A DNA stretch of 64,000 bases from positions 1 through 64,000 of the forward strand of contig JARWMV010000240.1 of NCBI GenBank assembly GCA_030998015.1. Reading direction: 5' to 3'. The position numbers and the translations under genes were made by a program. This DNA is from Ceratorhiza oryzae-sativae (Eukaryota > Basidiomycota > Agaricomycetes > Cantharellales > Ceratobasidiaceae). Positions 1 through 64,000 of this stretch are shown here, piece by piece (positions within the stretch are counted from its first letter, which is position 1; each line of letters opens with the position of its first letter). Below the pieces are notes generated by a model. The model saw only the letters and a program-made list of their open reading frames with translations, ran no database searches and had not been told where the DNA came from.

Positions 1-135
1 ACTATTCAATGGAACAGAAAATAGTACAATTTGGAGTGCATAAAAATTCAAGTATTTCACAATTTAATTACAGAGGCATTGCTTGAGGTTGGCAGAGCAG
101 ACTAAAATAATAGAAAATGTTAGTGATCCATAACA
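1..135 (-). repeat. S1-family LTR end, cut by the window start
   Basis: This matches the terminal sequence of the complete 1.3 kb S1 LTRs elsewhere in the window (for example 37406-37540) and ends in the same TAGTGATCCATAACA. It is joined directly to integrase sequence of element X1, so it is an insertion into that element. The rest of the LTR lies outside the window. Confidence 0.85.
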
Positions 136-630
136 TAAGTGCCTTAGGAATTTGGATGCAAAGTTGGGGCCATGGTCTGAGATTGTTTTCCATGGTAACC
201 CATGAAGTTTCCATACATATGTTAGGAACAGGTTGGTGCAATCCATAGCACTGGCTTCTGATTGGCATGGGATAAAGTGGACCATTTTTGTCAGGCAGTC
301 AACAACCATAAATATAGCATTGAACCCTTCTGACAGGGGTAGCCTGGTGATCAGATCATAGGTGATTTCCTCCCAAGGTTTTTCTGGTGCTGGTATTGGG
401 TTTAGGAGCCCTGGGGGAACCTGGTTGCTGTGCTTGTTCCTAATACAAGATTTGCAATGTGTGACATATTCATTGACTGATTTTTTCATTGACAACCATG
501 TATATTTGCAGTTTAACAATTCATATGTTCTGAACTGTCCTGGGTGTCCTGCAGCTGGGTTGTCATGACAGCTTTCAATGATCAGCTTGCAAAGTTCTTT
601 GTTATTTGGGACATAGATTTGGCCCTTGTA
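136..630 (-). pseudogene. X1 integrase remnant
   Basis: The minus strand encodes an integrase HHCC zinc-binding region (HDNPAAGH, then CKSCIRNK) followed by the start of the rve-type core, with PWEEITYDLITRLP and the conserved VVD..TKMVHFIPC stretch. The second catalytic aspartate is visible in TISDHGPNFAS. The core is cut at 135 by the S1 LTR. A stop separates it from the upstream RNase H end near position 631, where X2 has a different stop. Integrase would insert the cDNA; this copy cannot. Confidence 0.85.
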
Positions 631-2311
631 TCATAAAAGTCCTTTGTCCCATTCCCAATTTTTGACCTTTTCATTGTCATCTAGGGCTTTTAGCACTTTT
701 GACAGGTGCTTGTCCCCTGGGATAGTGTCCCTAATGAGTTGTTCCAGGTCATGGTCTGGTGTGATTGCTTGTAGCCACAATGATTTTAGTTCCAAAAATT
801 GGTTTTGCACAAGCAGAGCTTGGCTCTCACCCCCCTCTTTAGGGATGTGCCTTGACAGCCTAGAGAGTATGTCTGCCTGGCCATTCTTTGCCCCTTCAAT
901 GTATAGGATCTTGAATTTGAATCTGGACAGGAACTTGTGCCATCGTGTGACTTGGCCATTCAGTGGCTGATTTGTTTTCCAATATTCCAGATTTTTGTGA
1001 TCACAAACAATGTTTACTGGGTGTTTGGCCCCCTCTAGTAAGTGACACCAGTGTTTGAGGGCTTTTATAATTGCCAGCATTTCCTTGTTGTAAATATTGT
1101 AATTTCTTTCTGCCAGGACCATTGCCTTGGAGTAGTAGGAGATTGGGTGAAGCATTCCATCTTCTCCATATTGCAATAATACAGCACCTGTGGCATAGCC
1201 TGAGGCATTTGTTTCCAGAATAAATGGTTTGCTGGGTTCTGGCTGAATTAGGAGGGGGGCTTCTTTCAATTTCTGCTTCAGCAGGTTCCATGCCTGATCC
1301 CTTTCTTCTGTCCATTCCCATTTTACATCCTTCTTGACAAGTTCATAAAGACATTTTGTGATTTTCAAAAAGTCTTTTATGAAGTGCCTTAACCAGTTTG
1401 CAAACCCCAACCCTTCCAGGACTTCAGTTGGGTTGGTAGGGGTTGGCCATTCAACAGCTTTTTCGACCTTGGCTGGGTCTACTTTAATTCCCTGGGGAGT
1501 CACTACTATTCTCAGGTAATCAACTTTGGTGACATCAAAAACACATTTCTCCAGGGTGCAGTATAGGCCAGCTTCTTGGAGATGACGCAAGACTTCTTTG
1601 ACATGTTCATCATGTTCTTCTTGGTTTTTGGAGAATACTAATATGTTGTCCATATAGATTATAACATAAATGCCCTCAATATCTTGGAACTCTTCCCAGA
1701 TCATGGCCATGAAGGTTCCTGGTGTGTTCTTTTGGCCAAATTGCATGACTAAGGGCTCATACAGCCCATATTTGGTCTTAAAAGCAGCCTTCCATTTGTC
1801 TCCTTCCCAAATTCATATGAGGTTGAAACCCCACTTTAGATCAAACTTGGTGAATATCTTTGCCCCATGCAAAGTCTCCACAATATTGTTGATGTGTGGG
1901 AGTGGGTACACATTGGAGATGGTCATTTCATTTAGCTGCCAGTAGTCAATGCACATGCGCAGCTTCCCATTCATCTCTTTAACAAATATGACTGGGGATG
2001 CCATTGGTGACCTTGAGGGTCTGATATGCCCTGCTTTCAGTTGGCAGTCCAAGGTTTTGTGCAATTCTGCATCTTCCTTGACACCCACACTATATATGGG
2101 GCCATGCCTTGGCTTGGCATCCAGCTTTAAATCTATTTCCATATCCCACTTTCTATGGGGTGGTAATGGCTGGACATCATCTTCTTCAGCAAATATTTTC
2201 TGGAATTCTTTATATTTTGCTGGGAGGGAGTCTAAGGAGTCCAACTGGAGCTCCTTGGGTTTGTTTGCATGCACATGTAAGGGTTTTGTGATGCAGTGCT
2301 TCAAGCATATT
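631..2311 (-). pseudogene. X1 reverse transcriptase and RNase H remnant
   Basis: The fragment 2304-1813 carries the RT fingers (GHIRPSRSPMASPVIFVK, RMCIDYWQLN, FTKFDLKWGFN). After a frame break, 1746-631 carries the palm and the RNase H tether with ETNASGYATGAVL and CDHKNLEYW. The RT active site reads YMDN instead of YMDD, so the second catalytic aspartate is lost. RNase H has ETNAS where X2 has ETDAS. Both changes are G-to-A on the coding strand, matching the CpG/TpG decay of the region. The N-terminal side is interrupted by the S1 LTR at 2312. Confidence 0.88.
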
Positions 2312-3617
2312 TCTTATGGATCACTAACATTTTTCTATTATTTTAGTCTGCTCTGCCAACCTCAAGCGATGCCTCTGTAATTTTTCTTGAAATTAAATGA
2401 ATTTGTATGCATTTGAAATTGTACTATTTGTGTTCCATTAAATAGTACAAAATCTCCTCTTTCAATGCATATTTTATTGTGATTTTATCTTAAGAACTCA
2501 GAGAGATATAGAGGTTGCAATATTTCCTCTTATCAGGAGATATTGATTACAACGTTGCATCACTCATATCTTGGCAACTGCTTATGCTATCAAAGTGATC
2601 TTATGCTCTATCAATAGCTAATCTTTGGCAGTATCTGCTGCCTGAAGATTGTCACGATCCACCAGATCCTTGTGCCGGAATGGCCCAAAGATCCTTAGAA
2701 TCTTACTGGACCATCAATCAAGATCTAATGACTCCAGTGAGTCAGGGGAGCCTTCCAAATTGATCCAGAAGCTTCTTTGACTCACTTTATGACTCAATGA
2801 GATGTAGCCTCCATTCATTACATGTATATACTATGATAATATGATCTACAAGCCAATAGCAGGTCTCAGATGCATCAATGCCTTCAATCCACACCCTGTC
2901 TTTACTCTTTTATCCTATACTGGGCTAGGGTGTACCCCAAGTATAGCAGTACCCTCTTTTGATGATCACACTGGCATGCATGTATCTATTTGTCTCTGGA
3001 ATGCCCTCCTCAGGGTATAAAAGGACCTCCTCTGAGGCCCTTCCAGACAACCCTCCTCTACTCAACCCAGACTGGTTATTGGTTTCTTTTTCTCTTTCTA
3101 TTTTTCTATTGTCTGTGTGTGATTTATTATATAACTAGTACTGAGGAATAAAGTACCATATTAGTTATATATGGTCTGATTCATTGTATCTTATATACAG
3201 AGATATATAAGGATACAATATTGCCTGATTGAGTGTGACATTAAGTACCAGCTATAAGAGGAAATCTAAGTACCTGTAGCTGAGGAAGTACATGCATTAG
3301 GCAGCCCAACATCTATCCTATAAGCTATTGCTTAAGTCTAGCATTAAGATTAGTATCAGTTAGTCCAAGTGACTAGGGCTGAACTACATTTAAGATATCT
3401 AAGGGAACCTGACTGTAGTAGTCTTGCTCTTTATACCTATAAATTAGTCAGTTTACACTGTGAAAGATTAAGACTACCTTGAGTGTTACTTGATCACATT
3501 GCAACTACTTTGAGCCTTCTTACTCTAGTCTAAGAAGTAATGAGTACAATTAGAGTATACTAACATATCTACATTTGCTTAAGCTCTAGATATTCAAGTG
3601 TACCCTGACCTGTAACA
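2312..3617 (+). repeat. S1 solo LTR (1306 bp) in X1 pol, target duplication atatt
   Basis: It starts at a mutated TGTTATGG (now TCTTATGG) and ends CCTGACCTGTAACA. The 5-bp duplication atatt flanks it (2307-2311 and 3618-3622). Removing it joins X1 pol to the arrangement seen uninterrupted in X2 near 33855. A TATAAAAGG promoter motif near 3016 sets the plus orientation. No internal element sequence is present, so it is a solo LTR. Confidence 0.93.
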
Positions 3618-4119
3618 ATATTGGTGAGTTGAATTTCATGTCCTTTCCATCCCAATCAATGTCAGGGTTATGGAATTTGAGCCATGACATGCCCAGGACT
3701 AAATCATTTTTGCCAATGTTCACAATGTAAGCACTGAGAATTTCTTGGTGCTCCTGAATGCACAACTCAAAGGTGCAATAGTGGGTCACAGACCCTGAGT
3801 TGATCTCCCTTCCATTGATTACTTGTAGGTTTTTTGGCGTTTTTAGGGAGACAGTAGGGATATGATATTGTTTAACAAGGTCTTCATGGATAAATATTGA
3901 TGTGGCCCCTGAATCAATCATGGCCCATCCATTGAATTTTTTCATATTATATGCAGACTTGTGTTTGAGGGTTATGTGCAGTGGGAATGCATGAAAGAAA
4001 AACTGAAGTTGTGATTGGTTTCCTAACAACATACATTCTATTTCCATATTTTTATTTTCATTCTGCGCATTTTGTAACATAGTGCCCAAGACCACCCCCC
4101 TGGCACAGTTTGAGCACAT
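3618..4119 (-). pseudogene. X1 retroviral-type aspartic protease
   Basis: The open frame from 4119 encodes a pepsin-like retroelement protease with the active-site triad in AMIDSGATSIFIHEDLV and a downstream ILSAYIVNIGKNDLVLGMSWL flap and C-terminal segment. It overlaps the end of gag by about 80 nt in the -1 frame. X2 has the same frame relation, so pro-pol was probably expressed by -1 frameshifting. The open frame runs into the S1 LTR at 3617, which separates it from RT. Confidence 0.87.
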
Positions 4120-5504
4120 TCTTTTACTGACTCATTGTTGGTTGTTTCTACATCCTCCACAACTGCTTTGTAACCTGACATCTTGGCTGAAGGGCACTTA
4201 GTGGCAATATGACCACATCCTCCACAGTTATAGCAGGTATTTGTTCCTTTCCCTTTTCCTGCACTATCCAGGTCCATTGCATTGGGATCCTTTGCCTTGG
4301 GGGCTGCCAGTGGGTGATTGTCCTTCTTTATGTCCTTGAAGGATTCTTGTACATTGGAATTGCTACCATCATAGCAAACAGTGGGAACAGTGAAGCCCTT
4401 GGCATTGGGCCCAATGGCCACAATTTTGCCCTTGACTGCCCTGCTGTCCTTGATCTTGTATATCCACTCCCCATTCTTGAATTTCTCTTTTTGGGGATTG
4501 CTTTGGGAGATAGTTGTTGGCCTGCTGGGTGAGGCATTGTTGCTGTTGGACTTGTTACCCCCATGGGATGTCCTTTTGCTACCAAATGAAATGAGGTGGC
4601 AGTTGATCTCCAGGGCTTGCTGAGTGAGCTGGGCAAAGGTTTTGGTGTGGGGGTCATAATTTTGGGCCACCATGCTGTCTGTTATGTCTGATGATAGACC
4701 ATCATAAAACTGGTCACACATGGCTGCATCATTGTAGTTGAGCCCTGTTGAATATAAATTGAATAGGGTGAGGTAATCCTGAACTGTCTTGGATTGTTTC
4801 AGTTTCCGCCACTTGTTGCAGTTATTTTTGGTGCAGTTCAGGTCCCCATAACAGGTGGTAAACTCCTGCCAAAACAGGTTGGCATCATGAAGCCATGGGA
4901 TTGCAGTTCCAGGGTTTAAAATTTCAAATTCCTCATATGAGTTAACCCATTCAGCAGCAGATCCTTTGAGGTAGGACATAATGAAGGCAACCACCTGGTC
5001 AGCAGAGTGCCCACTCATATTTGTATTGATATATTGCACACATGCAATCCTGAATGAGATGGTGTCTTCATGCTTTGTGCCATCAAATTTTTGGGGAGCA
5101 GCCATCTTAACTTTTGCAGTTGATCTGCTAGAGGGAGTGGCGGCTGCTGGTTGTGGCTGAGTTGTGCTTGAGGAAGGTTGTACTTGGGCAATGCTGGTGC
5201 CACCCAAGGTGTGGATTTGCACTTTGATGCACATGATGGTGGTTTGAAGGATCACTAACATGCTGACTAGGTTGTTAACATTGGTGGCCAGCCTGGCCAT
5301 GTCAGCATCTATCTTTGCTTGGTTAGTTGTGAGCTTTGCCTTGAGCAAGTCTGTGTAGGTTTTGTTGTTATGTTCAACATCCCCAATATCATTTTGGAGG
5401 TTGTTGGTTTGTTCTTGCAGTTCATCCATTGACTGAAGCATGTAGACCACTTTGTCTCCATCAGACATATTTGCCCAAGCGGGGGCAGGAGTTGGCGATG
5501 CCAT
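4038..5504 (-). CDS. X1 Gag protein
   Basis: A 488-residue open frame from the ATG at 5504. The N-terminal third is coiled-coil-like and Q/N rich. The middle is a Ty3-type capsid region (YLKGSAAEWVNSYEEF, FKNCYGDLN-like and VQDYLTLFNLYSTGL stretches). Near the C-terminus lies a CCHC zinc knuckle, CYNCGGCGHIATKC, which would bind element RNA. It would form the virus-like particle. This is the only long intact frame in X1. The homologous X2 gag has stops and is interrupted twice. Confidence 0.88.
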   Translation of the reverse strand: MASPTPAPAWANMSDGDKVVYMLQSMDELQEQTNNLQNDIGDVEHNNKTYTDLLKAKLTTNQAKIDADMARLATNVNNLVSMLVILQTTIMCIKVQIHTLGGTSIAQVQPSSSTTQPQPAAATPSSRSTAKVKMAAPQKFDGTKHEDTISFRIACVQYINTNMSGHSADQVVAFIMSYLKGSAAEWVNSYEEFEILNPGTAIPWLHDANLFWQEFTTCYGDLNCTKNNCNKWRKLKQSKTVQDYLTLFNLYSTGLNYNDAAMCDQFYDGLSSDITDSMVAQNYDPHTKTFAQLTQQALEINCHLISFGSKRTSHGGNKSNSNNASPSRPTTISQSNPQKEKFKNGEWIYKIKDSRAVKGKIVAIGPNAKGFTVPTVCYDGSNSNVQESFKDIKKDNHPLAAPKAKDPNAMDLDSAGKGKGTNTCYNCGGCGHIATKCPSAKMSGYKAVVEDVETTNNESVKECAQTVPGGWSWALCYKMRRMKIKIWK

Positions 5505-5882
5505 TTCAAAAAGGACTCAGATGGATTCTAGAGGTGACAGAGACGATAAGGAAGTACAGGAAATTGAGAGTTATTTTGATAGTAGACAATTTCTATTCCT
5601 CACACAAGTCTATAAATTTTGAAGTTTTCAATTCCCCCAAACCTCAACCATGTGTTGTCCAAATCCCAACTTTTGGTGTCCTGACAACAATATGGGCGTT
5701 CCACCCTTTTCAGTTTAATTTGGTCCTGAAGGAGGGCTTCCTTGGGGAGAATTGACTTGGGCTGCTGGAAGGGGTGCTTCTTCCTGAATTGGCAAGCCTG
5801 TGCCACTTAAAAAGGTAGGATGAGGGAGGTCTGACAGCATTGAGAAGACAGGGGGGGTGTACTCATGGGGTGCAGTTGTTTC
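5505..5882. other. X1 spacer between extra ORF and gag
   Basis: About 380 bp with no convincing coding frame. The same spacer recurs in X2 (37596-37976), so it is part of the element. Apart from a pyrimidine-rich stretch, nothing specific is visible. Confidence 0.5.
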
Positions 5883-6468
5883 TCAGACTATTGCTTCTAG
5901 TCTGAGGTGGTCTTGGAGGAGGGATAGATAGTCCTCCTGATGTTCATGCAAACGCTCAGTTAGGTATGCACAGTGGGCCTCGGCTTTGTGAAAATTTTCA
6001 CAAGTTTCTTTGTACTTATTTCGGTAATAATGATACCTGTCCTGGAAGTTTTCAATGGTGTTTAACAGGTGATGAAGAAGTTGTTGGCCAAGGTTCTCCA
6101 GCTTATAGCTGGTTGCAGGGGATGGTGTAGTAGTATAAAAATTTGTCCTTTTTAGGACAGTAGGGGCAGCGTGCAGGGAAGGTGGCTCCGTTTGCTTGGT
6201 GGCAAATTTTGCACTCAGGGGCACCCAGCTTGGTAATGAAGGCTTGTTGGGCTTGTCCAACTTTCTGGGGGCAGACTTTGACAATTATTACTTGGTTAAA
6301 ATTGATGTGCCTGGCCTCTTCAAGGATATCTTCAACCAAATTGAGGGTGAAGCAATGGATAGACAGGTGTCCAAACCACCTACACAAATGGCAGCACTGG
6401 TCTTCTGTAAAAGGTTGTGCCACTTGAGGGCCATGCATTCCGTCAGAGACATACTCAAGCAAGAGCAA
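5883..6468 (-). pseudogene. X1 extra ORF upstream of gag: zinc-knuckle plus coiled-coil protein in two overlapping frames
   Basis: Frame a (6468-6103) has a knuckle-like CHLCRWFGHLSIHC and a second Cys cluster, CKICHQANGATFPARCPYC. Frame b (6284-5883) has a helical, coiled-coil-like region rich in heptads and E/H/L residues. Frame b is +1 relative to a. X2 has the same two frames, in the same relation and overlapping at the same place (38517-38197 and 38354-37977). It may be one protein made by frameshifting or splicing, or two proteins. The position before gag is not a standard Ty3/gypsy slot. No function is assigned. Confidence 0.6.
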
Positions 6469-6830
6469 GATAAAAAGAAAAATAGACCCTTTCCCAAGTC
6501 TATTGGAATAGGAAGGTGACCACTGTTGCTCAACTACTTAAGGGCAATGAGCAACCCCACCTCTTGTTGATGAAAGAGATTAGAGAACTGAAGCTTGTTA
6601 CAATGTGTGAGGGACCCAACCTTTGGTCAGTGAGCAGCCACGTCTGTGAAGACCAGTAGCACTTCAACTGATATAGGTATGCAAGGTTTCACAGAGGCAC
6701 ATATAGGGCAACAATGTCTCATGGCTGTGGATAGGTGGAGTGGGATTGGGGAAGGCAATGGGGAGTTATCTCAAGACAATGCCAATGGTGTTCCAGACAT
6801 ATCCCAGATGACACTGAGACTTACAATTGA

Positions 6831-6844
6831 CAAGAACTTGACCT
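6831..6844 (-). promoter_or_regulatory. X1 self-priming primer-binding site
   Basis: CAAGAACTTGACCT lies 2 nt from the 5' LTR. Its exact 14-nt reverse complement, AGGTCAAGTTCTTG, is inside the LTR at 6914-6927, just downstream of the minus-strand TATATAA. A transcript 5' end could therefore anneal here. No tRNA-like TGG start was seen. Confidence 0.65.
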
Positions 6845-6846
6845 AA

Positions 6847-7222
6847 TGTCAACAATAACAAGTCAGGCAACAAGGAAAATAGTAAGAAAAGAAAAGAACT
6901 TGTATTTGATGAGAGGTCAAGTTCTTGAGGAGTCCTCTGCAAACTTGACCTGGTTTATATACATAGTACAAGCCACATCATAACAAACAAGTCTGTACAG
7001 TGAGTCACAACTGATAAGAGATAGAAGCAGTAGAAGCAACTGCGGAACTGTGGAATTTCACATTGGAGTTGAAATACATCTTGGTTATCAGTCTGGAACA
7101 TCCCCTGAATCACATGACACAGATATACCATAAAAGGCAAGTATGTTTTGAAGATGATCTCATAAAATGTAATAAATCAAGGAAATATTGTAGAGTGGAT
7201 ATATGCATGTCAGTTTGTGACA
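6847..7222 (-). repeat. X1 5' LTR (376 bp)
   Basis: It begins TGTCAACAATAACAAGTC and ends GTTTGTGACA, and it matches the LTRs of X2. It contains the minus-strand TATATAA and the primer complement. It abuts a Y-family LTR fragment on the right, showing that X1 landed in that LTR. Confidence 0.88.
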
Positions 7223-7393
7223 CCACAAGCACATAAGTGCATACAGTATCAAGCCACAAGACAGTAGACACACATAAGGCCTCAGGCCCAGACATGCCAT
7301 GCATCAGCAGTAGCCAGGACATAGCCCAGACCCAGTAATGGCATTAGCCACTTGTAAAGCAAAGTCCAACAACTGCTTTCAGAGGTTGTGACA
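7223..7393 (-). repeat. Y-family LTR fragment, inverted
   Basis: The reverse complement aligns throughout with the first about 170 bp of the complete Y LTR at 44201-44924, starting TGTCACAACCTCTGAAAGC. It is fused directly to truncated Y integrase. Because Y is coded on the minus strand, a normal 3' LTR would have the opposite orientation, so this junction is rearranged. Confidence 0.7.
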
Positions 7394-7701
7394 TGTAATG
7401 CCTCAGATATCCTTCAACAACTTGGTTTGCCCTTTCAGATTGGCCATTGGTTTGGGGGCAGTATGCTGTTGAGTATGAAGGTTTGATATCCAGGCATTTG
7501 TAGAGATGTCATAGGAATTGTGAGGCAAAGTTCAGTCCTGGATCTGAGATGGTTTTCCTTGGTAGACTGTGTAACTTCCACATGTAAGTGATGAATAGGT
7601 TTGCACAGTCCTTGGCTGATGCTTCTGACTGGATGGGGACAAAGTGGACCATTTTCATCAGATGGTCTACTATTGTGAATATTGCATCAAAACACTCTGA
7701 T
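7394..7701 (-). pseudogene. Element Y integrase, distal piece
   Basis: The minus strand encodes an integrase core (FDAIFTIVDHLMKMVHFVP, TISDPGLNFASQFL, then NQVVEGYLRHY) related to X. It is cut on the right by R1. The reading frame resumes at 18194 on the far side of R1. On the left it fuses to an LTR fragment, so the integrase C-terminus is deleted. Confidence 0.82.
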
Positions 7702-8484
7702 TGTCGTGACCCTCTGGAGGCTCCCTTGTGGAGCACTTAAGTAGTGGCTGCATTGACGGTTTGGTATTTATGCAGGATGTATTGAGCGTTCTAGTTACAG
7801 TGTTTGCTATGGTCTATGGTGGTTGACAAGATAAAGCAAGCTGAGGCGTCCAGTCTTGCTTTATCCTCCTTATATATACCTGTGGCTGCGGTGGCTGCGG
7901 ACGTATTATCTAAGCACACTCCGCAGTAGGTGTAGGTTATGTACAGTACTATGGGTTAGGTAATTGTTTGTCTTAAGTTTGTGCAGCTCCAAATCTTATA
8001 GAGCCACGCGAGGTCCGAGGGGTAGGCGCTGAGGTCACGTGATCCTGCCGTAAGCGCCAAGATCACGTGACAACTCGCTCCTTGCTCCAAGTAACATGGG
8101 AGAGAAATGCTGGAGCGAGTTCAGGGTAACAACTGTAAGCGCTGAGGTCACGTGACCCTTTGGTAAGCGCCAGGATCACGTGACAACTCACTCCTCGCTC
8201 CAAGTAACAAGGGAGAGAAATGCTGGAGCGAGTTCAGGGTAACCACCGTAGGCGCTGAGGTCACGTGATCATGCTGTAAGCGCCAAGGTCACGTGATAAC
8301 TCGCTCCTCGCTCCAAGTAACATGGGAGAGAAATGCTGGAGCGAGTTCAGGGGAACCACCGTAAGCGCTGGCTAAGCGCCGAGGTCACGTGACCTTGTTT
8401 ATGGCTTGTTCCGCTTAGGAAAAATGCCATAAATCTGTAGAAATATTTGGTTGTTTTGTTATGTCCGTTTGACGGGTCATAACA
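7702..8484 (-). repeat. R1 3' LTR (783 bp)
   Basis: Ends TGTCGTGACC...GGTCATAACA. It has the same ends as the LTR at 17525-18193 but is 114 bp longer, because it holds three instead of two copies of an internal 113-bp repeat. It borders a polypurine tract on the coding side, so it is the 3' LTR. Confidence 0.93.
8022..8360. repeat. Three tandem 113-bp repeats in the R1 LTR
   Basis: Each unit starts GTA(A/G)GCGCTGAGGTCACGTGA and holds two CACGTGA palindromic boxes plus GGGAGAGAAATGCTGGAGCGAG. The 5' LTR has two units (17844-18069). CACGTG is an E-box-type motif; a role in promoter control is inference only. Confidence 0.85.
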
Positions 8485-8498
8485 TTATCCCCCCCTTT
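8485..8498 (-). promoter_or_regulatory. R1 polypurine tract
   Basis: TTATCCCCCCCTTT reads AAAGGGGGGGATAA on the coding strand directly before the 3' LTR, the position where plus-strand DNA synthesis would be primed. R2 has the same tract at 20586. Confidence 0.75.
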
Positions 8499-8549
8499 GG
8501 ACATGTCTTGGGGGACCTCGAGACATGGTTTAGTTCCTTATGCAAAAGG

Positions 8550-8676
8550 AATCTCATGCACCAAGGAGGTTAAGGGCGCTGGACTCGAACCGACGACCTT
8601 TCGGCTGATTCAGTATCGTTCGATGAGGTCAGGCTGAGTCAGGCTAGACCCCTTAACCTCTCCGTTACATGAGATT
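8550..8676 (-). repeat. Foldback with tRNA-like 3' half beside the polypurine tract
   Basis: Outer arms AATCTCATG (8550-8558) and CATGAGATT (8668-8676) and inner arms GAGGTTAAGGG (8566-8576) and CCCTTAACCTC (8650-8660) are exactly complementary. On the minus strand GGTTCGAGTCC (8591-8581) is a perfect pol III B-box placed as in a tRNA T-arm. A believable anticodon stem cannot be drawn and the T-stem has a mismatch, so it is tRNA-like rather than a tRNA. R2 keeps the whole foldback (20651-20777). Confidence 0.55.
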
Positions 8677-8793
8677 GTTTTTCTTTTCTTTGTTGTGGAG
8701 GTTATTTAGGGGTGAGGATTTGTCTGCTTCTTCTCAGAAAGCCCCAACTGTTTGGATGGGCATAGCAGAAGTTGTACAGTACCATAAATTATT

Positions 8794-10123
8794 CTAAGGG
8801 AATACAAAGAATGGCTTTCCTCCTGCATACACCCATTCCACATTTCTTGATACCCATAAGTCCCCTTCTTCCCCCTCTATGTCTGACCAACATTTCATGA
8901 TTGCCGACCGGCTATTTCCCAGAATGACTGTTGGCCGTACCTTCATCGATTTCACGTGCGCGTACCTGCCTGTGAAGTCCACCTCGTACTGGCTCAGGGC
9001 CTTGAGCGAGTACTTCCCGTTCGACTGGACCATGTCATCCAGGATCCAAATGTCGGCATCTTCCGACAAGTTGCCCATATTCCACACATTGCACATCTGG
9101 CTGTGGCAGCCCTTGGATCGTGCATATGCCATTTTCCCTGTTCCAGTTTCTCCTTCTATCACCAGGATGCGATGGCGCCCCCCTCTTCCCTTCTTCTCAA
9201 CCTCCTTGGCAAACCATCTGTCTGCTCGGTCGATGTGCTCCTGGTCTTCCAGGACCTCTAACTCCACAGGGATTGCAGGCATGCAACCCCGGTCTTCCTT
9301 GTATGTGTACTCGGCATACGCTTGTACCGAGTTCCACGTCGTCACCATCTGGAGGGGGCGGAGGCGCTTGAACACCTGGTAGTACTCCTGTTTTGTTGCT
9401 GAGGCAACAATCTCCGTCCCATCCTCCAAGTCTGCCTCCATCCTTGACCTTTTTCTGCCCTTTCCCTTTACCAAAATCTCCTCCAACCTTTCCAAGGTCA
9501 GGTCCCCTGCCATCAGGTCCTCTATCTCCTTGCCATTAGCTCCAACGTCCTTCCAGAGATAGTTGAAGGCCTCCCTTGCTGGGTTTCCTCCTGGTCCGTC
9601 CTTGAGGTCCTTCAGCAGGATGTTGGGGTGTTGCCCCTCGAAGTCCCAGAACCGGGTGTTCTGGGTGTTCCAGCCGCCCTTCTGCTCCTGACTGATGGAG
9701 AGGGCATGGACATGGAGGGGCCGGGCCGGGTCGTAGTTCGGTTCCTCGGGGTTGTGGCGTTCCACCACTGCCAAAGTCGCCCAATGATTTGGCCGTTGGC
9801 GGCAGAACGCCTCGTATCGGGCGACGAGCCCACTTGAGGGCTGATCGCGTAGCTTCGACCAGGTCAGCAGCACCACCCTGGTCTGGATGCGGAACCGAGG
9901 GGCCGGCACGGTTTCAGTCAGCTCTTCGGACCCTTGATCCGTCAGCGTAGGCTGCATAGAAGCAGGCAAGGGGGCTTGGCTTGATACCGAGGGCGCTGGC
10001 GATGGCGACGCCGACCTCTGCCCTTTGCTTGATCCGCTTGGCTGGGGTGTTGCCGCGTTCGATCCATTTCCGCTTAGCATCGTTTACAGTTTTAGAGGTA
10101 TTTGGGGACTGGGAAGAGAGCAT
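8794..10123 (-). CDS. CRESS-DNA virus-type replication-associated protein (Rep) carried by R1, two exons
   Basis: Proposed exons are 10123-9932 and 9882-8794 with a 49-nt intron, giving 426 aa. R2 keeps the same exon 1 length (192 nt) and frame. HUH endonuclease motif I is LLTWSK (about 69-74), motif II LHVHAL (120-125) and motif III YLWKD (172-176, candidate nicking Tyr172). A GRS-like FEGQHPNI lies between II and III, as in gemini-/genomovirus-type Reps. A superfamily 3 helicase follows: Walker A GETGTGKM (308-315), Walker B DIWILDDM (near 341-348) and motif C VILGNS (383-388). Walker A ends in Met where Ser/Thr is usual, in both copies. An alternative unspliced start at 10080 exists but is less conserved. 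Cellular role unknown. Confidence 0.88.
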
Positions 10124-10622
10124 GAGAGTGCAGGTTATCTCGGGCCTTGTGCTTGTCTATATAAGCTGCAAGGTCTGTTTTGATTGTCACATGACTCCAT
10201 CTTGCATTTGTTGTGATCACATGACCTTGTTTCGGTGATGACGCATCTCCGAGGGGTGCCCTCCCATCCGTTCCTCCACGTCGGCCTTGGTCCTCGCTAC
10301 GCTTGGGGCCTCCGCTCCCCCACTTCGGTTGGTGCCCCCTCTCCGACCCCTCCGGTAGTTAGGGGATAGCGTATATTCACGTGACTAGGCTAGGTCATGT
10401 GATTCCTGTGCTTTGTTGTTTGTTTTCTGGCAGGTGGTCACATGACTAGGCTAGGTCATGTGATTCCCATGCTTTGTTGTTTGTTTTCTGGCAGATGGTC
10501 ACGTGTCTGTTGGTGTCACCTGACCAGTCCTTGTTTTGATGTTTGTGCAAGTTATTGTGTTGCACCGTGATTTTTTAATGTTTGTGGTTTTGTTGTTTTC
10601 CTTCCTCATCCTGTTCTTTACT
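10124..10622. promoter_or_regulatory. Divergent spacer between Rep and the antisense gene, with repeated hairpins
   Basis: About 500 bp with no credible gene; a short hydrophobic extension from an ATG at 10539 is out of frame in R2. TCACGTGACTAGGCTAGGTC... at 10377-10402 and TCACATGACTAGGCTAGGTC... at 10438-10463 form 9-bp stems around the 8-nt loop TAGGCTAG, the second one perfect. They lie in a 61-bp tandem repeat. R2 has one perfect hairpin (22460-22485). It probably holds both promoters. An origin role is speculation. Confidence 0.5.
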
Positions 10623-11164
10623 ATGTGTGTTATTTCCCTTAACTACAATCCCCTTGACTGCACCTGCTGGTCTCTCCCTGAGGGGGAGTACTGCGCCTAC
10701 TGTGATGCTGTGTGCAACGCCTCCCTTGAAGATTTCTATCAAGGTGTTGGGGACTGGTTCTTCTGTGGGGTGCCAGGTATGTGTGTTCGTTCTTCGTCAT
10801 TCTCACGTAGCTAACTTGTTCTGTAGAAGAGCGCATCCTCCTTGATGGTCGGGCCCATGAGGCCACCCTTGAGCGTGTCTGGGCGCTCGTTGATCAGGAG
10901 TACAAGTCCTTTGAGGAGCGGTCTCACCAGGCTGCTCTTGCTGAATTCTTTGAGGAGGGCTCTGCTCCCTTGTTTGATGAGGCTTCGCCCTTTGTAGCGT
11001 CTGGTTCTGGGTGTTTCCAGAACTACATGGCTGACTTCCCAGGGGGGGAGGCCCCCTGGCTGTTGCCTGAGAACCGGGCCAGTGGTTCTGCGGCCCGTAC
11101 TACTAGGAAGGATAAGAAGGCAAAAAAACCCTATGCCCAGCCCCTCAAGGGCAAGAGAAAATAG
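10623..11164 (+). CDS. R-element antisense gene: Cys-rich protein with basic tail, two exons, unknown function
   Basis: Exons 10623-10776 and 10827-11164 (GTATGT...CTGTAG intron of 50 nt) give 163 aa. R2 has the same exon 1 length, intron place and frame (22644-22797, 22848-23176). The N-terminus is a Cys cluster (CTCWSLPEGEYCAYCDAVC) that could bind metal, the middle is acidic and helical (RVWALVDQEYKSFEER), a GSGCFQNYMADFPGGEAPW stretch follows, and the tail is Lys-rich (KDKKAKKPYAQPLKGKRK), possibly a nuclear or nucleic-acid-binding tail. It is encoded opposite to the retroelement, so its intron survives in genomic RNA. I do not recognise the family. Confidence 0.7.
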
Positions 11165-11245
11165 AAAACATTTTGAAATGTATTATTGTATGATAGTGAA
11201 AATTATTCTTAAGACATTCCAAAAAACATGTGATAGGCCCGATAG

Positions 11246-12063
11246 TCACAAGGGCTCCGTGTCCAGCAGGGGCACTTCCTCCAAGGCGCCCGCCAGCTCA
11301 TCCTCCCATTTGGCCCAGTCCGTTTGGACTCCCTCTTGGGCTGGGTCCGGGGTTGGTTCCTTCATCGTTACTCTCAGCTCCTCCTCCTTCACCACCAGGG
11401 ACTCCAGGCTTGCCGTGAGGCTCGACATATCCGTATCATAACTGTGCAGGTTTGGGCGTACCTTCACCCAGTTACGGAAGTCGGCCAAGTTTGCTTCCTT
11501 CAACCTGATGGCAGTAAACATTTCATCAGTGGTAGTGGCCTCAAGCAGTCCCACATACGGTGCCGCCGGTGCCAGCTTCCACTGCTCCAACAGGACCCTG
11601 GCCCGCTGCTCTACTTCCCAATCTGCATTAGTCGTTCGGAGGCCCCCGCCTCCCTCTGTTCCTTGGCGGCATAGACCACCCCTGTCACCGTTGCCCCTAC
11701 TATGTTGTCGATTACATACATTGGCATGCGCAACATTGCGCTCTTGGTTGTCGGCCTTCAGACTCCCTGCCACCGCAGTATTCCTAACTTGGGGTCCTTG
11801 TAAAGGCTGTCGTTAAGCCAGTTCCTCTCATCCCTATCCTTCTTTGGGATGTACACCAAGTTGGCCCCTGGCAGTAAGCTCTCCGCAATCATTTGGTGTT
11901 CCTCCACACTCGGGGTGTACTGGCCTGGCTTCCTGCGGTTTTCCTTGCCTGGGTAGGGAGCCGGCCGTCTTGTGGTGGGTGCCAACCAGACGCGGGTGAC
12001 CTGATTATTAACCAGGGGCGCAAAATGGCCTGAGGGAAACGTGGGGCGAGTGGCAAAAGGCAT
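11246..12063 (-). pseudogene. R-element third extra gene, about 270 aa, unknown; disrupted in R1
   Basis: The minus-strand frame starts at 12063 and is conserved in R2 (24077-23190) over most of its length: RRPAPYPGKENRRKPGQY, LLPGANLVYIPKKDRDERNW, LEATTTDEMFTAIRLKEANL and an acidic C-terminus, WAKWEDELAGALEEVPLL. R1 has one in-frame TGA and a later frameshift. R2 has only one in-frame TGA at another place, so the ancestor was open. The two proteins differ at many positions yet keep blocks, more than CpG decay alone would give. No known domain is recognised. Confidence 0.6.
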
Positions 12064-12147
12064 AGTGAAATTGGGTTTATGTGTTGTGGTGCAAGTGTGG
12101 TGGTAGAGTGGACTCTGGCCTTTCTTGGGTATCCTGGATGGCTCCTT

Positions 12148-13061
12148 TTAAAGCTTTCCAGATCCTCGTTTGGTTCTCTTTGGCCTGCCTTTCAAGTCAC
12201 CTGAGTGCTGACTTGTCTTGACTGGCATTGGTGCGTCTGGTAAGCACCTTTGCAAGTCATTTAGAACCTCTTTCATGTCAGCAAACCTGCTGGCACGTTC
12301 CATTGTGTCCTCTATTGGGTCGTAGCCCTTCCATCTGATTTGGTAAAACAGCTCGCCATTCCGCCATTCATAATTTGCAATGTGGTCCACCTTGTATTCC
12401 TCCTCTCCTTTTTCCGTTATGATTGGTGGTGGTTTGGCCTGCCTTCTTTGGAAGTCTTTATCTTCTGTGAATGGCAGAGGAGATTTACATGGAATACATT
12501 GTGTACACGTATGGTTTTAGGTAGGTCCAGGCGATATGCATGGGATGAGATCTTTTCTGTGATTTCAAAGGGCCCCCCTTTTCGGTTGTCCAGTTTCTTG
12601 GAGGGTCTCTTGGACAAGAGGTTTGTTAGGAGCAGCCAAACCTTGTCTCCTACCTTGAATTCCCTCCCTTTCTTTTCCATTTGTTGGTGTAATTCCATTG
12701 AGGCTCTTGCCTCATCCCATACCTTTTCCATTTGATTACGCATGTTGTCTGCAGCAGGTGCCTCAGATGGTTCTTCTCCCTCTTGGACAACCCATCTTGG
12801 GTTTTTTCCATATACTGTTTCAAATGGGGTTTGTCCTGTTGTAGCATTTACGTGGTTGTTATGGCAGAATTCGGCAATGGGTAACCATTTTACCCAATCA
12901 TCTTGTCTATAATTGCAGAAGGTTCTTAAGAACCCTTCTACCCATTGATTTGTCCTTTCCGACAGACCATCTGTTTCTGGATGGAAAGCAGTGGAGAATC
13001 TGGGCTTTGTCCCAATTCCTTTGTATAGGGCTTTTAGGAATTGGCTGTTAAAGGTTGGCCC
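12148..13061 (-). pseudogene. R1 integrase C-terminal part and chromodomain
   Basis: After an in-frame TGA at the SD-stop-GPTF position, the core continues (FSTAFHPETDGLSERTNQWVEG), then a GPY/F-type region (KVGDKVWLLLTNLL, KGGPFEI, HNVFHVNLL) and, after a one-base frameshift, a chromodomain (DHIANYEWRNGELFYQIRWKGY). Chromodomains of Ty3/gypsy chromoviruses guide insertion to modified histones. R2 encodes the same region in one frame from 24760. Confidence 0.85.
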
Positions 13062-14039
13062 TCAGTCTGAGACAGTGGTTTCTGGGGTCCTGTGATGTCT
13101 CCATACTTCCCTTATGAATATTTCTGCCAGTTCTTCTGCATTGGTGCTCTCCAGACATGGTACAAAATGGGCCTGCCAGGAGAAGCGATCTACAACTGTC
13201 AAGATACTGTCGTACCCCTTTGAGACAGGTAATTTGACAATAAAATCATATGCGACGTCTGCCCATGGTTTCCATGGGATTGGTAAGGACTTCAGGGGAG
13301 TGCCTTGTTTGTGTCCTTTGCTTCTTTGACACGTTTCACAAGATTCCACGTATCGGTTTACTTGGGCCTTCATTCCTGGCCAATAGTAATCCCTTGATAG
13401 TAATTCTAGTGTTCGGGCTTGTCCCTGATGACCTGCCACTGGGGCGTCATGGCACTCCTCAAGGAGACTCAACCTCAAGTCCTTGTCATCCGGGATGTAG
13501 AGCCTATCATCATACCTTAATAGGCCCTCCTTCATTTCATACCGTCTAAATTCCTTCTGTACTGAGGGCAGTAGTTGTTCTTTATTTGCCACACTCAGCC
13601 TTAAGGATCTGATAGATTCATCTTCTTCCTGAGCTTCTTTAAGCTCTTCCCAGAAATTCCCCTGTACTTCTGCCATGAAACCTATGAACCTTTCTTCTGG
13701 AATCATGATCTGTGGTTCCATAGGGGTATCCCCATGGTCGCTCCTTCTGGAAAGGGCATCTGGCTTCTGTGAGAGTTTCCCTGGTCTATACACAATCTGA
13801 AAATTGAAGGGTGCCAGAGTGAGATACCATCTGGCATGCCTTCTATTCCACATCTGGGCATTTTGCCAGTACTGGAGGTTCCTATGGTCAGAGTATATCA
13901 CAATAGGTTCCTCTGTCCCTTCTAAGTATAACCTCCAGTGCTCTAAGGACCTAACAATTGCAAGCAACTCCTTGTCATAGGTGTCATAATTTTTCTCTGG
14001 TGGGGTGAAGCTCTTCGATAGGAAGGCAATTGGATGCAA
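13062..14039 (-). pseudogene. R1 RNase H and integrase N-terminal half
   Basis: RNase H region with YSDHRNLQYWQ, the integrase zinc-binding HHCC (HDAPVAGHQGQ, then CETCQRSKGHKQG) and the first part of the catalytic core with FIVKLPVSKGYDSILTVVDRFS. It ends at a TGA after the second catalytic Asp (TTVSD). R2 has the same TGA. It is separated from RT by a one-base loss in a run of seven C near 14070-14076; R2 keeps the longer sequence. Confidence 0.88.
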
Positions 14040-14062
14040 TCGGTTGTCATCACCCTTTTGGC

Positions 14063-15667
14063 TTAGTACCCCCCCATGGCCACTCCTGAGGCATCTGTTT
14101 CCAGTATGTATGGCCTGTTTGGGTTTGGGTGGATCAGGACCAGTTCTCTTGCTACTGCTTCTTTGATAGCTTCAAATGCTTCCTGTTGTTTTCTTTCCCA
14201 CAGGAATTTGACATCTTTTTGGGTGAGATCTGTGAGGGGTTTGGCTAAGGTACTAAACTTCTCTATCCACCTTCTATAGAACCCCACGAAGCCTAGGAAG
14301 GCTTGGACTTCTTTTACTGTGTTAGGTTCTGGCCATTCTAGAACTGCCTTTACCTTTTCCTTTTCCATCGATATCCCTTCTGGGGATATGACAATTCCAA
14401 TGAAGCTTACCTCCTTCACAAAGAACTGACACTTGTGTGGTTTGAGGAAGAGGTGGTTTTCCCTCATTCTTCTTAACACTTCCCTGACATGTTGTACGTG
14501 TTCTTCCCTGTTTCTGGAAAACACTAGTACATCGTCCATGTAGATTACCACATAATCGTCTATTATATCACGGAACTTTTCCATCATGAACCTGGTAAAG
14601 GTTCTTGGTCCTTCTTTTACTCCGAATGGCATGACCAAGCATTCAAACTGGCCTTCTCCTGTCCTGAAAGCTGTTTTCCATTCGTCTCCCTCTTTTACCC
14701 TGATGTTGTTGAACCCCCATCGAACATCCATTTTTGAATAGATGGTTGCATCCTTCAGTCTCTCAATCAATTCTATTTGGATTGGAAGTGGAAACCTGTC
14801 TGGCTTGGTGATGTCATTCATCTTACGGTAGTCGACTACCAACCTAAGCCCTCCATCTGCTTTGTTCACATAGAAACAGGGTGCAGCTACAACTGACTGG
14901 CTGGGCCTTATTTTCCCGTTTCTTAGTTCCTCCTCTAGGTACTCCCTGAGCGCCTTTGTTTCTGCTGGCGACATACTGTACCTCTTTGCAGGCTTTGGCA
15001 GCTCCGCTCCCTCGATCAGGTCCATTTTGAAGTCTAGGTTACCTTGGTGGGGTGGAAGTTCTCGGAAACCTTCTTCCCCAAATAGGTCTTCAAAATCCCT
15101 AAATTCTTCTGGGATTTGTAGGCTTTCACTTGCTGCCCTTGCCTTGATTTCGTCTGGGTATGAGATGGTAAGGTCTTTCCAATCTATGATAGGTTCTGCT
15201 TCTTCAAGCCATTCTTTCCCTAGGACTATGTCTGTGTCACCTAGGGTCATTACATAAAGGGAGCATTTTAGTGTCTTCCCTTCCACTTCGATGTTTAGTT
15301 CTGCCCTTTCTTCTATGGCATCCTTGATTTCATTTCCATCAATGGCCACAATTGATTTCTTGTGTTTGAGGGGAGTGGTTGGAATCCCTTTTTCCCTTGA
15401 ATAGGCCTTATCGATGAAGTTGGTTGAAGATCCTGAGTCAATCAGCGTCTTAGCTGGTTCCATGATTCCCTCTACTGTAGTGTATATTATTGATTGATTA
15501 CTAGACTTCTTGAGGTAACATACATCTGCGTAGGGGTTATATTGGGGTCCTCCAACATGGAAGTGGTAGGACCAATTAGTTTTCCGACTCAGAGCTGCTT
15601 TCTTCCTCAACTTGTCTGCTGGCCTTCCCTTGTATCTTAGCTTTCGTAGGTCCACTGGCCTTGGCAC
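14063..15667 (-). CDS. R1 protease and reverse transcriptase
   Basis: A 534-residue open frame. Aspartic protease with TLIDSGSSTNFIDKAYS near the N-terminus, then RT with LREYLEEELRNGKIRPSQS, LRLVVDYRKMNDIT, KMDVRWGFNNIRV, the intact YMDDVLVFSRN active site and the start of RNase H (ILETDASGVAMGG). It copies element RNA into cDNA. Unlike R2, X1 and X2, all catalytic residues are kept. It ends prematurely at the one-base deletion described for the RNase H piece. Confidence 0.92.
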   Translation of the reverse strand: MPRPVDLRKLRYKGRPADKLRKKAALSRKTNWSYHFHVGGPQYNPYADVCYLKKSSNQSIIYTTVEGIMEPAKTLIDSGSSTNFIDKAYSREKGIPTTPLKHKKSIVAIDGNEIKDAIEERAELNIEVEGKTLKCSLYVMTLGDTDIVLGKEWLEEAEPIIDWKDLTISYPDEIKARAASESLQIPEEFRDFEDLFGEEGFRELPPHQGNLDFKMDLIEGAELPKPAKRYSMSPAETKALREYLEEELRNGKIRPSQSVVAAPCFYVNKADGGLRLVVDYRKMNDITKPDRFPLPIQIELIERLKDATIYSKMDVRWGFNNIRVKEGDEWKTAFRTGEGQFECLVMPFGVKEGPRTFTRFMMEKFRDIIDDYVVIYMDDVLVFSRNREEHVQHVREVLRRMRENHLFLKPHKCQFFVKEVSFIGIVISPEGISMEKEKVKAVLEWPEPNTVKEVQAFLGFVGFYRRWIEKFSTLAKPLTDLTQKDVKFLWERKQQEAFEAIKEAVARELVLIHPNPNRPYILETDASGVAMGGY

Positions 15668-17403
15668 TCCTTCAGGACATGCCCTGATTTACCGCATTTG
15701 ATACAGAGTCCTTCTTTCCTTCGCCTGTCCTTTTCACTGTTTGGTATCCTTACCATGTTGTTGGTTTGGGTATTCCCCTGTTTGCTGCTGGTCCCTAAAG
15801 GCTTGTTCCCCCCTTGTTTGTATTTTGCTGGTGCCCAGGTTGAATTTGATGAGTTGCTGGTCCTTGTATTCATTTTCTGGTTCGCAAACTGCATGTTCCA
15901 TTTTGCAGGCAAAGTCAATTAATTGATCTAAGGTATATGATGGACCTTCAGCCTCATTTGCCAGTACTTCAATCCTTAAGATCTCTTGTCGTACTTCGGG
16001 TTTTAACCCTTCCCTGAATTGGTCCTTGAGGGCTTCCTGGTTCCAGTCTACCTCTTGGATCAGGATCCGGAATTGGGTAGCATAATCCAATGCACTCTTG
16101 GTCTGTGTTAATTTCCTTAGTTTCCGGATGGTCTTTTCCTTTATGACTGGGTCATTAAAAGCATCCAGGAATCCCTTCCTGAAATCCTTCCAGGATGCAA
16201 GAATACCTGTGTGTTCGCCTGCTAATAGTTTCCGGCGGTAAGGTTGTGCCCAGTTTGCTGCTTCCCCATCCTCCATGTTCATTAGCACAGCAGATATCTT
16301 TTTTCGGTCATCAAAGGCTGATTCGTCATAGTCAGCAAAGAAAAGTTCCATGCTGATTATGAAGTTCTCTGCTTCCTTCCCCTTTTTCCCATTAAATTTG
16401 CTGGGTCTCCCTAGTCTCGCCTCCTTAGGAGTGTGGTTTGCAGCAAGGGTAGGTTGGTTTGCTTGGGATGGAGGTTCTGTTCGGGTCTTATTGTGGACTC
16501 AGCCTGGAAGGTTCTTCCCAGAAAGGGTGTTCATACTGGGGAGGCTGAGGGGGATCGTGAGGGGCTTCCTATGACCACCCTAGTTCTTCCCCTGGTTTCT
16601 TCTGTCCTTTCCCTTGGCCTTCCTGCTTCAGTTGTTTTCCGGAGCTCATTTCCTAGATCGGTTACCCGTTGTTCTAGTGCGATTAGGATCTCCCCTGTGT
16701 TTTCGGTTTTCTTCTCTAAGCTTTCGAGCTTTCGCTCTTGCATTCCCAGTACCCGGTTTATTTCCATGGAGATGTCCTTTAATTCTTTTATCAGGTTCCC
16801 CATTTCTGCTTTTAGGTCGTCCTGGTTCTTTGCCACATAGAGGACATTTTTGTTGGATGTTTCCATTGACCTTACCATCCAGTCCACGTTTCCTTCTTGT
16901 CAGGTTAGTGATATTTGACACTGATTTATACCCGTGATTGCCTTTTCTAGTTCCCTATGATTATTGTCTCTAAGTTCCTTGAGCCCCCCCTGATGGCCGT
17001 GGCAATGGTGTGAATAGGGTTGGCAGTGGCTATGGTCCGGGACCTGGCTGGGGTTGTGTCCTTGCCTCTTCCGCCAAGGCCGTGCCTTGTTCGTATATGG
17101 TTCGGGTCATATCTTCTACCTCATCCCTCTCTGGATTTGAGATATCTTCTGGGTCTGGATTTATCAGGTGAATTGGCGGTTGAGGGCTGCGGAGTGGTAT
17201 TCCCCCTATTTCCCCTCCCAGGATGGGGGCCCAGTGGGGTTGGGTTGAGCCACTGGTTGTGGGTTTTGTGGCAACCCCCCTGGCATTCCTTGGAGGGTCT
17301 CATCTGGGTTACCTTCAGCCTCTGGGGAAGCAATGGGTTTGGGTGATTGTGGCCTACTATTTGCCACTCTGCTTTGAGATCGAGTTTGTGGTCTCTGTGA
17401 CAT
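15637..17403 (-). pseudogene. R1 Gag, frameshifted
   Basis: The start codon at 17403 (MSQRPQTRSQSRVA) begins a Pro/Arg-rich N-terminus. Frame breaks near 17200, 16900 and 16500 separate a coiled-coil region (KELKDISMEINRVLGMQER), a retrotransposon gag/capsid domain (KDFRKGFLDAFNDPVIKEK) and, after a further break near 15900, the zinc knuckle CIKCGKSGHVLKEC. R2 has a longer frame over the N-terminal region. Several breaks sit in C-runs, so assembly error is possible for some. Confidence 0.85.
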
Positions 17404-17510
17404 AGTTTCTTTATGTTCTCTTATGTATCACAGGAGTTAGCTGGTTTTCTCGTGTACTCAGCCCTTAGTATCTGTGTAGTATACTTATGTTCGCCACTAG
17501 TTAAGTTAAG

Positions 17511-17522
17511 AGCTTGCTTTAT
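17511..17522 (-). promoter_or_regulatory. R1 self-priming primer-binding site
   Basis: AGCTTGCTTTAT lies 2 nt from the 5' LTR. Its exact reverse complement ATAAAGCAAGCT is at 17653-17664 in the LTR, about 36 nt past the upstream edge of the minus-strand TATATATAAG box (17700-17692), where the transcript should start. Confidence 0.65.
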
Positions 17523-17524
17523 AA

Positions 17525-18193
17525 TGTCGTGACCCTCTGGAGGCTCCCTTGTGGAGCACTTAAGTAGTGGCTGCGTTGACGGTTTGGTGCTATGCAGTAT
17601 GTATTGAGTGTTCTAGTTACAGTGTTTGCTATGGTCTATGGTGGTTGACAAGATAAAGCAAGCTGAGGCGTCCAGTCTTGCTTTATCCTCCTTATATATA
17701 CCTGTGGCTGCAGTGGCTGCGGACGTATTATCTAAGCACACTCCGCAGTAGGTGTAGGTTATGTACAGTACTATGGGTTAGGTAATTGTTTGTCTTAAGT
17801 TTGTGTGGCTCCAAATCTTATAGAGCCGCGTGAGGTCCGAGGGGTAGGCGCTGAGGTCATGTGATCCTGCTGTAAGCGCCAAGATCACGTGACAACTCAC
17901 TCCTCGCTCCAAGTAACATGGGAGAGAAATGCTGGAGCGAGTTCAGGGTAACCACTGTAGGCGCTGAGGTCACGTGATCATGCTGTAGGTGCCAAGGTCA
18001 CGTGATAACTCGCTCCTTGCTCCAAGTAACATGGGAGAGAAATGCTGGAGTGAGTTCAGGGTAACCACTGTAAGCGCCGGCTAAGCGCCGAGGTCACGTG
18101 ACCTTGTTTATGGCTTGTTCCGCTTAGGAAAAATGCCATAAATCTGTAGAAATATTTGGTTGTTTTGTTATGTCCGTTTGACAGGTCATAACA
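17525..18193 (-). repeat. R1 5' LTR (669 bp)
   Basis: Same ends as the 3' LTR but with two 113-bp units. It holds the minus-strand TATA box, predicted transcript start and primer complement. Its outer end borders the ctgat target duplication. Confidence 0.93.
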
Positions 18194-18491
18194 CTGATGG
18201 TGGTAGTCTTGTGATCACATCATAGGTGATTTCCTCCCATGGTTTCTCAGGTGCCAGAATGGGGTTCAGTAGTCCCAGGGGCAGTGCATTGCTGTGTTTG
18301 TTCCATATGCACAATTCACAGTGAGCTACATATTCATTGACTGTTTTCTTCATAGACAACCAGGTGAATTTCCTACTGACTAGTTCCATGGTCCTGGGTT
18401 GTCCTGGGTGGCCTGCTGCTGGGTTGCCATGGTGGCTTTCTAGTACAAGTTTACAGAGTTTCTTGTTGTGTGGTACATCTATGTGGCCTTT
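18194..18491 (-). pseudogene. Element Y integrase zinc-binding piece
   Basis: It encodes the integrase HHCC region (HHGNPAAGHPGQPRTMEL, then CELCIWNKHSN) and PWEEITYDVITRLPPS, which continues into the fragment at 7701 once R1 is removed. It is cut on the right by the S1 LTR. Confidence 0.82.
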
Positions 18492-19799
18492 TGTTATGGA
18501 TCACTAACATTTTCTATTATTTTAGTCTGCTCTGCCAACCTCAAGCAATGCCTCTGTAATTAAATTGTGAAATACTTGAATTTGTATGCACTCCAAATTG
18601 TACTATTTTCTGTTTTATTAAATAGTACAAATTTCCTGCTTTCCAACGCATATTTTATTAAGTTTTTACAATAAGATCTCAGAGAGATATAGAGGTTGCA
18701 ATATTTCCTCTTATCAGGAGATATTGATTACAACATTGCACTGCTCATATCTTGGCAACCCCTTATGCTATCAAAGTGATCTTATGCTCTATCAATAGCT
18801 AATCTTTGGCAGTATCTGCTGCCTGAAGATCGTCACAATCCACCAGATCCTTGTGCTGGAATGGCCCAAAGATCATTAGAATCTTACTGGACCATCAATC
18901 AAGATCTACCAACTCCAGTGAGTCAGGGGAGCCTTCCAAATTGATCCAGAAGCTTCTTTGACTCACTTTATGACTCAATGAGATGTAGCCTCCATTCATT
19001 ACATGTATATACTATGATAATGTGATCAACAAGCCAATAGCAGGTCTCAGATGCATCAATGCCTTTGATCCACACCCTGTCTTTACTCTCTTATCCTATA
19101 CTGGGCTAGGCTGTACCCCAAGTATAGCAGTACCCTCTTTTGATGATCACACTGGCATGCATGCATCTATTTGGGTCTGGAATGCCCTCCTCAGGGTATA
19201 AAAGGACCTCCTCTGAGGCCCTTCCAGACCACCTTCCCTACTCTACTCAACCCAGACCAGTTGTTGGTTTCTTTTCTCTTTCTATTTCTCTTGTCTGTGT
19301 GTGATTTCTTATATAACTAGTACTGAGGAATAAAGTACCATATTAGTTATATACTGTCTGAGTCATTGTATCTTATATACAGAGATATATAAGGATACAA
19401 TATTGCCTGATTGAGCATGACGTTAAGTACCAGCTATTAGAGGAAATCTAAGTACCTGTAGCTGAGGAAGTACATGCATTAGGCAGCCCAACATCTATCC
19501 TATAAGCTATTGCTTAAGTCTAGCATTAAGATTAGTATCAGTTAGTCCAAGCGACTAGGGCTGAACTACATTTAAGATATCTAAGGGAACCTGACCATAG
19601 TAGTCTTGCTCTTTATACCTATAAATTAGTCAGTTTACACTGTGAAAGATTAAGACTACCTTAAGTGTTACTTGATTGCATTGCAACTACTTTGAGCCTT
19701 CTTACTCTAGTCTAAGAAGTATTGAGTACAATTAGTGTATACTAACATATCTACATTTGCTTAAGCTCTGGATATTCAAGTGTACCCTGACCTGTAACA
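18492..19799 (+). repeat. S1 solo LTR (1308 bp), target duplication ccttt
   Basis: Runs from TGTTATGGATCACTAACA to CCTGACCTGTAACA with ccttt at 18487-18491 and 19800-19804. It interrupts element Y pol. TATAAAAGG near 19200 sets the plus orientation. Confidence 0.94.
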
Positions 19800-19955
19800 C
19801 CTTTCAATTGTAGCAGGCCTTCATCCCATTCCCAGTTTTTGACCTTTTCATTCTTTTCCAAGGCTTCAATGATGTTGGTCAATTGCCTGTCACCTTGTAT
19901 TGCATGGTGGATAAATTGTTCCAGGTTGTGGTCTGGGGTAATTTCCTCTGCCCAA
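19800..19955 (-). pseudogene. Element Y pol spacer piece (RNase H to integrase)
   Basis: 156 bp of minus-strand sequence similar to X2 32170-32330 (NWEWDEG-like and NLEQ..-like regions), with stops. It is bounded by S1 on the left and R2 on the right. Confidence 0.75.
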
Positions 19956-20585
19956 TGTCATGACCCTCTGGATGCTTCCTTGCAAAGCACTTAAGTAGTG
20001 GCTGTGTTGACAGCTTGGTGCTATGCAGTATGTATTGAGTGTTCTAGTTACAGTGTTTGCTATGGTCTATGGTGGTTGACAAGATAAAGCAAGCTGAGGC
20101 ATCCAGTCTTGCTTTATCCTTCTTATATATGCCCATGGCTGCAGTGACTGCAGATGTATTATCTAAGCACAGTCCACAGTAGGTGCAGGTTATATACAGT
20201 ACTATGGTTTAAGTAATTGTTTATCTTAAGTTTGTGCAGCTCCAAATCTTATAGAGCCGCATGAGGTCTGAGGGGTAAGCACTGAGGTCATGTGATCCTG
20301 CTGTAAGCACCAAGATCACATGACAACTTGCTCCTTGCTCCAAGTAACAATGGAGAGAAATGCTGGAGCAAGTTCAGGGTAACCACCATAAGCACTGAGG
20401 TCACATGACAACTTGCTCCTCACTCCAAGTAACAAGGTAGAGAAATGCTGGAGCAAGTTCAGGGTAACCACCATAGGCACTGAGATCACATGACCTTGTT
20501 TATGGCTTGTTCTGCTTAGGAAAAATGCCATAAATCTATAAACATATTTGGTTACTCTGTTATGTCTGTTTGATGGGTCATAACA
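19956..20585 (-). repeat. R2 3' LTR (630 bp)
   Basis: TGTCATGACC...GGTCATAACA, followed by the polypurine tract (TTATCCCCCCCTTT). It is similar to the LTR at 29549-30178. Confidence 0.92.
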
Positions 20586-20650
20586 TTATCCCCCCCTTTG
20601 GACATGTCTTGGGGGACCTTGAGACATGGTTTAGATCATTATGCAAAAGG

Positions 20651-20777
20651 AATCTCATGCACCTAGGAGGTTAAGGGTGCTGGACTTGAACCAACAACCT
20701 TTCAGCTGATTCAGTATCATTCAATGAGGTCAGGCTGAGTCAGGCTAGACCCCTTAACCTCTTTGTTACATGAGATT
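20651..20777 (-). repeat. R2 foldback, tRNA-like
   Basis: Same outer arms (AATCTCATG and CATGAGATT) and inner arms (AGGTTAAGGG and CCCTTAACCT) as R1, at the same distance from the polypurine tract. The B-box has become GGTTCAAGTCC. Length (127 bp) is unchanged despite base decay. Confidence 0.5.
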
Positions 20778-20958
20778 GTTTTTCTTTTCTTTGTTGTGGA
20801 GGTTATTTGGGGGTGAGGAGTTGTCTGCCTCTTCTCAGAATGCCCCAACTGTTTGGATGGGCATAGCAGAAGTTGTACAATAAAGTAAATTATTCTAAGG
20901 GAATACAAAGAATGGCTTTCCTCCTGAGTACACCCATTCTACATTTCTTGATACCCAA

Positions 20959-22224
20959 TCAGTCCCCTTCTTCCCCCTCTATGTCTGACCAACACTTCAT
21001 GATTGCCAACCAGCTATTTCCCAGAATAACTGTCAGTTGTACCTTCATCAATTTCATGTGTGTGTACCTGCCTGTGAAGTCCACCTTGTACTGGCTCAGG
21101 GCCTTGAGCAAGTACTTCCCATTTGACTGGACCATGTTGTCCAGGATCCAAATGTCAGCATCTTCTGACAAGTTGCCCACATTCCACACATTGCACATCC
21201 AGCTGTGGCAGCCCTTGGAGTGTGCATATGCCATTTTCCCTGTTCCAGTTTCTCCTTCTATCACCAGGATGCAATGGTGCACCCCTCTTCCCCTCTTCTT
21301 GACCTCCTTGGCAAACCATCTGTCTGCTTGGTCAATGTGCTCCCAGTCTTCCAGGACCTCTAACTCCACAGGGATTGCAGGCATGCAACCCTGGTCTTCC
21401 TTGTATGTGTACTTGGCATATGCTTGTACCAAGTTCCATGTCATCACCATCTGGAGGGGGCAGAGGCACTTGAATGCCTGGTAGTACTCCTGTTTTGTTG
21501 CCAAGGTGACAATCTCCATCCCATCCTCCAAGTCTGCCTCCATCCTTGACTGTTTTCCACCCTTTCCCTTCACCAATATCTCCTCCAACCTTTCCAAGGT
21601 CAGGTCCCCTGCCATCAAATCCTCTATCTCCTCACCATTAGCTCTGATGTCCTTCCAGAGATAGTTGAAGGCATCCCTTGCTGGGTTACCTCCTGGCCTG
21701 TCCTTGAGGTCTTTGGGCTGTATGTTGGGGTGTTGCCCCTCAAAGTCCCAGAACCCCACATTCTGGGTGTTCCACCTGCCCTTCTGTTCCTGACTGATGG
21801 AGAGGGCATGGTCATGCAGGGGCCAGGTCAGGTTGTAGTTCAGCTCCTCCAGGTTGTGCTGTTCAACCACAGCTAAGGTTGCCCAGTGATTGGGCTGGTG
21901 GCAGCAGAACACCTTGTATTGGGCAGCAAGCCCACTTGAGGGCTGATTGCATAGCTTCAACCAGGTCAGCAGCACCACCCTGGTCTGGACACAGAATTGG
22001 GGGCCAGTGCAGTTTTGGTAGGCTCTTCAGACCTGTGATCTGTCAGTGTAAGCTGCGTAGAAGCAGGTGAGGGGGCTCAGCTTGATTCCAAGGGTGCCAG
22101 CAATGGTGATGCCAACCTCTGCCCTGTGCTTGATTTGTTTGGCTGGGGTGTTCCCATGTTCAAGCCATCTTTGCTTAGCATTGTTGGTGTTTTTAGAGGT
22201 AGATGCATCTTGTGGGGAGGGCAT
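20959..22224 (-). pseudogene. R2 copy of the CRESS-type Rep, C-terminus lost by frameshift
   Basis: Exon 1 is 22224-22033 (192 nt, as in R1) and exon 2 starts at 21984 after a 48-nt intron. Motif I (LLTWLK), motif II (LHDHAL), motif III (YLWKD), Walker A (GETGTGKM) and motif C (VILGNS) remain and the frame is open for almost the whole length despite heavy CpG decay. A one-base insertion near 20958 removes about the last 20 residues. Walker B has DIWILDNM, with one Asp changed. Confidence 0.82.
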
Positions 22225-22643
22225 GAAATGATAGCCCCTTTTACCCCCAAAGGTGTCCCCTAGATATACCCTCTCTGGTTGTTGTGGTCACATGGTTTCC
22301 TGATGTAGGCTTGTGCTGGTTATGACACATCTCCAAGGGGTGCCCTTCCTGCGTTCCCCTGCATCAGCCTTATTCCTCACTATGCTTGGGGCCTCAGCTC
22401 CTCCACTTCGGTCAGTGCCCCCTCTCTGACCCCTCCAGTAGTTAGGGGATAGTGTATATTCACATGACTAGGCTAGGTCATGTGATTCCTGTGCTTTGTT
22501 GTTTGTTTTCTGGCAGATGGTCATGTGTCCATTGGTGTCACCTGACCAGACTTTGTTTTGATGTTTGTGCAAGTTATTGTGTTGCACTGTGATTTTTTAA
22601 TGTTTGTGGTTTTGTTGTTTCCCTTCCTCATCCTGTCTTTACT
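22225..22643. promoter_or_regulatory. R2 divergent spacer with one hairpin
   Basis: Counterpart of 10124-10622. It keeps a single perfect 26-nt hairpin (22460-22485, arms TCACATGAC and GTCATGTGA, loop TAGGCTAG), not the tandem pair of R1. No gene is seen. Confidence 0.5.
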
Positions 22644-23176
22644 ATGCACATTATTTCCCTTAACTACAATCCCCTTGACTGCACCTGCTGGTCTCTCCCT
22701 GAGGGGGAGTACTGTGCCTACTGCAATGCTGTGTGCAACACCTCCCTTGAAGACTTCTATGGAGGTGTCAGGGATTGGTTCTTCTGTGGGGTGCCAGGTA
22801 CGTGTGCCTGTTCTTTGTTGGTCTCACATTGCTAACTTGCTCTATAGAAGAGTGCATACTCCTCAATGGTCAGGCCCATGAGGCCACCCTTGAGTGTGTC
22901 TGGGCACTCATTGATCAGGACTACAAGTCCTTTGAGGAGTGGTCTCACCAGGCTGCTCTTGCCAAATTCTTTGAGGAGGGCTCTGCCCCCCTGTTTGATG
23001 AGGTTTTGCCCTTTGCAGCATCTGGTTCTGGGTGTTTCCAGAACTACATGGCCAACTTCCCAGGGGGGGAGGCCCCTTGGCTGCAGCCCACTACCCAGTC
23101 AGTTGTTCAGACCAATAAGAAGGATAAAAAGGGCAAGAAGCCCTATACCCAGCCCCTCAAGGGCAAATGTAAATAG
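22644..23176 (+). CDS. R2 copy of the antisense Cys-rich gene, two exons
   Basis: Exons 22644-22797 and 22848-23176 (GTACGT...CTATAG). Exon 1 and the 50-nt intron are the same length as in R1. The Cys cluster (CTCWSLPEGEYCAYCNAVC), FQNYMANFPGGEAPW and the Lys-rich tail are kept with no stop, although the surrounding gag-pol is degenerate. The encoded protein is a little shorter than in R1, from a gap before the basic tail. Function unknown. Confidence 0.68.
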
Positions 23177-23189
23177 AGAGTAAAATGTA

Positions 23190-24077
23190 TTAGGTTTGAT
23201 ATGTAAAAATAAAACTCTTATACATTTGAGAAAAAATCCATGGGAGGCAAAGTGGCCATATGGGGGCCAGTTCCAACAGTGGCACCTCCTCCAGAGCTTC
23301 AACAAGCTTGTTTTCCCACTGGTCCCAGTCCTGTTTGGCTTCCTCTGCAGCTGGGTCCAGGGTGGGTTCCTTTATCACTGGCTTTGCTTCTTGCTCAGCC
23401 ACAACCAGTGATTCTAGGCTTGACCTAAGGCTTGTCATATCTGTGTTGTAATTGGTGTTTTTGTTTGGGTGCACCTTCACCCAATGTCAGAAGTTGCTCA
23501 TGTTTGCCTGCTTTGTCCTGATAGCAGTAAACATCTCATCAGTGGTAGTTGCCTTGAGCAGTCCCACATACAGTGCAGCTGGTGTCAACTTCCACTCTTC
23601 CAACAATGCCTTGGCCCACCACTCCACCTCCCAGTCCCCCCCGTCTGCCATTTGGCCTGCAGCCCTCCTCTGTTGTCTTGCTGCCTTGGCCACCATGTTG
23701 ACTGTTGGTCCCACAATATCATCAATGACATACATCAGTGTTCTTAGCAAGGCGTTTCTTGTTGTTGGCTTCCAGCTTCCATGCCATATCAGGACCCCTG
23801 ACCTGGGATCCAGGTACTTGTCATTGTCAATCCAGTTCCTTTCATCCCTTAACTTCTTTGGGATGTACACTAGGTTAGCCCCTGGCAACAGTTGCTTGGC
23901 ATACCTCTGGGCGTCTTCCACACTGGAGCAGTACATCCCTATTTTAGGACAATTTTCCCTGCCAGGGTAGGGTGCTGGCTGCCTAGTGGTGGGTGGCTGC
24001 CAAAGTGGGGCCACCTGATTTTCAGCAAGTGGCATGTAACAGTTGGGATGTGCAACTGGGTGAGTGATGAAAGGCAT
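23190..24077 (-). pseudogene. R2 copy of the third extra gene, one in-frame stop
   Basis: Open from 24077 to 23487, then one TGA where R1 has an Arg codon, then the same frame continues to 23190. Conserved blocks include LLPGANLVYIPKKLRDERNW, VIDDIVGPTVNMVAKAARQQ, TTTDEMFTAIRTKQAN and an acidic end (WDQWENKLVEALEEVPLLE). The C-terminus is longer than in R1. No family recognised. Confidence 0.6.
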
Positions 24078-24181
24078 GTTTTGGGGTTTTGCAGGTGTAT
24101 TGTGGTGTAAGTGAGGTGGTAGAGCAGGCTCTGGCCTTTCTTAGGTATCCTGGATGGCTCCTTTTAAAGCTTTCCAGGTCC

Positions 24182-25366
24182 TCATTTGGTTCTCTTTGGC
24201 CTGCCTTTCGAGTCACCTGAGTGCTGACTTGTCTTGACTGGCATTGGTGCATCTGGTAAGCACCTTTGCAAGTCATTTAGAACCTCTTTCATGTTAGCAA
24301 ACTTGCTGGCACGTTCCATTGTGTCTTCTATTGGGTCATAGCCCTTCCATCTGATTTGGTAAAACAGCTTGCCATTCTGCCATTCATAATTTGCAATGTG
24401 GTCCACCTCATACTCCTCCTCTCCTTCTTCTGTTATGATTGGTGGTGGTTTGGCCTGCCTTCTTTGGAAGTCTTTATCTTCTGTGAATGGCAAGAGGAGA
24501 TTTACATGGAATACATTGTGTATGCATATGGTTTTAGGTAGGTCCAGGTGATACGCATGGGACAAGATCTTTTCTGTGATTTCAAAAGGGCCCCCGTTTT
24601 GGTTGTCCAATTTCTTGGAAGGTCTCTTGGACAAGAGGTTTGTTAGGAGCAGCCAAACCTTGTCCCCTACCTTGAATTCCTTCCCTTTCCTTTCCATTTG
24701 TTGGTGTAATTCCATTGAGGCTCTTGCCTCATCCCATACCTTTTCCATTTGATCACACATGTTGTCTGCAGCAGGTGCCTTGGACAGTTCTTCTCCCCCT
24801 TGGACAATCCATCTTGGGTTTTTTCCATATACTGTTTCAAATGGGGTTTGTCCTGTTGTAGCATTTACATGGTTGTTATGGCAGAATTCAGCAATGGGTA
24901 ACCATTTTACCCAATCATATTGTCTATAATTGCAGAAGGTTCTTAAGAACCCTTCTACCCATTGATTTGTGCTTTCTGACAGTCCATCTGTTTCTGGATG
25001 GAAGGTGGTGGAGAATCTGGGCTTTGTCCCAATTCCCTTGTATAGGGCCTTTAGGAATTGGCTGTTAAAGGTTGGCCCTCAGTCTGAGACAGTGGTTTCT
25101 GTGGTCCTGTGATGTCTCCATACCTCCCTTATGAATATTTCTGACAGTTCTTCTTCATTGGTGCTCTCCAGACATGGTACAAAATGGGCCTGCCAGGAGA
25201 AGCAATCTACAGCTGTCAAGATGCTGTTGTACCCCTTTGAGACAGGTAATTTGACAATGAAATCATATGCAACATCTGCCCATGGTTTCCATGGGATTGG
25301 TAAGGGCTTCAGGGGAGCGCCTTGTTTGTGTCCTTTGCTTCTTTGACATGTTTCACAAGATTCCAC
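24182..25366 (-). pseudogene. R2 integrase core, C-terminal region and chromodomain
   Basis: The piece 25366-25079 holds CETCQRSKGHKQG and FIVKLPVSKGYNSI and ends with the TGA shared with R1. The piece from 24760 runs through the GPY/F-type region (KVGDKVWLLLTNLL) into the chromodomain (VDHIANYEWQNGKLFYQIRW) without the frameshift seen in R1. Confidence 0.85.
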
Positions 25367-25369
25367 ATA

Positions 25370-26101
25370 TCAGTTTACTTGGGCCTTCATTCCTGGCCAG
25401 TAGTAATCCCTTGATAGTAATTCTAGTGTTTGGGCTTGTCCCTGATGACCCACCACAGGGGCATCATGGCACTCCTCAAGGAGGCTCAACCTCAAGTCCT
25501 TGTCATCTGGGATGTAGAGCCTATCATCATACCTTAATAGGCCCTCCTTCATTTTGTACCATCTAAATTCCTTCTGTACTGAGGGTGGTAGTTGTTCTTT
25601 ATTTGCCACACTCAGCCTTAAGGATCTGATAGATTTGTCTTCTTCCTGAGCTTCTTTAAGCTCCTCCCAGAAATTCCCCTGTACCTCTGCCTTGAAACCT
25701 ATGAACCTTTCTTCCAGAATCATGATCTGTGGTTCCATAGGGGTGTCCCCATGGTCACTCCTCCTGGAAAGGGTGTCTGGTTTCTGTGAGAGTTTCCCTG
25801 GTCTATACACAATCTGAAAATTGAAGGGTGCCAGAGTGAGATACCATCTGGCATGCCTTCTATTCCACATCTGGGCATTTTGCCAGTACTGGAGGTTCCT
25901 ATGGTTGGTGTATATCACAATAGGTTCTTCTGTCCCTTCTAGGTATACCATCCAGTGCTCTAAGGACCTAATGATTGCAAGCAACTCCTTGTTGTAGGTG
26001 TCATAATTTTGCTCTGGTGGGGTGAAGCTCTTTGATAGGAAGGCAATTGGATGCAATTGGTTGTCATCACCCTTTTGGCTTAGTACTGCCCCCATGGCCA
26101 C
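25370..26101 (-). pseudogene. R2 RNase H and integrase zinc-binding region
   Basis: RNase H segment (MGAVLSQKGDDNQLHPIAFL, NHRNLQYWQ, where R1 has SDHRNLQYW) and integrase HDAPVVGHQGQ. It keeps the base that R1 has lost in the C-run. A stop at 25370 separates it from the CxxC half. Confidence 0.85.
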
Positions 26102-26168
26102 TCCTGAGGTGTCTGTTTCCAGTATGTATGGCTTGTTTGGGTTTGGGTGGATAAGACCAGTTTGCTTG

Positions 26169-27041
26169 CTACGGCTTCTTTAATAGCTTCAAATGCTTCT
26201 TGTTGTTTTCTTTCCCACAGGAATTTGACATCTTTTGAGTGAGATCTGTGAGGGGTTTGGCTAAGGTGCTAAACTTCTCTATCCACCTTCTATAGAACCC
26301 CACAAAGCCTAGGAATGCTTGGACTTCTTTTACTGTGTTAGGTTCTGGCCATTCTAGTACTGCCTTTACCTTTTCCTTTTCCATCAATATCCCTTCTGGG
26401 GATATGATGATTCTGATGAAGCTTACCTCCTTCACAAAGAACTGACACTTGTGTGGTTTGAGGAAGAGGTGGTTTTCCCTCATTCTTCTTAACACTTCCC
26501 TGACATGTTGTACTTGTTCTTCCCTGTTTCTGGAAAACACTAGTACATTGTCCATGTAGATTACCACATAATCATCTATTATGTCACGGAAATTTTCCAT
26601 CATGAACCTTGTAAAGGTTCTTGGTCCTTCTTTTACTCTGAATGGCATGACCAAGCATTCAAACTGGCCTTCTCCTGTCCTGAAAGCTGTTTTCCATTCG
26701 TCTCCCTCTTTTACCCTGATGTTGTTGAACCCCCATCGAACATCCATTTTTGAATAGATGGTTGCATCCTTCAGCCTCTCAATCAATTCTATTTGAATTG
26801 GAAGTGGAAACTTGTCTGGCTTGGTGATGTCATTCATCTTACAGTAGTCAACTACCAACCTAAGCCCTCCATCTGCTTTGTTCACATAGAAACAGGGTGC
26901 AGCTACAACTGATTGGCTGGGCCTTATTTTTCCATTTCTTAGTTCCTCCTCTAGGTACTCCCTGAGTGCCTTTGTTTCTGCTAGTGACATACTGTACCTC
27001 TTTGCAGGCTTTGGCAGCTCTGCTCCCTTGATCAGGTCCAT
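26169..27041 (-). pseudogene. R2 reverse transcriptase
   Basis: RT domain with LVVDYCKMNDITKPDK, KMDVRWGFNNIRV and the active site YMDNVLVFSRN. The second catalytic Asp is Asn, so it should be inactive. A frameshift (LTQKMSNSCG) separates it from RNase H. Confidence 0.88.
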
Positions 27042-27077
27042 TTTGAAGTCCAGGTTTCCTCAGTGGGGTGGAAGTTC

Positions 27078-27575
27078 TCAGAAACCTTCTTCCCCAAACA
27101 GGTCTTCAAAATCCCTAAAGTCTTTTGGGATTTGTAGGCTTTCACTTGCTGCCCTTGCCTTGATTTCATCTGGGTATGAGATGGTAAGGTCTTTCCAATC
27201 TATGATAGGTTCTGCTTTGTCAAGCCATTCTTTCCCTAGGACTATGTCTGTGTTGCCTAGGGTCATCACATAAAGGGAGCATTTCAGTGTCTTTCCTTCC
27301 ACTTCAATATTTAGTTCTGCCCTTTCTTCTATGGCATCCTTGATTTCATTTCCATCAATGGCCACAATTGATTTCTTGTGTTTGAGGGGAGTGGTCAGAA
27401 TCCCCTTTTCCCTTGAATAGGCCTTATCAATGAAGTTGGTTGAAGATCCTGAGTCAATCAGCGTCTTTGCTGGTTCCATGATTCCCTCTACTGTAGTGTA
27501 TATTATTGATTGATTACTAGATTTCTTGAGGTAACATACATCTGCAGTAGGGGTTATATCAGGGTCCTCCAACAT
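27078..27575 (-). pseudogene. R2 aspartic protease
   Basis: TLIDSGSSTNFIDKAYS with the active-site DSG, and VMTLGNTDIVLGKEWL downstream. The frame is broken from RT near 27060 and from gag near 27600. Confidence 0.85.
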
Positions 27576-27707
27576 GGAAGTGGTAGGACCAATTAGTTTT
27601 CCAACTCAGAGCTGCTTTCTTCTTCAACTTGTCTGCTGGCCTTCCCTTGTATCTTAGCTTTGTCGTAGGTCCACTGGCCTTGGCAGTCCTTCAGGACATG
27701 CCCTGAT

Positions 27708-29428
27708 TTACTGCATTTGATACAGAGTCCTTCTTTCCTTTGCCTGTCTTTTTTCACTGTTTGGTATCCTTACCACATTGTTAGTTTGGGTATTCCCCTG
27801 TTTGCTGCTGGTCCCTGAAGTCTTGTTTCCCCCTTGTTTGTACCTTGCTGGTGCCCAGGTTGAATTTGATGAGTTGCTGGTCTTTGCATTCATTTTCTGG
27901 TTTGCAAACTGCATGTCATCCATTTTGCAGGCAAAGTTGATTAGTTGATCTAAGGTATATGATGGACCTTCAGCCTCATTTGCCAGTACTTCAATCCTTA
28001 AGATCTCTTGTTGTACTTCAGGTTTTAACCCTTCCCTGAATTGGTCCTTGAGGGCTTCCTGGTTCCAGTCTACCTCTTGGATCAGGATCTGGAATTGGGT
28101 AGCATAATCCAATGCACTCTTGGTTTGTGTTAATTTCCTTAGTTTTTGGATGATCCTTTCCTTTATGACTGGGTTGTTAAAAGCATCCAGGAATCCCTTC
28201 CTGAAATCCTTCCAGGATGCAAGGATACCTGTGTGTTTGCCTGCTAGTAGTTTCTGGCAGTAAGGTTGTGCCCAGTTGGCTGCTTCCCTGTCCTCCATGT
28301 TCATTAACACAGCAGATATCTTTTTTCAGTTGTCAAAGGCTGATTCAACATAGTCAGCAAAGAAAAGTTCCATGCTGATTATGAAGTTCTCTGCTTCCTT
28401 CTCCTTTTTCCCATTAAATTTGCTGGGTCTCCCTAGTTGCACCTCCTTAGGAGTGTGGTTTGTGGCAAGGGTAGGTTGGTTTGCTTGGGATGGAGGTTCT
28501 GTTCAGGGTCTTATTGTGGACTCAGCCTGGAAGGTTCTTCCCAGAAGGGTGTTCATACTGGGGAGGCTGAGGGGGATTGTGAGGGGCTTCCTATGACCAC
28601 CCTAGTTCTTCCCCTGGTCTCTTCTGTCCTTTCCCTTGGCCTTCCTGCTTCAGTTGTTTTCTGGAGCTCATTTCCTAGATTGGTTACCCATTGTTCTAGT
28701 GCAGTCAGGATCTCCCCTGTGTTTTCAGTTTTCTTCTCTAAGCTTTCGAGCTTTTGCTCTTGCATTCCCAGTACCCAGTTTATTTCCATGGAGATGTCCT
28801 TTAATTCTTTTATCAGGTTCCCCATTTCCACTTTTAGGTTGTCCTGGTTCCTTGCCACATAGAGGACATTTTTGTTGGATGTTTCCATTGATCTTACCAT
28901 CCAGTCCACATTTCCTTCTTGCCAGGTTAGTGATATTTGACACTGATTTATACCTGTGATTGCCTTTTCTAGTTCCCTATGGTTATTGTCTCTAAGTTCC
29001 TTGAGCCCCACCCTGATGGTGGTGGCAATGGTGTGGATAGGGTTGGCAGTGGTTATGGTTCTGGGACCTGGCTGGGGATGTGTCCTTGCCTCTTCCACCA
29101 AGGCTGTGCCTTGTTTGTATATGGTTTGGGTCATATCTTCTACCTCATCCCTCTCTGGATTTGAGATATCTTCTGGGTCTGGATTTATCAGGTGAATTGG
29201 TGGTTGAGGGCTGCAGAGTGGTATTCCCCCTATTTGCCCTCCCAGGGTGGGGGTCTGAGTGGGGTTAGGTTGAGTCACTGGTTGTGGGTTTTGTGGCAAC
29301 CCCCTCAGCATTCCTTGGAGGGTCTCATCTGGGTTACCTTCAGCCTCTGGGGGAGTAACAGGTTTGGGTGATTGTGGTCTACTATTTGCCACTCTGCTTT
29401 GAGATCAAGTTTGTGGTCTCTGTGACAT
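27708..29428 (-). pseudogene. R2 Gag, frameshifted
   Basis: The N-terminal ATG at 29428 is followed by a CGA-to-TGA stop. Then 29392-28553 is open with the Pro-rich region, ELEKAITGINQCQ and the coiled coil (KELKDISMEINWVLGMQEQ). The capsid domain follows at 28310-27708 (KDFRKGFLDAFNNPVIKE) and breaks just before the zinc knuckle. Confidence 0.85.
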
Positions 29429-29534
29429 AGTTTCTTTGTGTTCTCTTATGTATCACAGGAGTTAGCTGTTTTCTCATGTACTCAGCCCTTAGTATCTGTG
29501 TAGTATACTTATGTTTGCCACTAGTTCAGTTAAG

Positions 29535-29546
29535 AGCCTGCTTTAT
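29535..29546 (-). promoter_or_regulatory. R2 self-priming primer-binding site, one mismatch
   Basis: AGCCTGCTTTAT lies 2 nt from the 5' LTR and matches the R1 site except for one base. The LTR complement ATAAAGCAAGCT is kept near 29677. Confidence 0.55.
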
Positions 29547-29548
29547 AA

Positions 29549-30178
29549 TGCTGTGACCCTCTGGATGCTTCCTTGCAAAGCACTTAAGTAGTGGCTGCAT
29601 TGACAGCTTGGTGCTATGCAGTATGTATTGAGTGTTCTAGTTACAGTGTTTGCTATGGTCTATGGTGGTTGACAAGATAAAGCAAGCTGAGGTGTCCAGT
29701 CTTGCTTTATCCTTCTTATATACACCCATGGCTGCAGTGACTGCAGATGTATTATCTAAGCACAGTCTGCAGTAGGTGCAGGTTATATACAGTACTATGG
29801 TTTAGGTAATTGTTTATCTTAAGTTTGTGCAGCTCCAAATCTTATAGAGCTGTGCAAGGTCCAAGGGGTAGGTGCTGAGGTCACATGATCCTGCCATAAG
29901 CACCAAGATCATGTGACAACTTGCTCCTTGCTCCAAGTAACAATGGAGAGAAATGCTGGAGCAAGTTCAGGGTAACCACCATAAGCACTGAGGTCACATG
30001 ACAACTTGCTCCTTGCTCCAAGTAACAAGGTAGAGAAATGCTGGAGCAAGTTCAGGGTAACCACCATAGGCGCCAAGATCATGTGACCTTGTTTATGGCT
30101 CATTCTGCTTAGGAAAAATGCCATAAATCTATAAACATATTTGGTTACTCTGTTATGTCTGTTTGACTGGTCATAACA
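29549..30178 (-). repeat. R2 5' LTR (630 bp)
   Basis: Starts TGCTGTGACC (start altered relative to TGTCATGACC of the other LTR), ends GGTCATAACA, and its outer end meets the cccaa target duplication. Confidence 0.9.
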
Positions 30179-30520
30179 CCCAAAGCTCCAACAGCCGCAA
30201 AAGGTTTTCTGGTTTGAGTAGAGCTTGGCTCTCACCCCCCCCTTCTGGTAGGTGTTGTGAGAGTCTTGACAAAATATCTGCTCTTCCATTCTTTGCCCCT
30301 TGGATGTATAGGATTTTGAAGTTGATTCTGGACAAAAATTCATGCCATTGTGCAACCTGGCCACTTGGTGGTTGGTTTGTTTTCCAATATTCCAGGATTC
30401 TTGTGGTCTGATATAATCTGGATGGAGTCTTCTGATCCCTCTAGTAAGTGGCACCAATGTTTCAGCACCTTGACAATTGCCAGCATTTCCTTCTTGTATA
30501 TGTTGTAGTTGCACTGTGCT
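30179..30520 (-). pseudogene. Element Y RNase H piece
   Basis: The minus strand matches the X RNase H tail (NYNIYKKEM-like start, KHWCHLLEG-like, and a PKGEGGESQALL-like end) with stops. It continues into 19955 once R2 is removed. X2 truncates it at 30521. Confidence 0.8.
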
Positions 30521-30882
30521 TGTTGACAACAACAAGTCAGGCAACAAGGAAAATGATGAGAAAAGAACTTGTATTCAACAAGAGGTCAAGTTCTTGAGGA
30601 GTCCTCTGCAAACTTGACCTGGTTTATATACATGATATGAGCCACATTGTAACAAACAAGTCCATGCAGTGAGTCATGACTGATAAGAGATAGAAGCAAC
30701 TGTGGAGCTGCAGAATTTCACATCAGAGTTGAAATACATCTTGGTTATTGGTCCAGAACATCCCCTGAATCACATGACACAGATATACCATAAAAGGCAA
30801 GTATGTTTTGAAGATGATCTCATAAAATGTAATAAATTGAGGAAATATTGTAGAGTGGATATATGCATGTCAGTTTGTGACA
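30521..30882 (-). repeat. X2 3' LTR (362 bp)
   Basis: TGTTGACAACAACAAGTCAG...GTTTGTGACA, bordered on the coding side by the polypurine tract. Confidence 0.9.
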
Positions 30883-30893
30883 CTTCCCCCCTT
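30883..30893 (-). promoter_or_regulatory. X2 polypurine tract
   Basis: CTTCCCCCCTT reads AAGGGGGGAAG on the coding strand, adjacent to the 3' LTR. Confidence 0.75.
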
Positions 30894-30989
30894 CAAGGTA
30901 CAGGGGTCATGGGGTGCCTTTGGATGTGACTTGACATAGTCAACCATGAGTTCTGGTGTGTTCACCAGGTCATTGTAAGTTAACCATTG

Positions 30990-31244
30990 TCACTTGTCAT
31001 AACCAAGCCATTTGACATAGTATTCAAAGATGTTAGACCTTTTGTTGTATTGCAACTTTATGATCTGTTCAACTTCAAATTCTTCTTCCCCTTCAGGAGT
31101 TACCACAGGTGGTGGTGGGGAAACCTGACATCCATAGGGGTTGTCTTTATATTTGGTCAGGAGTGAAATATGAAATACTGGGTGTATTTTCATGGTCATC
31201 GGCAAATCCAGTTTGAAGGCATGAGTGCTGTGTTGTGCTACCAC
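30990..31244 (-). pseudogene. X2 integrase tail and chromodomain
   Basis: GPY/F-adjacent HPVFHISLLTKY, then EGEEEFEVEQIIKLQYN and EYYVKWLGYDK, the chromodomain signature. Stops lie on both sides. The segment from 30894 to 30989 continues it without a clear end. Confidence 0.82.
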
Positions 31245-32162
31245 CTTGAATGGTCCAACTCTCTTGTGGGCCAGTTTCCTGGAAGCCTGTTGTGTCTGTA
31301 TGTCCTTGGTGTCAAGCCAGACTTTGTCTCCAACCCTCTGGTTTGCTATTTCTAGAGTGGCCTTAAGTTTGTCATGACCCTTTTGGAGCCATTCTGCATG
31401 GTTGTCTGCTAAGGGGAGTTCTTGTCCCTCCCTGTCCCCAACTGCCAGTCTTGGATGGAAACCATAGTTTCAAAAAAATGGTGATTTGCCAGTTGAGGCA
31501 TTGACACCATTATTGTAGGCAAATTCAGCCAAGGGTAAGAGTGAGACCCAGTCATCCTGCCAATCTGATACATAGTGTCTGATGTACCCTTCTACTACTT
31601 GGTTAGCCCTTTTGGACTGGCCATCTGTTTGAGGGTGATATGCTGTAGAGTAAGAAGGTTTTATATCCAGCCATTTGTACAAGTGCCTTAGGAATTTGGA
31701 TGCAAAGTTGGGGCCATGGTCTGAAATTGTTTTCTGTGGTAATCTGTGGAGTTTCCATACATAAGTTAGGAACAAGTTTGTGCAATCCATAGCACTGGCT
31801 TCTGATTGACATGGAATAAAATGGACCATTTTTGTCAGCTGGTCAACAACTGTAAATATGGCATCAAACCCTTCTGACAGGGGTAGCCCAGTGATCAGGT
31901 CATAGGTGATTTCCTCCCAAGGCTTTTCCAGTGCTGGTATTGGGTTTAAGAACCCTGGGGGAACTTGGTTGCCATGCTTGTTCCTGATACAGGATTTGCA
32001 ATGTGTGACATATTCATTGACTGATTTTTTCATTGATGACCATGCATATTTGTGGTTTAACAGTTTGTATGTTCTGAACTGTCCTGGGTGTCCTGCTGTT
32101 GGGTTATCATGATGACTTTCAATGACCAGCTTGCAGAGTTCTTTATTATTTGGGACATAGAT
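31245..32162 (-). pseudogene. X2 integrase
   Basis: Open from 32033 to 31470: zinc-binding second half (CKSCIRNKHG), then PWEEITYDLITGLPLS, VVDQLTKMVHFIPC, TISDHGPNFASKF and YHPQTDGQSKRANQVVEGY, covering the D,D catalytic positions and the approach to the Glu. Remnants on both sides hold the HHCC first half and the C-terminal region with stops. Confidence 0.86.
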
Positions 32163-33290
32163 TCAGTCCTTGTATTGTAAAAGTCCTTCATCCCATTCCC
32201 AATTTTTGACCTTCTCATTGTCATCTAAGGCTTTCAGCACTTTTGATAGGTGCTTGTCCCCTGGGATAGTGTCCCTAACAAGTTGTTCCAGGTCATTGTC
32301 CAGCATGATTGCTTGTAGCCACAATGATTTTAGCTCCAAAAATTGGTTTTGCACAAGCAGAGCTTGGCTCTCACTCCCCTCTTTAGGGATGTGCCTTGAC
32401 AGCCTAGAGAGTATGTCTGCCTGGCCATTCTTTGCCCCTTCGATGTATAGAATCTTGAATTCAAATCTGGATAGGAACTTGTGCCATCATGTGAGTCAGC
32501 CATTCAGTGGCTGATTTGTCTTCCAATACTCCAAGTTTTTGTGATCATGAACAATGTTTACTGGGTGTTCGGCCCCTTCTAGCAAGTGACACCAGTGCTT
32601 GAGGGCTTTTATAATTGCCAGCATTTCTTTGTTGTAGATATCGTAGTTCCTTTCTGCCAGAACCATAGCTTTGGAGTAGTAGGAGATTGGGTGGAGCATT
32701 CTGTCTTCTCCGTATTGCAATAGTACAGCACCTGTGGCATAGCCTGAGGCATCTGTTTCCAGAATAAATGGTTTGTTAGGCTCTGGCTGAATTAGGAGGG
32801 GGGCTTCTGTTAGTTTCTGCTTCAGGAAGTTCCATGCCCAATCCCTCTCCTCTGTCCATTCCCACTTTATGTCCTTCTTGACTATTTCATAAAGACATTT
32901 TGTGATTTTCAAAAAGTCTTTTATGAAGTGCCTTAACCAATTTGCAAATCCCAGCCCTTCCAGGACTTCAGTTGGGTTGGTAGGGGTTGGCCATTCAACA
33001 GCTTTTTCAACCTTGGCTGGGTCTACTTTAATTCCCTGGGGGGTCACTACTATTCCCAGGTAATCAACTTTGGTGACATCAAAAACACATTTCTCCAGAG
33101 CACAGTACAAGCCAGCCTTTTGAAGACAATGCAAGACTTCTCTGACATGTTTGTCATGCTCTTCTTGGGTTTTGGAGAACACTAGTATGTTGTCCATATA
33201 AATTACAACATAGATGCCCTCAATGTCTTGGAATTCCTCTTGGATCATAGCCATAAAGGTCCCCAGTGTGTTCTTCTGGCCAAATTGCAT
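32163..33290 (-). pseudogene. X2 RT C-terminal half and RNase H
   Basis: QFGQKNTLGTFMAMIQEEF, YMDNILVFSKTQ (active-site Asp to Asn), the FIKDFLKITK connection, RNase H ETDASGYATGAVLLQY and HDHKNLEYW. A stop at about 32495 breaks the RNase H to integrase link. Confidence 0.87.
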
Positions 33291-33292
33291 GA

Positions 33293-34351
33293 CTAAGGCT
33301 CATACAACCTGTATTTGGTCTTAAAAGCAGCTCTCCATTCATCTCCTTCCCAAATCCATATAAGATTAAAACCCCACTTTAAATCAAACTTGGTGAATAT
33401 CTTTGCCCCATGCAGGGTCTCCACAATATCATTGATGTGTGGGAGTGGGTATACATTGGAGATGGTCATCTCATTTAGCTGCTGGTAGTCAATGCACATG
33501 CGCAGCTTCCCATTCTTCTTTTTAACAAATATGACTGGGGATGCCATTGGTGACCTCAAGGGTCTAATATGCCCTGCTTTCAACTGGCAGTCCAGGGTCT
33601 TGCACAATTCTGCATCTTCTTTGACACCTACACTATATATGGGACCATGCCTTGGCTTAGCATCAGGTTTTAAGTCTATCTCCATATCCCACTTTCTATG
33701 AGGTGGTAATGGCTGGACATCATCTTCTTCAGCAACTATTTTCTTGAATTCTTTGTATTTTGCTGGGAGTGAGTCTAAAGCATCCAACTGGAGCTCCTTG
33801 GGTTCATTGGCCTGCACATGTAGGGGTTTGGTGATGCAATGCTTTAAGCATACTGGCAAGTTGAATTTCATGTCCTTTCCATCCCAATCAATGTCAGGGT
33901 TATGGAATTTGAGCCATAACATGCCCAGGACTAAATCATTCTTGCCAATGTTCACAACATAAGCACTGAGGATCTCTTGGTGCTCTTGAATGCACAACTC
34001 AAAGGTGCAATAGTGGGTCACAGACCTGGAGTCAATCTCCCTTCCATTGATTACTTGTAGTTTCTTTGGTGTTTTTAGGGCAACAATAGGGATATGATAT
34101 TGTTTAACAAGGTCTTCATGTATAAATACTGATGTGGCCCCTGAATCAATCATGGCCCATCCATTGAGCTTTTTCATATTGTATGCAGACTTGTGTTCAG
34201 GGGTTGTGTGCAGAGGAAATGCATGAAAGAAAAACTGAAGTTGTGATTGGTTTCCTAACAACATACATTTCATTTCCATATTTTTATTTTTGCTCTGCAC
34301 ACTTTGTAACATAGCACCCAAGACTGCCCCCCTGGCATGGTTTGAGCTCAT
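33293..34351 (-). pseudogene. X2 protease and RT N-terminal half
   Basis: A 352-residue frame: protease AMIDSGATSVFIHEDLV, then RT GHIRPLRSPMASPVIFVKKK, RMCIDYQQLNEMTI and FTKFDLKWGFN. This is the uninterrupted counterpart of the X1 region split by S1 at 2312. The frame is lost near 33293 at YRLYEP. Confidence 0.88.
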
Positions 34352-35565
34352 TCTTTTACCAACTCATCGTTGGTTGTTTCTACATCCTCTACAACCACCT
34401 TGTATCCTGACATCTTGGCTGAGGGACATTTGGCAGTGATATGGCCATGCCCTCCACAGTTGTAGCAGGTATTCGTCCCCTTTCCTTTCCCTGTGCTATC
34501 CAGGTCCATTGTGTCTGGGTCTTTTGCCTTGGGGGCTGCCGGCAGGTGATTATCCTTCTTTATGTCCTTAAAGGACTCTTGGACATTGGAGTTGCTACCA
34601 TCATAACAGACAGTAGGAACCATGAAACCCTTGGCGTTGGGCCCAATGGCCACAATTTGGCCCTTTACCACCTTGCTGTCCTTGATCTTGTATACTTACT
34701 CCCCATTCCTGAACCTTTCCCTTGGGGGATTGCTTTGGGAGGTAGTCATTGGCTTACTGGACAAGGCATTATTGCTGCTAGACTTGTTGCCTCCATGGGA
34801 CATCTTTTTGCTACCAAACAAGATAAGGTGATGGTTGATTTCCAGGGCCCACTGAGTGAGCTGGGCAAAGGTCTTAGTGTGGGGATCATAGTTTTGGGCC
34901 ACCATGCTGTCTGTTACATCAGATGATAAGCCATCATAGAATTGGTCACGCATGGCCACATCATTGTAATTGAGCCCTGTTGAGTATAAGTTGAACAGGG
35001 TGAGATAGTCTTGGACTGTCTTGGATTGTGTCAATTTCTGCCATTTATCATGGTTATTTTCAGTGCAGTTCAAGTCTCCATAACAGGTAGTAAATTCTTG
35101 CCAAAACAGGTTAGCATTGTGAAGCCATGGAACTGTGGTTCCAGGGTTTAGGATTTTGAATTCCTCATATGAGTTGACCCATTTGGCAGCAGACCCTTTG
35201 AGATAAGACATGACAAAGGTGACCACCTGATCAGCAGAGTGCCCACTCATGTTTGTGTTGATGTATCAAGCACATGCAATTCTAAATGAAATGGTGTCTT
35301 CATGCTTTGTGCCATCAAACTTTTGGGGAGCAGCCATTTTAACTTTTGCGGTTGATCTGCTAGAGGTAGTGGTGGTTGCCAGCTGTGGCTGGGTCACACT
35401 GGAGGACAGTTGCACTTGGGCAGTGCCTGAGCCACCCAAGGAGGTATTGATTTGTGCTTCAATGTGCATGATAGTGGTTTGGAGTATTGCTAACATGCCA
35501 ACTAAGTTGTTAATGTTGGTGGCCAGCCCAGCCACATTGGTCTCTATCTTCATCTGGTTTGTTGT

Positions 35566-36108
35566 TGTCGAGGCCAGAGCCTTAGACAGGGGCAAATACC
35601 TCAAAGGGTAACACCCAACTCTACTGCAATAAATACAGAGAGTCAACCTGCAATGTCTAAGGGACATGCAGGGAAGGAGGAAGGGGTAGAAGGCAGTGAG
35701 GTGCCAAGGATATGAGTTATCAGAGGTGCACTTGTACTTAAGAGTACTGGGCAGAGACTGTTATGGCTTGGTGACCACACAGGTAGAGGGGATGACAGGA
35801 CAAGAGGTTGAGTTCTGAGGCTTAAGGCTCTCAGACTCTCCCATATATATTCAGCTAGCTACCATGTACAAGTTCCCATACAGCACAGAGGTGAGATACA
35901 ACTGCAAGAGAGTAACTGAGATGAGACAAATACAGTGTTAGAGCAAGCTGAGATGAAAATACTCAAAATAAGTGCCATGGCACTATTACATAATGTAGCA
36001 ATGCATATATTGTAAAAAATAGAATAAACTCAACTTAGAGAAAAATATAAAAGATGAAAAATGAAAATAAAATATAATAAATGGTGCTCATGACGTTGGG
36101 TCATGAAA
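35566..36108 (-). repeat. S2 solo LTR (543 bp), target duplication gttgt
   Basis: Bounded by gttgt at 35561-35565 and 36109-36113 inside X2 gag. It starts TGTCGAGGCCAGAGCC and ends GGTCATGAAA. It is nearly identical in length and sequence to 43202-43744. Orientation is tentative. Confidence 0.88.
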
Positions 36109-36233
36109 GTTGTGAGTTTTGCTTTGAGCAAGTCTGTGTAGGTTTTATTATTATGTTCAACATCTCCAATATCATTTTGGAGGTTGTTGGTTCACTCTTG
36201 CAATTCATCCATTGACTGAAGCATATAGATCAC

Positions 36234-37540
36234 TGTTACAGGTCAGGGTACACTTGGATATCTAGAGCTTAAGCAAATGTAGATATGTTAGTATACACTA
36301 ATTGTACTCAATACTTCTTAGACTAGAGTAAGAAGGCTCAAAGTAGTTGCAATGCAATCAAGTAACACTCAAGGTAGTCTTAATCTTTCACAGTGTAAAC
36401 TGACTAATTTATAGGTATAAAGAGCAAGACTACTATGGTCAGGTTCCCTTAGATATCTTAAATGTAGTTCAGCCCTAGTCGCTTGGACTAACTGATACTA
36501 ATCTTAATACTAGGCTTAAGCAATAGCTTATAGGATAGATGGTGGGCTGCCTAATGCATGTACTTCCTCAGCTACAGGTACTTATATTTCCTCTAATAGC
36601 TGGTACTTAATGTCACGCTCAATCAGGCAATATTGTATCCTTATATAACTCTGTATATAAGATACAATGACTCAGACAGTATATAACTAATATGGTACTT
36701 TATTCCTCAGTACTAGTTATATAAGAAATCACACACAGACAAGAGAAATAGAAAGAGAAAAGAAACCAATAACCAGTCTGGGTTGAGTAGAGGAGGGAAG
36801 GTGTCTGGAAGGGCCTCAGAGGAGGTCCTTTTATACCCTGAGGAGGGCATTCCAGAGCCAAATAGATACATGCATGCCAGTGCAATCATCAAAAGAGGGT
36901 ACTGCTATACTTGGGGTACAGCCTAGCCCAGTATAGGATAAAAGAGTAAAGACAGGGTGTGGATTGAAGGCATTGATGCATCTGAGACCTGCTATTGGCT
37001 TGTAGATCATATTATCATAGTATATACATGTAATGAACAGAGGCTACATCTCAGTGAGTCATAAAGTGAGTCAGAGAAGCTTCTGGATCAATTTGGGAAG
37101 CTCTCCTGACTCACTGGAGTCATTAGATCTTGATTGATGGTCCAGTAAGATTCTAATGATCTTCGGGCCATTCCGGCGCGAGGATCCGGTGGATCGCGAC
37201 GATCTTCGGGCAGCAGATACTGCCGAAGATTAGCTATCGATAGAGCATAAGATCGCTTTGATAGCGTAAGCGGTTGCCGAGATATGAGCGGTGCGATGTT
37301 GTAATCAATATCTCCTGATAAGAGGAAATATCGCAACCTCTGTATCTCTCTGAGATCTTATCGTAAAAACTTAATAAAATATGCGTTGGAGAGCGGGAAA
37401 TTTGTACTATTTAATGGAACAGAAAATAGTACAATTCAGAGCGCATACAAATTCAAGTATTTCACAATTTAATTACAGAGGCATCGCTTGAGGTTGGCAG
37501 AGCAGACTAAAATAATAGAAAATGTTAGTGATCCATAACA
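36234..37540 (-). repeat. S1 solo LTR (1307 bp), target duplication atcac, CpG-rich half
   Basis: TGTTACAGGTCAGGG...ATCCATAACA with atcac at 36229-36233 and 37541-37545, inside X2 gag. Positions about 37150-37400 keep many CpG sites (for example CCGGCGCGAGGATCCGGTGG) that are TpG/CpA in the other S1 copies, so this is the least decayed copy. Open frames inside it are incidental. Confidence 0.94.
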
Positions 37541-37976
37541 ATCACTTTCTCTCTGTCAGACATATTTGCCCAAGCAGGGGCAGGGGTTTGTTATGCCATT
37601 TCATGGATGTTTCAGATAAATTCTAGGGCAACAGAGGTGATAGGGAATTACAGGGAATTGAGAGTTGTTTTGGTACCAGAAGGTTTCTATACCCCACACA
37701 AGTCTATAAATTTCAAAGTTTCCAACCCCCCCAAATCTCAGCCATGTATCGTCCAAGTCCCAACTCTTGGTGTCCTGGCAACAATACAGTGGTTCCACCC
37801 TCTTTAGTTTAGTTTGATCCTGAAGGAGTGCCTCCTTGGGGAAAATCAATTTGGGCTGCTGGAAGGGGTGCTTCTTCCTGAATTGGCAAGCCTGTGCCAC
37901 TTAGAAAGATAGGATGAGGGAGGTCTGAAGGAGTTGAGAAGGTAGGGAAGGCATACTTGTGGGGCCCAGTTGTTTC

Positions 37977-38517
37977 TCAGACTAGTGCTTGTAGTTCAAG
38001 ATGGTTGTGGAGGAGGGATATATAGTCCTCCTGGTGTTTGCACAACCACTTGGTTAGGCATGCGCAGTGGGCCTCAGCTTTGTGGAGTTTTTCACAAGTT
38101 TCTTCATACCTATTATGGTAATGACAATACCTGTCTTGGAAATTTTTGATGGTATCTAGTAGGTGACAAAGGAGTTGTTGGCCAAGGTTTTCCAGCTTAT
38201 AGCTGGTGACAGGGGATGATGTAGTAGTATAGGAATTTATCCTTCTTAGGACAGTAAGGACAGTGTGCTGGGAAGGTGGCTCCATTTGCCTGATGGCAAA
38301 TCTTACACTCAGGGGCACCCAGCTTGGTAACAAAGGCTTGTTGGGCTTGTCCAACTTTCTGGGGACAGACTTTGATGATTTTCACACAGTTAAAATTGAT
38401 GTGCCCAGCCTCTTCAAGGATGTCTTTGACCAAGTTGAGAGTGAAGCAGTGGATAGACAGGTGTCTGAACCACCCACACAAATGGCAGTGCTGGTCTTCT
38501 GTAAAGGGTTGCACCAC
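37977..38517 (-). pseudogene. X2 extra ORF upstream of gag, two overlapping frames
   Basis: Frame a (38517-38197): CHLCGWFRHLSIHC and CKICHQANGATFPAHCPYC. Frame b (38354-37977): coiled-coil-like (NLGQQLLCHLLDTIKNFQDR). The same +1 relation and overlap as in X1 argue that the arrangement is ancestral, not a chance lesion. Function unknown. Confidence 0.6.
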
Positions 38518-38929
38518 TGAGGGCTGTGTGTTGTGTCAGAGACATACTTGATCAAGAGCAAGATAGAACAAGAAGAAAAATAGACCCTTTCCTGAGTCTA
38601 TTGGAATAGGAAGGTGACCTCCATTGCTCAGCTACTTAAGGGCAATGAGCAACCCCACCTCTTGTTGATGAAAGAGATTAGAGAACCAAAGCTTGTTACA
38701 ACATGTGAGGGACCCAACCTTTGGTCAGTGAGCTGCTGTGTCCACAAGGACCAATAACACTTCAACTGATATAGGTATGTGAGGTTTCACAGAGGCATGT
38801 ATAGGGCAACAATGTCTTGTGGCTGTGGATAGGTGGAGTAGGATTGGGGACAGCAACAAAGTGTTATCTTGAGACTACACCAACAGTGTTCCAGACATAT
38901 CCCAGGCAACACAGAGACTTACAATTGAG

Positions 38930-38943
38930 CAAGAACTTGACCT
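38930..38943 (-). promoter_or_regulatory. X2 self-priming primer-binding site
   Basis: CAAGAACTTGACCT lies 2 nt from the LTR. Its exact complement AGGTCAAGTTCTTG is at 39008-39021 in the LTR, about 34 nt past the minus-strand TATATAA (39055-39049). Confidence 0.68.
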
Positions 38944-38945
38944 GA

Positions 38946-39307
38946 TGTCAATGATGACAAGTCAGGCAATGAGGAAAATGATGAGAAAAGAACTTGTATT
39001 CAACAAGAGGTCAAGTTCTTGAGGAGTCCTCTGTGAACTTGACCCAGTTTATATACATGATACAAGCCACATTGTAACAAACAAGTCCATACAGTGAGTC
39101 ATGACCTATAAGAGATAGAAGTGACTGCAGAGCTGTGGAATTTCACATCAGAGTTGAAATACATCTTGGTCATCAGTCCAGAACATCCTTTGAGTCACAT
39201 GACACAGATATACCATAAAAGGCAAGTATGTTTTGAAAATGATCTCATAAAATGTAATAAATCAAGAAAATATTATAGAATGGATATATGCATGTCAGTT
39301 TGTGACA
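38946..39307 (-). repeat. X2 5' LTR (362 bp)
   Basis: TGTCAATGATGACAAGTC...GTTTGTGACA, the same length as the 3' LTR, with TATA box and primer complement. Confidence 0.9.
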
Positions 39308-40087
39308 GCTCCCCTGCACTCATCCAATGCAATCTGCCTATCAGATGGCACAGACAAAAATTCAGATCCATTGGAAGAGCTTTAAGGGGTGAAATCCTGC
39401 CAAAACACCCCTGAAACAGGAAAAAATCCCTGGACATTGCTGCACATGGCCACCCAGACCAATTCAAGTGATTCTGAGGATACTAGTGTATTTAGGGATG
39501 TCAATTACCCCTATCTCATGCCCTGGACCTGCTTAGAACATTATGAGAACATGTGCCCACTTGCACTCTGTTGATTCACCAGGTTTCAATGCAGTCACCC
39601 AGGGGTGAGTCAGGTTCACAGTAATGTAAGGCAACTGGCAAAAAGCAAGATATGTTGATAGGGGTTTCTGGACCTCAGGAGCACATTGGGCTCATTTAAA
39701 AAAAGCTGAATATCCTGTTTAAGGTGAGTTTGTGCATCTGTGCACTTTTGTGAATATTATCTGGGCACTAATTGGCTGCAATCTGGGTCATTTTATTGAT
39801 ATAGACATTGAAGTGATATTAACAAGAAGCTAGGAATTTTGCGCATTTAATGAGCTACTTATGAAGAATTTTCAGCATGTTTTAGTGGTTGCTGGTCATT
39901 GACCCATTATTCTAATAACAGTACATGTGCTGCAAAGCCAGAAATACAGGGCTCCACCATATATGGAGTATACAGTTCAAAGCCCTGCTTTGTGTGCATT
40001 TAATGAGGTCTCAAACAAATGGATAGACACAGTTTTGAGGACACTCATTGCTGGGATTCCAGCAATCCTGCAAAAATCCTGCACAGT
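39308..40087. other. Unassigned AT-rich stretch between X2 and an S1 LTR
   Basis: 780 bp. No retroelement domain, RNA gene or convincing reading frame was seen. The only open frames are short and lack family-like features. Confidence 0.5.
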
Positions 40088-41393
40088 TGTTACAGGTCAG
40101 GGTCCACTTGAATATCTAGAGCTTAAGCAAGTATAGATATGTTAGTATACACTAATTGTACTCAATACTTCTTAGACTAGAGTAAGAAGGCTCAAAGTAG
40201 TTGCAATGCAATCAAGTAACACTCAAGGTAGTCTTAATCTTTCACAGTGTAAACTGACTAATTTATAGTTATAAAGAGCAAGACTACTATGGTCAGGTTC
40301 CCTTAGATATCTTAAATGTAGTTCAGCCCTAGTCACTTGGACTAACTGATACTAATCTTAATACTAGACTTAAGTGATAGCTTATTGGATAGATGTTGGG
40401 CTGCCTAATGTATGTACTTCCTCAGCTACAGGTACTTAGATTTCCTCTAATAGCTGGTACTTAATGTCATGCTCAATCAGGCAATATTGTATCCTTATAT
40501 ATCTCTGTATATAAGATACAATGACTCAGACAGTATATAACTAATATGGTACTTTATTCCTCAGTACTAGTTATATAATAAATCACACACAGACAATAGA
40601 ATTTGAAAGAGAAAAGAAACCAATAACCAGTCTGGGTTGAGTAAGAGGAGGAGGTGGTCTGGAAGGGCCTCAGAGGAGGTCCTTTTATACCCTGAGGAGG
40701 GCATTCCAGAGCCAAATAGATACATGCATGCCAGTGCAATCATCAAAAGAGAGCACTGCTATACTTGGGGTACACCCTAGCCCAGTATAGGATAAAAGAG
40801 TAAAGACAGGGTGTGGATCAAAGGCATTGGTGCATCTGAGACCTGCTATTGGCTTGTTGATCATATTATCATAGTATATACATGTAATGAATGGAAGCTA
40901 CATCTCAGTGAGTCATAAAGTGAGTCAGAGAAGCTTCTGGATCAATTAGGAAGGCTCTCCTGACTCACTGGAGTCATTAGATCTTGATTGATGGTCCAGT
41001 AAGATTCTAATGATCTTTGGGCTATTCCAGCACAAGGATCTGGTGGATCGCAATGATCTTTGCACAGCAGATACCGCCAAAGATTAGCTATCAATAGAGC
41101 ATAAGATCACTTTGATAGTGTCATCAGTTGCCAAGATATGAGTGGTGCAATGTTGTAATCAATATCTCCTGATAAGAGGAAATATTGCAACCTCTAAATC
41201 TCTCTGAGTTCTTAAGATAAAATCACAATAAAATATGCATTGGACAGAGGAGATTTTTTACTATTTAATGGAACACAAATAGTACAAATTTGGACACATA
41301 CAAATTCATTTAATTTCAAGAAAATTACAGAGGCATTGCTTGAGGTTAGCAGAGCAGACTAAAATAATAGAAAAATGTTAGTGATCCATAACA
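40088..41393 (-). repeat. S1 LTR (1306 bp), no target duplication
   Basis: TGTTACAGGTCAGGGTCC...GATCCATAACA. The flanks (acagt and cattg) do not match, unlike the other S1 copies, which suggests that recombination or a deletion removed one side. Confidence 0.9.
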
Positions 41394-41490
41394 CATTGCC
41401 ACTTGGTTGACCTGGTTTGCCACATGTTCCAGGATGGCCAGGATGGGTTGGAGATCATTATCATTTCACATATGTTCAATGATTTGATTT
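41394..41490. other. Short retroelement remnant
   Basis: 97 bp between two LTRs. The minus strand could encode a gag-like piece, but it is too short to assign. Confidence 0.3.
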
Positions 41491-41865
41491 TGTTGACAAT
41501 GACAAGTCAGGCGATGAGAAAAATAGTAAGAAAAGAAAGAACTTGTATTCAACAAGAGGTCAAGTTCTTGAGGAGTCCTCTGTGAACTTGACCCAGTATA
41601 TATACATGATATGAGCCATATCATAACAAACAAGTCCATACAGTGAGTCATGACTGATAAGAGATAGAAGCAATAGAAGCAACTGCAGAACTGCAGAATT
41701 TCACATTAAAGTTGAAATACACCTTGGTTATCAGTCCAGAACATCCCCTGAATCACATGACACAGATATACCATAAAAGGCAAGTATGTTTTGAAGATGA
41801 TCTTGTAAAATGTAATAAATCAAGAAAATATTATAGAGTGGATATATGCGTGTCAGTTCATGACA
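41491..41865 (-). repeat. X-family solo LTR (375 bp)
   Basis: TGTTGACAATGACAAGTC...CAGTTCATGACA, the same orientation as the X2 LTRs, with no adjacent X coding sequence and no matching target duplication. Confidence 0.85.
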
Positions 41866-42190
41866 CAAGAGGCTTTTTCAAATGCAGTACAAAGGGCCAG
41901 GGAATGCCACCAATGAAATCAGATAGAAACACCTAGTGATGTGGATCTACAAGCTGTGGTCAACCCAGTACCACCCTGCAGTGCACAAGAGGACCCTGAC
42001 CTCACTTGGGACAGGCACCCCTTAGCAGGCATACCTGTACAAAGACCAAGAAGGCAACCACAGATTGAGAATTCAAGACCAAGGACACCAGCACCAATCA
42101 GGGAACAGAACCCTCAAATTTTGGCACCCCAACCTTGATGGCCAGAACCAGGAAACATGGAGAGAATTCTTCCTAGAGAAGAAGTAAATC
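41866..42190 (+). other. Spacer between inverted X LTRs, possible coding remnant
   Basis: A plus-strand frame (41941-42138) is rich in Pro, Arg and Gln (VQRPRRQPQIENSRPRTPAP) in the style of retroelement gag, and a purine-rich AGAGAAGAAG precedes the LTR at 42191. No domain is recognised. Confidence 0.35.
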
Positions 42191-43095
42191 TGTCATGAAC
42201 TGACATGCATATATCCATGCTACAATATTTTCTTGATTTATTACATTTTATGAGATCCTTTCAAAAACATACTTGCCTTTTATGGTATATCTGTGTCATG
42301 TGATTCAGGGGATGTTCCAGGCTGATTGTCAGAGCTACAACCTGAACAGTAACATCAAACACCTAAGTGGTGATGACAAGCCTATGGGCAGTGATGCTGG
42401 AGGCTTTACTGACAACGTCTAAGGTGGGACGTGCAGTGAGGCTGCGATAAGACGCAAGGAGGTAGAGTAGTAAGTGCACTTGTCCTTAAGAGGACTGGGC
42501 AGGGACTATGGACTGGTAAGTCACACAGGTAGTAGAGGGGATACGACAGGAGGTTGAGTTCTGAGGCTTAAGGCTCTCAGACTCTCCCTTATATATTCAT
42601 ACGATGAGCTATATCAAATACACTTATGGTGCAAGACAACTATTGTACAATGTGAGAATGGTGCCATGTAACAGAATATTCCAGAAGGTACAAACAGAAC
42701 ATAAACAACAACAAGGTCATGTGATCATGTAAGTAATTCTATGCATATATCCGATTAAACAGGACTTGTCCAAAATTATGAAAAGGAGAGATTTTATAAA
42801 ATATACAAAAATCATAATAAAATCTGTGTCATGGTCTAGGCCATGACACCAATAACCAAGATGTATTTCAACTCTGATGTGAAATCCCGCAGTTCTGCAG
42901 TTGCTTCTACTGCTTCTATCTCTTATCAGTTGTGACTCACTGTACAGACTTGTTTGTTATGATGTGGCTTGTACTATGTATATAAACTAGGTCAAGTTTG
43001 CAGAGGACTCCTCAAGAACTTGACCTCTTGTCGAATACAAGTTCTTTCCTTCTTTCTTACTATTTTCCTTGTCGCCTGACTTGTTGTTGTTGACA
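42191..43095 (+). repeat. X-family LTR in inverted orientation, split by an S2-like LTR
   Basis: Reverse complement of the X LTR (TGTCATGAACTGACATGC... to ...TTGTTGTTGACA). It is interrupted at 42327-42848. Together with 41491-41865 it makes a head-to-head pair of X LTRs. Confidence 0.82.
42327..42848 (-). repeat. S2-like solo LTR (522 bp), decayed target duplication
   Basis: TGTCAGAGC...GGCCATGACA, similar to S2 in the TTGAGTTCTGAGGCTTAAGG core and ends. The flanks are ctgat and ccaat; both derive from ccgat by CpG-to-TpG on one side and CpG-to-CpA on the other. Confidence 0.75.
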
Positions 43096-43201
43096 TCTTG
43101 TGCCTGAGCTTCTTGTACTCTAGGGACACAGACGATGGGGCCATGTCTTCAGATGATACTACTCCTAATGCTGGACAGGGAGCTCTGTGATTCTGCCTCT
43201 G
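43096..43201 (-). pseudogene. Y-like gag piece left of S2
   Basis: Continues the gag fragment at 43745 once the S2 LTR is removed (target duplication ctctg). Only a short Glu/Ser-rich minus-strand stretch is readable. Confidence 0.4.
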
Positions 43202-43744
43202 TATCAAGGCTGGAGCCTTAGACAGGGGCAAATACCTCAAAGGGTAACACCCAACTCTACTGCAATAAATACAGAGAGTCAACCTGCAATGTCTAAGGGA
43301 CATGCAGGGAAGGAGGAAGGGGTAGAAGGCAGTGAGGTGCCAAGGATATGAGTTATCAGAGGTGCACTTGTACTTAAGAGTACTGGGCAGAGACTGTTAT
43401 GGCTTGGTGACCACACAGGTAGAGGGGATGACAGGACAAGAGGTTGAGTTCTGAGGCTTAAGGCTCTCAGACTCTCCCATATATATTCAGCTAGCTACCA
43501 TGTACAAGTTCCCATACAGCACAGAGGTGAGATACAACTGCAAGAGAGTAACTGAGATGAGACAAATACAGTGTTAGAGCAAGCTGAGATGAAAATACTC
43601 AAAATAAGCACTGTGGCACTGTTACATAATGTGGCAACACATATATTGTAAAAAATAGAATAAACTCAACTTAGAGAAAAATATAAAAGATGAAAAATGA
43701 AAATAAAATATAATAAATGGTGCTCATGACATTGGTTCATGACA
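43202..43744 (-). repeat. S2 solo LTR (543 bp), target duplication ctctg
   Basis: Bounded by ctctg at 43197-43201 and 43745-43749. It is nearly identical to 35566-36108. Its TG start has become TA. Confidence 0.87.
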
Positions 43745-44174
43745 CTCTGATTCTGATTCCATCTCTACTGTGCATCTAGGAAATCTAGGCCTTGTTTATC
43801 CATCAATAATATCTGCCTCTGTTACCCCTGTCTTGCTTGCTGAGTTACTGGGGCAGACTGTCTCATCTGGGTTGGTGATGGTTAGATGGGAATCTTGTGG
43901 CTGTTCCATTATTTCATCAATAGTGTGATGGATTTTGTTCACTTGTCTGGTTATGGGGGTGATTACACCTGGTGTTTCTTCTTGTGGTTCTGTGGTTGGT
44001 GGTCTTGAGGGTCCCTGTATGGGGGTTGTCTGTTCTGGGTGTTCCCTGTGTGGATATGCTCCTTGTTACCCTTCTTGGTATCTCAGACTCCTGTTCTGGC
44101 CAAGAAGTTGGTCTTGATTGCGGTTGGGACATGTTGATGGATTGTTCCTTTGGTGAAAGGATCATTGTTGCCAT
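43745..44174 (-). pseudogene. Y-family gag N-terminal fragment
   Basis: The minus frame from 44174 begins with a short leader, then MSQPQSRPTSWPEQESE, resembling the R gag start (MSQRPQTRSQSRVA), followed by a Thr/Arg-rich region and a stop near 43917. It lies directly downstream of the Y primer site and LTR, as gag should. Confidence 0.6.
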
Positions 44175-44186
44175 GGATCAGTGAGA

Positions 44187-44198
44187 AGCTTGCTCTAC
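44187..44198 (-). promoter_or_regulatory. Y self-priming primer-binding site
   Basis: AGCTTGCTCTAC lies 2 nt from the LTR. Its exact complement GTAGAGCAAGCT is at 44545-44556, about 33 nt past the minus-strand TATAAGAG (44589-44582). Confidence 0.62.
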
Positions 44199-44200
44199 AA

Positions 44201-44924
44201 TGTCACAACCTCTGAAAGCAGTTGTTGGACTTTGGTTTTACAAGTGGCTGATGCCCTTAATGGGTCTGGACTATGTCTGGACTACTGCTGATGCATGGCT
44301 TGTGTTGGCTGGATGCCTTATGTGTGTCTACTGTCTTGTGGCTTGACACCATATGCACTTATGTGCTCATGGCTGATGGACACCTGTCACTGAGTAAGCA
44401 ACTGTGGACAGTGGCTAAGTCAGGTGCTTAGTGCTGGGGCTTGCAATGTGGCCTTGACTCAAGGCCTTTCTAGCTGTTACTTAAGTTAATAAGTCAGCTA
44501 GGGACCGTTCTTCACACTGGATGCTTTAGAGGGGAATTGACAAGGTAGAGCAAGCTGGGGTGGACCAGCTTGCTCTCCTTGCTCTTATACTATTCTAACC
44601 AAGAGAGTGACTAAGCATACATGCAGGATGAGTAAGAATGAATGGCAGTGATCAGTCAGCAAGTAACTAATAATAGTAGGATGAGTAAGGTGAATGGCAG
44701 TTGATCAATAAGCAAGTGGCTAATAATAGGACAAGGCTTAGTAAGCAAGTGGAGGTGCTAACTCATGGGGGAAGAGTGGTCAAGCCACAAGACAGAAATA
44801 GTAAACAAAGTAAAAAATGATGGTTAGCCACAAGACCTTGATTGTGGCTCATGACACCAGACCCATTAAGGGCATTAGCCACTTGTAAAGCAAGGTCTGA
44901 CAACTGCTTTTAGAGGTTGTGACA
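44201..44924 (-). repeat. Y-family LTR (724 bp) with long inverted ends
   Basis: TGTCACAACCTCTGAAAGC...TTTTAGAGGTTGTGACA. About 66 bp at the two ends are near-perfect inverted repeats, far longer than a normal TG..CA pair. It serves as the 5' LTR for the gag fragment on its left. Confidence 0.8.
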
Positions 44925-45475
44925 GAGCACTGGAACTCTAGAAACAAGTTCTACACAGTCTCAAAAATACTATGGCCCTTGGGATTGCCTATAATTGCTT
45001 TCACAATTTACATCTACTTGGATATGTCAATGCAGACTATGCTGGCAACAAGCATACAAGCTGCTCTACTACCAGCTGGGCATTCTTACATGCCAGTGGC
45101 ATTATTGCTTACTCATCTTGGAAACAGCTGACTATTTCCTTGTCAAGTACCAAAGCCAAATATGTTGCTGATGCTAGCAGTGGACAAGAACCTTTATGGA
45201 ATTGTCAATTTTTATCTGAAATTGGCTTTCTTTCCAAGCATGCAACTCCTTTGCTCTTGGATAATTAGTCTGCTATAGCACTCACCAAGAATCCTGTCAA
45301 TCAGCAGACTATAAAACATATACATGTCAAATATCATTTTATTTGTGAAGTAATTGCTCTCAAGGAACCTGACCTACAGTAAATTCCCACCAAGAAACAG
45401 GTTGCAGATGGACTCACTAAGCCTCTAGGACACCTTAAATTTACCTGTTTTGTGTCTGTGATGGGAATGGTTTGA
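44925..45475 (+). pseudogene. Ty1/copia RNase H and pol C-terminus
   Basis: The plus strand encodes a copia-type RNase H: GYVNADYAGNKHTSCSTTSW, SSWKQLTISLSSTKAKYVAD, then after a stop SAIALTKNPVNQQTIKHIHV and KKQVADGLTKPLGHLKF, the conserved C-terminal order of the copia family. Two internal stops. It is truncated at its 5' end by the Y LTR. Confidence 0.9.
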
Positions 45476-45531
45476 TAATTTCTATTTTCTTTTCTTTCAC
45501 CTGCACATTCACACATGAGATTGAGTGGGGG

Positions 45532-45826
45532 TGTTGAATTTAATATCATATCTGTTCATGTATGCAGTGTGCTTGTAATTGTTTTCTGTCCATTTCTGAT
45601 GCCATGCACAAGTTTGCGGGAACCCCCCTTCCCTTAGTTCTGTACCTTTGTAGTTGAGCTAAGTTGTTGTATTTTCTCCCTTGTCTTATGTATTTCTTTC
45701 TCATCATACCTTGCAGTATGATTGTATCTCAGGTATAGTAAATACACCAGTTCTCTGCCTTCGTAGTTGAGCTAAGTACAATTGTATCTTAGCCCCCGAA
45801 ACCTCCCTGGGTGAGTATAGGGTTCA
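45532..45826 (+). repeat. Probable copia 3' LTR, right end uncertain
   Basis: A purine tract (TTGAGTGGGGG) directly precedes TGTTGAATTTAATATC, the typical start of a copia 3' LTR. GTAGTTGAGCTAAGT occurs twice inside. The end is placed near the last TTCA before normal-CpG sequence and is a guess. Confidence 0.5.
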
Positions 45827-46607
45827 GTAAAAATTGATCAATTCGGATGGTCAAGATAATTGGTTAGGTAGCGACGCTATCATGTCTGGGTTTTGTTTGG
45901 CCTGCAAGTTAGTTTCATTCATGTAGTCATGTATCTTTCATCAGATCATGCCGTGCTATGCACTCCTGGAAAGTGCACAACACACAAACATTGAACACCT
46001 GTGCACGCCCCACGAATCGTCATGGTCAGCCAGTCACCCAAGTCGCGAGCGCTTAAGTACCAGTCAAACACACCACCCTACCCCTGGCCGCGGGCGTCGT
46101 GGTTAAGCAGTGCAAAAATAAAATCAGGAATGCTGTTCAGTATCTGGAGTATGATAATCACTCAGTCTAGGTTATTACACATGTCGCATATAAGTATATT
46201 TCAAGCCACTCGACCCTGGTAATGTCGGAAGCTGGTGAAAGTTCGGGCCTAATACATGCTCCAAGGCTTAGATGTTTGGGTCCAGTTCGCGCGAGTTAGG
46301 CATTCAGCTTTCGGCCGAGTTGGAAAATCGCCACGTAGCCACCTCTAATGGGTCAGCATCCACATGTCATATGCTTAAACAGCCACTACGTTTACGCATT
46401 CGGACCATAACGCTTTCATGGCTCCTCGAATTCTAGTTCTAATGATGCACTTCCAGGCTTTCACGCGTGACCACACTCATCGCGTATTTGGATTTGACTC
46501 TATGCTTTCAAAACCTCATCAATATTGCAACCTATTTTACACGGGAGCCCAAGCAAGCAGAAGGCCATGAAGATATGTAGAGCTATGAGAAAAAGGTCAG
46601 CGGGGTG
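45827..46607. other. Transition to gene space, no gene seen
   Basis: About 780 bp with normal CpG content. No convincing frame, repeat or RNA gene. It probably contains the downstream region of the lectin gene. Confidence 0.5.
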
Positions 46608-48794
46608 TCATAAATGCTGAACATCGAAATACCTCTTCCCCATGATGAAGGCGAGGCGCATGCCTTCTGGGGCCTCACTCTTGAACTGTTTGCCCTGGTC
46701 GCTTCGCCCATAAATTTCAGTCGATCGACCTGTTAACAACATCATTAAGATCTTGATATCCCTCATGGTGTAAACAAAAGCGTTCTCACCCCGGTTCGTG
46801 GTGAAGCACAGTTGAATAATGTAATCACTACTTCTCCCTTGAACCTTCACAAAATATTCACCCTGTCGCAATGTAAAAGGGGTCATATCCCCAACTGTTG
46901 CACCATGTTCAGGTTTCTCGACAGTTTGGCTTTGTGCACCGTTGGTGATAGTGTATGTGGCCTATGCGTGGATGTGTAAGTTTTCGTTGTTATTTCGTCC
47001 TTGTTTAGGTTCTTACCTGGATACTATCGATATATTTTCCTCCCTGAATGGCTATGCCTGACATATACGCACTCTCCGCCGGTCCCATATACGGCCAGTC
47101 GTTAAACGGTGAACCACCACTATGCCTCCCACGTACTTTGAGTACTTGTGTCCGTGCGGTAAACCCAGAGGTACCAGATTATGCCGCCATATAGCCTTCA
47201 AAAGTAGGCTAATGTTTATAATCCATGCATCTTTGAGTACATTGGTGAAACTGACCTGGATACGATACACTGCATCCTTCTTTGAATAGTAATTTTTCTT
47301 GATCCTTCCAGATAAAGCGGAGAGTGCCACGCCGCCACAGTTATAGACGCTGGGTACACCCCCCTCACCACCATAGTGGGGAGAAATTCTGCCCTTGGAA
47401 GTTGCAAACTGCATCCCGATGGTCGTTTCTGGATCTGTCCAAACAAATATTTCCACGATGAATTCATCTGCGCGGAATGATCAGACCCAAACCAGTAATC
47501 AAAACTAGACGGCAATACCTCGTTGGAGACAAAACGCCTGCTCGTTACCTCCGGGACCTCCCAAGCGACCAGTGTCAATGCCGTCAGTGTAGGTGACCTT
47601 CAGGGCGTCGACTAGGCTATCTGAAAATATCGTAATGCCCCTAATTGTTTTGAGTGCATGCGGGGTGCCATCAAACGAGCGGCCTCCGATACTATTGCCT
47701 TCTATGACTGGTCTATAGGAGAGTAAGTTCGAGTATAATTCGTGTAATTCCCGTTTGAGATCATTTTGCAAGAGGTCCGTTACTGGGATAACTCTAATGA
47801 TCCTCGCCATAGACCATTGGGACGGATGCCCTGAAGGGTTAAAAGGTCTCGTTAAACCCCATTCAACATAATAGAACCAACTTACTCGTCTTTGAGAGCC
47901 AGGTCATAATCTCCTCGGGGGCAGAAAGAGTGTCACCACCCTGGAGGCCGAACAGAGTCAAACCGCATATGGTTAAATATTAGCTAGCGAATTGACCAAT
48001 TTCACGCACAAGAATATTGAAGCCAGCAGTTCTATTTGTATGTTGATCCTAGAGTTGAAAGTTTGAGTCAGTGGACAAACATAGGCCGTTCGTAGGGACA
48101 GGTAATTAATCAACTTGTGCACTTACTTGTGCGGATTGAGACGCTGCATCCGATGTCGATAAAGACGCTCCGAGCTCGAAGACCTATATCCAGGCAAAGT
48201 GGTGTAATTGAATGAGCGGATGGCACGGACCGCGTTACATACAGTTGCTATGACGTCACCCCCGCAGGTGCTATTTCTCAAGCGGCTGCTCCTAACAATG
48301 GATCGTAAGACCACATACCAGTTTTCAAATACACGATCAAGAGCGTTAAATTTCGCAGCCGGTGTTTCCGCCGCTAGCGCCTGGCGGATATCTGATTCAA
48401 AATTCGGATGTGGAATGAGATCTGCTGGGGAGATATCAAAGGACAGACGCTGGGACGTCATCCGTTTTGTCCTCCATTCTCCACTTTGATCCGCTTCGTG
48501 ATGTTGTCCAATCCGGGTGGCCGCCCAAGGTGTAATCGTCGAACAAGCTTCGATCGACCAGCCAGAGTGCACATAGTTGGTGATCCGGCTGGATTTCGTT
48601 GAGATGGTTTCACTAATGATATTATCTTTCTCTTCGATCCAGTGAGAAGAGTGGTGTTTCCCCTGAACCTTATACCGTGCCGCTGTGTGAATCGATTTCC
48701 GAGGGATATCATTGCCGTCAATACGAATTCCACGCAGATCTTGAGTGGAATGAGATTTGGTATAAGTTTTCATGGTGTTAGTTTTGACGCACAT
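46608..48794 (-). CDS. Perforin-like (MACPF-type) protein with jacalin-like lectin region, multi-exon
   Basis: Minus-strand exons read from about 48794 down. The N-terminal part has TNYVHSGWSIEACSTITPWA and a helical PNFESDIRQALAAETPAAKF segment ending at VFENW before an intron (GTATGT). A middle exon (about 47973-47880) has LFGLQGGDTLSAPEEIMTWL, then VIPVTDLLQNDLKRELHELY. The C-terminal half is jacalin-like: SIGGRSFDGT, GGPGGNEQAFCL, TIGMQFATSKGRISPHYGG and a final EAPEGMRLAFIMGKRYF. Perforin-like plus lectin architecture is known in fungi and suggests a carbohydrate-targeted membrane-acting protein, but the MACPF call is from general resemblance. Exon borders are approximate. A short frame at 49049-48840 could be an upstream exon. 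Confidence 0.6.
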
Positions 48795-49049
48795 CCTTTC
48801 TCATTCAACTGGTGGGCCAGGCTGCAATCAGTGCTCTGCTCATCGGCCAAGGGGTACTCTACGAACCATGACTTCTTTCTCAGAATCGCTCAGGTTGCGG
48901 AACAGGACATCATGATGTTGCGCCCGATTGTTTCCATCTGAAGGTTGCGACTTGGAGAGCATGCGAAGCGTCGTGGACGATGGTGGTTGATTCAACGTGG
49001 CTACCCAGCCAATCTGGATCCGGTAGGATACAGCCACACAGGGCTCCAT

Positions 49050-49817
49050 ACGTAAATGCCACGGTTGCGCAGCCTGGCCTGAGTGAGGAATAATTTCCGC
49101 TTGATCAGCGAATCAATATGCAACATTAGGTGTTGATATCTATACGACGCATATACGCACATCTCACGCTGTATGCGCGCAGCACAGCGTGCTTAAGACA
49201 AGTAAAAGGGCATAATATATTCAAGTGTGTGCAACTACCTACGGAGCGAAATAGCGCTCCTTAGATGCACAAAAAGAGGTGTTCCAGTACATCGTGGAAC
49301 GTTAAAGTAAGTAAGGGATTTGAACCAAACGAGTCATGTGATTGCCGGTTCATTCTGATATATTCGATGTATATTTATATGTTTGTATATTTGTATTCTA
49401 CACTATCCGGCCAGGTCCCTTGGCTGTCCACCTCTGTCCCACCCTGTCTCGTCCCATCCCGCCTGGACAGCGCCGGGAAAAAATCGAGTGAACTGTGGTG
49501 ATATGGTCTCATCGCCTGGGGAGCGCCTGTATCACTCGCTTACATCATCAAATTCAATCATGACCCACTCTGGCTGCTCATCGGGCCATCTCCCGTTGCT
49601 CTTATCCGACGGCTCCTATCATCACACACCTCACCATCATCTCGCCCTTGACATTCTCAGTGCCACTTCCTTGAGTGTTTGTGGCGACTTGGTGGTTTCG
49701 CGCATTGCCCTCTATGGCGCATGGTGTTGGTATTGTTTCGGTACTTTGCAGCTAACAAATGTCTTTGTGTAACCCAGCAGCCGCCATTTCGTGTGTCCAT
49801 CATCGCTGGCGTAACTA
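49050..49817. other. Intergenic, nothing recognised
   Basis: No gene-like frame is supported. It marks the approximate left edge of the triplicated region. Confidence 0.45.
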
Positions 49818-50117
49818 GTGTCGGGTGAGGAAAGACGAGCTAATCGTGAGTTCTTTGCTTTCCAAATGCTTGATCCCGCTCAATTAATCCTCGTATGCCA
49901 GCTATTCTTGCCCTGCAACTGTACTCTTTATCCAACACAATCCTCTCGAGTGGCGCACCTCGTCACCCCTGCTATTTTTGGCCAGCGCCATGCCACTGCC
50001 GAACTGTGGACCGAGGAATGGCGTATACGTGGCTACCTCGTCATGAGCTTCGTTGATGTCAACCGGTTGTCCGACGAGGTGAGGATGGATGAGTTCGGCC
50101 TGGAGGTCATTTATTAA
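49818..50117 (+). other. Short conserved coding-like segment, repeat unit 1
   Basis: Encodes FVDVNRLSDEVRMDEFG near its end. Related peptides occur upstream of the other tandem genes (near 57700: FVQVNRWSEEVRVNAFG; near 54090: REVSTAIFGLDVIC). It is likely an exon or remnant of a second duplicated gene. No family recognised. Confidence 0.4.
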
Positions 50118-50639
50118 AATCCAAGGTTTCGTAGCCACCTAGGCGCGGAGGATGTTTATTTTGACCCTCTTTTCGCTTGACTCACTCGTGTTTCTCTGGT
50201 GGATACCAACCGGTTCGCTCTGTGCGGGCGGTTGATAGATCAGCCAGAGCCATCAATCTCGTATCCTCTTGGGTGCGCCATTGATATCGATGGGAAATCA
50301 TATCTTTCCTGGATGATTGTGGGTGTTCGGTAATGAGGGATTGTATACAAGCTGAGGCATGACACAGATCACGGTGCGCATGTCATGTTTTACGTCTTGG
50401 TGAGGCTAACTGCAATGAGACTTCTCGGGAAGACGTCTCTTATGTTGCGAAATAAGGCTAGAATTACTCATTCACTCTCCTCTCGCCCGCTTCTCCTCTC
50501 TTTTCTACCGCTTGCTCTTGGTTGACAGACAAGCACGTTTTAGAATATTGCTTATTCCCTCCCGACACCCATGTTCACTCTCCATCGTCGCTCCTGACTG
50601 TAATTCCGTCATTTGCCCAATTCATACTAATTCTCCTCG

Positions 50640-50835
50640 CACTTCGCTGTTGTCCACTCGGCTCATGAGTTGTTCCAAACCTTTGGGCCACCGAGTCATG
50701 TGGTTTTGATTAAACATTTGCGGGGTAAGTGCTTCTGCCGCCGGGTCCATAGTCAGCAGCATTTTTGGCTCAAGGTGAGATCTTCGTGCAGCTAAACAAA
50801 CGATTCTTGCTGACGCTGCAATTGTACTAGTCGGC
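50640..50835 (+). pseudogene. Remnant of a short duplicated gene, unit 1
   Basis: Matches the better-kept copies at 54551-54835 and 58258-58484, with the same CAAG/GTGAG donor and a GCTGACG...TAG intron end, but the frame is broken (LGHRVMWF then a stop). Confidence 0.45.
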
Positions 50836-51006
50836 AGCTGAGCATAATAGAACATACGAAAGCTGAGGCACATTAACATGACACACGCAATCCCGTTGGA
50901 CGCACCAGAAAGGCTGGGTGTCGGTCTGGACTGGGAGGTTCGACTCCTATTCCCGAGTCCCGTTCGCCTGGTGCGGGCCTGCGACATCCCCGGCAGAGGA
51001 ACCCAT

Positions 51007-51013
51007 TATAAAG
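51007..51013 (+). promoter_or_regulatory. TATA box of tandem gene 1
   Basis: TATAAAG about 75 bp before the start codon, inside a block strongly conserved among the three units. Unit 2 has TATAAAA at 54980-54986; unit 3 has a weaker GATAAAA near 58631. Confidence 0.55.
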
Positions 51014-51082
51014 TCCGAGGCTCGCGTTCATGGTTCGGCCTCCCTTCGATTTTACCCCCTCATCTCCCATCGTTGGATAGAT

Positions 51083-52664
51083 ATGCGTTATTTCGCAACT
51101 TTACTCGCTGTGCACGATACCCTGAGCGCACTCCGGCTGCTGCTTGGGTTCGTTGCACCAAATGATATTTTATTTCCGAGCTGGAAGGCGATGTGAGTTC
51201 CCTTTATCAATTAGTTTGCGCAGTGGAGAAAGCTATGTCTTATCACAGCACGAGAGTTCCGTCTCTCGCGACTGTCGATACCGTCAGGGTATCGACATCC
51301 CTCAGCTCCGTTCTCCCCCCGTTCTCCCCCACTTTTCCTTCTCCCTCGACACCCAAGCTCGTTTTTGCACAGCTGTCGAGGAGTGCCCAACAGGCTGAAA
51401 AGTGGGCCATAGATAAACGGGATATTCTGGCTCATGACTTGTGCCGGACAAGGCCGCGTGAGTATCCTGTCAAATGGTTTTCCATATTTTTTGGCTAATT
51501 ACCTTTTCCAGCGTTGATCCACTCTCCAAGGGCGGCAGAAATATACCACCGACTTTTCTTGCTTCGGCTTCGGCTTTGCGCCGAAGCCTCCCTCATCCAC
51601 TCGTTACCCCTTCCGGCCTGGCAATTTCCACTTCGTCGACCCCCGAGAGCTGTTCCAGTGCTCCCCCCTCCTGGAACCCGAGTCCTCCGTCTTCCCACCA
51701 AGACGGTGCGCACGAACCTCGATGGACCCCTTCCTCCCCAACCGGCTCATGCTCGCCCCCACACACCACCTCCCCTGCCCCAACGTGAAGAGCCCAATCC
51801 TTCGCGCCTCGCCTTGGTCTATTCCAAGGCGAGAGACCTATACCTGACGACGCGCCTGCGTGCTCGGATCCCCGTGCACGCGTGGCTACTCAGGTGCAGG
51901 AACGGGATAGCCACGCTGCAGCTGTCAGCGTGGTTGGTGTTTATAGTTTTGTCCGCCGGGCTAGTCGATACGCTCGTGGATATCGAGCGAGAGGAGACAG
52001 CATATTTGAGGAACCCGAGGCTCCGGGTCGAACAGCCGCCGCCATCGTTCATGCCGAACTGGACCGACGAGTTGTCCCTGGCCCCGTCCCGGTCCCCCGC
52101 TCCGTCTCTACCCCCTTCCTCGCCCACACCCACACCCGCGCCGTCCCTCCCCACGCCCGACCCAACACAGATGCAGCAGAAAGTCAGATATATCAAACTG
52201 TCATATCTGCTGCAGATCCGTGTTTACCGAAATCGCTATTCGTCCGCCTTTTTCAGGGACGAGGGCGATTTCGAGATGCCGAGCGTGCCGGTCGGTCGAC
52301 GAGCGCGCACAGAGATCGACGCATGGGTTTATCTCCAACGGGTCGTTCGCACCTTCAAGCTTGCGTTCCGGGAAGAGGGAGATGTGATATTTCGGCTAAG
52401 GCTCCTTCGCAGGACAATGACTTGGGATCAAACGGGGCATTCCCTCGATGCGAGGCGATTCGAGGTTGAATATGGAAGTAAGTCGTTCTCTCGCTTTTGA
52501 TCGAGTGAATGTGCTAACGCTTATTAGACGATATATTCCTGAGCTTGGAGGACTATGGGGAGACGTTGGCCCACACCGAGCCCACCTCCGAGAGGAACGA
52601 GGTGTTGTTTCTTTTCTTTATTAGTTTGTTCATACGAGAGGCGTTATTGAGCGATGCCGGATAG
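51083..52664 (+). CDS. Tandem membrane-protein gene 1 (unrecognised family), four exons
   Basis: Exons 51083-51192, 51249-51457, 51512-52477 and 52528-52664 give 473 aa with all splice sites GT-AG and phases consistent. Residues 1-36 are hydrophobic (LRLLLGFVAP). A membrane helix, LSAWLVFIVLSAGLVDTLV, is followed by the conserved EREETAYLRNPRLR. A Pro/Ser-rich linker of variable length precedes a conserved C-terminal domain (YIKLSYLLQIRVYRNRYSSA, FREEGDVIFRLRLLRR). The end is hydrophobic (LFLFFISLFIREALLSDAG). An N-terminal helix, a central helix and a C-terminal hydrophobic stretch suggest a membrane protein. Function unknown. Confidence 0.78.
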
Positions 52665-52683
52665 TTTGACCCGGGGCAAACTG

Positions 52684-52701
52684 TTGATCTGCCGGCAGAT
52701 C
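52684..52701 (+). repeat. Conserved 3' hairpin of tandem gene 1
   Basis: TGATCTGCCGGCAGATCA is a perfect palindrome 20 nt after the stop. Units 2 and 3 keep the arms. A second GC-rich inverted repeat (CCCTCCCCTCGAGGAGGG) follows near 52786. A role in 3'-end formation or RNA stability is possible. Confidence 0.55.
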
Positions 52702-54550
52702 ATCCTCGTATAGTTCTACGATCGTTATTATTATTCATCATTTTTATCTTCATATCGATGTACCCTAGATTACTCAAAGCATTTTCCCTCCCCTCGAGGA
52801 GGGCCCCATGACTCCAACGTTTGGTGTGACAAACATGCATTTATGCATTTAAATTCTATTCCTTCCCCACAATGACCAACCGGGGATAATCTGACCAGCC
52901 AAGCATTGTCACGTTAAAACTCTATGCGGCGACAAGTGTCCATCCCAGGTGGTAAAGACCACGTTAAGTACCCACCAATGATCATAGCCACGGCTAGCCT
53001 TGGTCAGCATTGATAAATTTTGAATGGAGACAAGCAGTCCAAAGGATCCAGGCAACGCAAAAGACACGTCAGGGACAAAACGAGGTTGGCAACGCACAAA
53101 TGAGAACGGACACACAGGGTAACATGTACATGGAGGGGTTAGGTGAGGAGCGGGGGGTGCATATGTCTTCCAAGGAATCCTCGACTGTACAGAGCGCTTT
53201 CATTACCTTGCTTTTTTCTTTTTCTTTTTCACTCGCACAATAGTAGAGGATCCACTGAGTAACCAGAAACCCGTTTTCGCGTTGAGTAAATGCACCCTCA
53301 GAACGCCTTTGTGATTTGAAACATGGAGCGGTCCCAGCATATGTCGGCTGGCGCATGAAACTTTGGCTGTTTAACACTATCCCCGGTTATAGCCCTTTGT
53401 GTTCTGTATATTTTACTGCTCGCCAATTCAGAGCAGTCACTGTGATTGAATGGACCAGACAAACGGAGGTGACGACATGCGTTTGAAAATGGTCACGGGA
53501 CCGACTGGCGGCTCTCATGGATCATATCTCGCCGGCTATGACCGTTCCGTGATGTTTGCAAGGCGGCAATTCTATGCCCATATTCACTTCTCTGGATCGA
53601 CAGATATTCTGCTAATAGTCCATTCATCTCACACAAAACCCGCTGGATCATGCTAATAGATATGGACCATACCCGAGAGCTTCAATCATAACTCGGGTGA
53701 GAGACTCTCCCCCGCTTTAGTTACTTGCAAATCCATACCCTGCTGCAGTCATTTGACGTTCTAGATTACAACGGATCATCGCATGGTCGGTGGTCCCCTG
53801 TACTCGGCTTACCTGTCTCTATCCATGACTTGACGCGATCACCACGGCCAACATCGTAAGCTTGTTTGCAGTCGTATTTCTAATTTTAGCTTGCTCATTT
53901 CTCCATTTGTATTATAGAACAACGATCTCACCCGACGCCACATCCATGGACATCAAGTTCTACCATGGCGATTCAATTCCTCGTCTTCCTGCTTCCGCTC
54001 TTGCCATGCATTCGCAGAGTATCGGACCAGGTGGCCGCACATGCTCTCCAATTATCCCCTTGGGTCCTCCCTGACGACATTCGATAGTACAGAGAGGTGA
54101 GTACTGCAATTTTTGGTCTGGACGTCATCTGCTGAGAACCGAGGTCTCGTTGCCAGCCACTCATTCTCATCCAGCAGATGCCCACCACTTCGTTTTGTGG
54201 CATTGGTCGATTGTTCGATTGGTTTGCTGGATCCCATAAGATAGTACGTTCCTCGCTACACCATAGATATCGATGGATGACCACACATTATCCTAGTTGC
54301 GGTCGTTGAATGGCTTGATACTCTAAAAGAACCCTCAGGGGGTGGATACTACACGGGACTTGATACCAATTGCCATGAGTACGTTCCGTTATCATACATG
54401 ATAAGCCATCATTTACTACAACCGGACTGCTAAACCATGTTCACTCCTCTTTTCATTCTTTCCATTGTGTCCAATTTTCCAACTGTGGCCCGCGTGCCTT
54501 CCGGGTTTTGAAATCCTGTGCCTTTCCATCTACCCTTTGCGCATTGACTC
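52702..54550. other. Inter-unit spacer between tandem genes 1 and 2
   Basis: About 1.85 kb. It contains the GC-rich inverted repeat near 52790 and a decayed copy of the FVDVNR-type segment near 54060-54170. No intact gene could be supported. Confidence 0.45.
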
Positions 54551-54835
54551 ATGATTGTAAATCCCACATTCGTCCAATCCATTCCTATTATTCTCGCACT
54601 CCGATCGTGTCTCCACGTCTCCCAAGAGTTGTCCGCGCCTCTGGGTCGTCCGAGGCATGTGATTTCCATTAAGCTTTTGCGGGGTAAATCAGCGCTTCGA
54701 CCAGCAGGTCGATCATCAATAGCGTTTTTGACTCAAGGTGAGCCCTTCGTTTGGTTCGATGTGGGAGTGCTGCTGACGCTGCAACTACTCAAGACGGGGC
54801 CACAAAAGGATTCTGGTATAGACAATAAATGAACG
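54551..54835 (+). CDS. Short duplicated gene or exon, unit 2
   Basis: Encodes LGRPRHVISIKLLRGKSALR and GRSSIAFLTQ, shared with unit 3. A canonical intron (GTGAGCC...CTGACG...AAG) follows at about 54738-54795, after which about ten residues lead to a stop. Start codon and full extent are unclear; no family recognised. Confidence 0.4.
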
Positions 54836-55055
54836 CTGAAGGGCACCTATATGCTATCTGCGATTCCGTTGAACGCGACATGAAGACTAGGCTTCGGTCT
54901 GGACTGGGAGATTCGACTCCTATTCCCGTATCCCACTCGCCTGGTGCGGGCCTGCAACATCCCCGTCGGAGGAACCCATTATAAAATCCGAGGCTCGCGT
55001 TCATGGTTCGGCCTCCCTTCGATTTTACCCCCCCATATCCCATCGTTGGTTAAAC

Positions 55056-56625
55056 ATGCGTTTATTCACAATTATACTCACAGTGCACGATACCCTGAGC
55101 GCACTCCGGCTGCTGCTCGGGTTCGTCGCACCCACAAACATCACAACTACGAGCTGGCAGGCGATGTGAGTTTCTTTAAACAATGCATTCGTGCCGGGAG
55201 AAAGCTGACAGAGGTATTGCAGCACGAGAGTTTCATCTCTCGCGACTGTCGAACCCGTTAGGGTATCGACATCCCTCCGCTCCCTGATCCCCCCGTTCGC
55301 CCCCACTCTTCCCTCACCCTCGACTCCCAAGCTCATGATTACCCGACTGTCGAGGAGCGCCCAACAGGCTGGAAAGTGGGCTGGAGATAAACGGGATAGT
55401 CTGGCGCATGACTTGTGCCAGACGAGACCGCGTGAGTGCCCTCAAGTTGTTCTTCATGCGTTTTAGCTAATGACACACTTTGTCCAGCCTTGATCCATTC
55501 CCCAAGGGCAGTAAAATTATACCACCGCCTATTCTTGCTCCGGCTTCGGCTTTGCGCCGAGGCCTCCTTGATCGACTCACTACCCCGTCCGGCTTGGCAG
55601 CTTCCCTTGCGGCGACCCCCTCCAGCTGTTCCGATGCTCCCCCCTCCTGGCACCCCAATCCTCCGGCTTCCCACCAAGACAGAGCGCACGAACGTCGACG
55701 GCCCCATGGCTCCTCGACCTGCTCATTCCATTCCCCTCCGACCTCCATTCCCATACGAAGAGCCCCAATCTTCGCGCTTCGCCTTGATTTATTTCAGGGC
55801 GAGAGACCTATACCTGACGACGCGCCTGCGTGCTCGGATCCCCTTGCACGCATGGCTACTCAGGTGTAGGAACGGGATAACCACGCTGCAGTTGTCAGCG
55901 TGGTTGGTATTCGTGGTCTTGTCGGTTGGGATGATCGATGCCCTCGTTGCTATCGAGCGAGAGGAGACAGCCTACCTGAGGCACCCGAGGCTCCGGATTG
56001 AGCATATGCCGCCACCCTTCCCCAAGTGGAGCTGGACCGACTGGCTGCCCCCATCCCCATCCCCATCCGCGCCCCCGTCCCTACTCCCGCCACTGCCCTC
56101 GTCGTCCTGCCCCATCCCAGACCCGACCACGCAGCAACAACCTGTTCGGTATGTCAAACTGTCATACCTCCTGCAGGTTAGAGTCTACCGAAACCGCTAC
56201 TCCCCAGCGTTCTACAAGGACGAGGGTGAGTTCGAGATGAAGAGCGTCCCAATCGATCGACGGGAGCACGCAGAGTTCTGCGCGTTGGCCTATCTCCAAT
56301 GGGTCGTCCGCCAGTTCAAGCTCGCATTTCGGGAAGAGGGGGACGTTATTTTTAGGCTGCAGGTGCTTCGCAGGGTGTCGGTATGGGACCAAGTCGGTCA
56401 TTCTCTCGACACCAGGAGGACAAACCGGGACTATCAAAGTGAGTTTCTCTCTTACTTTCAATTGGGTGACTCTGCTAATGCTCATTAGACGACATCTTCC
56501 CGAGCTTGGAGAACTATGCGGAGACGCTCGCCGACGCCCAGCCCACTGCCGAGCGGAATGAGCAGTTGTATCTGTTCATTATTAGTTTGTTTTTAAGGGA
56601 GGCTTTAGCGGTTAGTGCCGGGTAG
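55056..56625 (+). CDS. Tandem membrane-protein gene 2, four exons
   Basis: Exons 55056-55165, 55223-55431, 55488-56438 and 56489-56625 (468 aa). Exons 1, 2 and 4 are exactly the same length as in genes 1 and 3 (110, 209 and 137 nt); exon 3 differs only in the Pro-rich linker. Membrane helix LSAWLVFVVLSVGMIDALV, EREETAYLRHPRLR, then SYLLQVRVYRNRYSPAFYKD and REEGDVIFRLQVLRR. Intact, so probably functional. Some substitutions lie in otherwise constant blocks, such as EFCALAYLQWVVRQFKL. Confidence 0.78.
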
Positions 56626-56654
56626 TTTGACGCCGAGTCGACCGGCAACGCACC

Positions 56655-56672
56655 TGATCTGCTGGCAGATCA
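56655..56672 (+). repeat. Conserved 3' hairpin of tandem gene 2
   Basis: TGATCTGCTGGCAGATCA, 8-bp arms, 29 nt after the stop. CCCTCCCCTCAGGGGAGGG follows near 56757 as a near-perfect inverted repeat. Confidence 0.55.
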
Positions 56673-58137
56673 GCATTGTATGTTTCTGTACTTTTTGATC
56701 TTAAACATCATTCGCTTATTCATACCCATGTACCCAATATTGACCAATCCATTTTCCCTCCCCTCAGGGGAGGGCCCCCTGACCGCAAATTTGTTATGAA
56801 AAATATGCATATATGCATACACCTCCTCCCTTGCGAAACCCAACCGAGGGTGCTCCAACCAGCTCAGCATGATCATGTCAAAGCGCCATACAGAAACATG
56901 TACAAGTCCCCAATGGTAGGAAGTCGGTTGGCTAGCGATGAGCAATCACAACTATCACAGCCTCGGTTGGATTTGGTGAAGCGTAGGAGCAAGGCAGGCC
57001 TCGGAGCCCAAACAATTCAACAGAGATACAGGACCCGCTCTTTTTCTATTTTTTTTTCTGGATACATATTGAGACTCATCCGAGTACGGTGTCAAACCAG
57101 ACAATAATCCGGCAAGGAAAAATACTCGAGGGTAGAGGGAAGGAAGGGCTGGTCTTCAGACGCCAGAAAGCGAAATGGGGGCAGACAAAGCGAAACGGCA
57201 AACGAAGGGGTGCAAGTGGCTATCATGCGAATCTCCAGGGACATCTTGGGAGACTTGCGTTCGGAGACGTTGGACTGCTGTTTATGGTAGAGTTGTGGCC
57301 GGGGTGCAGGTATCATGGAAAAGTCATTCGCGTCCATGGTCTCACCCGGTCATCTCCTCCGATAACGCACATAGTAGACCTCGTTTCATTACCACGGAGT
57401 TGATGAACCCGTTTGTGGCTCAACCAGTCGCGTCTGCGTCTGTGCCACTGGCTCACTCAATAATACGAGACAGAAGAACAGATTAATGGTAAGCACTTTT
57501 GCGGCCGCACTCCCGGTGTGAGCCTGCTCAGTTCGTCGCCTCATCCTAGCGTCATCATATCGTTCGGCTACACTCGTCCATCCACATTGATGTTTACTAT
57601 GGCGGTGCAACTGCTCATCCCCTCTCGCATTTGCTATCTTTGCACCACCGCAGAGTTACCAGCCTAGGAGCCGGACAGCCCTCGCCACCACCCAGCTGGG
57701 ACCTTCGTTCAAGTCAATCGGTGGTCTGAAGAGGTTCGTGTCAATGCATTTGGTGTGGGGTCGTTGATTAAAAGTCAATTTTTTGTAGCCAGCCTGTGTC
57801 AAAGTCTCAGCTCAGCCGCCACGCGTCCTTCGTTGGTGAGTGGCATACATATTTCGATGTCACTTTTTCCATCCTTCATCCAAGTCACTCGTTGTTTTCC
57901 GGCAGACACCCATTGCTGCATTCTGCAGAGGTGGTCGGTCGTCCAACAGGGCGCCATTCATGTCGTATACAAGCTAGGATTGTTTACTACAGGTAGGTTC
58001 CACTCAAACTCTTCGATGAGACTAACTGCCGCGACACTTGGAGAGCGATTTTTTTATGCTCTCAAACCAGGCTGGTATATCTGGTTCACTCTGCTCTCTC
58101 ACCCACTCACCCTCCGTTTCCCATCCCGCTGGCGTGG
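56673..58137. other. Inter-unit spacer between tandem genes 2 and 3
   Basis: About 1.5 kb. It contains the GC-rich inverted repeat and, near 57690-57775, a segment encoding FVQVNRWSEEVRVNAFG, the counterpart of the unit 1 segment at 50045-50110. No complete gene model is supported. Confidence 0.45.
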
Positions 58138-58484
58138 TTGACGCGGCTTGTGTGTTTAGTAGAGTCGTATTTCCTTCCGTCTCTAGTGGCCGTGTTCACC
58201 CCCCATTGTCACTTCCGCTGTAACTCACCTTTGCTCAATCTATTCCCATTATCCTCGCGCCTCGCCCTTGTCTCCCTAACCCCTGAGAGTCATTCCGAAC
58301 CTTTGGGTCGCCCGAGGCATGTGATTATGATTAAGCTCTTGCGGGGTAAGGAGGTACTTCTGCCGCCGGGTCGATCGTCGGCGGCGTTTTTGGCTGAAGG
58401 TGAGATCTTCATCGAGCGCAAAGAGCGAATGTTGCTGATGCTGCAATTATTATAGACGAGAGCGCAGCAGAGGAGAATAGGTGA
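58138..58484 (+). CDS. Short duplicated gene or exon, unit 3
   Basis: Encodes PLGRPRHVIMIKLLRGKEVL and GRSSAAFLAE. A 56-nt GT-AG intron (from about 58400, ending TTATTATAG at 58455) joins DESAAEENR and a stop. Shared with units 1 and 2, broken in unit 1. Unrecognised. Confidence 0.42.
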
Positions 58485-58708
58485 ACGCCGCAGGCATTTG
58501 ACTTGCCGTGCGCGATACCGTTGGACGGGCCGTGAGGGGCTGGGTGTCGGTCTAGACTGGGAGGTGCGACTCCTATTCCCGTGTCCCGCTCGACTGGTGC
58601 GGGCCTGCGACATCCCCGTTGGAGGAGCCTGTGATAAAACCCGAGTCTTGGATTCATGGTTCGGCCTCCCTTCGATTTTACCCCCCCATATCCCATCGTT
58701 GGTTAAAC

Positions 58709-60288
58709 ATGCGTTTTTTCACAGTTATACACACAGTGCACGATACCCTGAGCGCACTCCAGCTGCTGCTCGGGTTCGTCGCACCCACAAACATCACAGT
58801 TCCGAGCCTGCAGGCGATGTGAGTTTCCTTGATCAATGCGTTCGCGCTGGAGAAAGCTGACAGAGGTATTGCAGCACGAGAGTTTCATCTCTCGCGACTG
58901 TCGATCCCGTCAAGGTTTCGACATCCCTCGGCTCCATGATTCCCTCTTTCTCTCCCACTCTTCCCTCGCCCTCGACGCCCAAGCTCGTTATCGCACAACT
59001 GTCGAGGAGTGCCAACCAGGCTGGAAAGTGGGCTTTGAGCAAACGAGATGGTCTGGCACGCGATTTGTGCCAGACGAGGCCGCGTACGTATCCTATCGAG
59101 TCAATAGTCGTTTGTGATAGCTCACGATACATTTCATGCAGCCTTGGTTCAGTCGCCAAGGGCGGTAGAAATATACCACCGCTTGTTCTTGCTCCGGCTT
59201 CGGCTTTGCGCCGAAGCCTCCCTCATCTACTCGGTGCCCCGTCCGGTCCGGCTGCTCCCCATTCGACGGCCCCCTCTCGCCGTCCCCATGCTCCCCCCTC
59301 TCGGAACCCCGGTGCTCCGTCTTCCCACCAAGACGGAGCGTACGAACCTCGACGGTCCCATGCCGCCTCAGCCCGCCCACACTCGCCCCCGCAGACCACA
59401 GCCCCTGTCCCCACGCGAAGAGCCCAAGCCTTCGCGCCTCGCCTGGATTTACTCCAAGGCGAGAGACCTGCGCTTGATAACGCGCCCGCGTGCCCGGATC
59501 CCCGTGCACGCGTGGCTACTCAGGTGCAGGAGAGGGATAGCCACGCTGCAGTTGTCAGCGTGGCTGGTATTCGCGGTATTGCTGGCTGGGATGATCGATG
59601 CCCTCGTCGCTATCGAGCGAGAGGAGACGGCATACCTGAGGAACCCGAGGCTCTGGATCGAGCAGCCACCGCCGACTGAGTTGATGCCGAACTGGATCGA
59701 CGACCCGCTCCCGGCCCCTGTCCCGACACCACCCCTGTCCCCTGTCCTGTCCCCATCCGCGCCCCAGCCGCCTGACCCCACGCCCGACCCGATCCCGCAG
59801 CAGACAGTCCGCTATATCAAGCTGTCGTATCTGCTGCAAATCCGGGTCTATCGAAACCGCTACTCGCCCGCATTCTTCAAGGACGAGGGCGAATTCGAGA
59901 TGCCGAGCGTGCCGATCGGCCAACGAGCGCACGCAGAGACGAGCGCTTGGGCTTACCTCCAGCGGGTAGTCCGAACGTTCAAGTTGGCCTTTCGGGAAGA
60001 AGGGGACGTGATTTTCAGGTTACGTCTCCTTCGTAGGACAATGACATGGGACCAGATCGGGGATCCCGTCGACGCCAGGCGGAGGAATCTCGAGTATGGC
60101 AGTAAGTCTTCCTCTTACTTTCCATCTGGCAATCTCAATAACGTTCTATAGACGATATGTTCCTGAGCTTGGAGGATTACGGCAAGGTGCTGGTCAACCG
60201 CGAACCCGTGTCCGAGCAGAACGAGCGGTTTGTACTTTTCTGCATCTGTTTGTTCTTGCGGGAGGCTGTACTTGGCGGCGCCGGATAG
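58709..60288 (+). CDS. Tandem membrane-protein gene 3, four exons
   Basis: Exons 58709-58818, 58875-59083, 59142-60101 and 60152-60288 (471 aa). Same architecture as genes 1 and 2: N-terminal hydrophobic exon (LQLLLGFVAP), LRLRLCAEASLIYSVP, membrane helix LSAWLVFAVLLAGMIDALV, Pro-rich linker (PTPPLSPVLSPSAPQPPDP), then SYLLQIRVYRNRYSPAFFKD and a hydrophobic C-terminus. It is closest to gene 1 in the C-terminal domain (FKLAFREEGDVIFRLRLLRR). Function unknown. Confidence 0.78.
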
Positions 60289-60308
60289 TTTGGCTCCTGG
60301 CAAGCGCA

Positions 60309-60326
60309 TGATCTGCTGGCAGATCA
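60309..60326 (+). repeat. Conserved 3' hairpin of tandem gene 3
   Basis: TGATCTGCTGGCAGATCA, 20 nt after the stop. A GC-rich inverted repeat (CCCTCCCCTGGTGGGAGGG) follows near 60412. Confidence 0.55.
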
Positions 60327-60899
60327 ACCTGGTATAGCTCTCCTTTTTTTTTCTCGATCATTATTTTTTTTTTCTTCACCCCTATGTACACTCGAATAGA
60401 CAATTCATTTTCCCCTCCCCTGGTGGGAGGGCCCCTGACCATTACTTTGGAGTGCCAAGTAAGCATATATACATATCTTCTTACTCGAATCAAAAATTGG
60501 AATAATGAATAAGTCAAAAAGCGCTTGAGGGACTTCTTGCAGCTCGATGTCGGTACACGCGCGGACATATACGATGGTCGAGACTGCGTGTGAGAAGTGT
60601 GCACGTGCCTTTTTTCTTGCATGGATATTTAGAGATTGGACGAACACATTGGTGCACGTGACCTGGTTCCGAATCGCATGCATCTCAACTATCTTAGACA
60701 CGCTCGGCCGTAGAGCACCCCACGATCTCCCCGGTACCCCACGTGCGCAATCTTTTTGAACCATTGCTTCATTCTTTTAATTCAAAATCGGACAATACAA
60801 CTTTCATTGCATTGCGTATGTATTCGGCATTAATAAATAGAAATAATAACACATAATCAAATACACTCTATCCTGTACAGCGTAATAACCACCATCGTT
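60327..60899. other. Convergent intergenic region
   Basis: About 570 bp between the 3' ends of tandem gene 3 and the transcription-factor gene. AT-rich at its right side. No gene. Confidence 0.5.
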
Positions 60900-63034
60900 C
60901 TACTCACCAAGGTCAATGACCGCTCTCCTCGAATCAACATAATCCTCCCACGTAACCGCCGCGCCGTTCGCCCCAACGCCCCGCCACAAGTGGTCCAATA
61001 TAGGTGCAAACTTCATACTCTGGGTCAACCACATCTTTTCACTCGGGGGCTGAGAAAGCGACGAGCGAAACGCGCTCCGATCGGCTTCCGTTCGGGAGCA
61101 TATAGCTGCCTATTTATAGCTTTAGATTGATTGTTTATCATACGAGGGATGATATGGGGCTGACCAGCAAGATCGGACCCATCAAATACGCCCCGCCCGA
61201 AAACTGTGATTTGACAAGCGAGTGCAAACGGCTAATCTGTCGGACAGAGGATTGGACTCGTGGATCATGGCTCGTGACCCGGCACATTCCCTAAGGCCAA
61301 GCCGATTCTCAACCAGCTGATAAAAATGGCGCATTTCGAGAGACGCACCATGTACAGGTATATCAACAGCAAATGTCTCCATCCCTCTTGCACCGCGACT
61401 CGAACGATATGTTTCCCCGAGTCGGACTCTGGATCAAACGAGCAGCTTGGGCGCCACGCCCAAGCATCGGTTTCAATCTCTCTCCATGGCGTCTCCTCCA
61501 TCGGACAACCACCCGGATGCCGCGCTCTCCACTGGTTGATCCTTACAAGGGAAAACATAACCCTGTTCGGACACCCATGAACCCACTCGATTGGATGCGT
61601 GCCTTGCGGTTCGATGATCGGGTGGGATAGGTCGTAGTCGACGATTAGAGGAATACCAAACGTAAGGCTCGAGATGTTATCCATGAAAATATAACGTCCA
61701 ACCTCGTGTCGAGGAGGCAAGAGCGCATGAGCGAGGGATATGCCGGTTGACATTGGGTCCCGTGACCAGAGGGATGGATCTGCATACGCAACCTGCATAA
61801 ACACAGGGAGCACAGATCGAAGGAGGGCATGCCCAGCTTTAATGTCCGAGGTCATGTACCTAAGGAACGCGACCTAGGAGAGGGTGAGTGATCAATCAGT
61901 CGATCAATTTGAAGGGCCTGATGACCTACCTGTAGAGCCCCACCAAGACGGCCAATCAAATCGTCGAGCCTTGTGTCATCCTTGGAGGTAATACAAAGTT
62001 GATCAAGTCGATTGAGCCATGGAAGAAACCGAGAAATGTCGTGATTGTCGCTTTGTCGTATCGAGAATAACATCTGTGCGCCAAGGAAACTCGACCAGTG
62101 AACAAACTTTGAGGCAATGATTCGAGTCGCAAAGTGACCCCGGACGGCTTCCATATGGATCTCCATGGGCTTGAAGAACATGATGTTGAACAGTTGTTCA
62201 TCTGAGATCAGAATCAGCACACGACAAGGATAATTGTGTGGCTGTACCTAAACTCACACTCGGACAGGATAAAGCTCACAGTTTGACCAGATATGAAGGG
62301 CTTCGGGACAAACCGCGGTGGAAGCGAGTAGCCCATCAGGGTGGGAAACATTCCCGAGTCAACCAGTTGACCCGCCCCAGCCGAAGCTTCCGAGTTGTAA
62401 CCACTGGCTGAAGACTCATGTTCATCGTCAGAGTTTCCGACACCAGTTGTAGCCGTTGGTGAGAGTCGTGTGATTGAAGTGGCTTGATAGCAGTGCGGTA
62501 CGGCGGCGAGATCAGAGGCTGGACCATTCAGAGTCGCTTCCGCCATTGGGTTAAACTGATACAAGTCGAGGCCGAAGGATAGGAGTGAATTGGATCCCGT
62601 AGACACTATAGTCGACATGACCTAATGATACGGTCAGTTTACTGGTGAGTAAGATAATAATCGCGTACGTGTTGGTCGCTGTCGGTCCAAACGACATGTG
62701 GAACTGAGCCTAAAGTTTCGTCAAATTTTATCCTCGACCACTCCAGGATCAACCTTACCTAGTCCTGACAGTCCATTCAGTTCATTTCCGAGGCCAGACG
62801 CTTTGTTTCTAAATATACCCAAGGAGTCGCCGCGGGGGGCAGCTGGATTCTTGCGTCCATAGCCCAGACATTTGTGGCCCGACTCGCTACATTGCACGCA
62901 TGTTGGGCGCGCCCTGTCACACTTTCTTTTTCTGGGAAAAATTAGGCATCTCTACACGATATCCGGTGTGATTTTGCTCACCTCCGCTGGCAAGTGATAC
63001 AGCTCGTGGGGCGAGGGCCTGGAAGATCCTTCAT
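60900..63034 (-). CDS. Zn(II)2Cys6 transcription factor with fungal trans-2-type domain, at least seven exons
   Basis: Exon 1 (63034-62982) and exon 2 (62931-62759) encode a complete binuclear cluster once the intron is removed: C-x2-C-x6-C-x6-C-x2-C-x6-C, with CITCQ before the intron and KCDRARPTCVQCSESGHKC after it. Further exons: 62709-62669 (PHVVWTDSDQH), 62621-62258, 62201-61930 (FVHWSSFLGAQMLFSIRQSD) and 61872 to about 61345 (DNISSLTFGIPLIVDYDL, EWVHGCPNR, VQEGWRHLLLIYLYM). The C-terminus is recognised by ILDHLWRGVGANGAAVTWED, ending at a TAG at 60900-60902; exons between 61345 and 61110 are not resolved. A nuclear DNA-binding regulator; targets unknown. Confidence 0.85.
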
Positions 63035-63244
63035 GGAAATAACCTATCCTGCAACGGGTCGAGCGAATGAGCAACAGATGTGATGGCAAGATACGTGGCG
63101 GCGGTCGAGGTCAGAAATATGTAGTCCATCCATGTCGACCGCCGATCGTGGTCAAGGCCGTGATCCGGGATGCCGAGCGTATGCGTCACTCCCGGCGCTT
63201 AGACCCGGCGGGGTTTCAACCCCATCAGCAATACAAAACCATGC

Positions 63245-63993
63245 CTATTTTCGTGTTGTAGTTTGACTTCCGGCGGCGTCCCACTCCAGCAACGGCCATG
63301 CCGTCTCGGCAATGATGTGAAACAAGTCGGTAATCTCCCTCCATTCGATAGTACAGACCCAGCCACAGTCCAGCCAGCGGACGATAATAAACCATGTATG
63401 GCGCGATATCCTGCTTAAGAACCCGCCGGAGAACGCAGGATCAGGATTTTTCCAGTAGATGCAGACGCGCTGATCTCGGTAGGCTACATTACCCGTTATT
63501 AAGAATCTCCACTCAATCTCTGTGGTTACGGAAATTCCCGAGTTTTGAGAGTGGTGCAAAATCAAATTCAACTATCCCAAAAGGCCCCAAATTAAATGTG
63601 CACCATCTCTCTCGGTATTGGGGCTGCACAATAAAAGGCAGATCGAAGTATGCTCCAGAACAAGCTCCGGATTCTCACAGAAGAGAACCGGATTAAATCA
63701 GAGTGACGACCTTGAAAGGGGTTCATCGATGTGGTCCTAAACAAACAGTATATCCCAAGGGCGACGGGTAGTTTGTGTTTGGCTGACGGCTTTTCTTTAG
63801 AATCAGAACAGTTCATGGAGGATGGCAGGATAAGATCTTTTGTTGAAACTTGAACGTGCGACAGTCTCACAATATAATTACAGCTCGGAAAATCCGACAC
63901 ATGCGATTCGCAAAAGCGGATTACGAGGCGCGGACCGGACATACACACAGCTTCCACTGGAAGACTAACCCCATCATTTGACAACCTCTGCAC
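63245..63993 (-). CDS. Unrecognised minus-strand coding region near window end
   Basis: Two minus-strand frames, 63993-63592 (SLPVEAVCMSGPRLVIRFCE) and 63571-63245 (WRFLITGNVAYRDQRVCIYW, then WREITDLFHIIAETAWPLLE). They could be exons of one gene whose 5' end lies beyond 64000. No domain is recognised and exon borders were not established. Confidence 0.35.
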
Positions 63994-64000
63994 TTATTTC

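What the first reader, a model, noticed from the sequence alone, without database searches (positions are those of the whole stretch)
8794..10123. A CRESS-DNA virus-type Rep gene carried inside a Ty3/gypsy retrotransposon
Seen directly: the R1 3' region encodes a protein with rolling-circle motifs I (LLTWSK), II (LHVHAL) and III (YLWKD), a GRS-like FEGQHPNI, and a superfamily 3 helicase with Walker A, Walker B and motif C. It lies inside the target duplication and LTRs of R1, and a second copy occupies the same slot in R2. Known: CRESS Reps have entered eukaryotic genomes as isolated insertions. Inference: here a HUH-endonuclease/helicase has become cargo, or a working part, of an LTR retroelement lineage that amplified with it. 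I know of no described LTR element with this content.
Basis: partly seen in the sequence, partly recalled or inferred. Interest (0 to 1): 0.92.

Follow-up and report, generated by a model that had tools for sequence, protein, structure and literature searches.

The report
Retrotransposon family carrying virus-like Rep gene
In a fungal genome, a copy-and-paste jumping element present in dozens of copies carries, as a regular and evolutionarily preserved gene, an enzyme of the kind that small circular DNA viruses use to copy themselves, which suggests that two very different replication strategies have been combined in one element.

Summary
Window 8794-10080(-) is an open 428-codon gene with HUH-Rep motifs I-III, a geminivirus-like HPNI block and SF3-type helicase motifs. 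It lies inside R1 (7702-18193), a Ty3/gypsy chromovirus with 94-95% identical LTRs and a 5-bp target duplication. The genome holds at least 120 loci matching Rep. In all 30 loci read (R1 included) Rep is followed by the same 3' LTR, with no shared integration point: the gene multiplied with the retrotransposon. Between two Rep subfamilies dN/dS is 0.10, and 0.057 over the 3' 63%: a selected gene, not passive cargo. A second gene (Y, predicted spliced) diverges from Rep; TCACRTGA palindromes recur in LTRs and the Rep-Y spacer. All 70 protein relatives found are Ceratobasidium (42) or unnamed metagenome proteins (28). Homology to viral Reps rests on ordered motifs and a sub-threshold whole-domain Pfam match (best E 0.001); structure models failed. 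Function is inferred: nicking or unwinding of the element's own DNA, or counter-silencing.

The parts
7702..18193 (-). R1, Ty3/gypsy chromovirus carrying Rep
   Evidence: LTR pair, 5-bp TSD, gag/PR/RT/RH/integrase domains
7697..7701 (.). target-site duplication copy CTGAT (left)
18194..18198 (.). target-site duplication copy CTGAT (right)
7702..8484 (-). R1 3' LTR, with 113-bp tandem units and seven TCACGTGA palindromes
17525..18193 (-). R1 5' LTR, four TCACGTGA palindromes
8544..8682 (-). long conserved hairpin between Rep stop and the 3' LTR
   Evidence: folding z -5.2; kept in copies of both Rep subfamilies and in R2
8794..10080 (-). Rep: HUH endonuclease + SF3-type helicase, 428 aa, open
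9854..10123 (-). overlapping second frame (alternative 5' end of some Rep gene models); has a stop in R1
   Evidence: 40-48% identity to the N-termini of 5 Ceratobasidium AG-Ba gene models
10081..10622 (.). divergent Rep-Y spacer with TCACRTGA palindromes and a TATA-like stretch upstream of Rep
10623..10776 (+). gene Y, predicted exon 1 (antisense to the retrotransposon)
   Evidence: open frame followed by GT...AG
10827..11164 (+). gene Y, predicted exon 2, basic C-terminus
   Evidence: third-position excess of substitutions over 10921-11040, weak over 11041-11160
11246..12063 (-). gene X, unknown, downstream of pol; frame changes in R1 near 11758-11773, one open frame of 196 aa in R2
12253..12743 (-). 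integrase C-terminal SH3-like domain and chromodomain-like tail
   Evidence: SH3_Tf2-1 E 6.4e-20 in R1; Chromo E 4.4e-6 in R2; R1 tail located
13062..14039 (-). RNase H and integrase zinc-binding region
   Evidence: Pfam
14063..15667 (-). protease, reverse transcriptase
   Evidence: Pfam RVT_1 E 7.6e-34, RVP_2 E 1.4e-9
15734..16351 (-). gag capsid
   Evidence: Pfam Retrotrans_gag, Ty3_capsid
19956..30178 (-). R2, second element with Rep in the same slot, decayed; TSD CCCAA
20898..21978 (-). R2 Rep remnant: main open frame 20959-21978, C-terminal part in another frame

Best explanation
R1 belongs to an amplified Ty3/gypsy chromovirus lineage of a Ceratobasidiaceae-like fungus that acquired a geminivirus/genomovirus-type Rep, possibly together with the divergent gene Y, between chromodomain and 3' LTR and has kept it as a working gene. 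Shown: position, amplification by retrotransposition, purifying selection, conservation of the predicted catalytic residues. Inferred: Rep is made from its own divergent promoter and acts on the element's own extrachromosomal DNA (linear or LTR-circle cDNA), nicking and unwinding it to give extra DNA-level copies or to help integration. The palindromic TCACRTGA sites shared by LTRs and Rep-Y spacer are candidate sites of action or of shared regulation.
For: Same slot before the 3' LTR in 30 of 30 loci, LTRs all ending in ACA, no shared integration point. 5-bp TSDs at R1, R2, L005 and L006, 4 of 6 elements tested. Relatives of R1's target sequence (L094, L097, L099, about 72% identical) run across R1's insertion point without a break, the two halves overlapping by 4 bases. 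dN/dS 0.103 between Rep subfamilies over 210 pairs, 0.057 (dS 0.80) over nt 481-1284. LLTW, HUH, HPNI, YxxK, Walker B and motif C kept in 29 of 29 copies, GKT ending of Walker A in 28 of 29. 29 of 90 matches spanning residues 1-428 have no stop. Palindromes: mean 5.2 per LTR stretch and 5.6 per 540-bp spacer against 0.47 per 1287-bp Rep; present in the spacer of 29 of 30 loci.
Against: No Rep profile passes its cut-off; no PDB sequence relative; both AlphaFold models were poor (pLDDT 36 and 55) and the fold search uninformative. No canonical NANTATTAC nonanucleotide inside R1 or R2. No sign of rolling-circle arrays: among 120 loci only one same-strand pair has element-length spacing (C20, 10.4 kb), and its junction, a full LTR followed directly by mid-gag sequence, reads as one element inserted in another. 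No expression data. TCACGTGA is also, from recall, a typical fungal bHLH (Cbf1-like) site.
Confidence: 0.5

Rival explanations
1. Rep is a counter-defence gene: it shields the element from silencing (as geminivirus Rep lowers plant DNA methylation), and its enzymatic action matters little for transposition.
For: Retroelements with captured viral helicases proposed to act in silencing or antiviral contexts, and geminivirus Rep lowering methylation, are described in PMC6338049 (passages read). Differences between the two LTRs of one element are transition-rich (26 of 32 in R1, 35 of 36 in R2), as expected if copies are methylated.
Against: The tyrosine motif YLWKD and the helicase Walker B and motif C are kept in 29 of 29 copies, more than a pure suppressor would need.
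Confidence: 0.25
2. Rep and Y form a captured autonomous ssDNA replicon (viral or plasmid) that uses the retrotransposon only as a vehicle and still replicates by itself.
For: Divergent two-gene layout with a promoter-like spacer, about 2.4 kb in all, resembles ambisense CRESS genomes (resemblance recalled; layout).
Against: The Y exon-2 query found no relative and no Pfam match; no NANTATTAC site; no Rep copy outside an LTR context among the 30 loci read.
Confidence: 0.1
3. Passive cargo: Rep was trapped once and merely amplified with the LTR element.
For: Within-subfamily dN/dS is higher (0.42 and 0.24) and 61 of 90 full-span matches carry stops, as for any decaying insertions.
Against: dN/dS 0.057 with dS 0.80 between subfamilies over nt 481-1284 is hard to get without selection.
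Confidence: 0.07
4. The protein is not a CRESS Rep but another nuclease/ATPase with convergent motifs.
For: No profile over cut-off; no structural or PDB support.
Against: Ordered motif set not seen in 200,000 shuffles; Gemini_AL1_M matched over nearly its whole length between HUH region and P-loop in 6 of 9 members listed one by one, best E 0.001.
Confidence: 0.08

Closest known systems
Terminons (giant Penelope-like retroelements of bdelloid rotifers)
   Same: retroelement with an accessory rolling-circle Rep ORF (PMC6431247, passages read)
   Different: Penelope-like, telomeric, no integrase; here a compact LTR chromovirus
Geminivirus-like Rep transposon of Tuber melanosporum
   Same: amplified geminivirus-type Rep in a fungal genome (PMC3198968, passages read)
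   Different: 37-bp TIRs and transposase ORFs, interrupted Rep, no obvious TSD; here LTRs, RT and integrase, many open Reps, TSDs
LTR retrotransposons with captured ORF3 (bdelloid Vesta/Juno: DEDDy, GDSL, env)
   Same: extra ORF downstream of pol (PMC5408684, passages read)
   Different: the terms rolling, Rep protein, ssDNA and geminivirus do not occur in that text; its authors found no significant departure from neutrality
Geminiviridae/Genomoviridae Rep
   Same: motifs UUTU, HUH, YxxK then SF3 helicase (PMC6668415); HPNI block (recalled)
   Different: no named virus among 70 relatives; no canonical origin nonanucleotide
Tf1/sushi chromoviruses
   Same: SH3_Tf2-1 integrase tail, chromodomain, candidate self-priming site
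   Different: known members (recalled) lack Rep, X and Y

Membership tests
Ty3/gypsy chromovirus | LTR pair with 5-bp TSD | tested here: met
   R1, R2, L005, L006; not found in L008; 15-bp direct repeat in the C19 element
Ty3/gypsy chromovirus | gag, PR, RT, RH, integrase in order, chromodomain tail | tested here: met
   (Chromo profile matched in R2; R1 tail located by sequence)
CRESS-DNA Rep (geminivirus/genomovirus type) | motif I UUTU, II HUH, III YxxK with one tyrosine (definitions from PMC6668415) | tested here: met
   LLTW, HVH or HIH, YLWK in 29 of 29 copies; shuffles
CRESS-DNA Rep (geminivirus/genomovirus type) | SF3 helicase Walker A, Walker B, motif C | tested here: met
   R1's own Walker A deviates in its last residue
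CRESS-DNA Rep (geminivirus/genomovirus type) | profile match over curated cut-off | tested here: not met
   best Gemini_AL1_M 19.5 bits vs 24; Gemini_AL1 E 0.23 in 1 of 24
CRESS-DNA Rep (geminivirus/genomovirus type) | HUH fold | tested here: inconclusive
   model pLDDT 55, no meaningful PDB match
CRESS-DNA virus (whole) | origin stem-loop with NANTATTAC | tested here: not met
   no match inside R1 or R2
CRESS-DNA virus (whole) | capsid gene | tested here: inconclusive
   Y has no recognised relative
Helitron | large RepHel protein of over 1,500 aa, no LTRs | tested here: not met
   428-aa Rep inside an LTR element with TSD; size from PMC6431247

The most novel reading that the evidence does not exclude
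A retrotransposon lineage that replicates in two ways: by reverse transcription and integration, and by Rep-driven rolling-circle copying of its own DNA from palindromic sites in its LTRs, having absorbed a two-gene (Rep + Y) ssDNA replicon; a natural chimera of retroelement and CRESS-type replicon.
Probability: 0.2. Interest if true: 0.95.

Novelty: new variant of a known kind. Interest (0 to 1): 0.82.

Why it matters
Rep genes in eukaryotic genomes are usually read as fossils of viral insertion. Here a Rep is a maintained gene of an amplified LTR retrotransposon, so an HUH nuclease-helicase and a reverse transcriptase share one selfish unit. It gives a testable case of whether retroelements can use rolling-circle replication, how ssDNA-virus genes become multi-copy in genomes, and what extra ORFs downstream of pol do.

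Tried and rejected
AlphaFold2 on the whole Rep (24 sequences) and on the HUH crop (29 sequences): confidence too low; Foldseek on the crop gave no match at E 0.001 or better. PDB sequence searches with one sequence and with a profile gave only chance-level hits. PHROGs: nothing. tblastn against phages: nothing; against plasmids: three hits at E 9 only. Relatives in IMG/VR: none confirmed. To obtain viral Reps for a profile-profile comparison I scanned IMG/VR and bacterial genomes with short recalled motif patterns. So no tree against Geminiviridae or Genomoviridae could be built. Own-genome search with PF00799 found nothing, but its controls were empty too; two weak PF08283 hits elsewhere (E 0.5 and 0.8) were judged spurious after listing the ORFs of one of them, L039. 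Rfam: nothing at gathering score in the window, one chance-level hit near the hairpin; ARAGORN no tRNA. A homolog search with the R2 ORF holding Y exon 2 found nothing.

Considered and rejected: segmental duplication (different TSDs, unrelated flanks); Helitron; a Rep-less majority of the RT family; a head-to-tail array at C20 (the junction reads as a nested insertion).

Full report
What is there. The ORF at 8794-10080(-) is open over 428 codons. Its family, aligned from 24 proteins, keeps the order LLTW or FLTW, HVH or HIH, HPNI, YLWK, GETGTGK-like, WILDD-like, ILGNS in the rows that span these parts; some rows are partial or odd gene models. The published definition of HUH Rep motifs (I UUTU, II HUH, III YxxK; PMC6668415, passages read) is met. 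None of 200,000 residue shuffles gave the ordered set; motifs I-III alone came up 16 times in 50,000, never with HPN in place (the spacing windows were set with the protein in view). Pfam gives only sub-threshold support: Gemini_AL1_M in 9 of 24 members, best E 0.001 (P0009, 19.5 bits, cut-off 24); of nine members listed singly six match it, each over nearly the whole profile and between the HUH region and the P-loop, three do not. The catalytic-domain profile Gemini_AL1 appears in 1 of 24 at E 0.23, and unrelated ATPase profiles appear at similar weak scores. Structure prediction did not help.

The carrier. R1 (7702-18193, minus) has LTRs of 783 and 669 bp, 94-95% identical over the aligned parts, that differ in the number of a 113-bp unit, and is flanked by CTGAT on both sides; R2 (19956-30178) is flanked by CCCAA. 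Gag, protease, RT, RNase H, integrase zinc finger and the Tf2-1-like SH3 tail are recognised by Pfam; the chromodomain profile was matched in R2. Three relatives of the target sequence (L094, L097, L099) run across R1's insertion point without a break, the two halves overlapping by 4 bases. In order after pol come gene X (sense), gene Y (antisense, with a predicted GT-AG intron) and Rep, then a strong hairpin (z -5.2) and the LTR.

Amplification. Searching the 48.8-Mb genome with R1 Rep gave 99 matches from 98 scored of 254 candidates and with R2 Rep 120 matches from 119 scored of 221; together 120 distinct loci on 72 contigs, a lower bound: L103, read later, holds another full Rep that neither list shows. 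Of the 90 matches that span residues 1-428, 29 have no stop. For the 30 best loci (R1 among them) DNA up to 1.5 kb on either side was read: 30 of 30 have Rep followed by the R1-type LTR, the LTR ends in ACA in all, and no two flanks align in register from the LTR end, so these are separate insertions. TSDs were checked in six elements: 5 bp in R1, R2, L005, L006; none in L008; a 15-bp direct repeat in the C19 element. One same-strand pair with element-length spacing (C20) reads at its junction as one element inserted in the gag of another, not as an array; only that side was read.

Are there Rep-less members? The RT search scored 81 of 1235 candidates and listed 89 matches; 8 short second pieces were dropped, leaving 81 loci. 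Of these, 48 have a listed Rep 3.8-6 kb downstream and 13 have one at 9.4-13 kb. Seven of the 13 were read: five contain another gypsy family seen in this window, one a different gag-like ORF, one unrelated sequence after the start of X. Of the 20 without a listed Rep, 13 were read: 10 hold Rep-homologous DNA (L035 and L100 only part), L099 holds the other gypsy family, L038 and L102 show none. Seven were not read, in part because the contig ends. No Rep-less branch of this family emerged, but the sampling is not complete.

Selection. Among 29 of the 30 loci (L016 dropped for length) I split Rep by nucleotide identity to R1 into subfamilies A (15) and B (14). dN/dS is 0.42 within A, 0.24 within B and 0.103 between them over 210 pairs. 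The two share a recent 5' part (nt 1-480, dS 0.08, ratio 0.53) and differ deeply beyond it (nt 481-1284, dN 0.046, dS 0.80, ratio 0.057). So Rep is a recombining module under strong purifying selection. All 29 copies keep LLTW, HUH, HPNI, YLWKD, Walker B and motif C; 28 end Walker A in GKT, two of them with a change inside it, and R1 itself is the exception. The pairs are not independent, and copies that decayed after insertion inflate the within-group ratios.

The 5' end. In nt 61-180 about half of the A-B differences (4.75 of 9.0 per pair) fall on the third positions of that second frame. Whether the gene has an alternative spliced 5' exon is open.

Companion genes and sites. Y exon 2 shows third-position excess in its frame over 10921-11040 (116 against 33 and 26) but only weakly over 11041-11160 (170 against 151 and 109). 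It ends in a basic tail. X and Y have no significant Pfam match; the R2 ORF holding Y exon 2 has no relative in the protein database at E 10; X was not searched there. The palindrome TCACGTGA occurs 12 times in the window against 0.55 expected, only in R1 LTRs and the Rep-Y spacer. Allowing TCACATGA/TCATGTGA, the LTR stretch holds 5.2 and the 540-bp spacer 5.6 on average, Rep 0.47, over 30 loci; L028 has none in the spacer stretch. A host bHLH factor or an element protein could use them. No NANTATTAC lies in R1 or R2.

Distribution. Fifty relatives with one sequence and 70 with a profile, of which 42 are Ceratobasidium proteins (all 'hypothetical') and 28 unnamed metagenome proteins; identity to R1 Rep 37-83% over the aligned part; no named virus. 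The word-based prefilter would miss distant viral Reps, so absence is weak evidence. The host is inferred to be Ceratobasidiaceae-like from this alone.

Literature. Liu et al. 2011 (PMC3198968, passages) describe a geminivirus-like Rep in a TIR transposon of Tuber and Reps in Laccaria and ascomycetes; the words retrotransposon and LTR do not occur in that text. Arkhipova et al. 2019 (PMC6431247, passages) report Rep in Terminons and suggest circular intermediates. Rodriguez et al. 2017 (PMC5408684, passages) describe captured ORF3s in rotifer LTR elements. PMC6338049 (passages) discusses viral helicases in retrotransposons and geminivirus Rep lowering methylation. Full-text searches listed no paper whose title or abstract start describes a Rep-bearing LTR retrotransposon; most listed papers were seen only as listings, and subscription papers and preprints are not in that library.

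Mechanism. The best-supported step beyond anatomy is that Rep's enzymatic residues are under selection, which favours an act on DNA. The natural substrate is the element's own cDNA or LTR circles; nicking at the repeated palindromes and unwinding would add DNA copies before integration. This is inference. Counter-silencing is the main rival.

Noticed in passing
window 17495-17525 and 17525-18193: Candidate self-priming site: 12 nt just after the 5' LTR are perfectly complementary to a stretch in the LTR 36 bp after the start of the TATA box, as in Tf1-type elements (recalled); 8 nt in R2.
   Followed up: partly
window 8544-8682 and nine copies aligned: A very stable hairpin with tRNA-like sequence pieces (GGTTCGAGTCC) lies just before the 3' LTR in copies of Rep subfamilies A and B and in R2; not recognised by Rfam or ARAGORN.
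   Followed up: partly
window 11246-12063 (R1) and 23487-24077 (R2): Gene X after the chromodomain: ORF of unknown kind, about 70% nt identical between some sublineages.
   Followed up: partly
loci L001-L030: Mosaic elements: Rep type and upstream type are exchanged (for example L003 Rep 96% with upstream 82%, L011 Rep 89% with upstream 95%), with a switch near Rep nt 480.
   Followed up: partly
window 3600-7700, 18194-18476, 30521-35565: A second gypsy family is the target of R1 and is itself nested in other copies of the Rep element; no Rep was seen in the 4.5-kb pieces read.
   Followed up: partly
window 50850-60150: Three tandem, 70-85% similar copies at 3.7-4 kb spacing with ORFs of 328-350 aa.
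   Followed up: no
LTRs of loci L001-L030: LTR length varies with the number of 113-bp units (Rep stop to LTR end 864-1204 bp).
   Followed up: no
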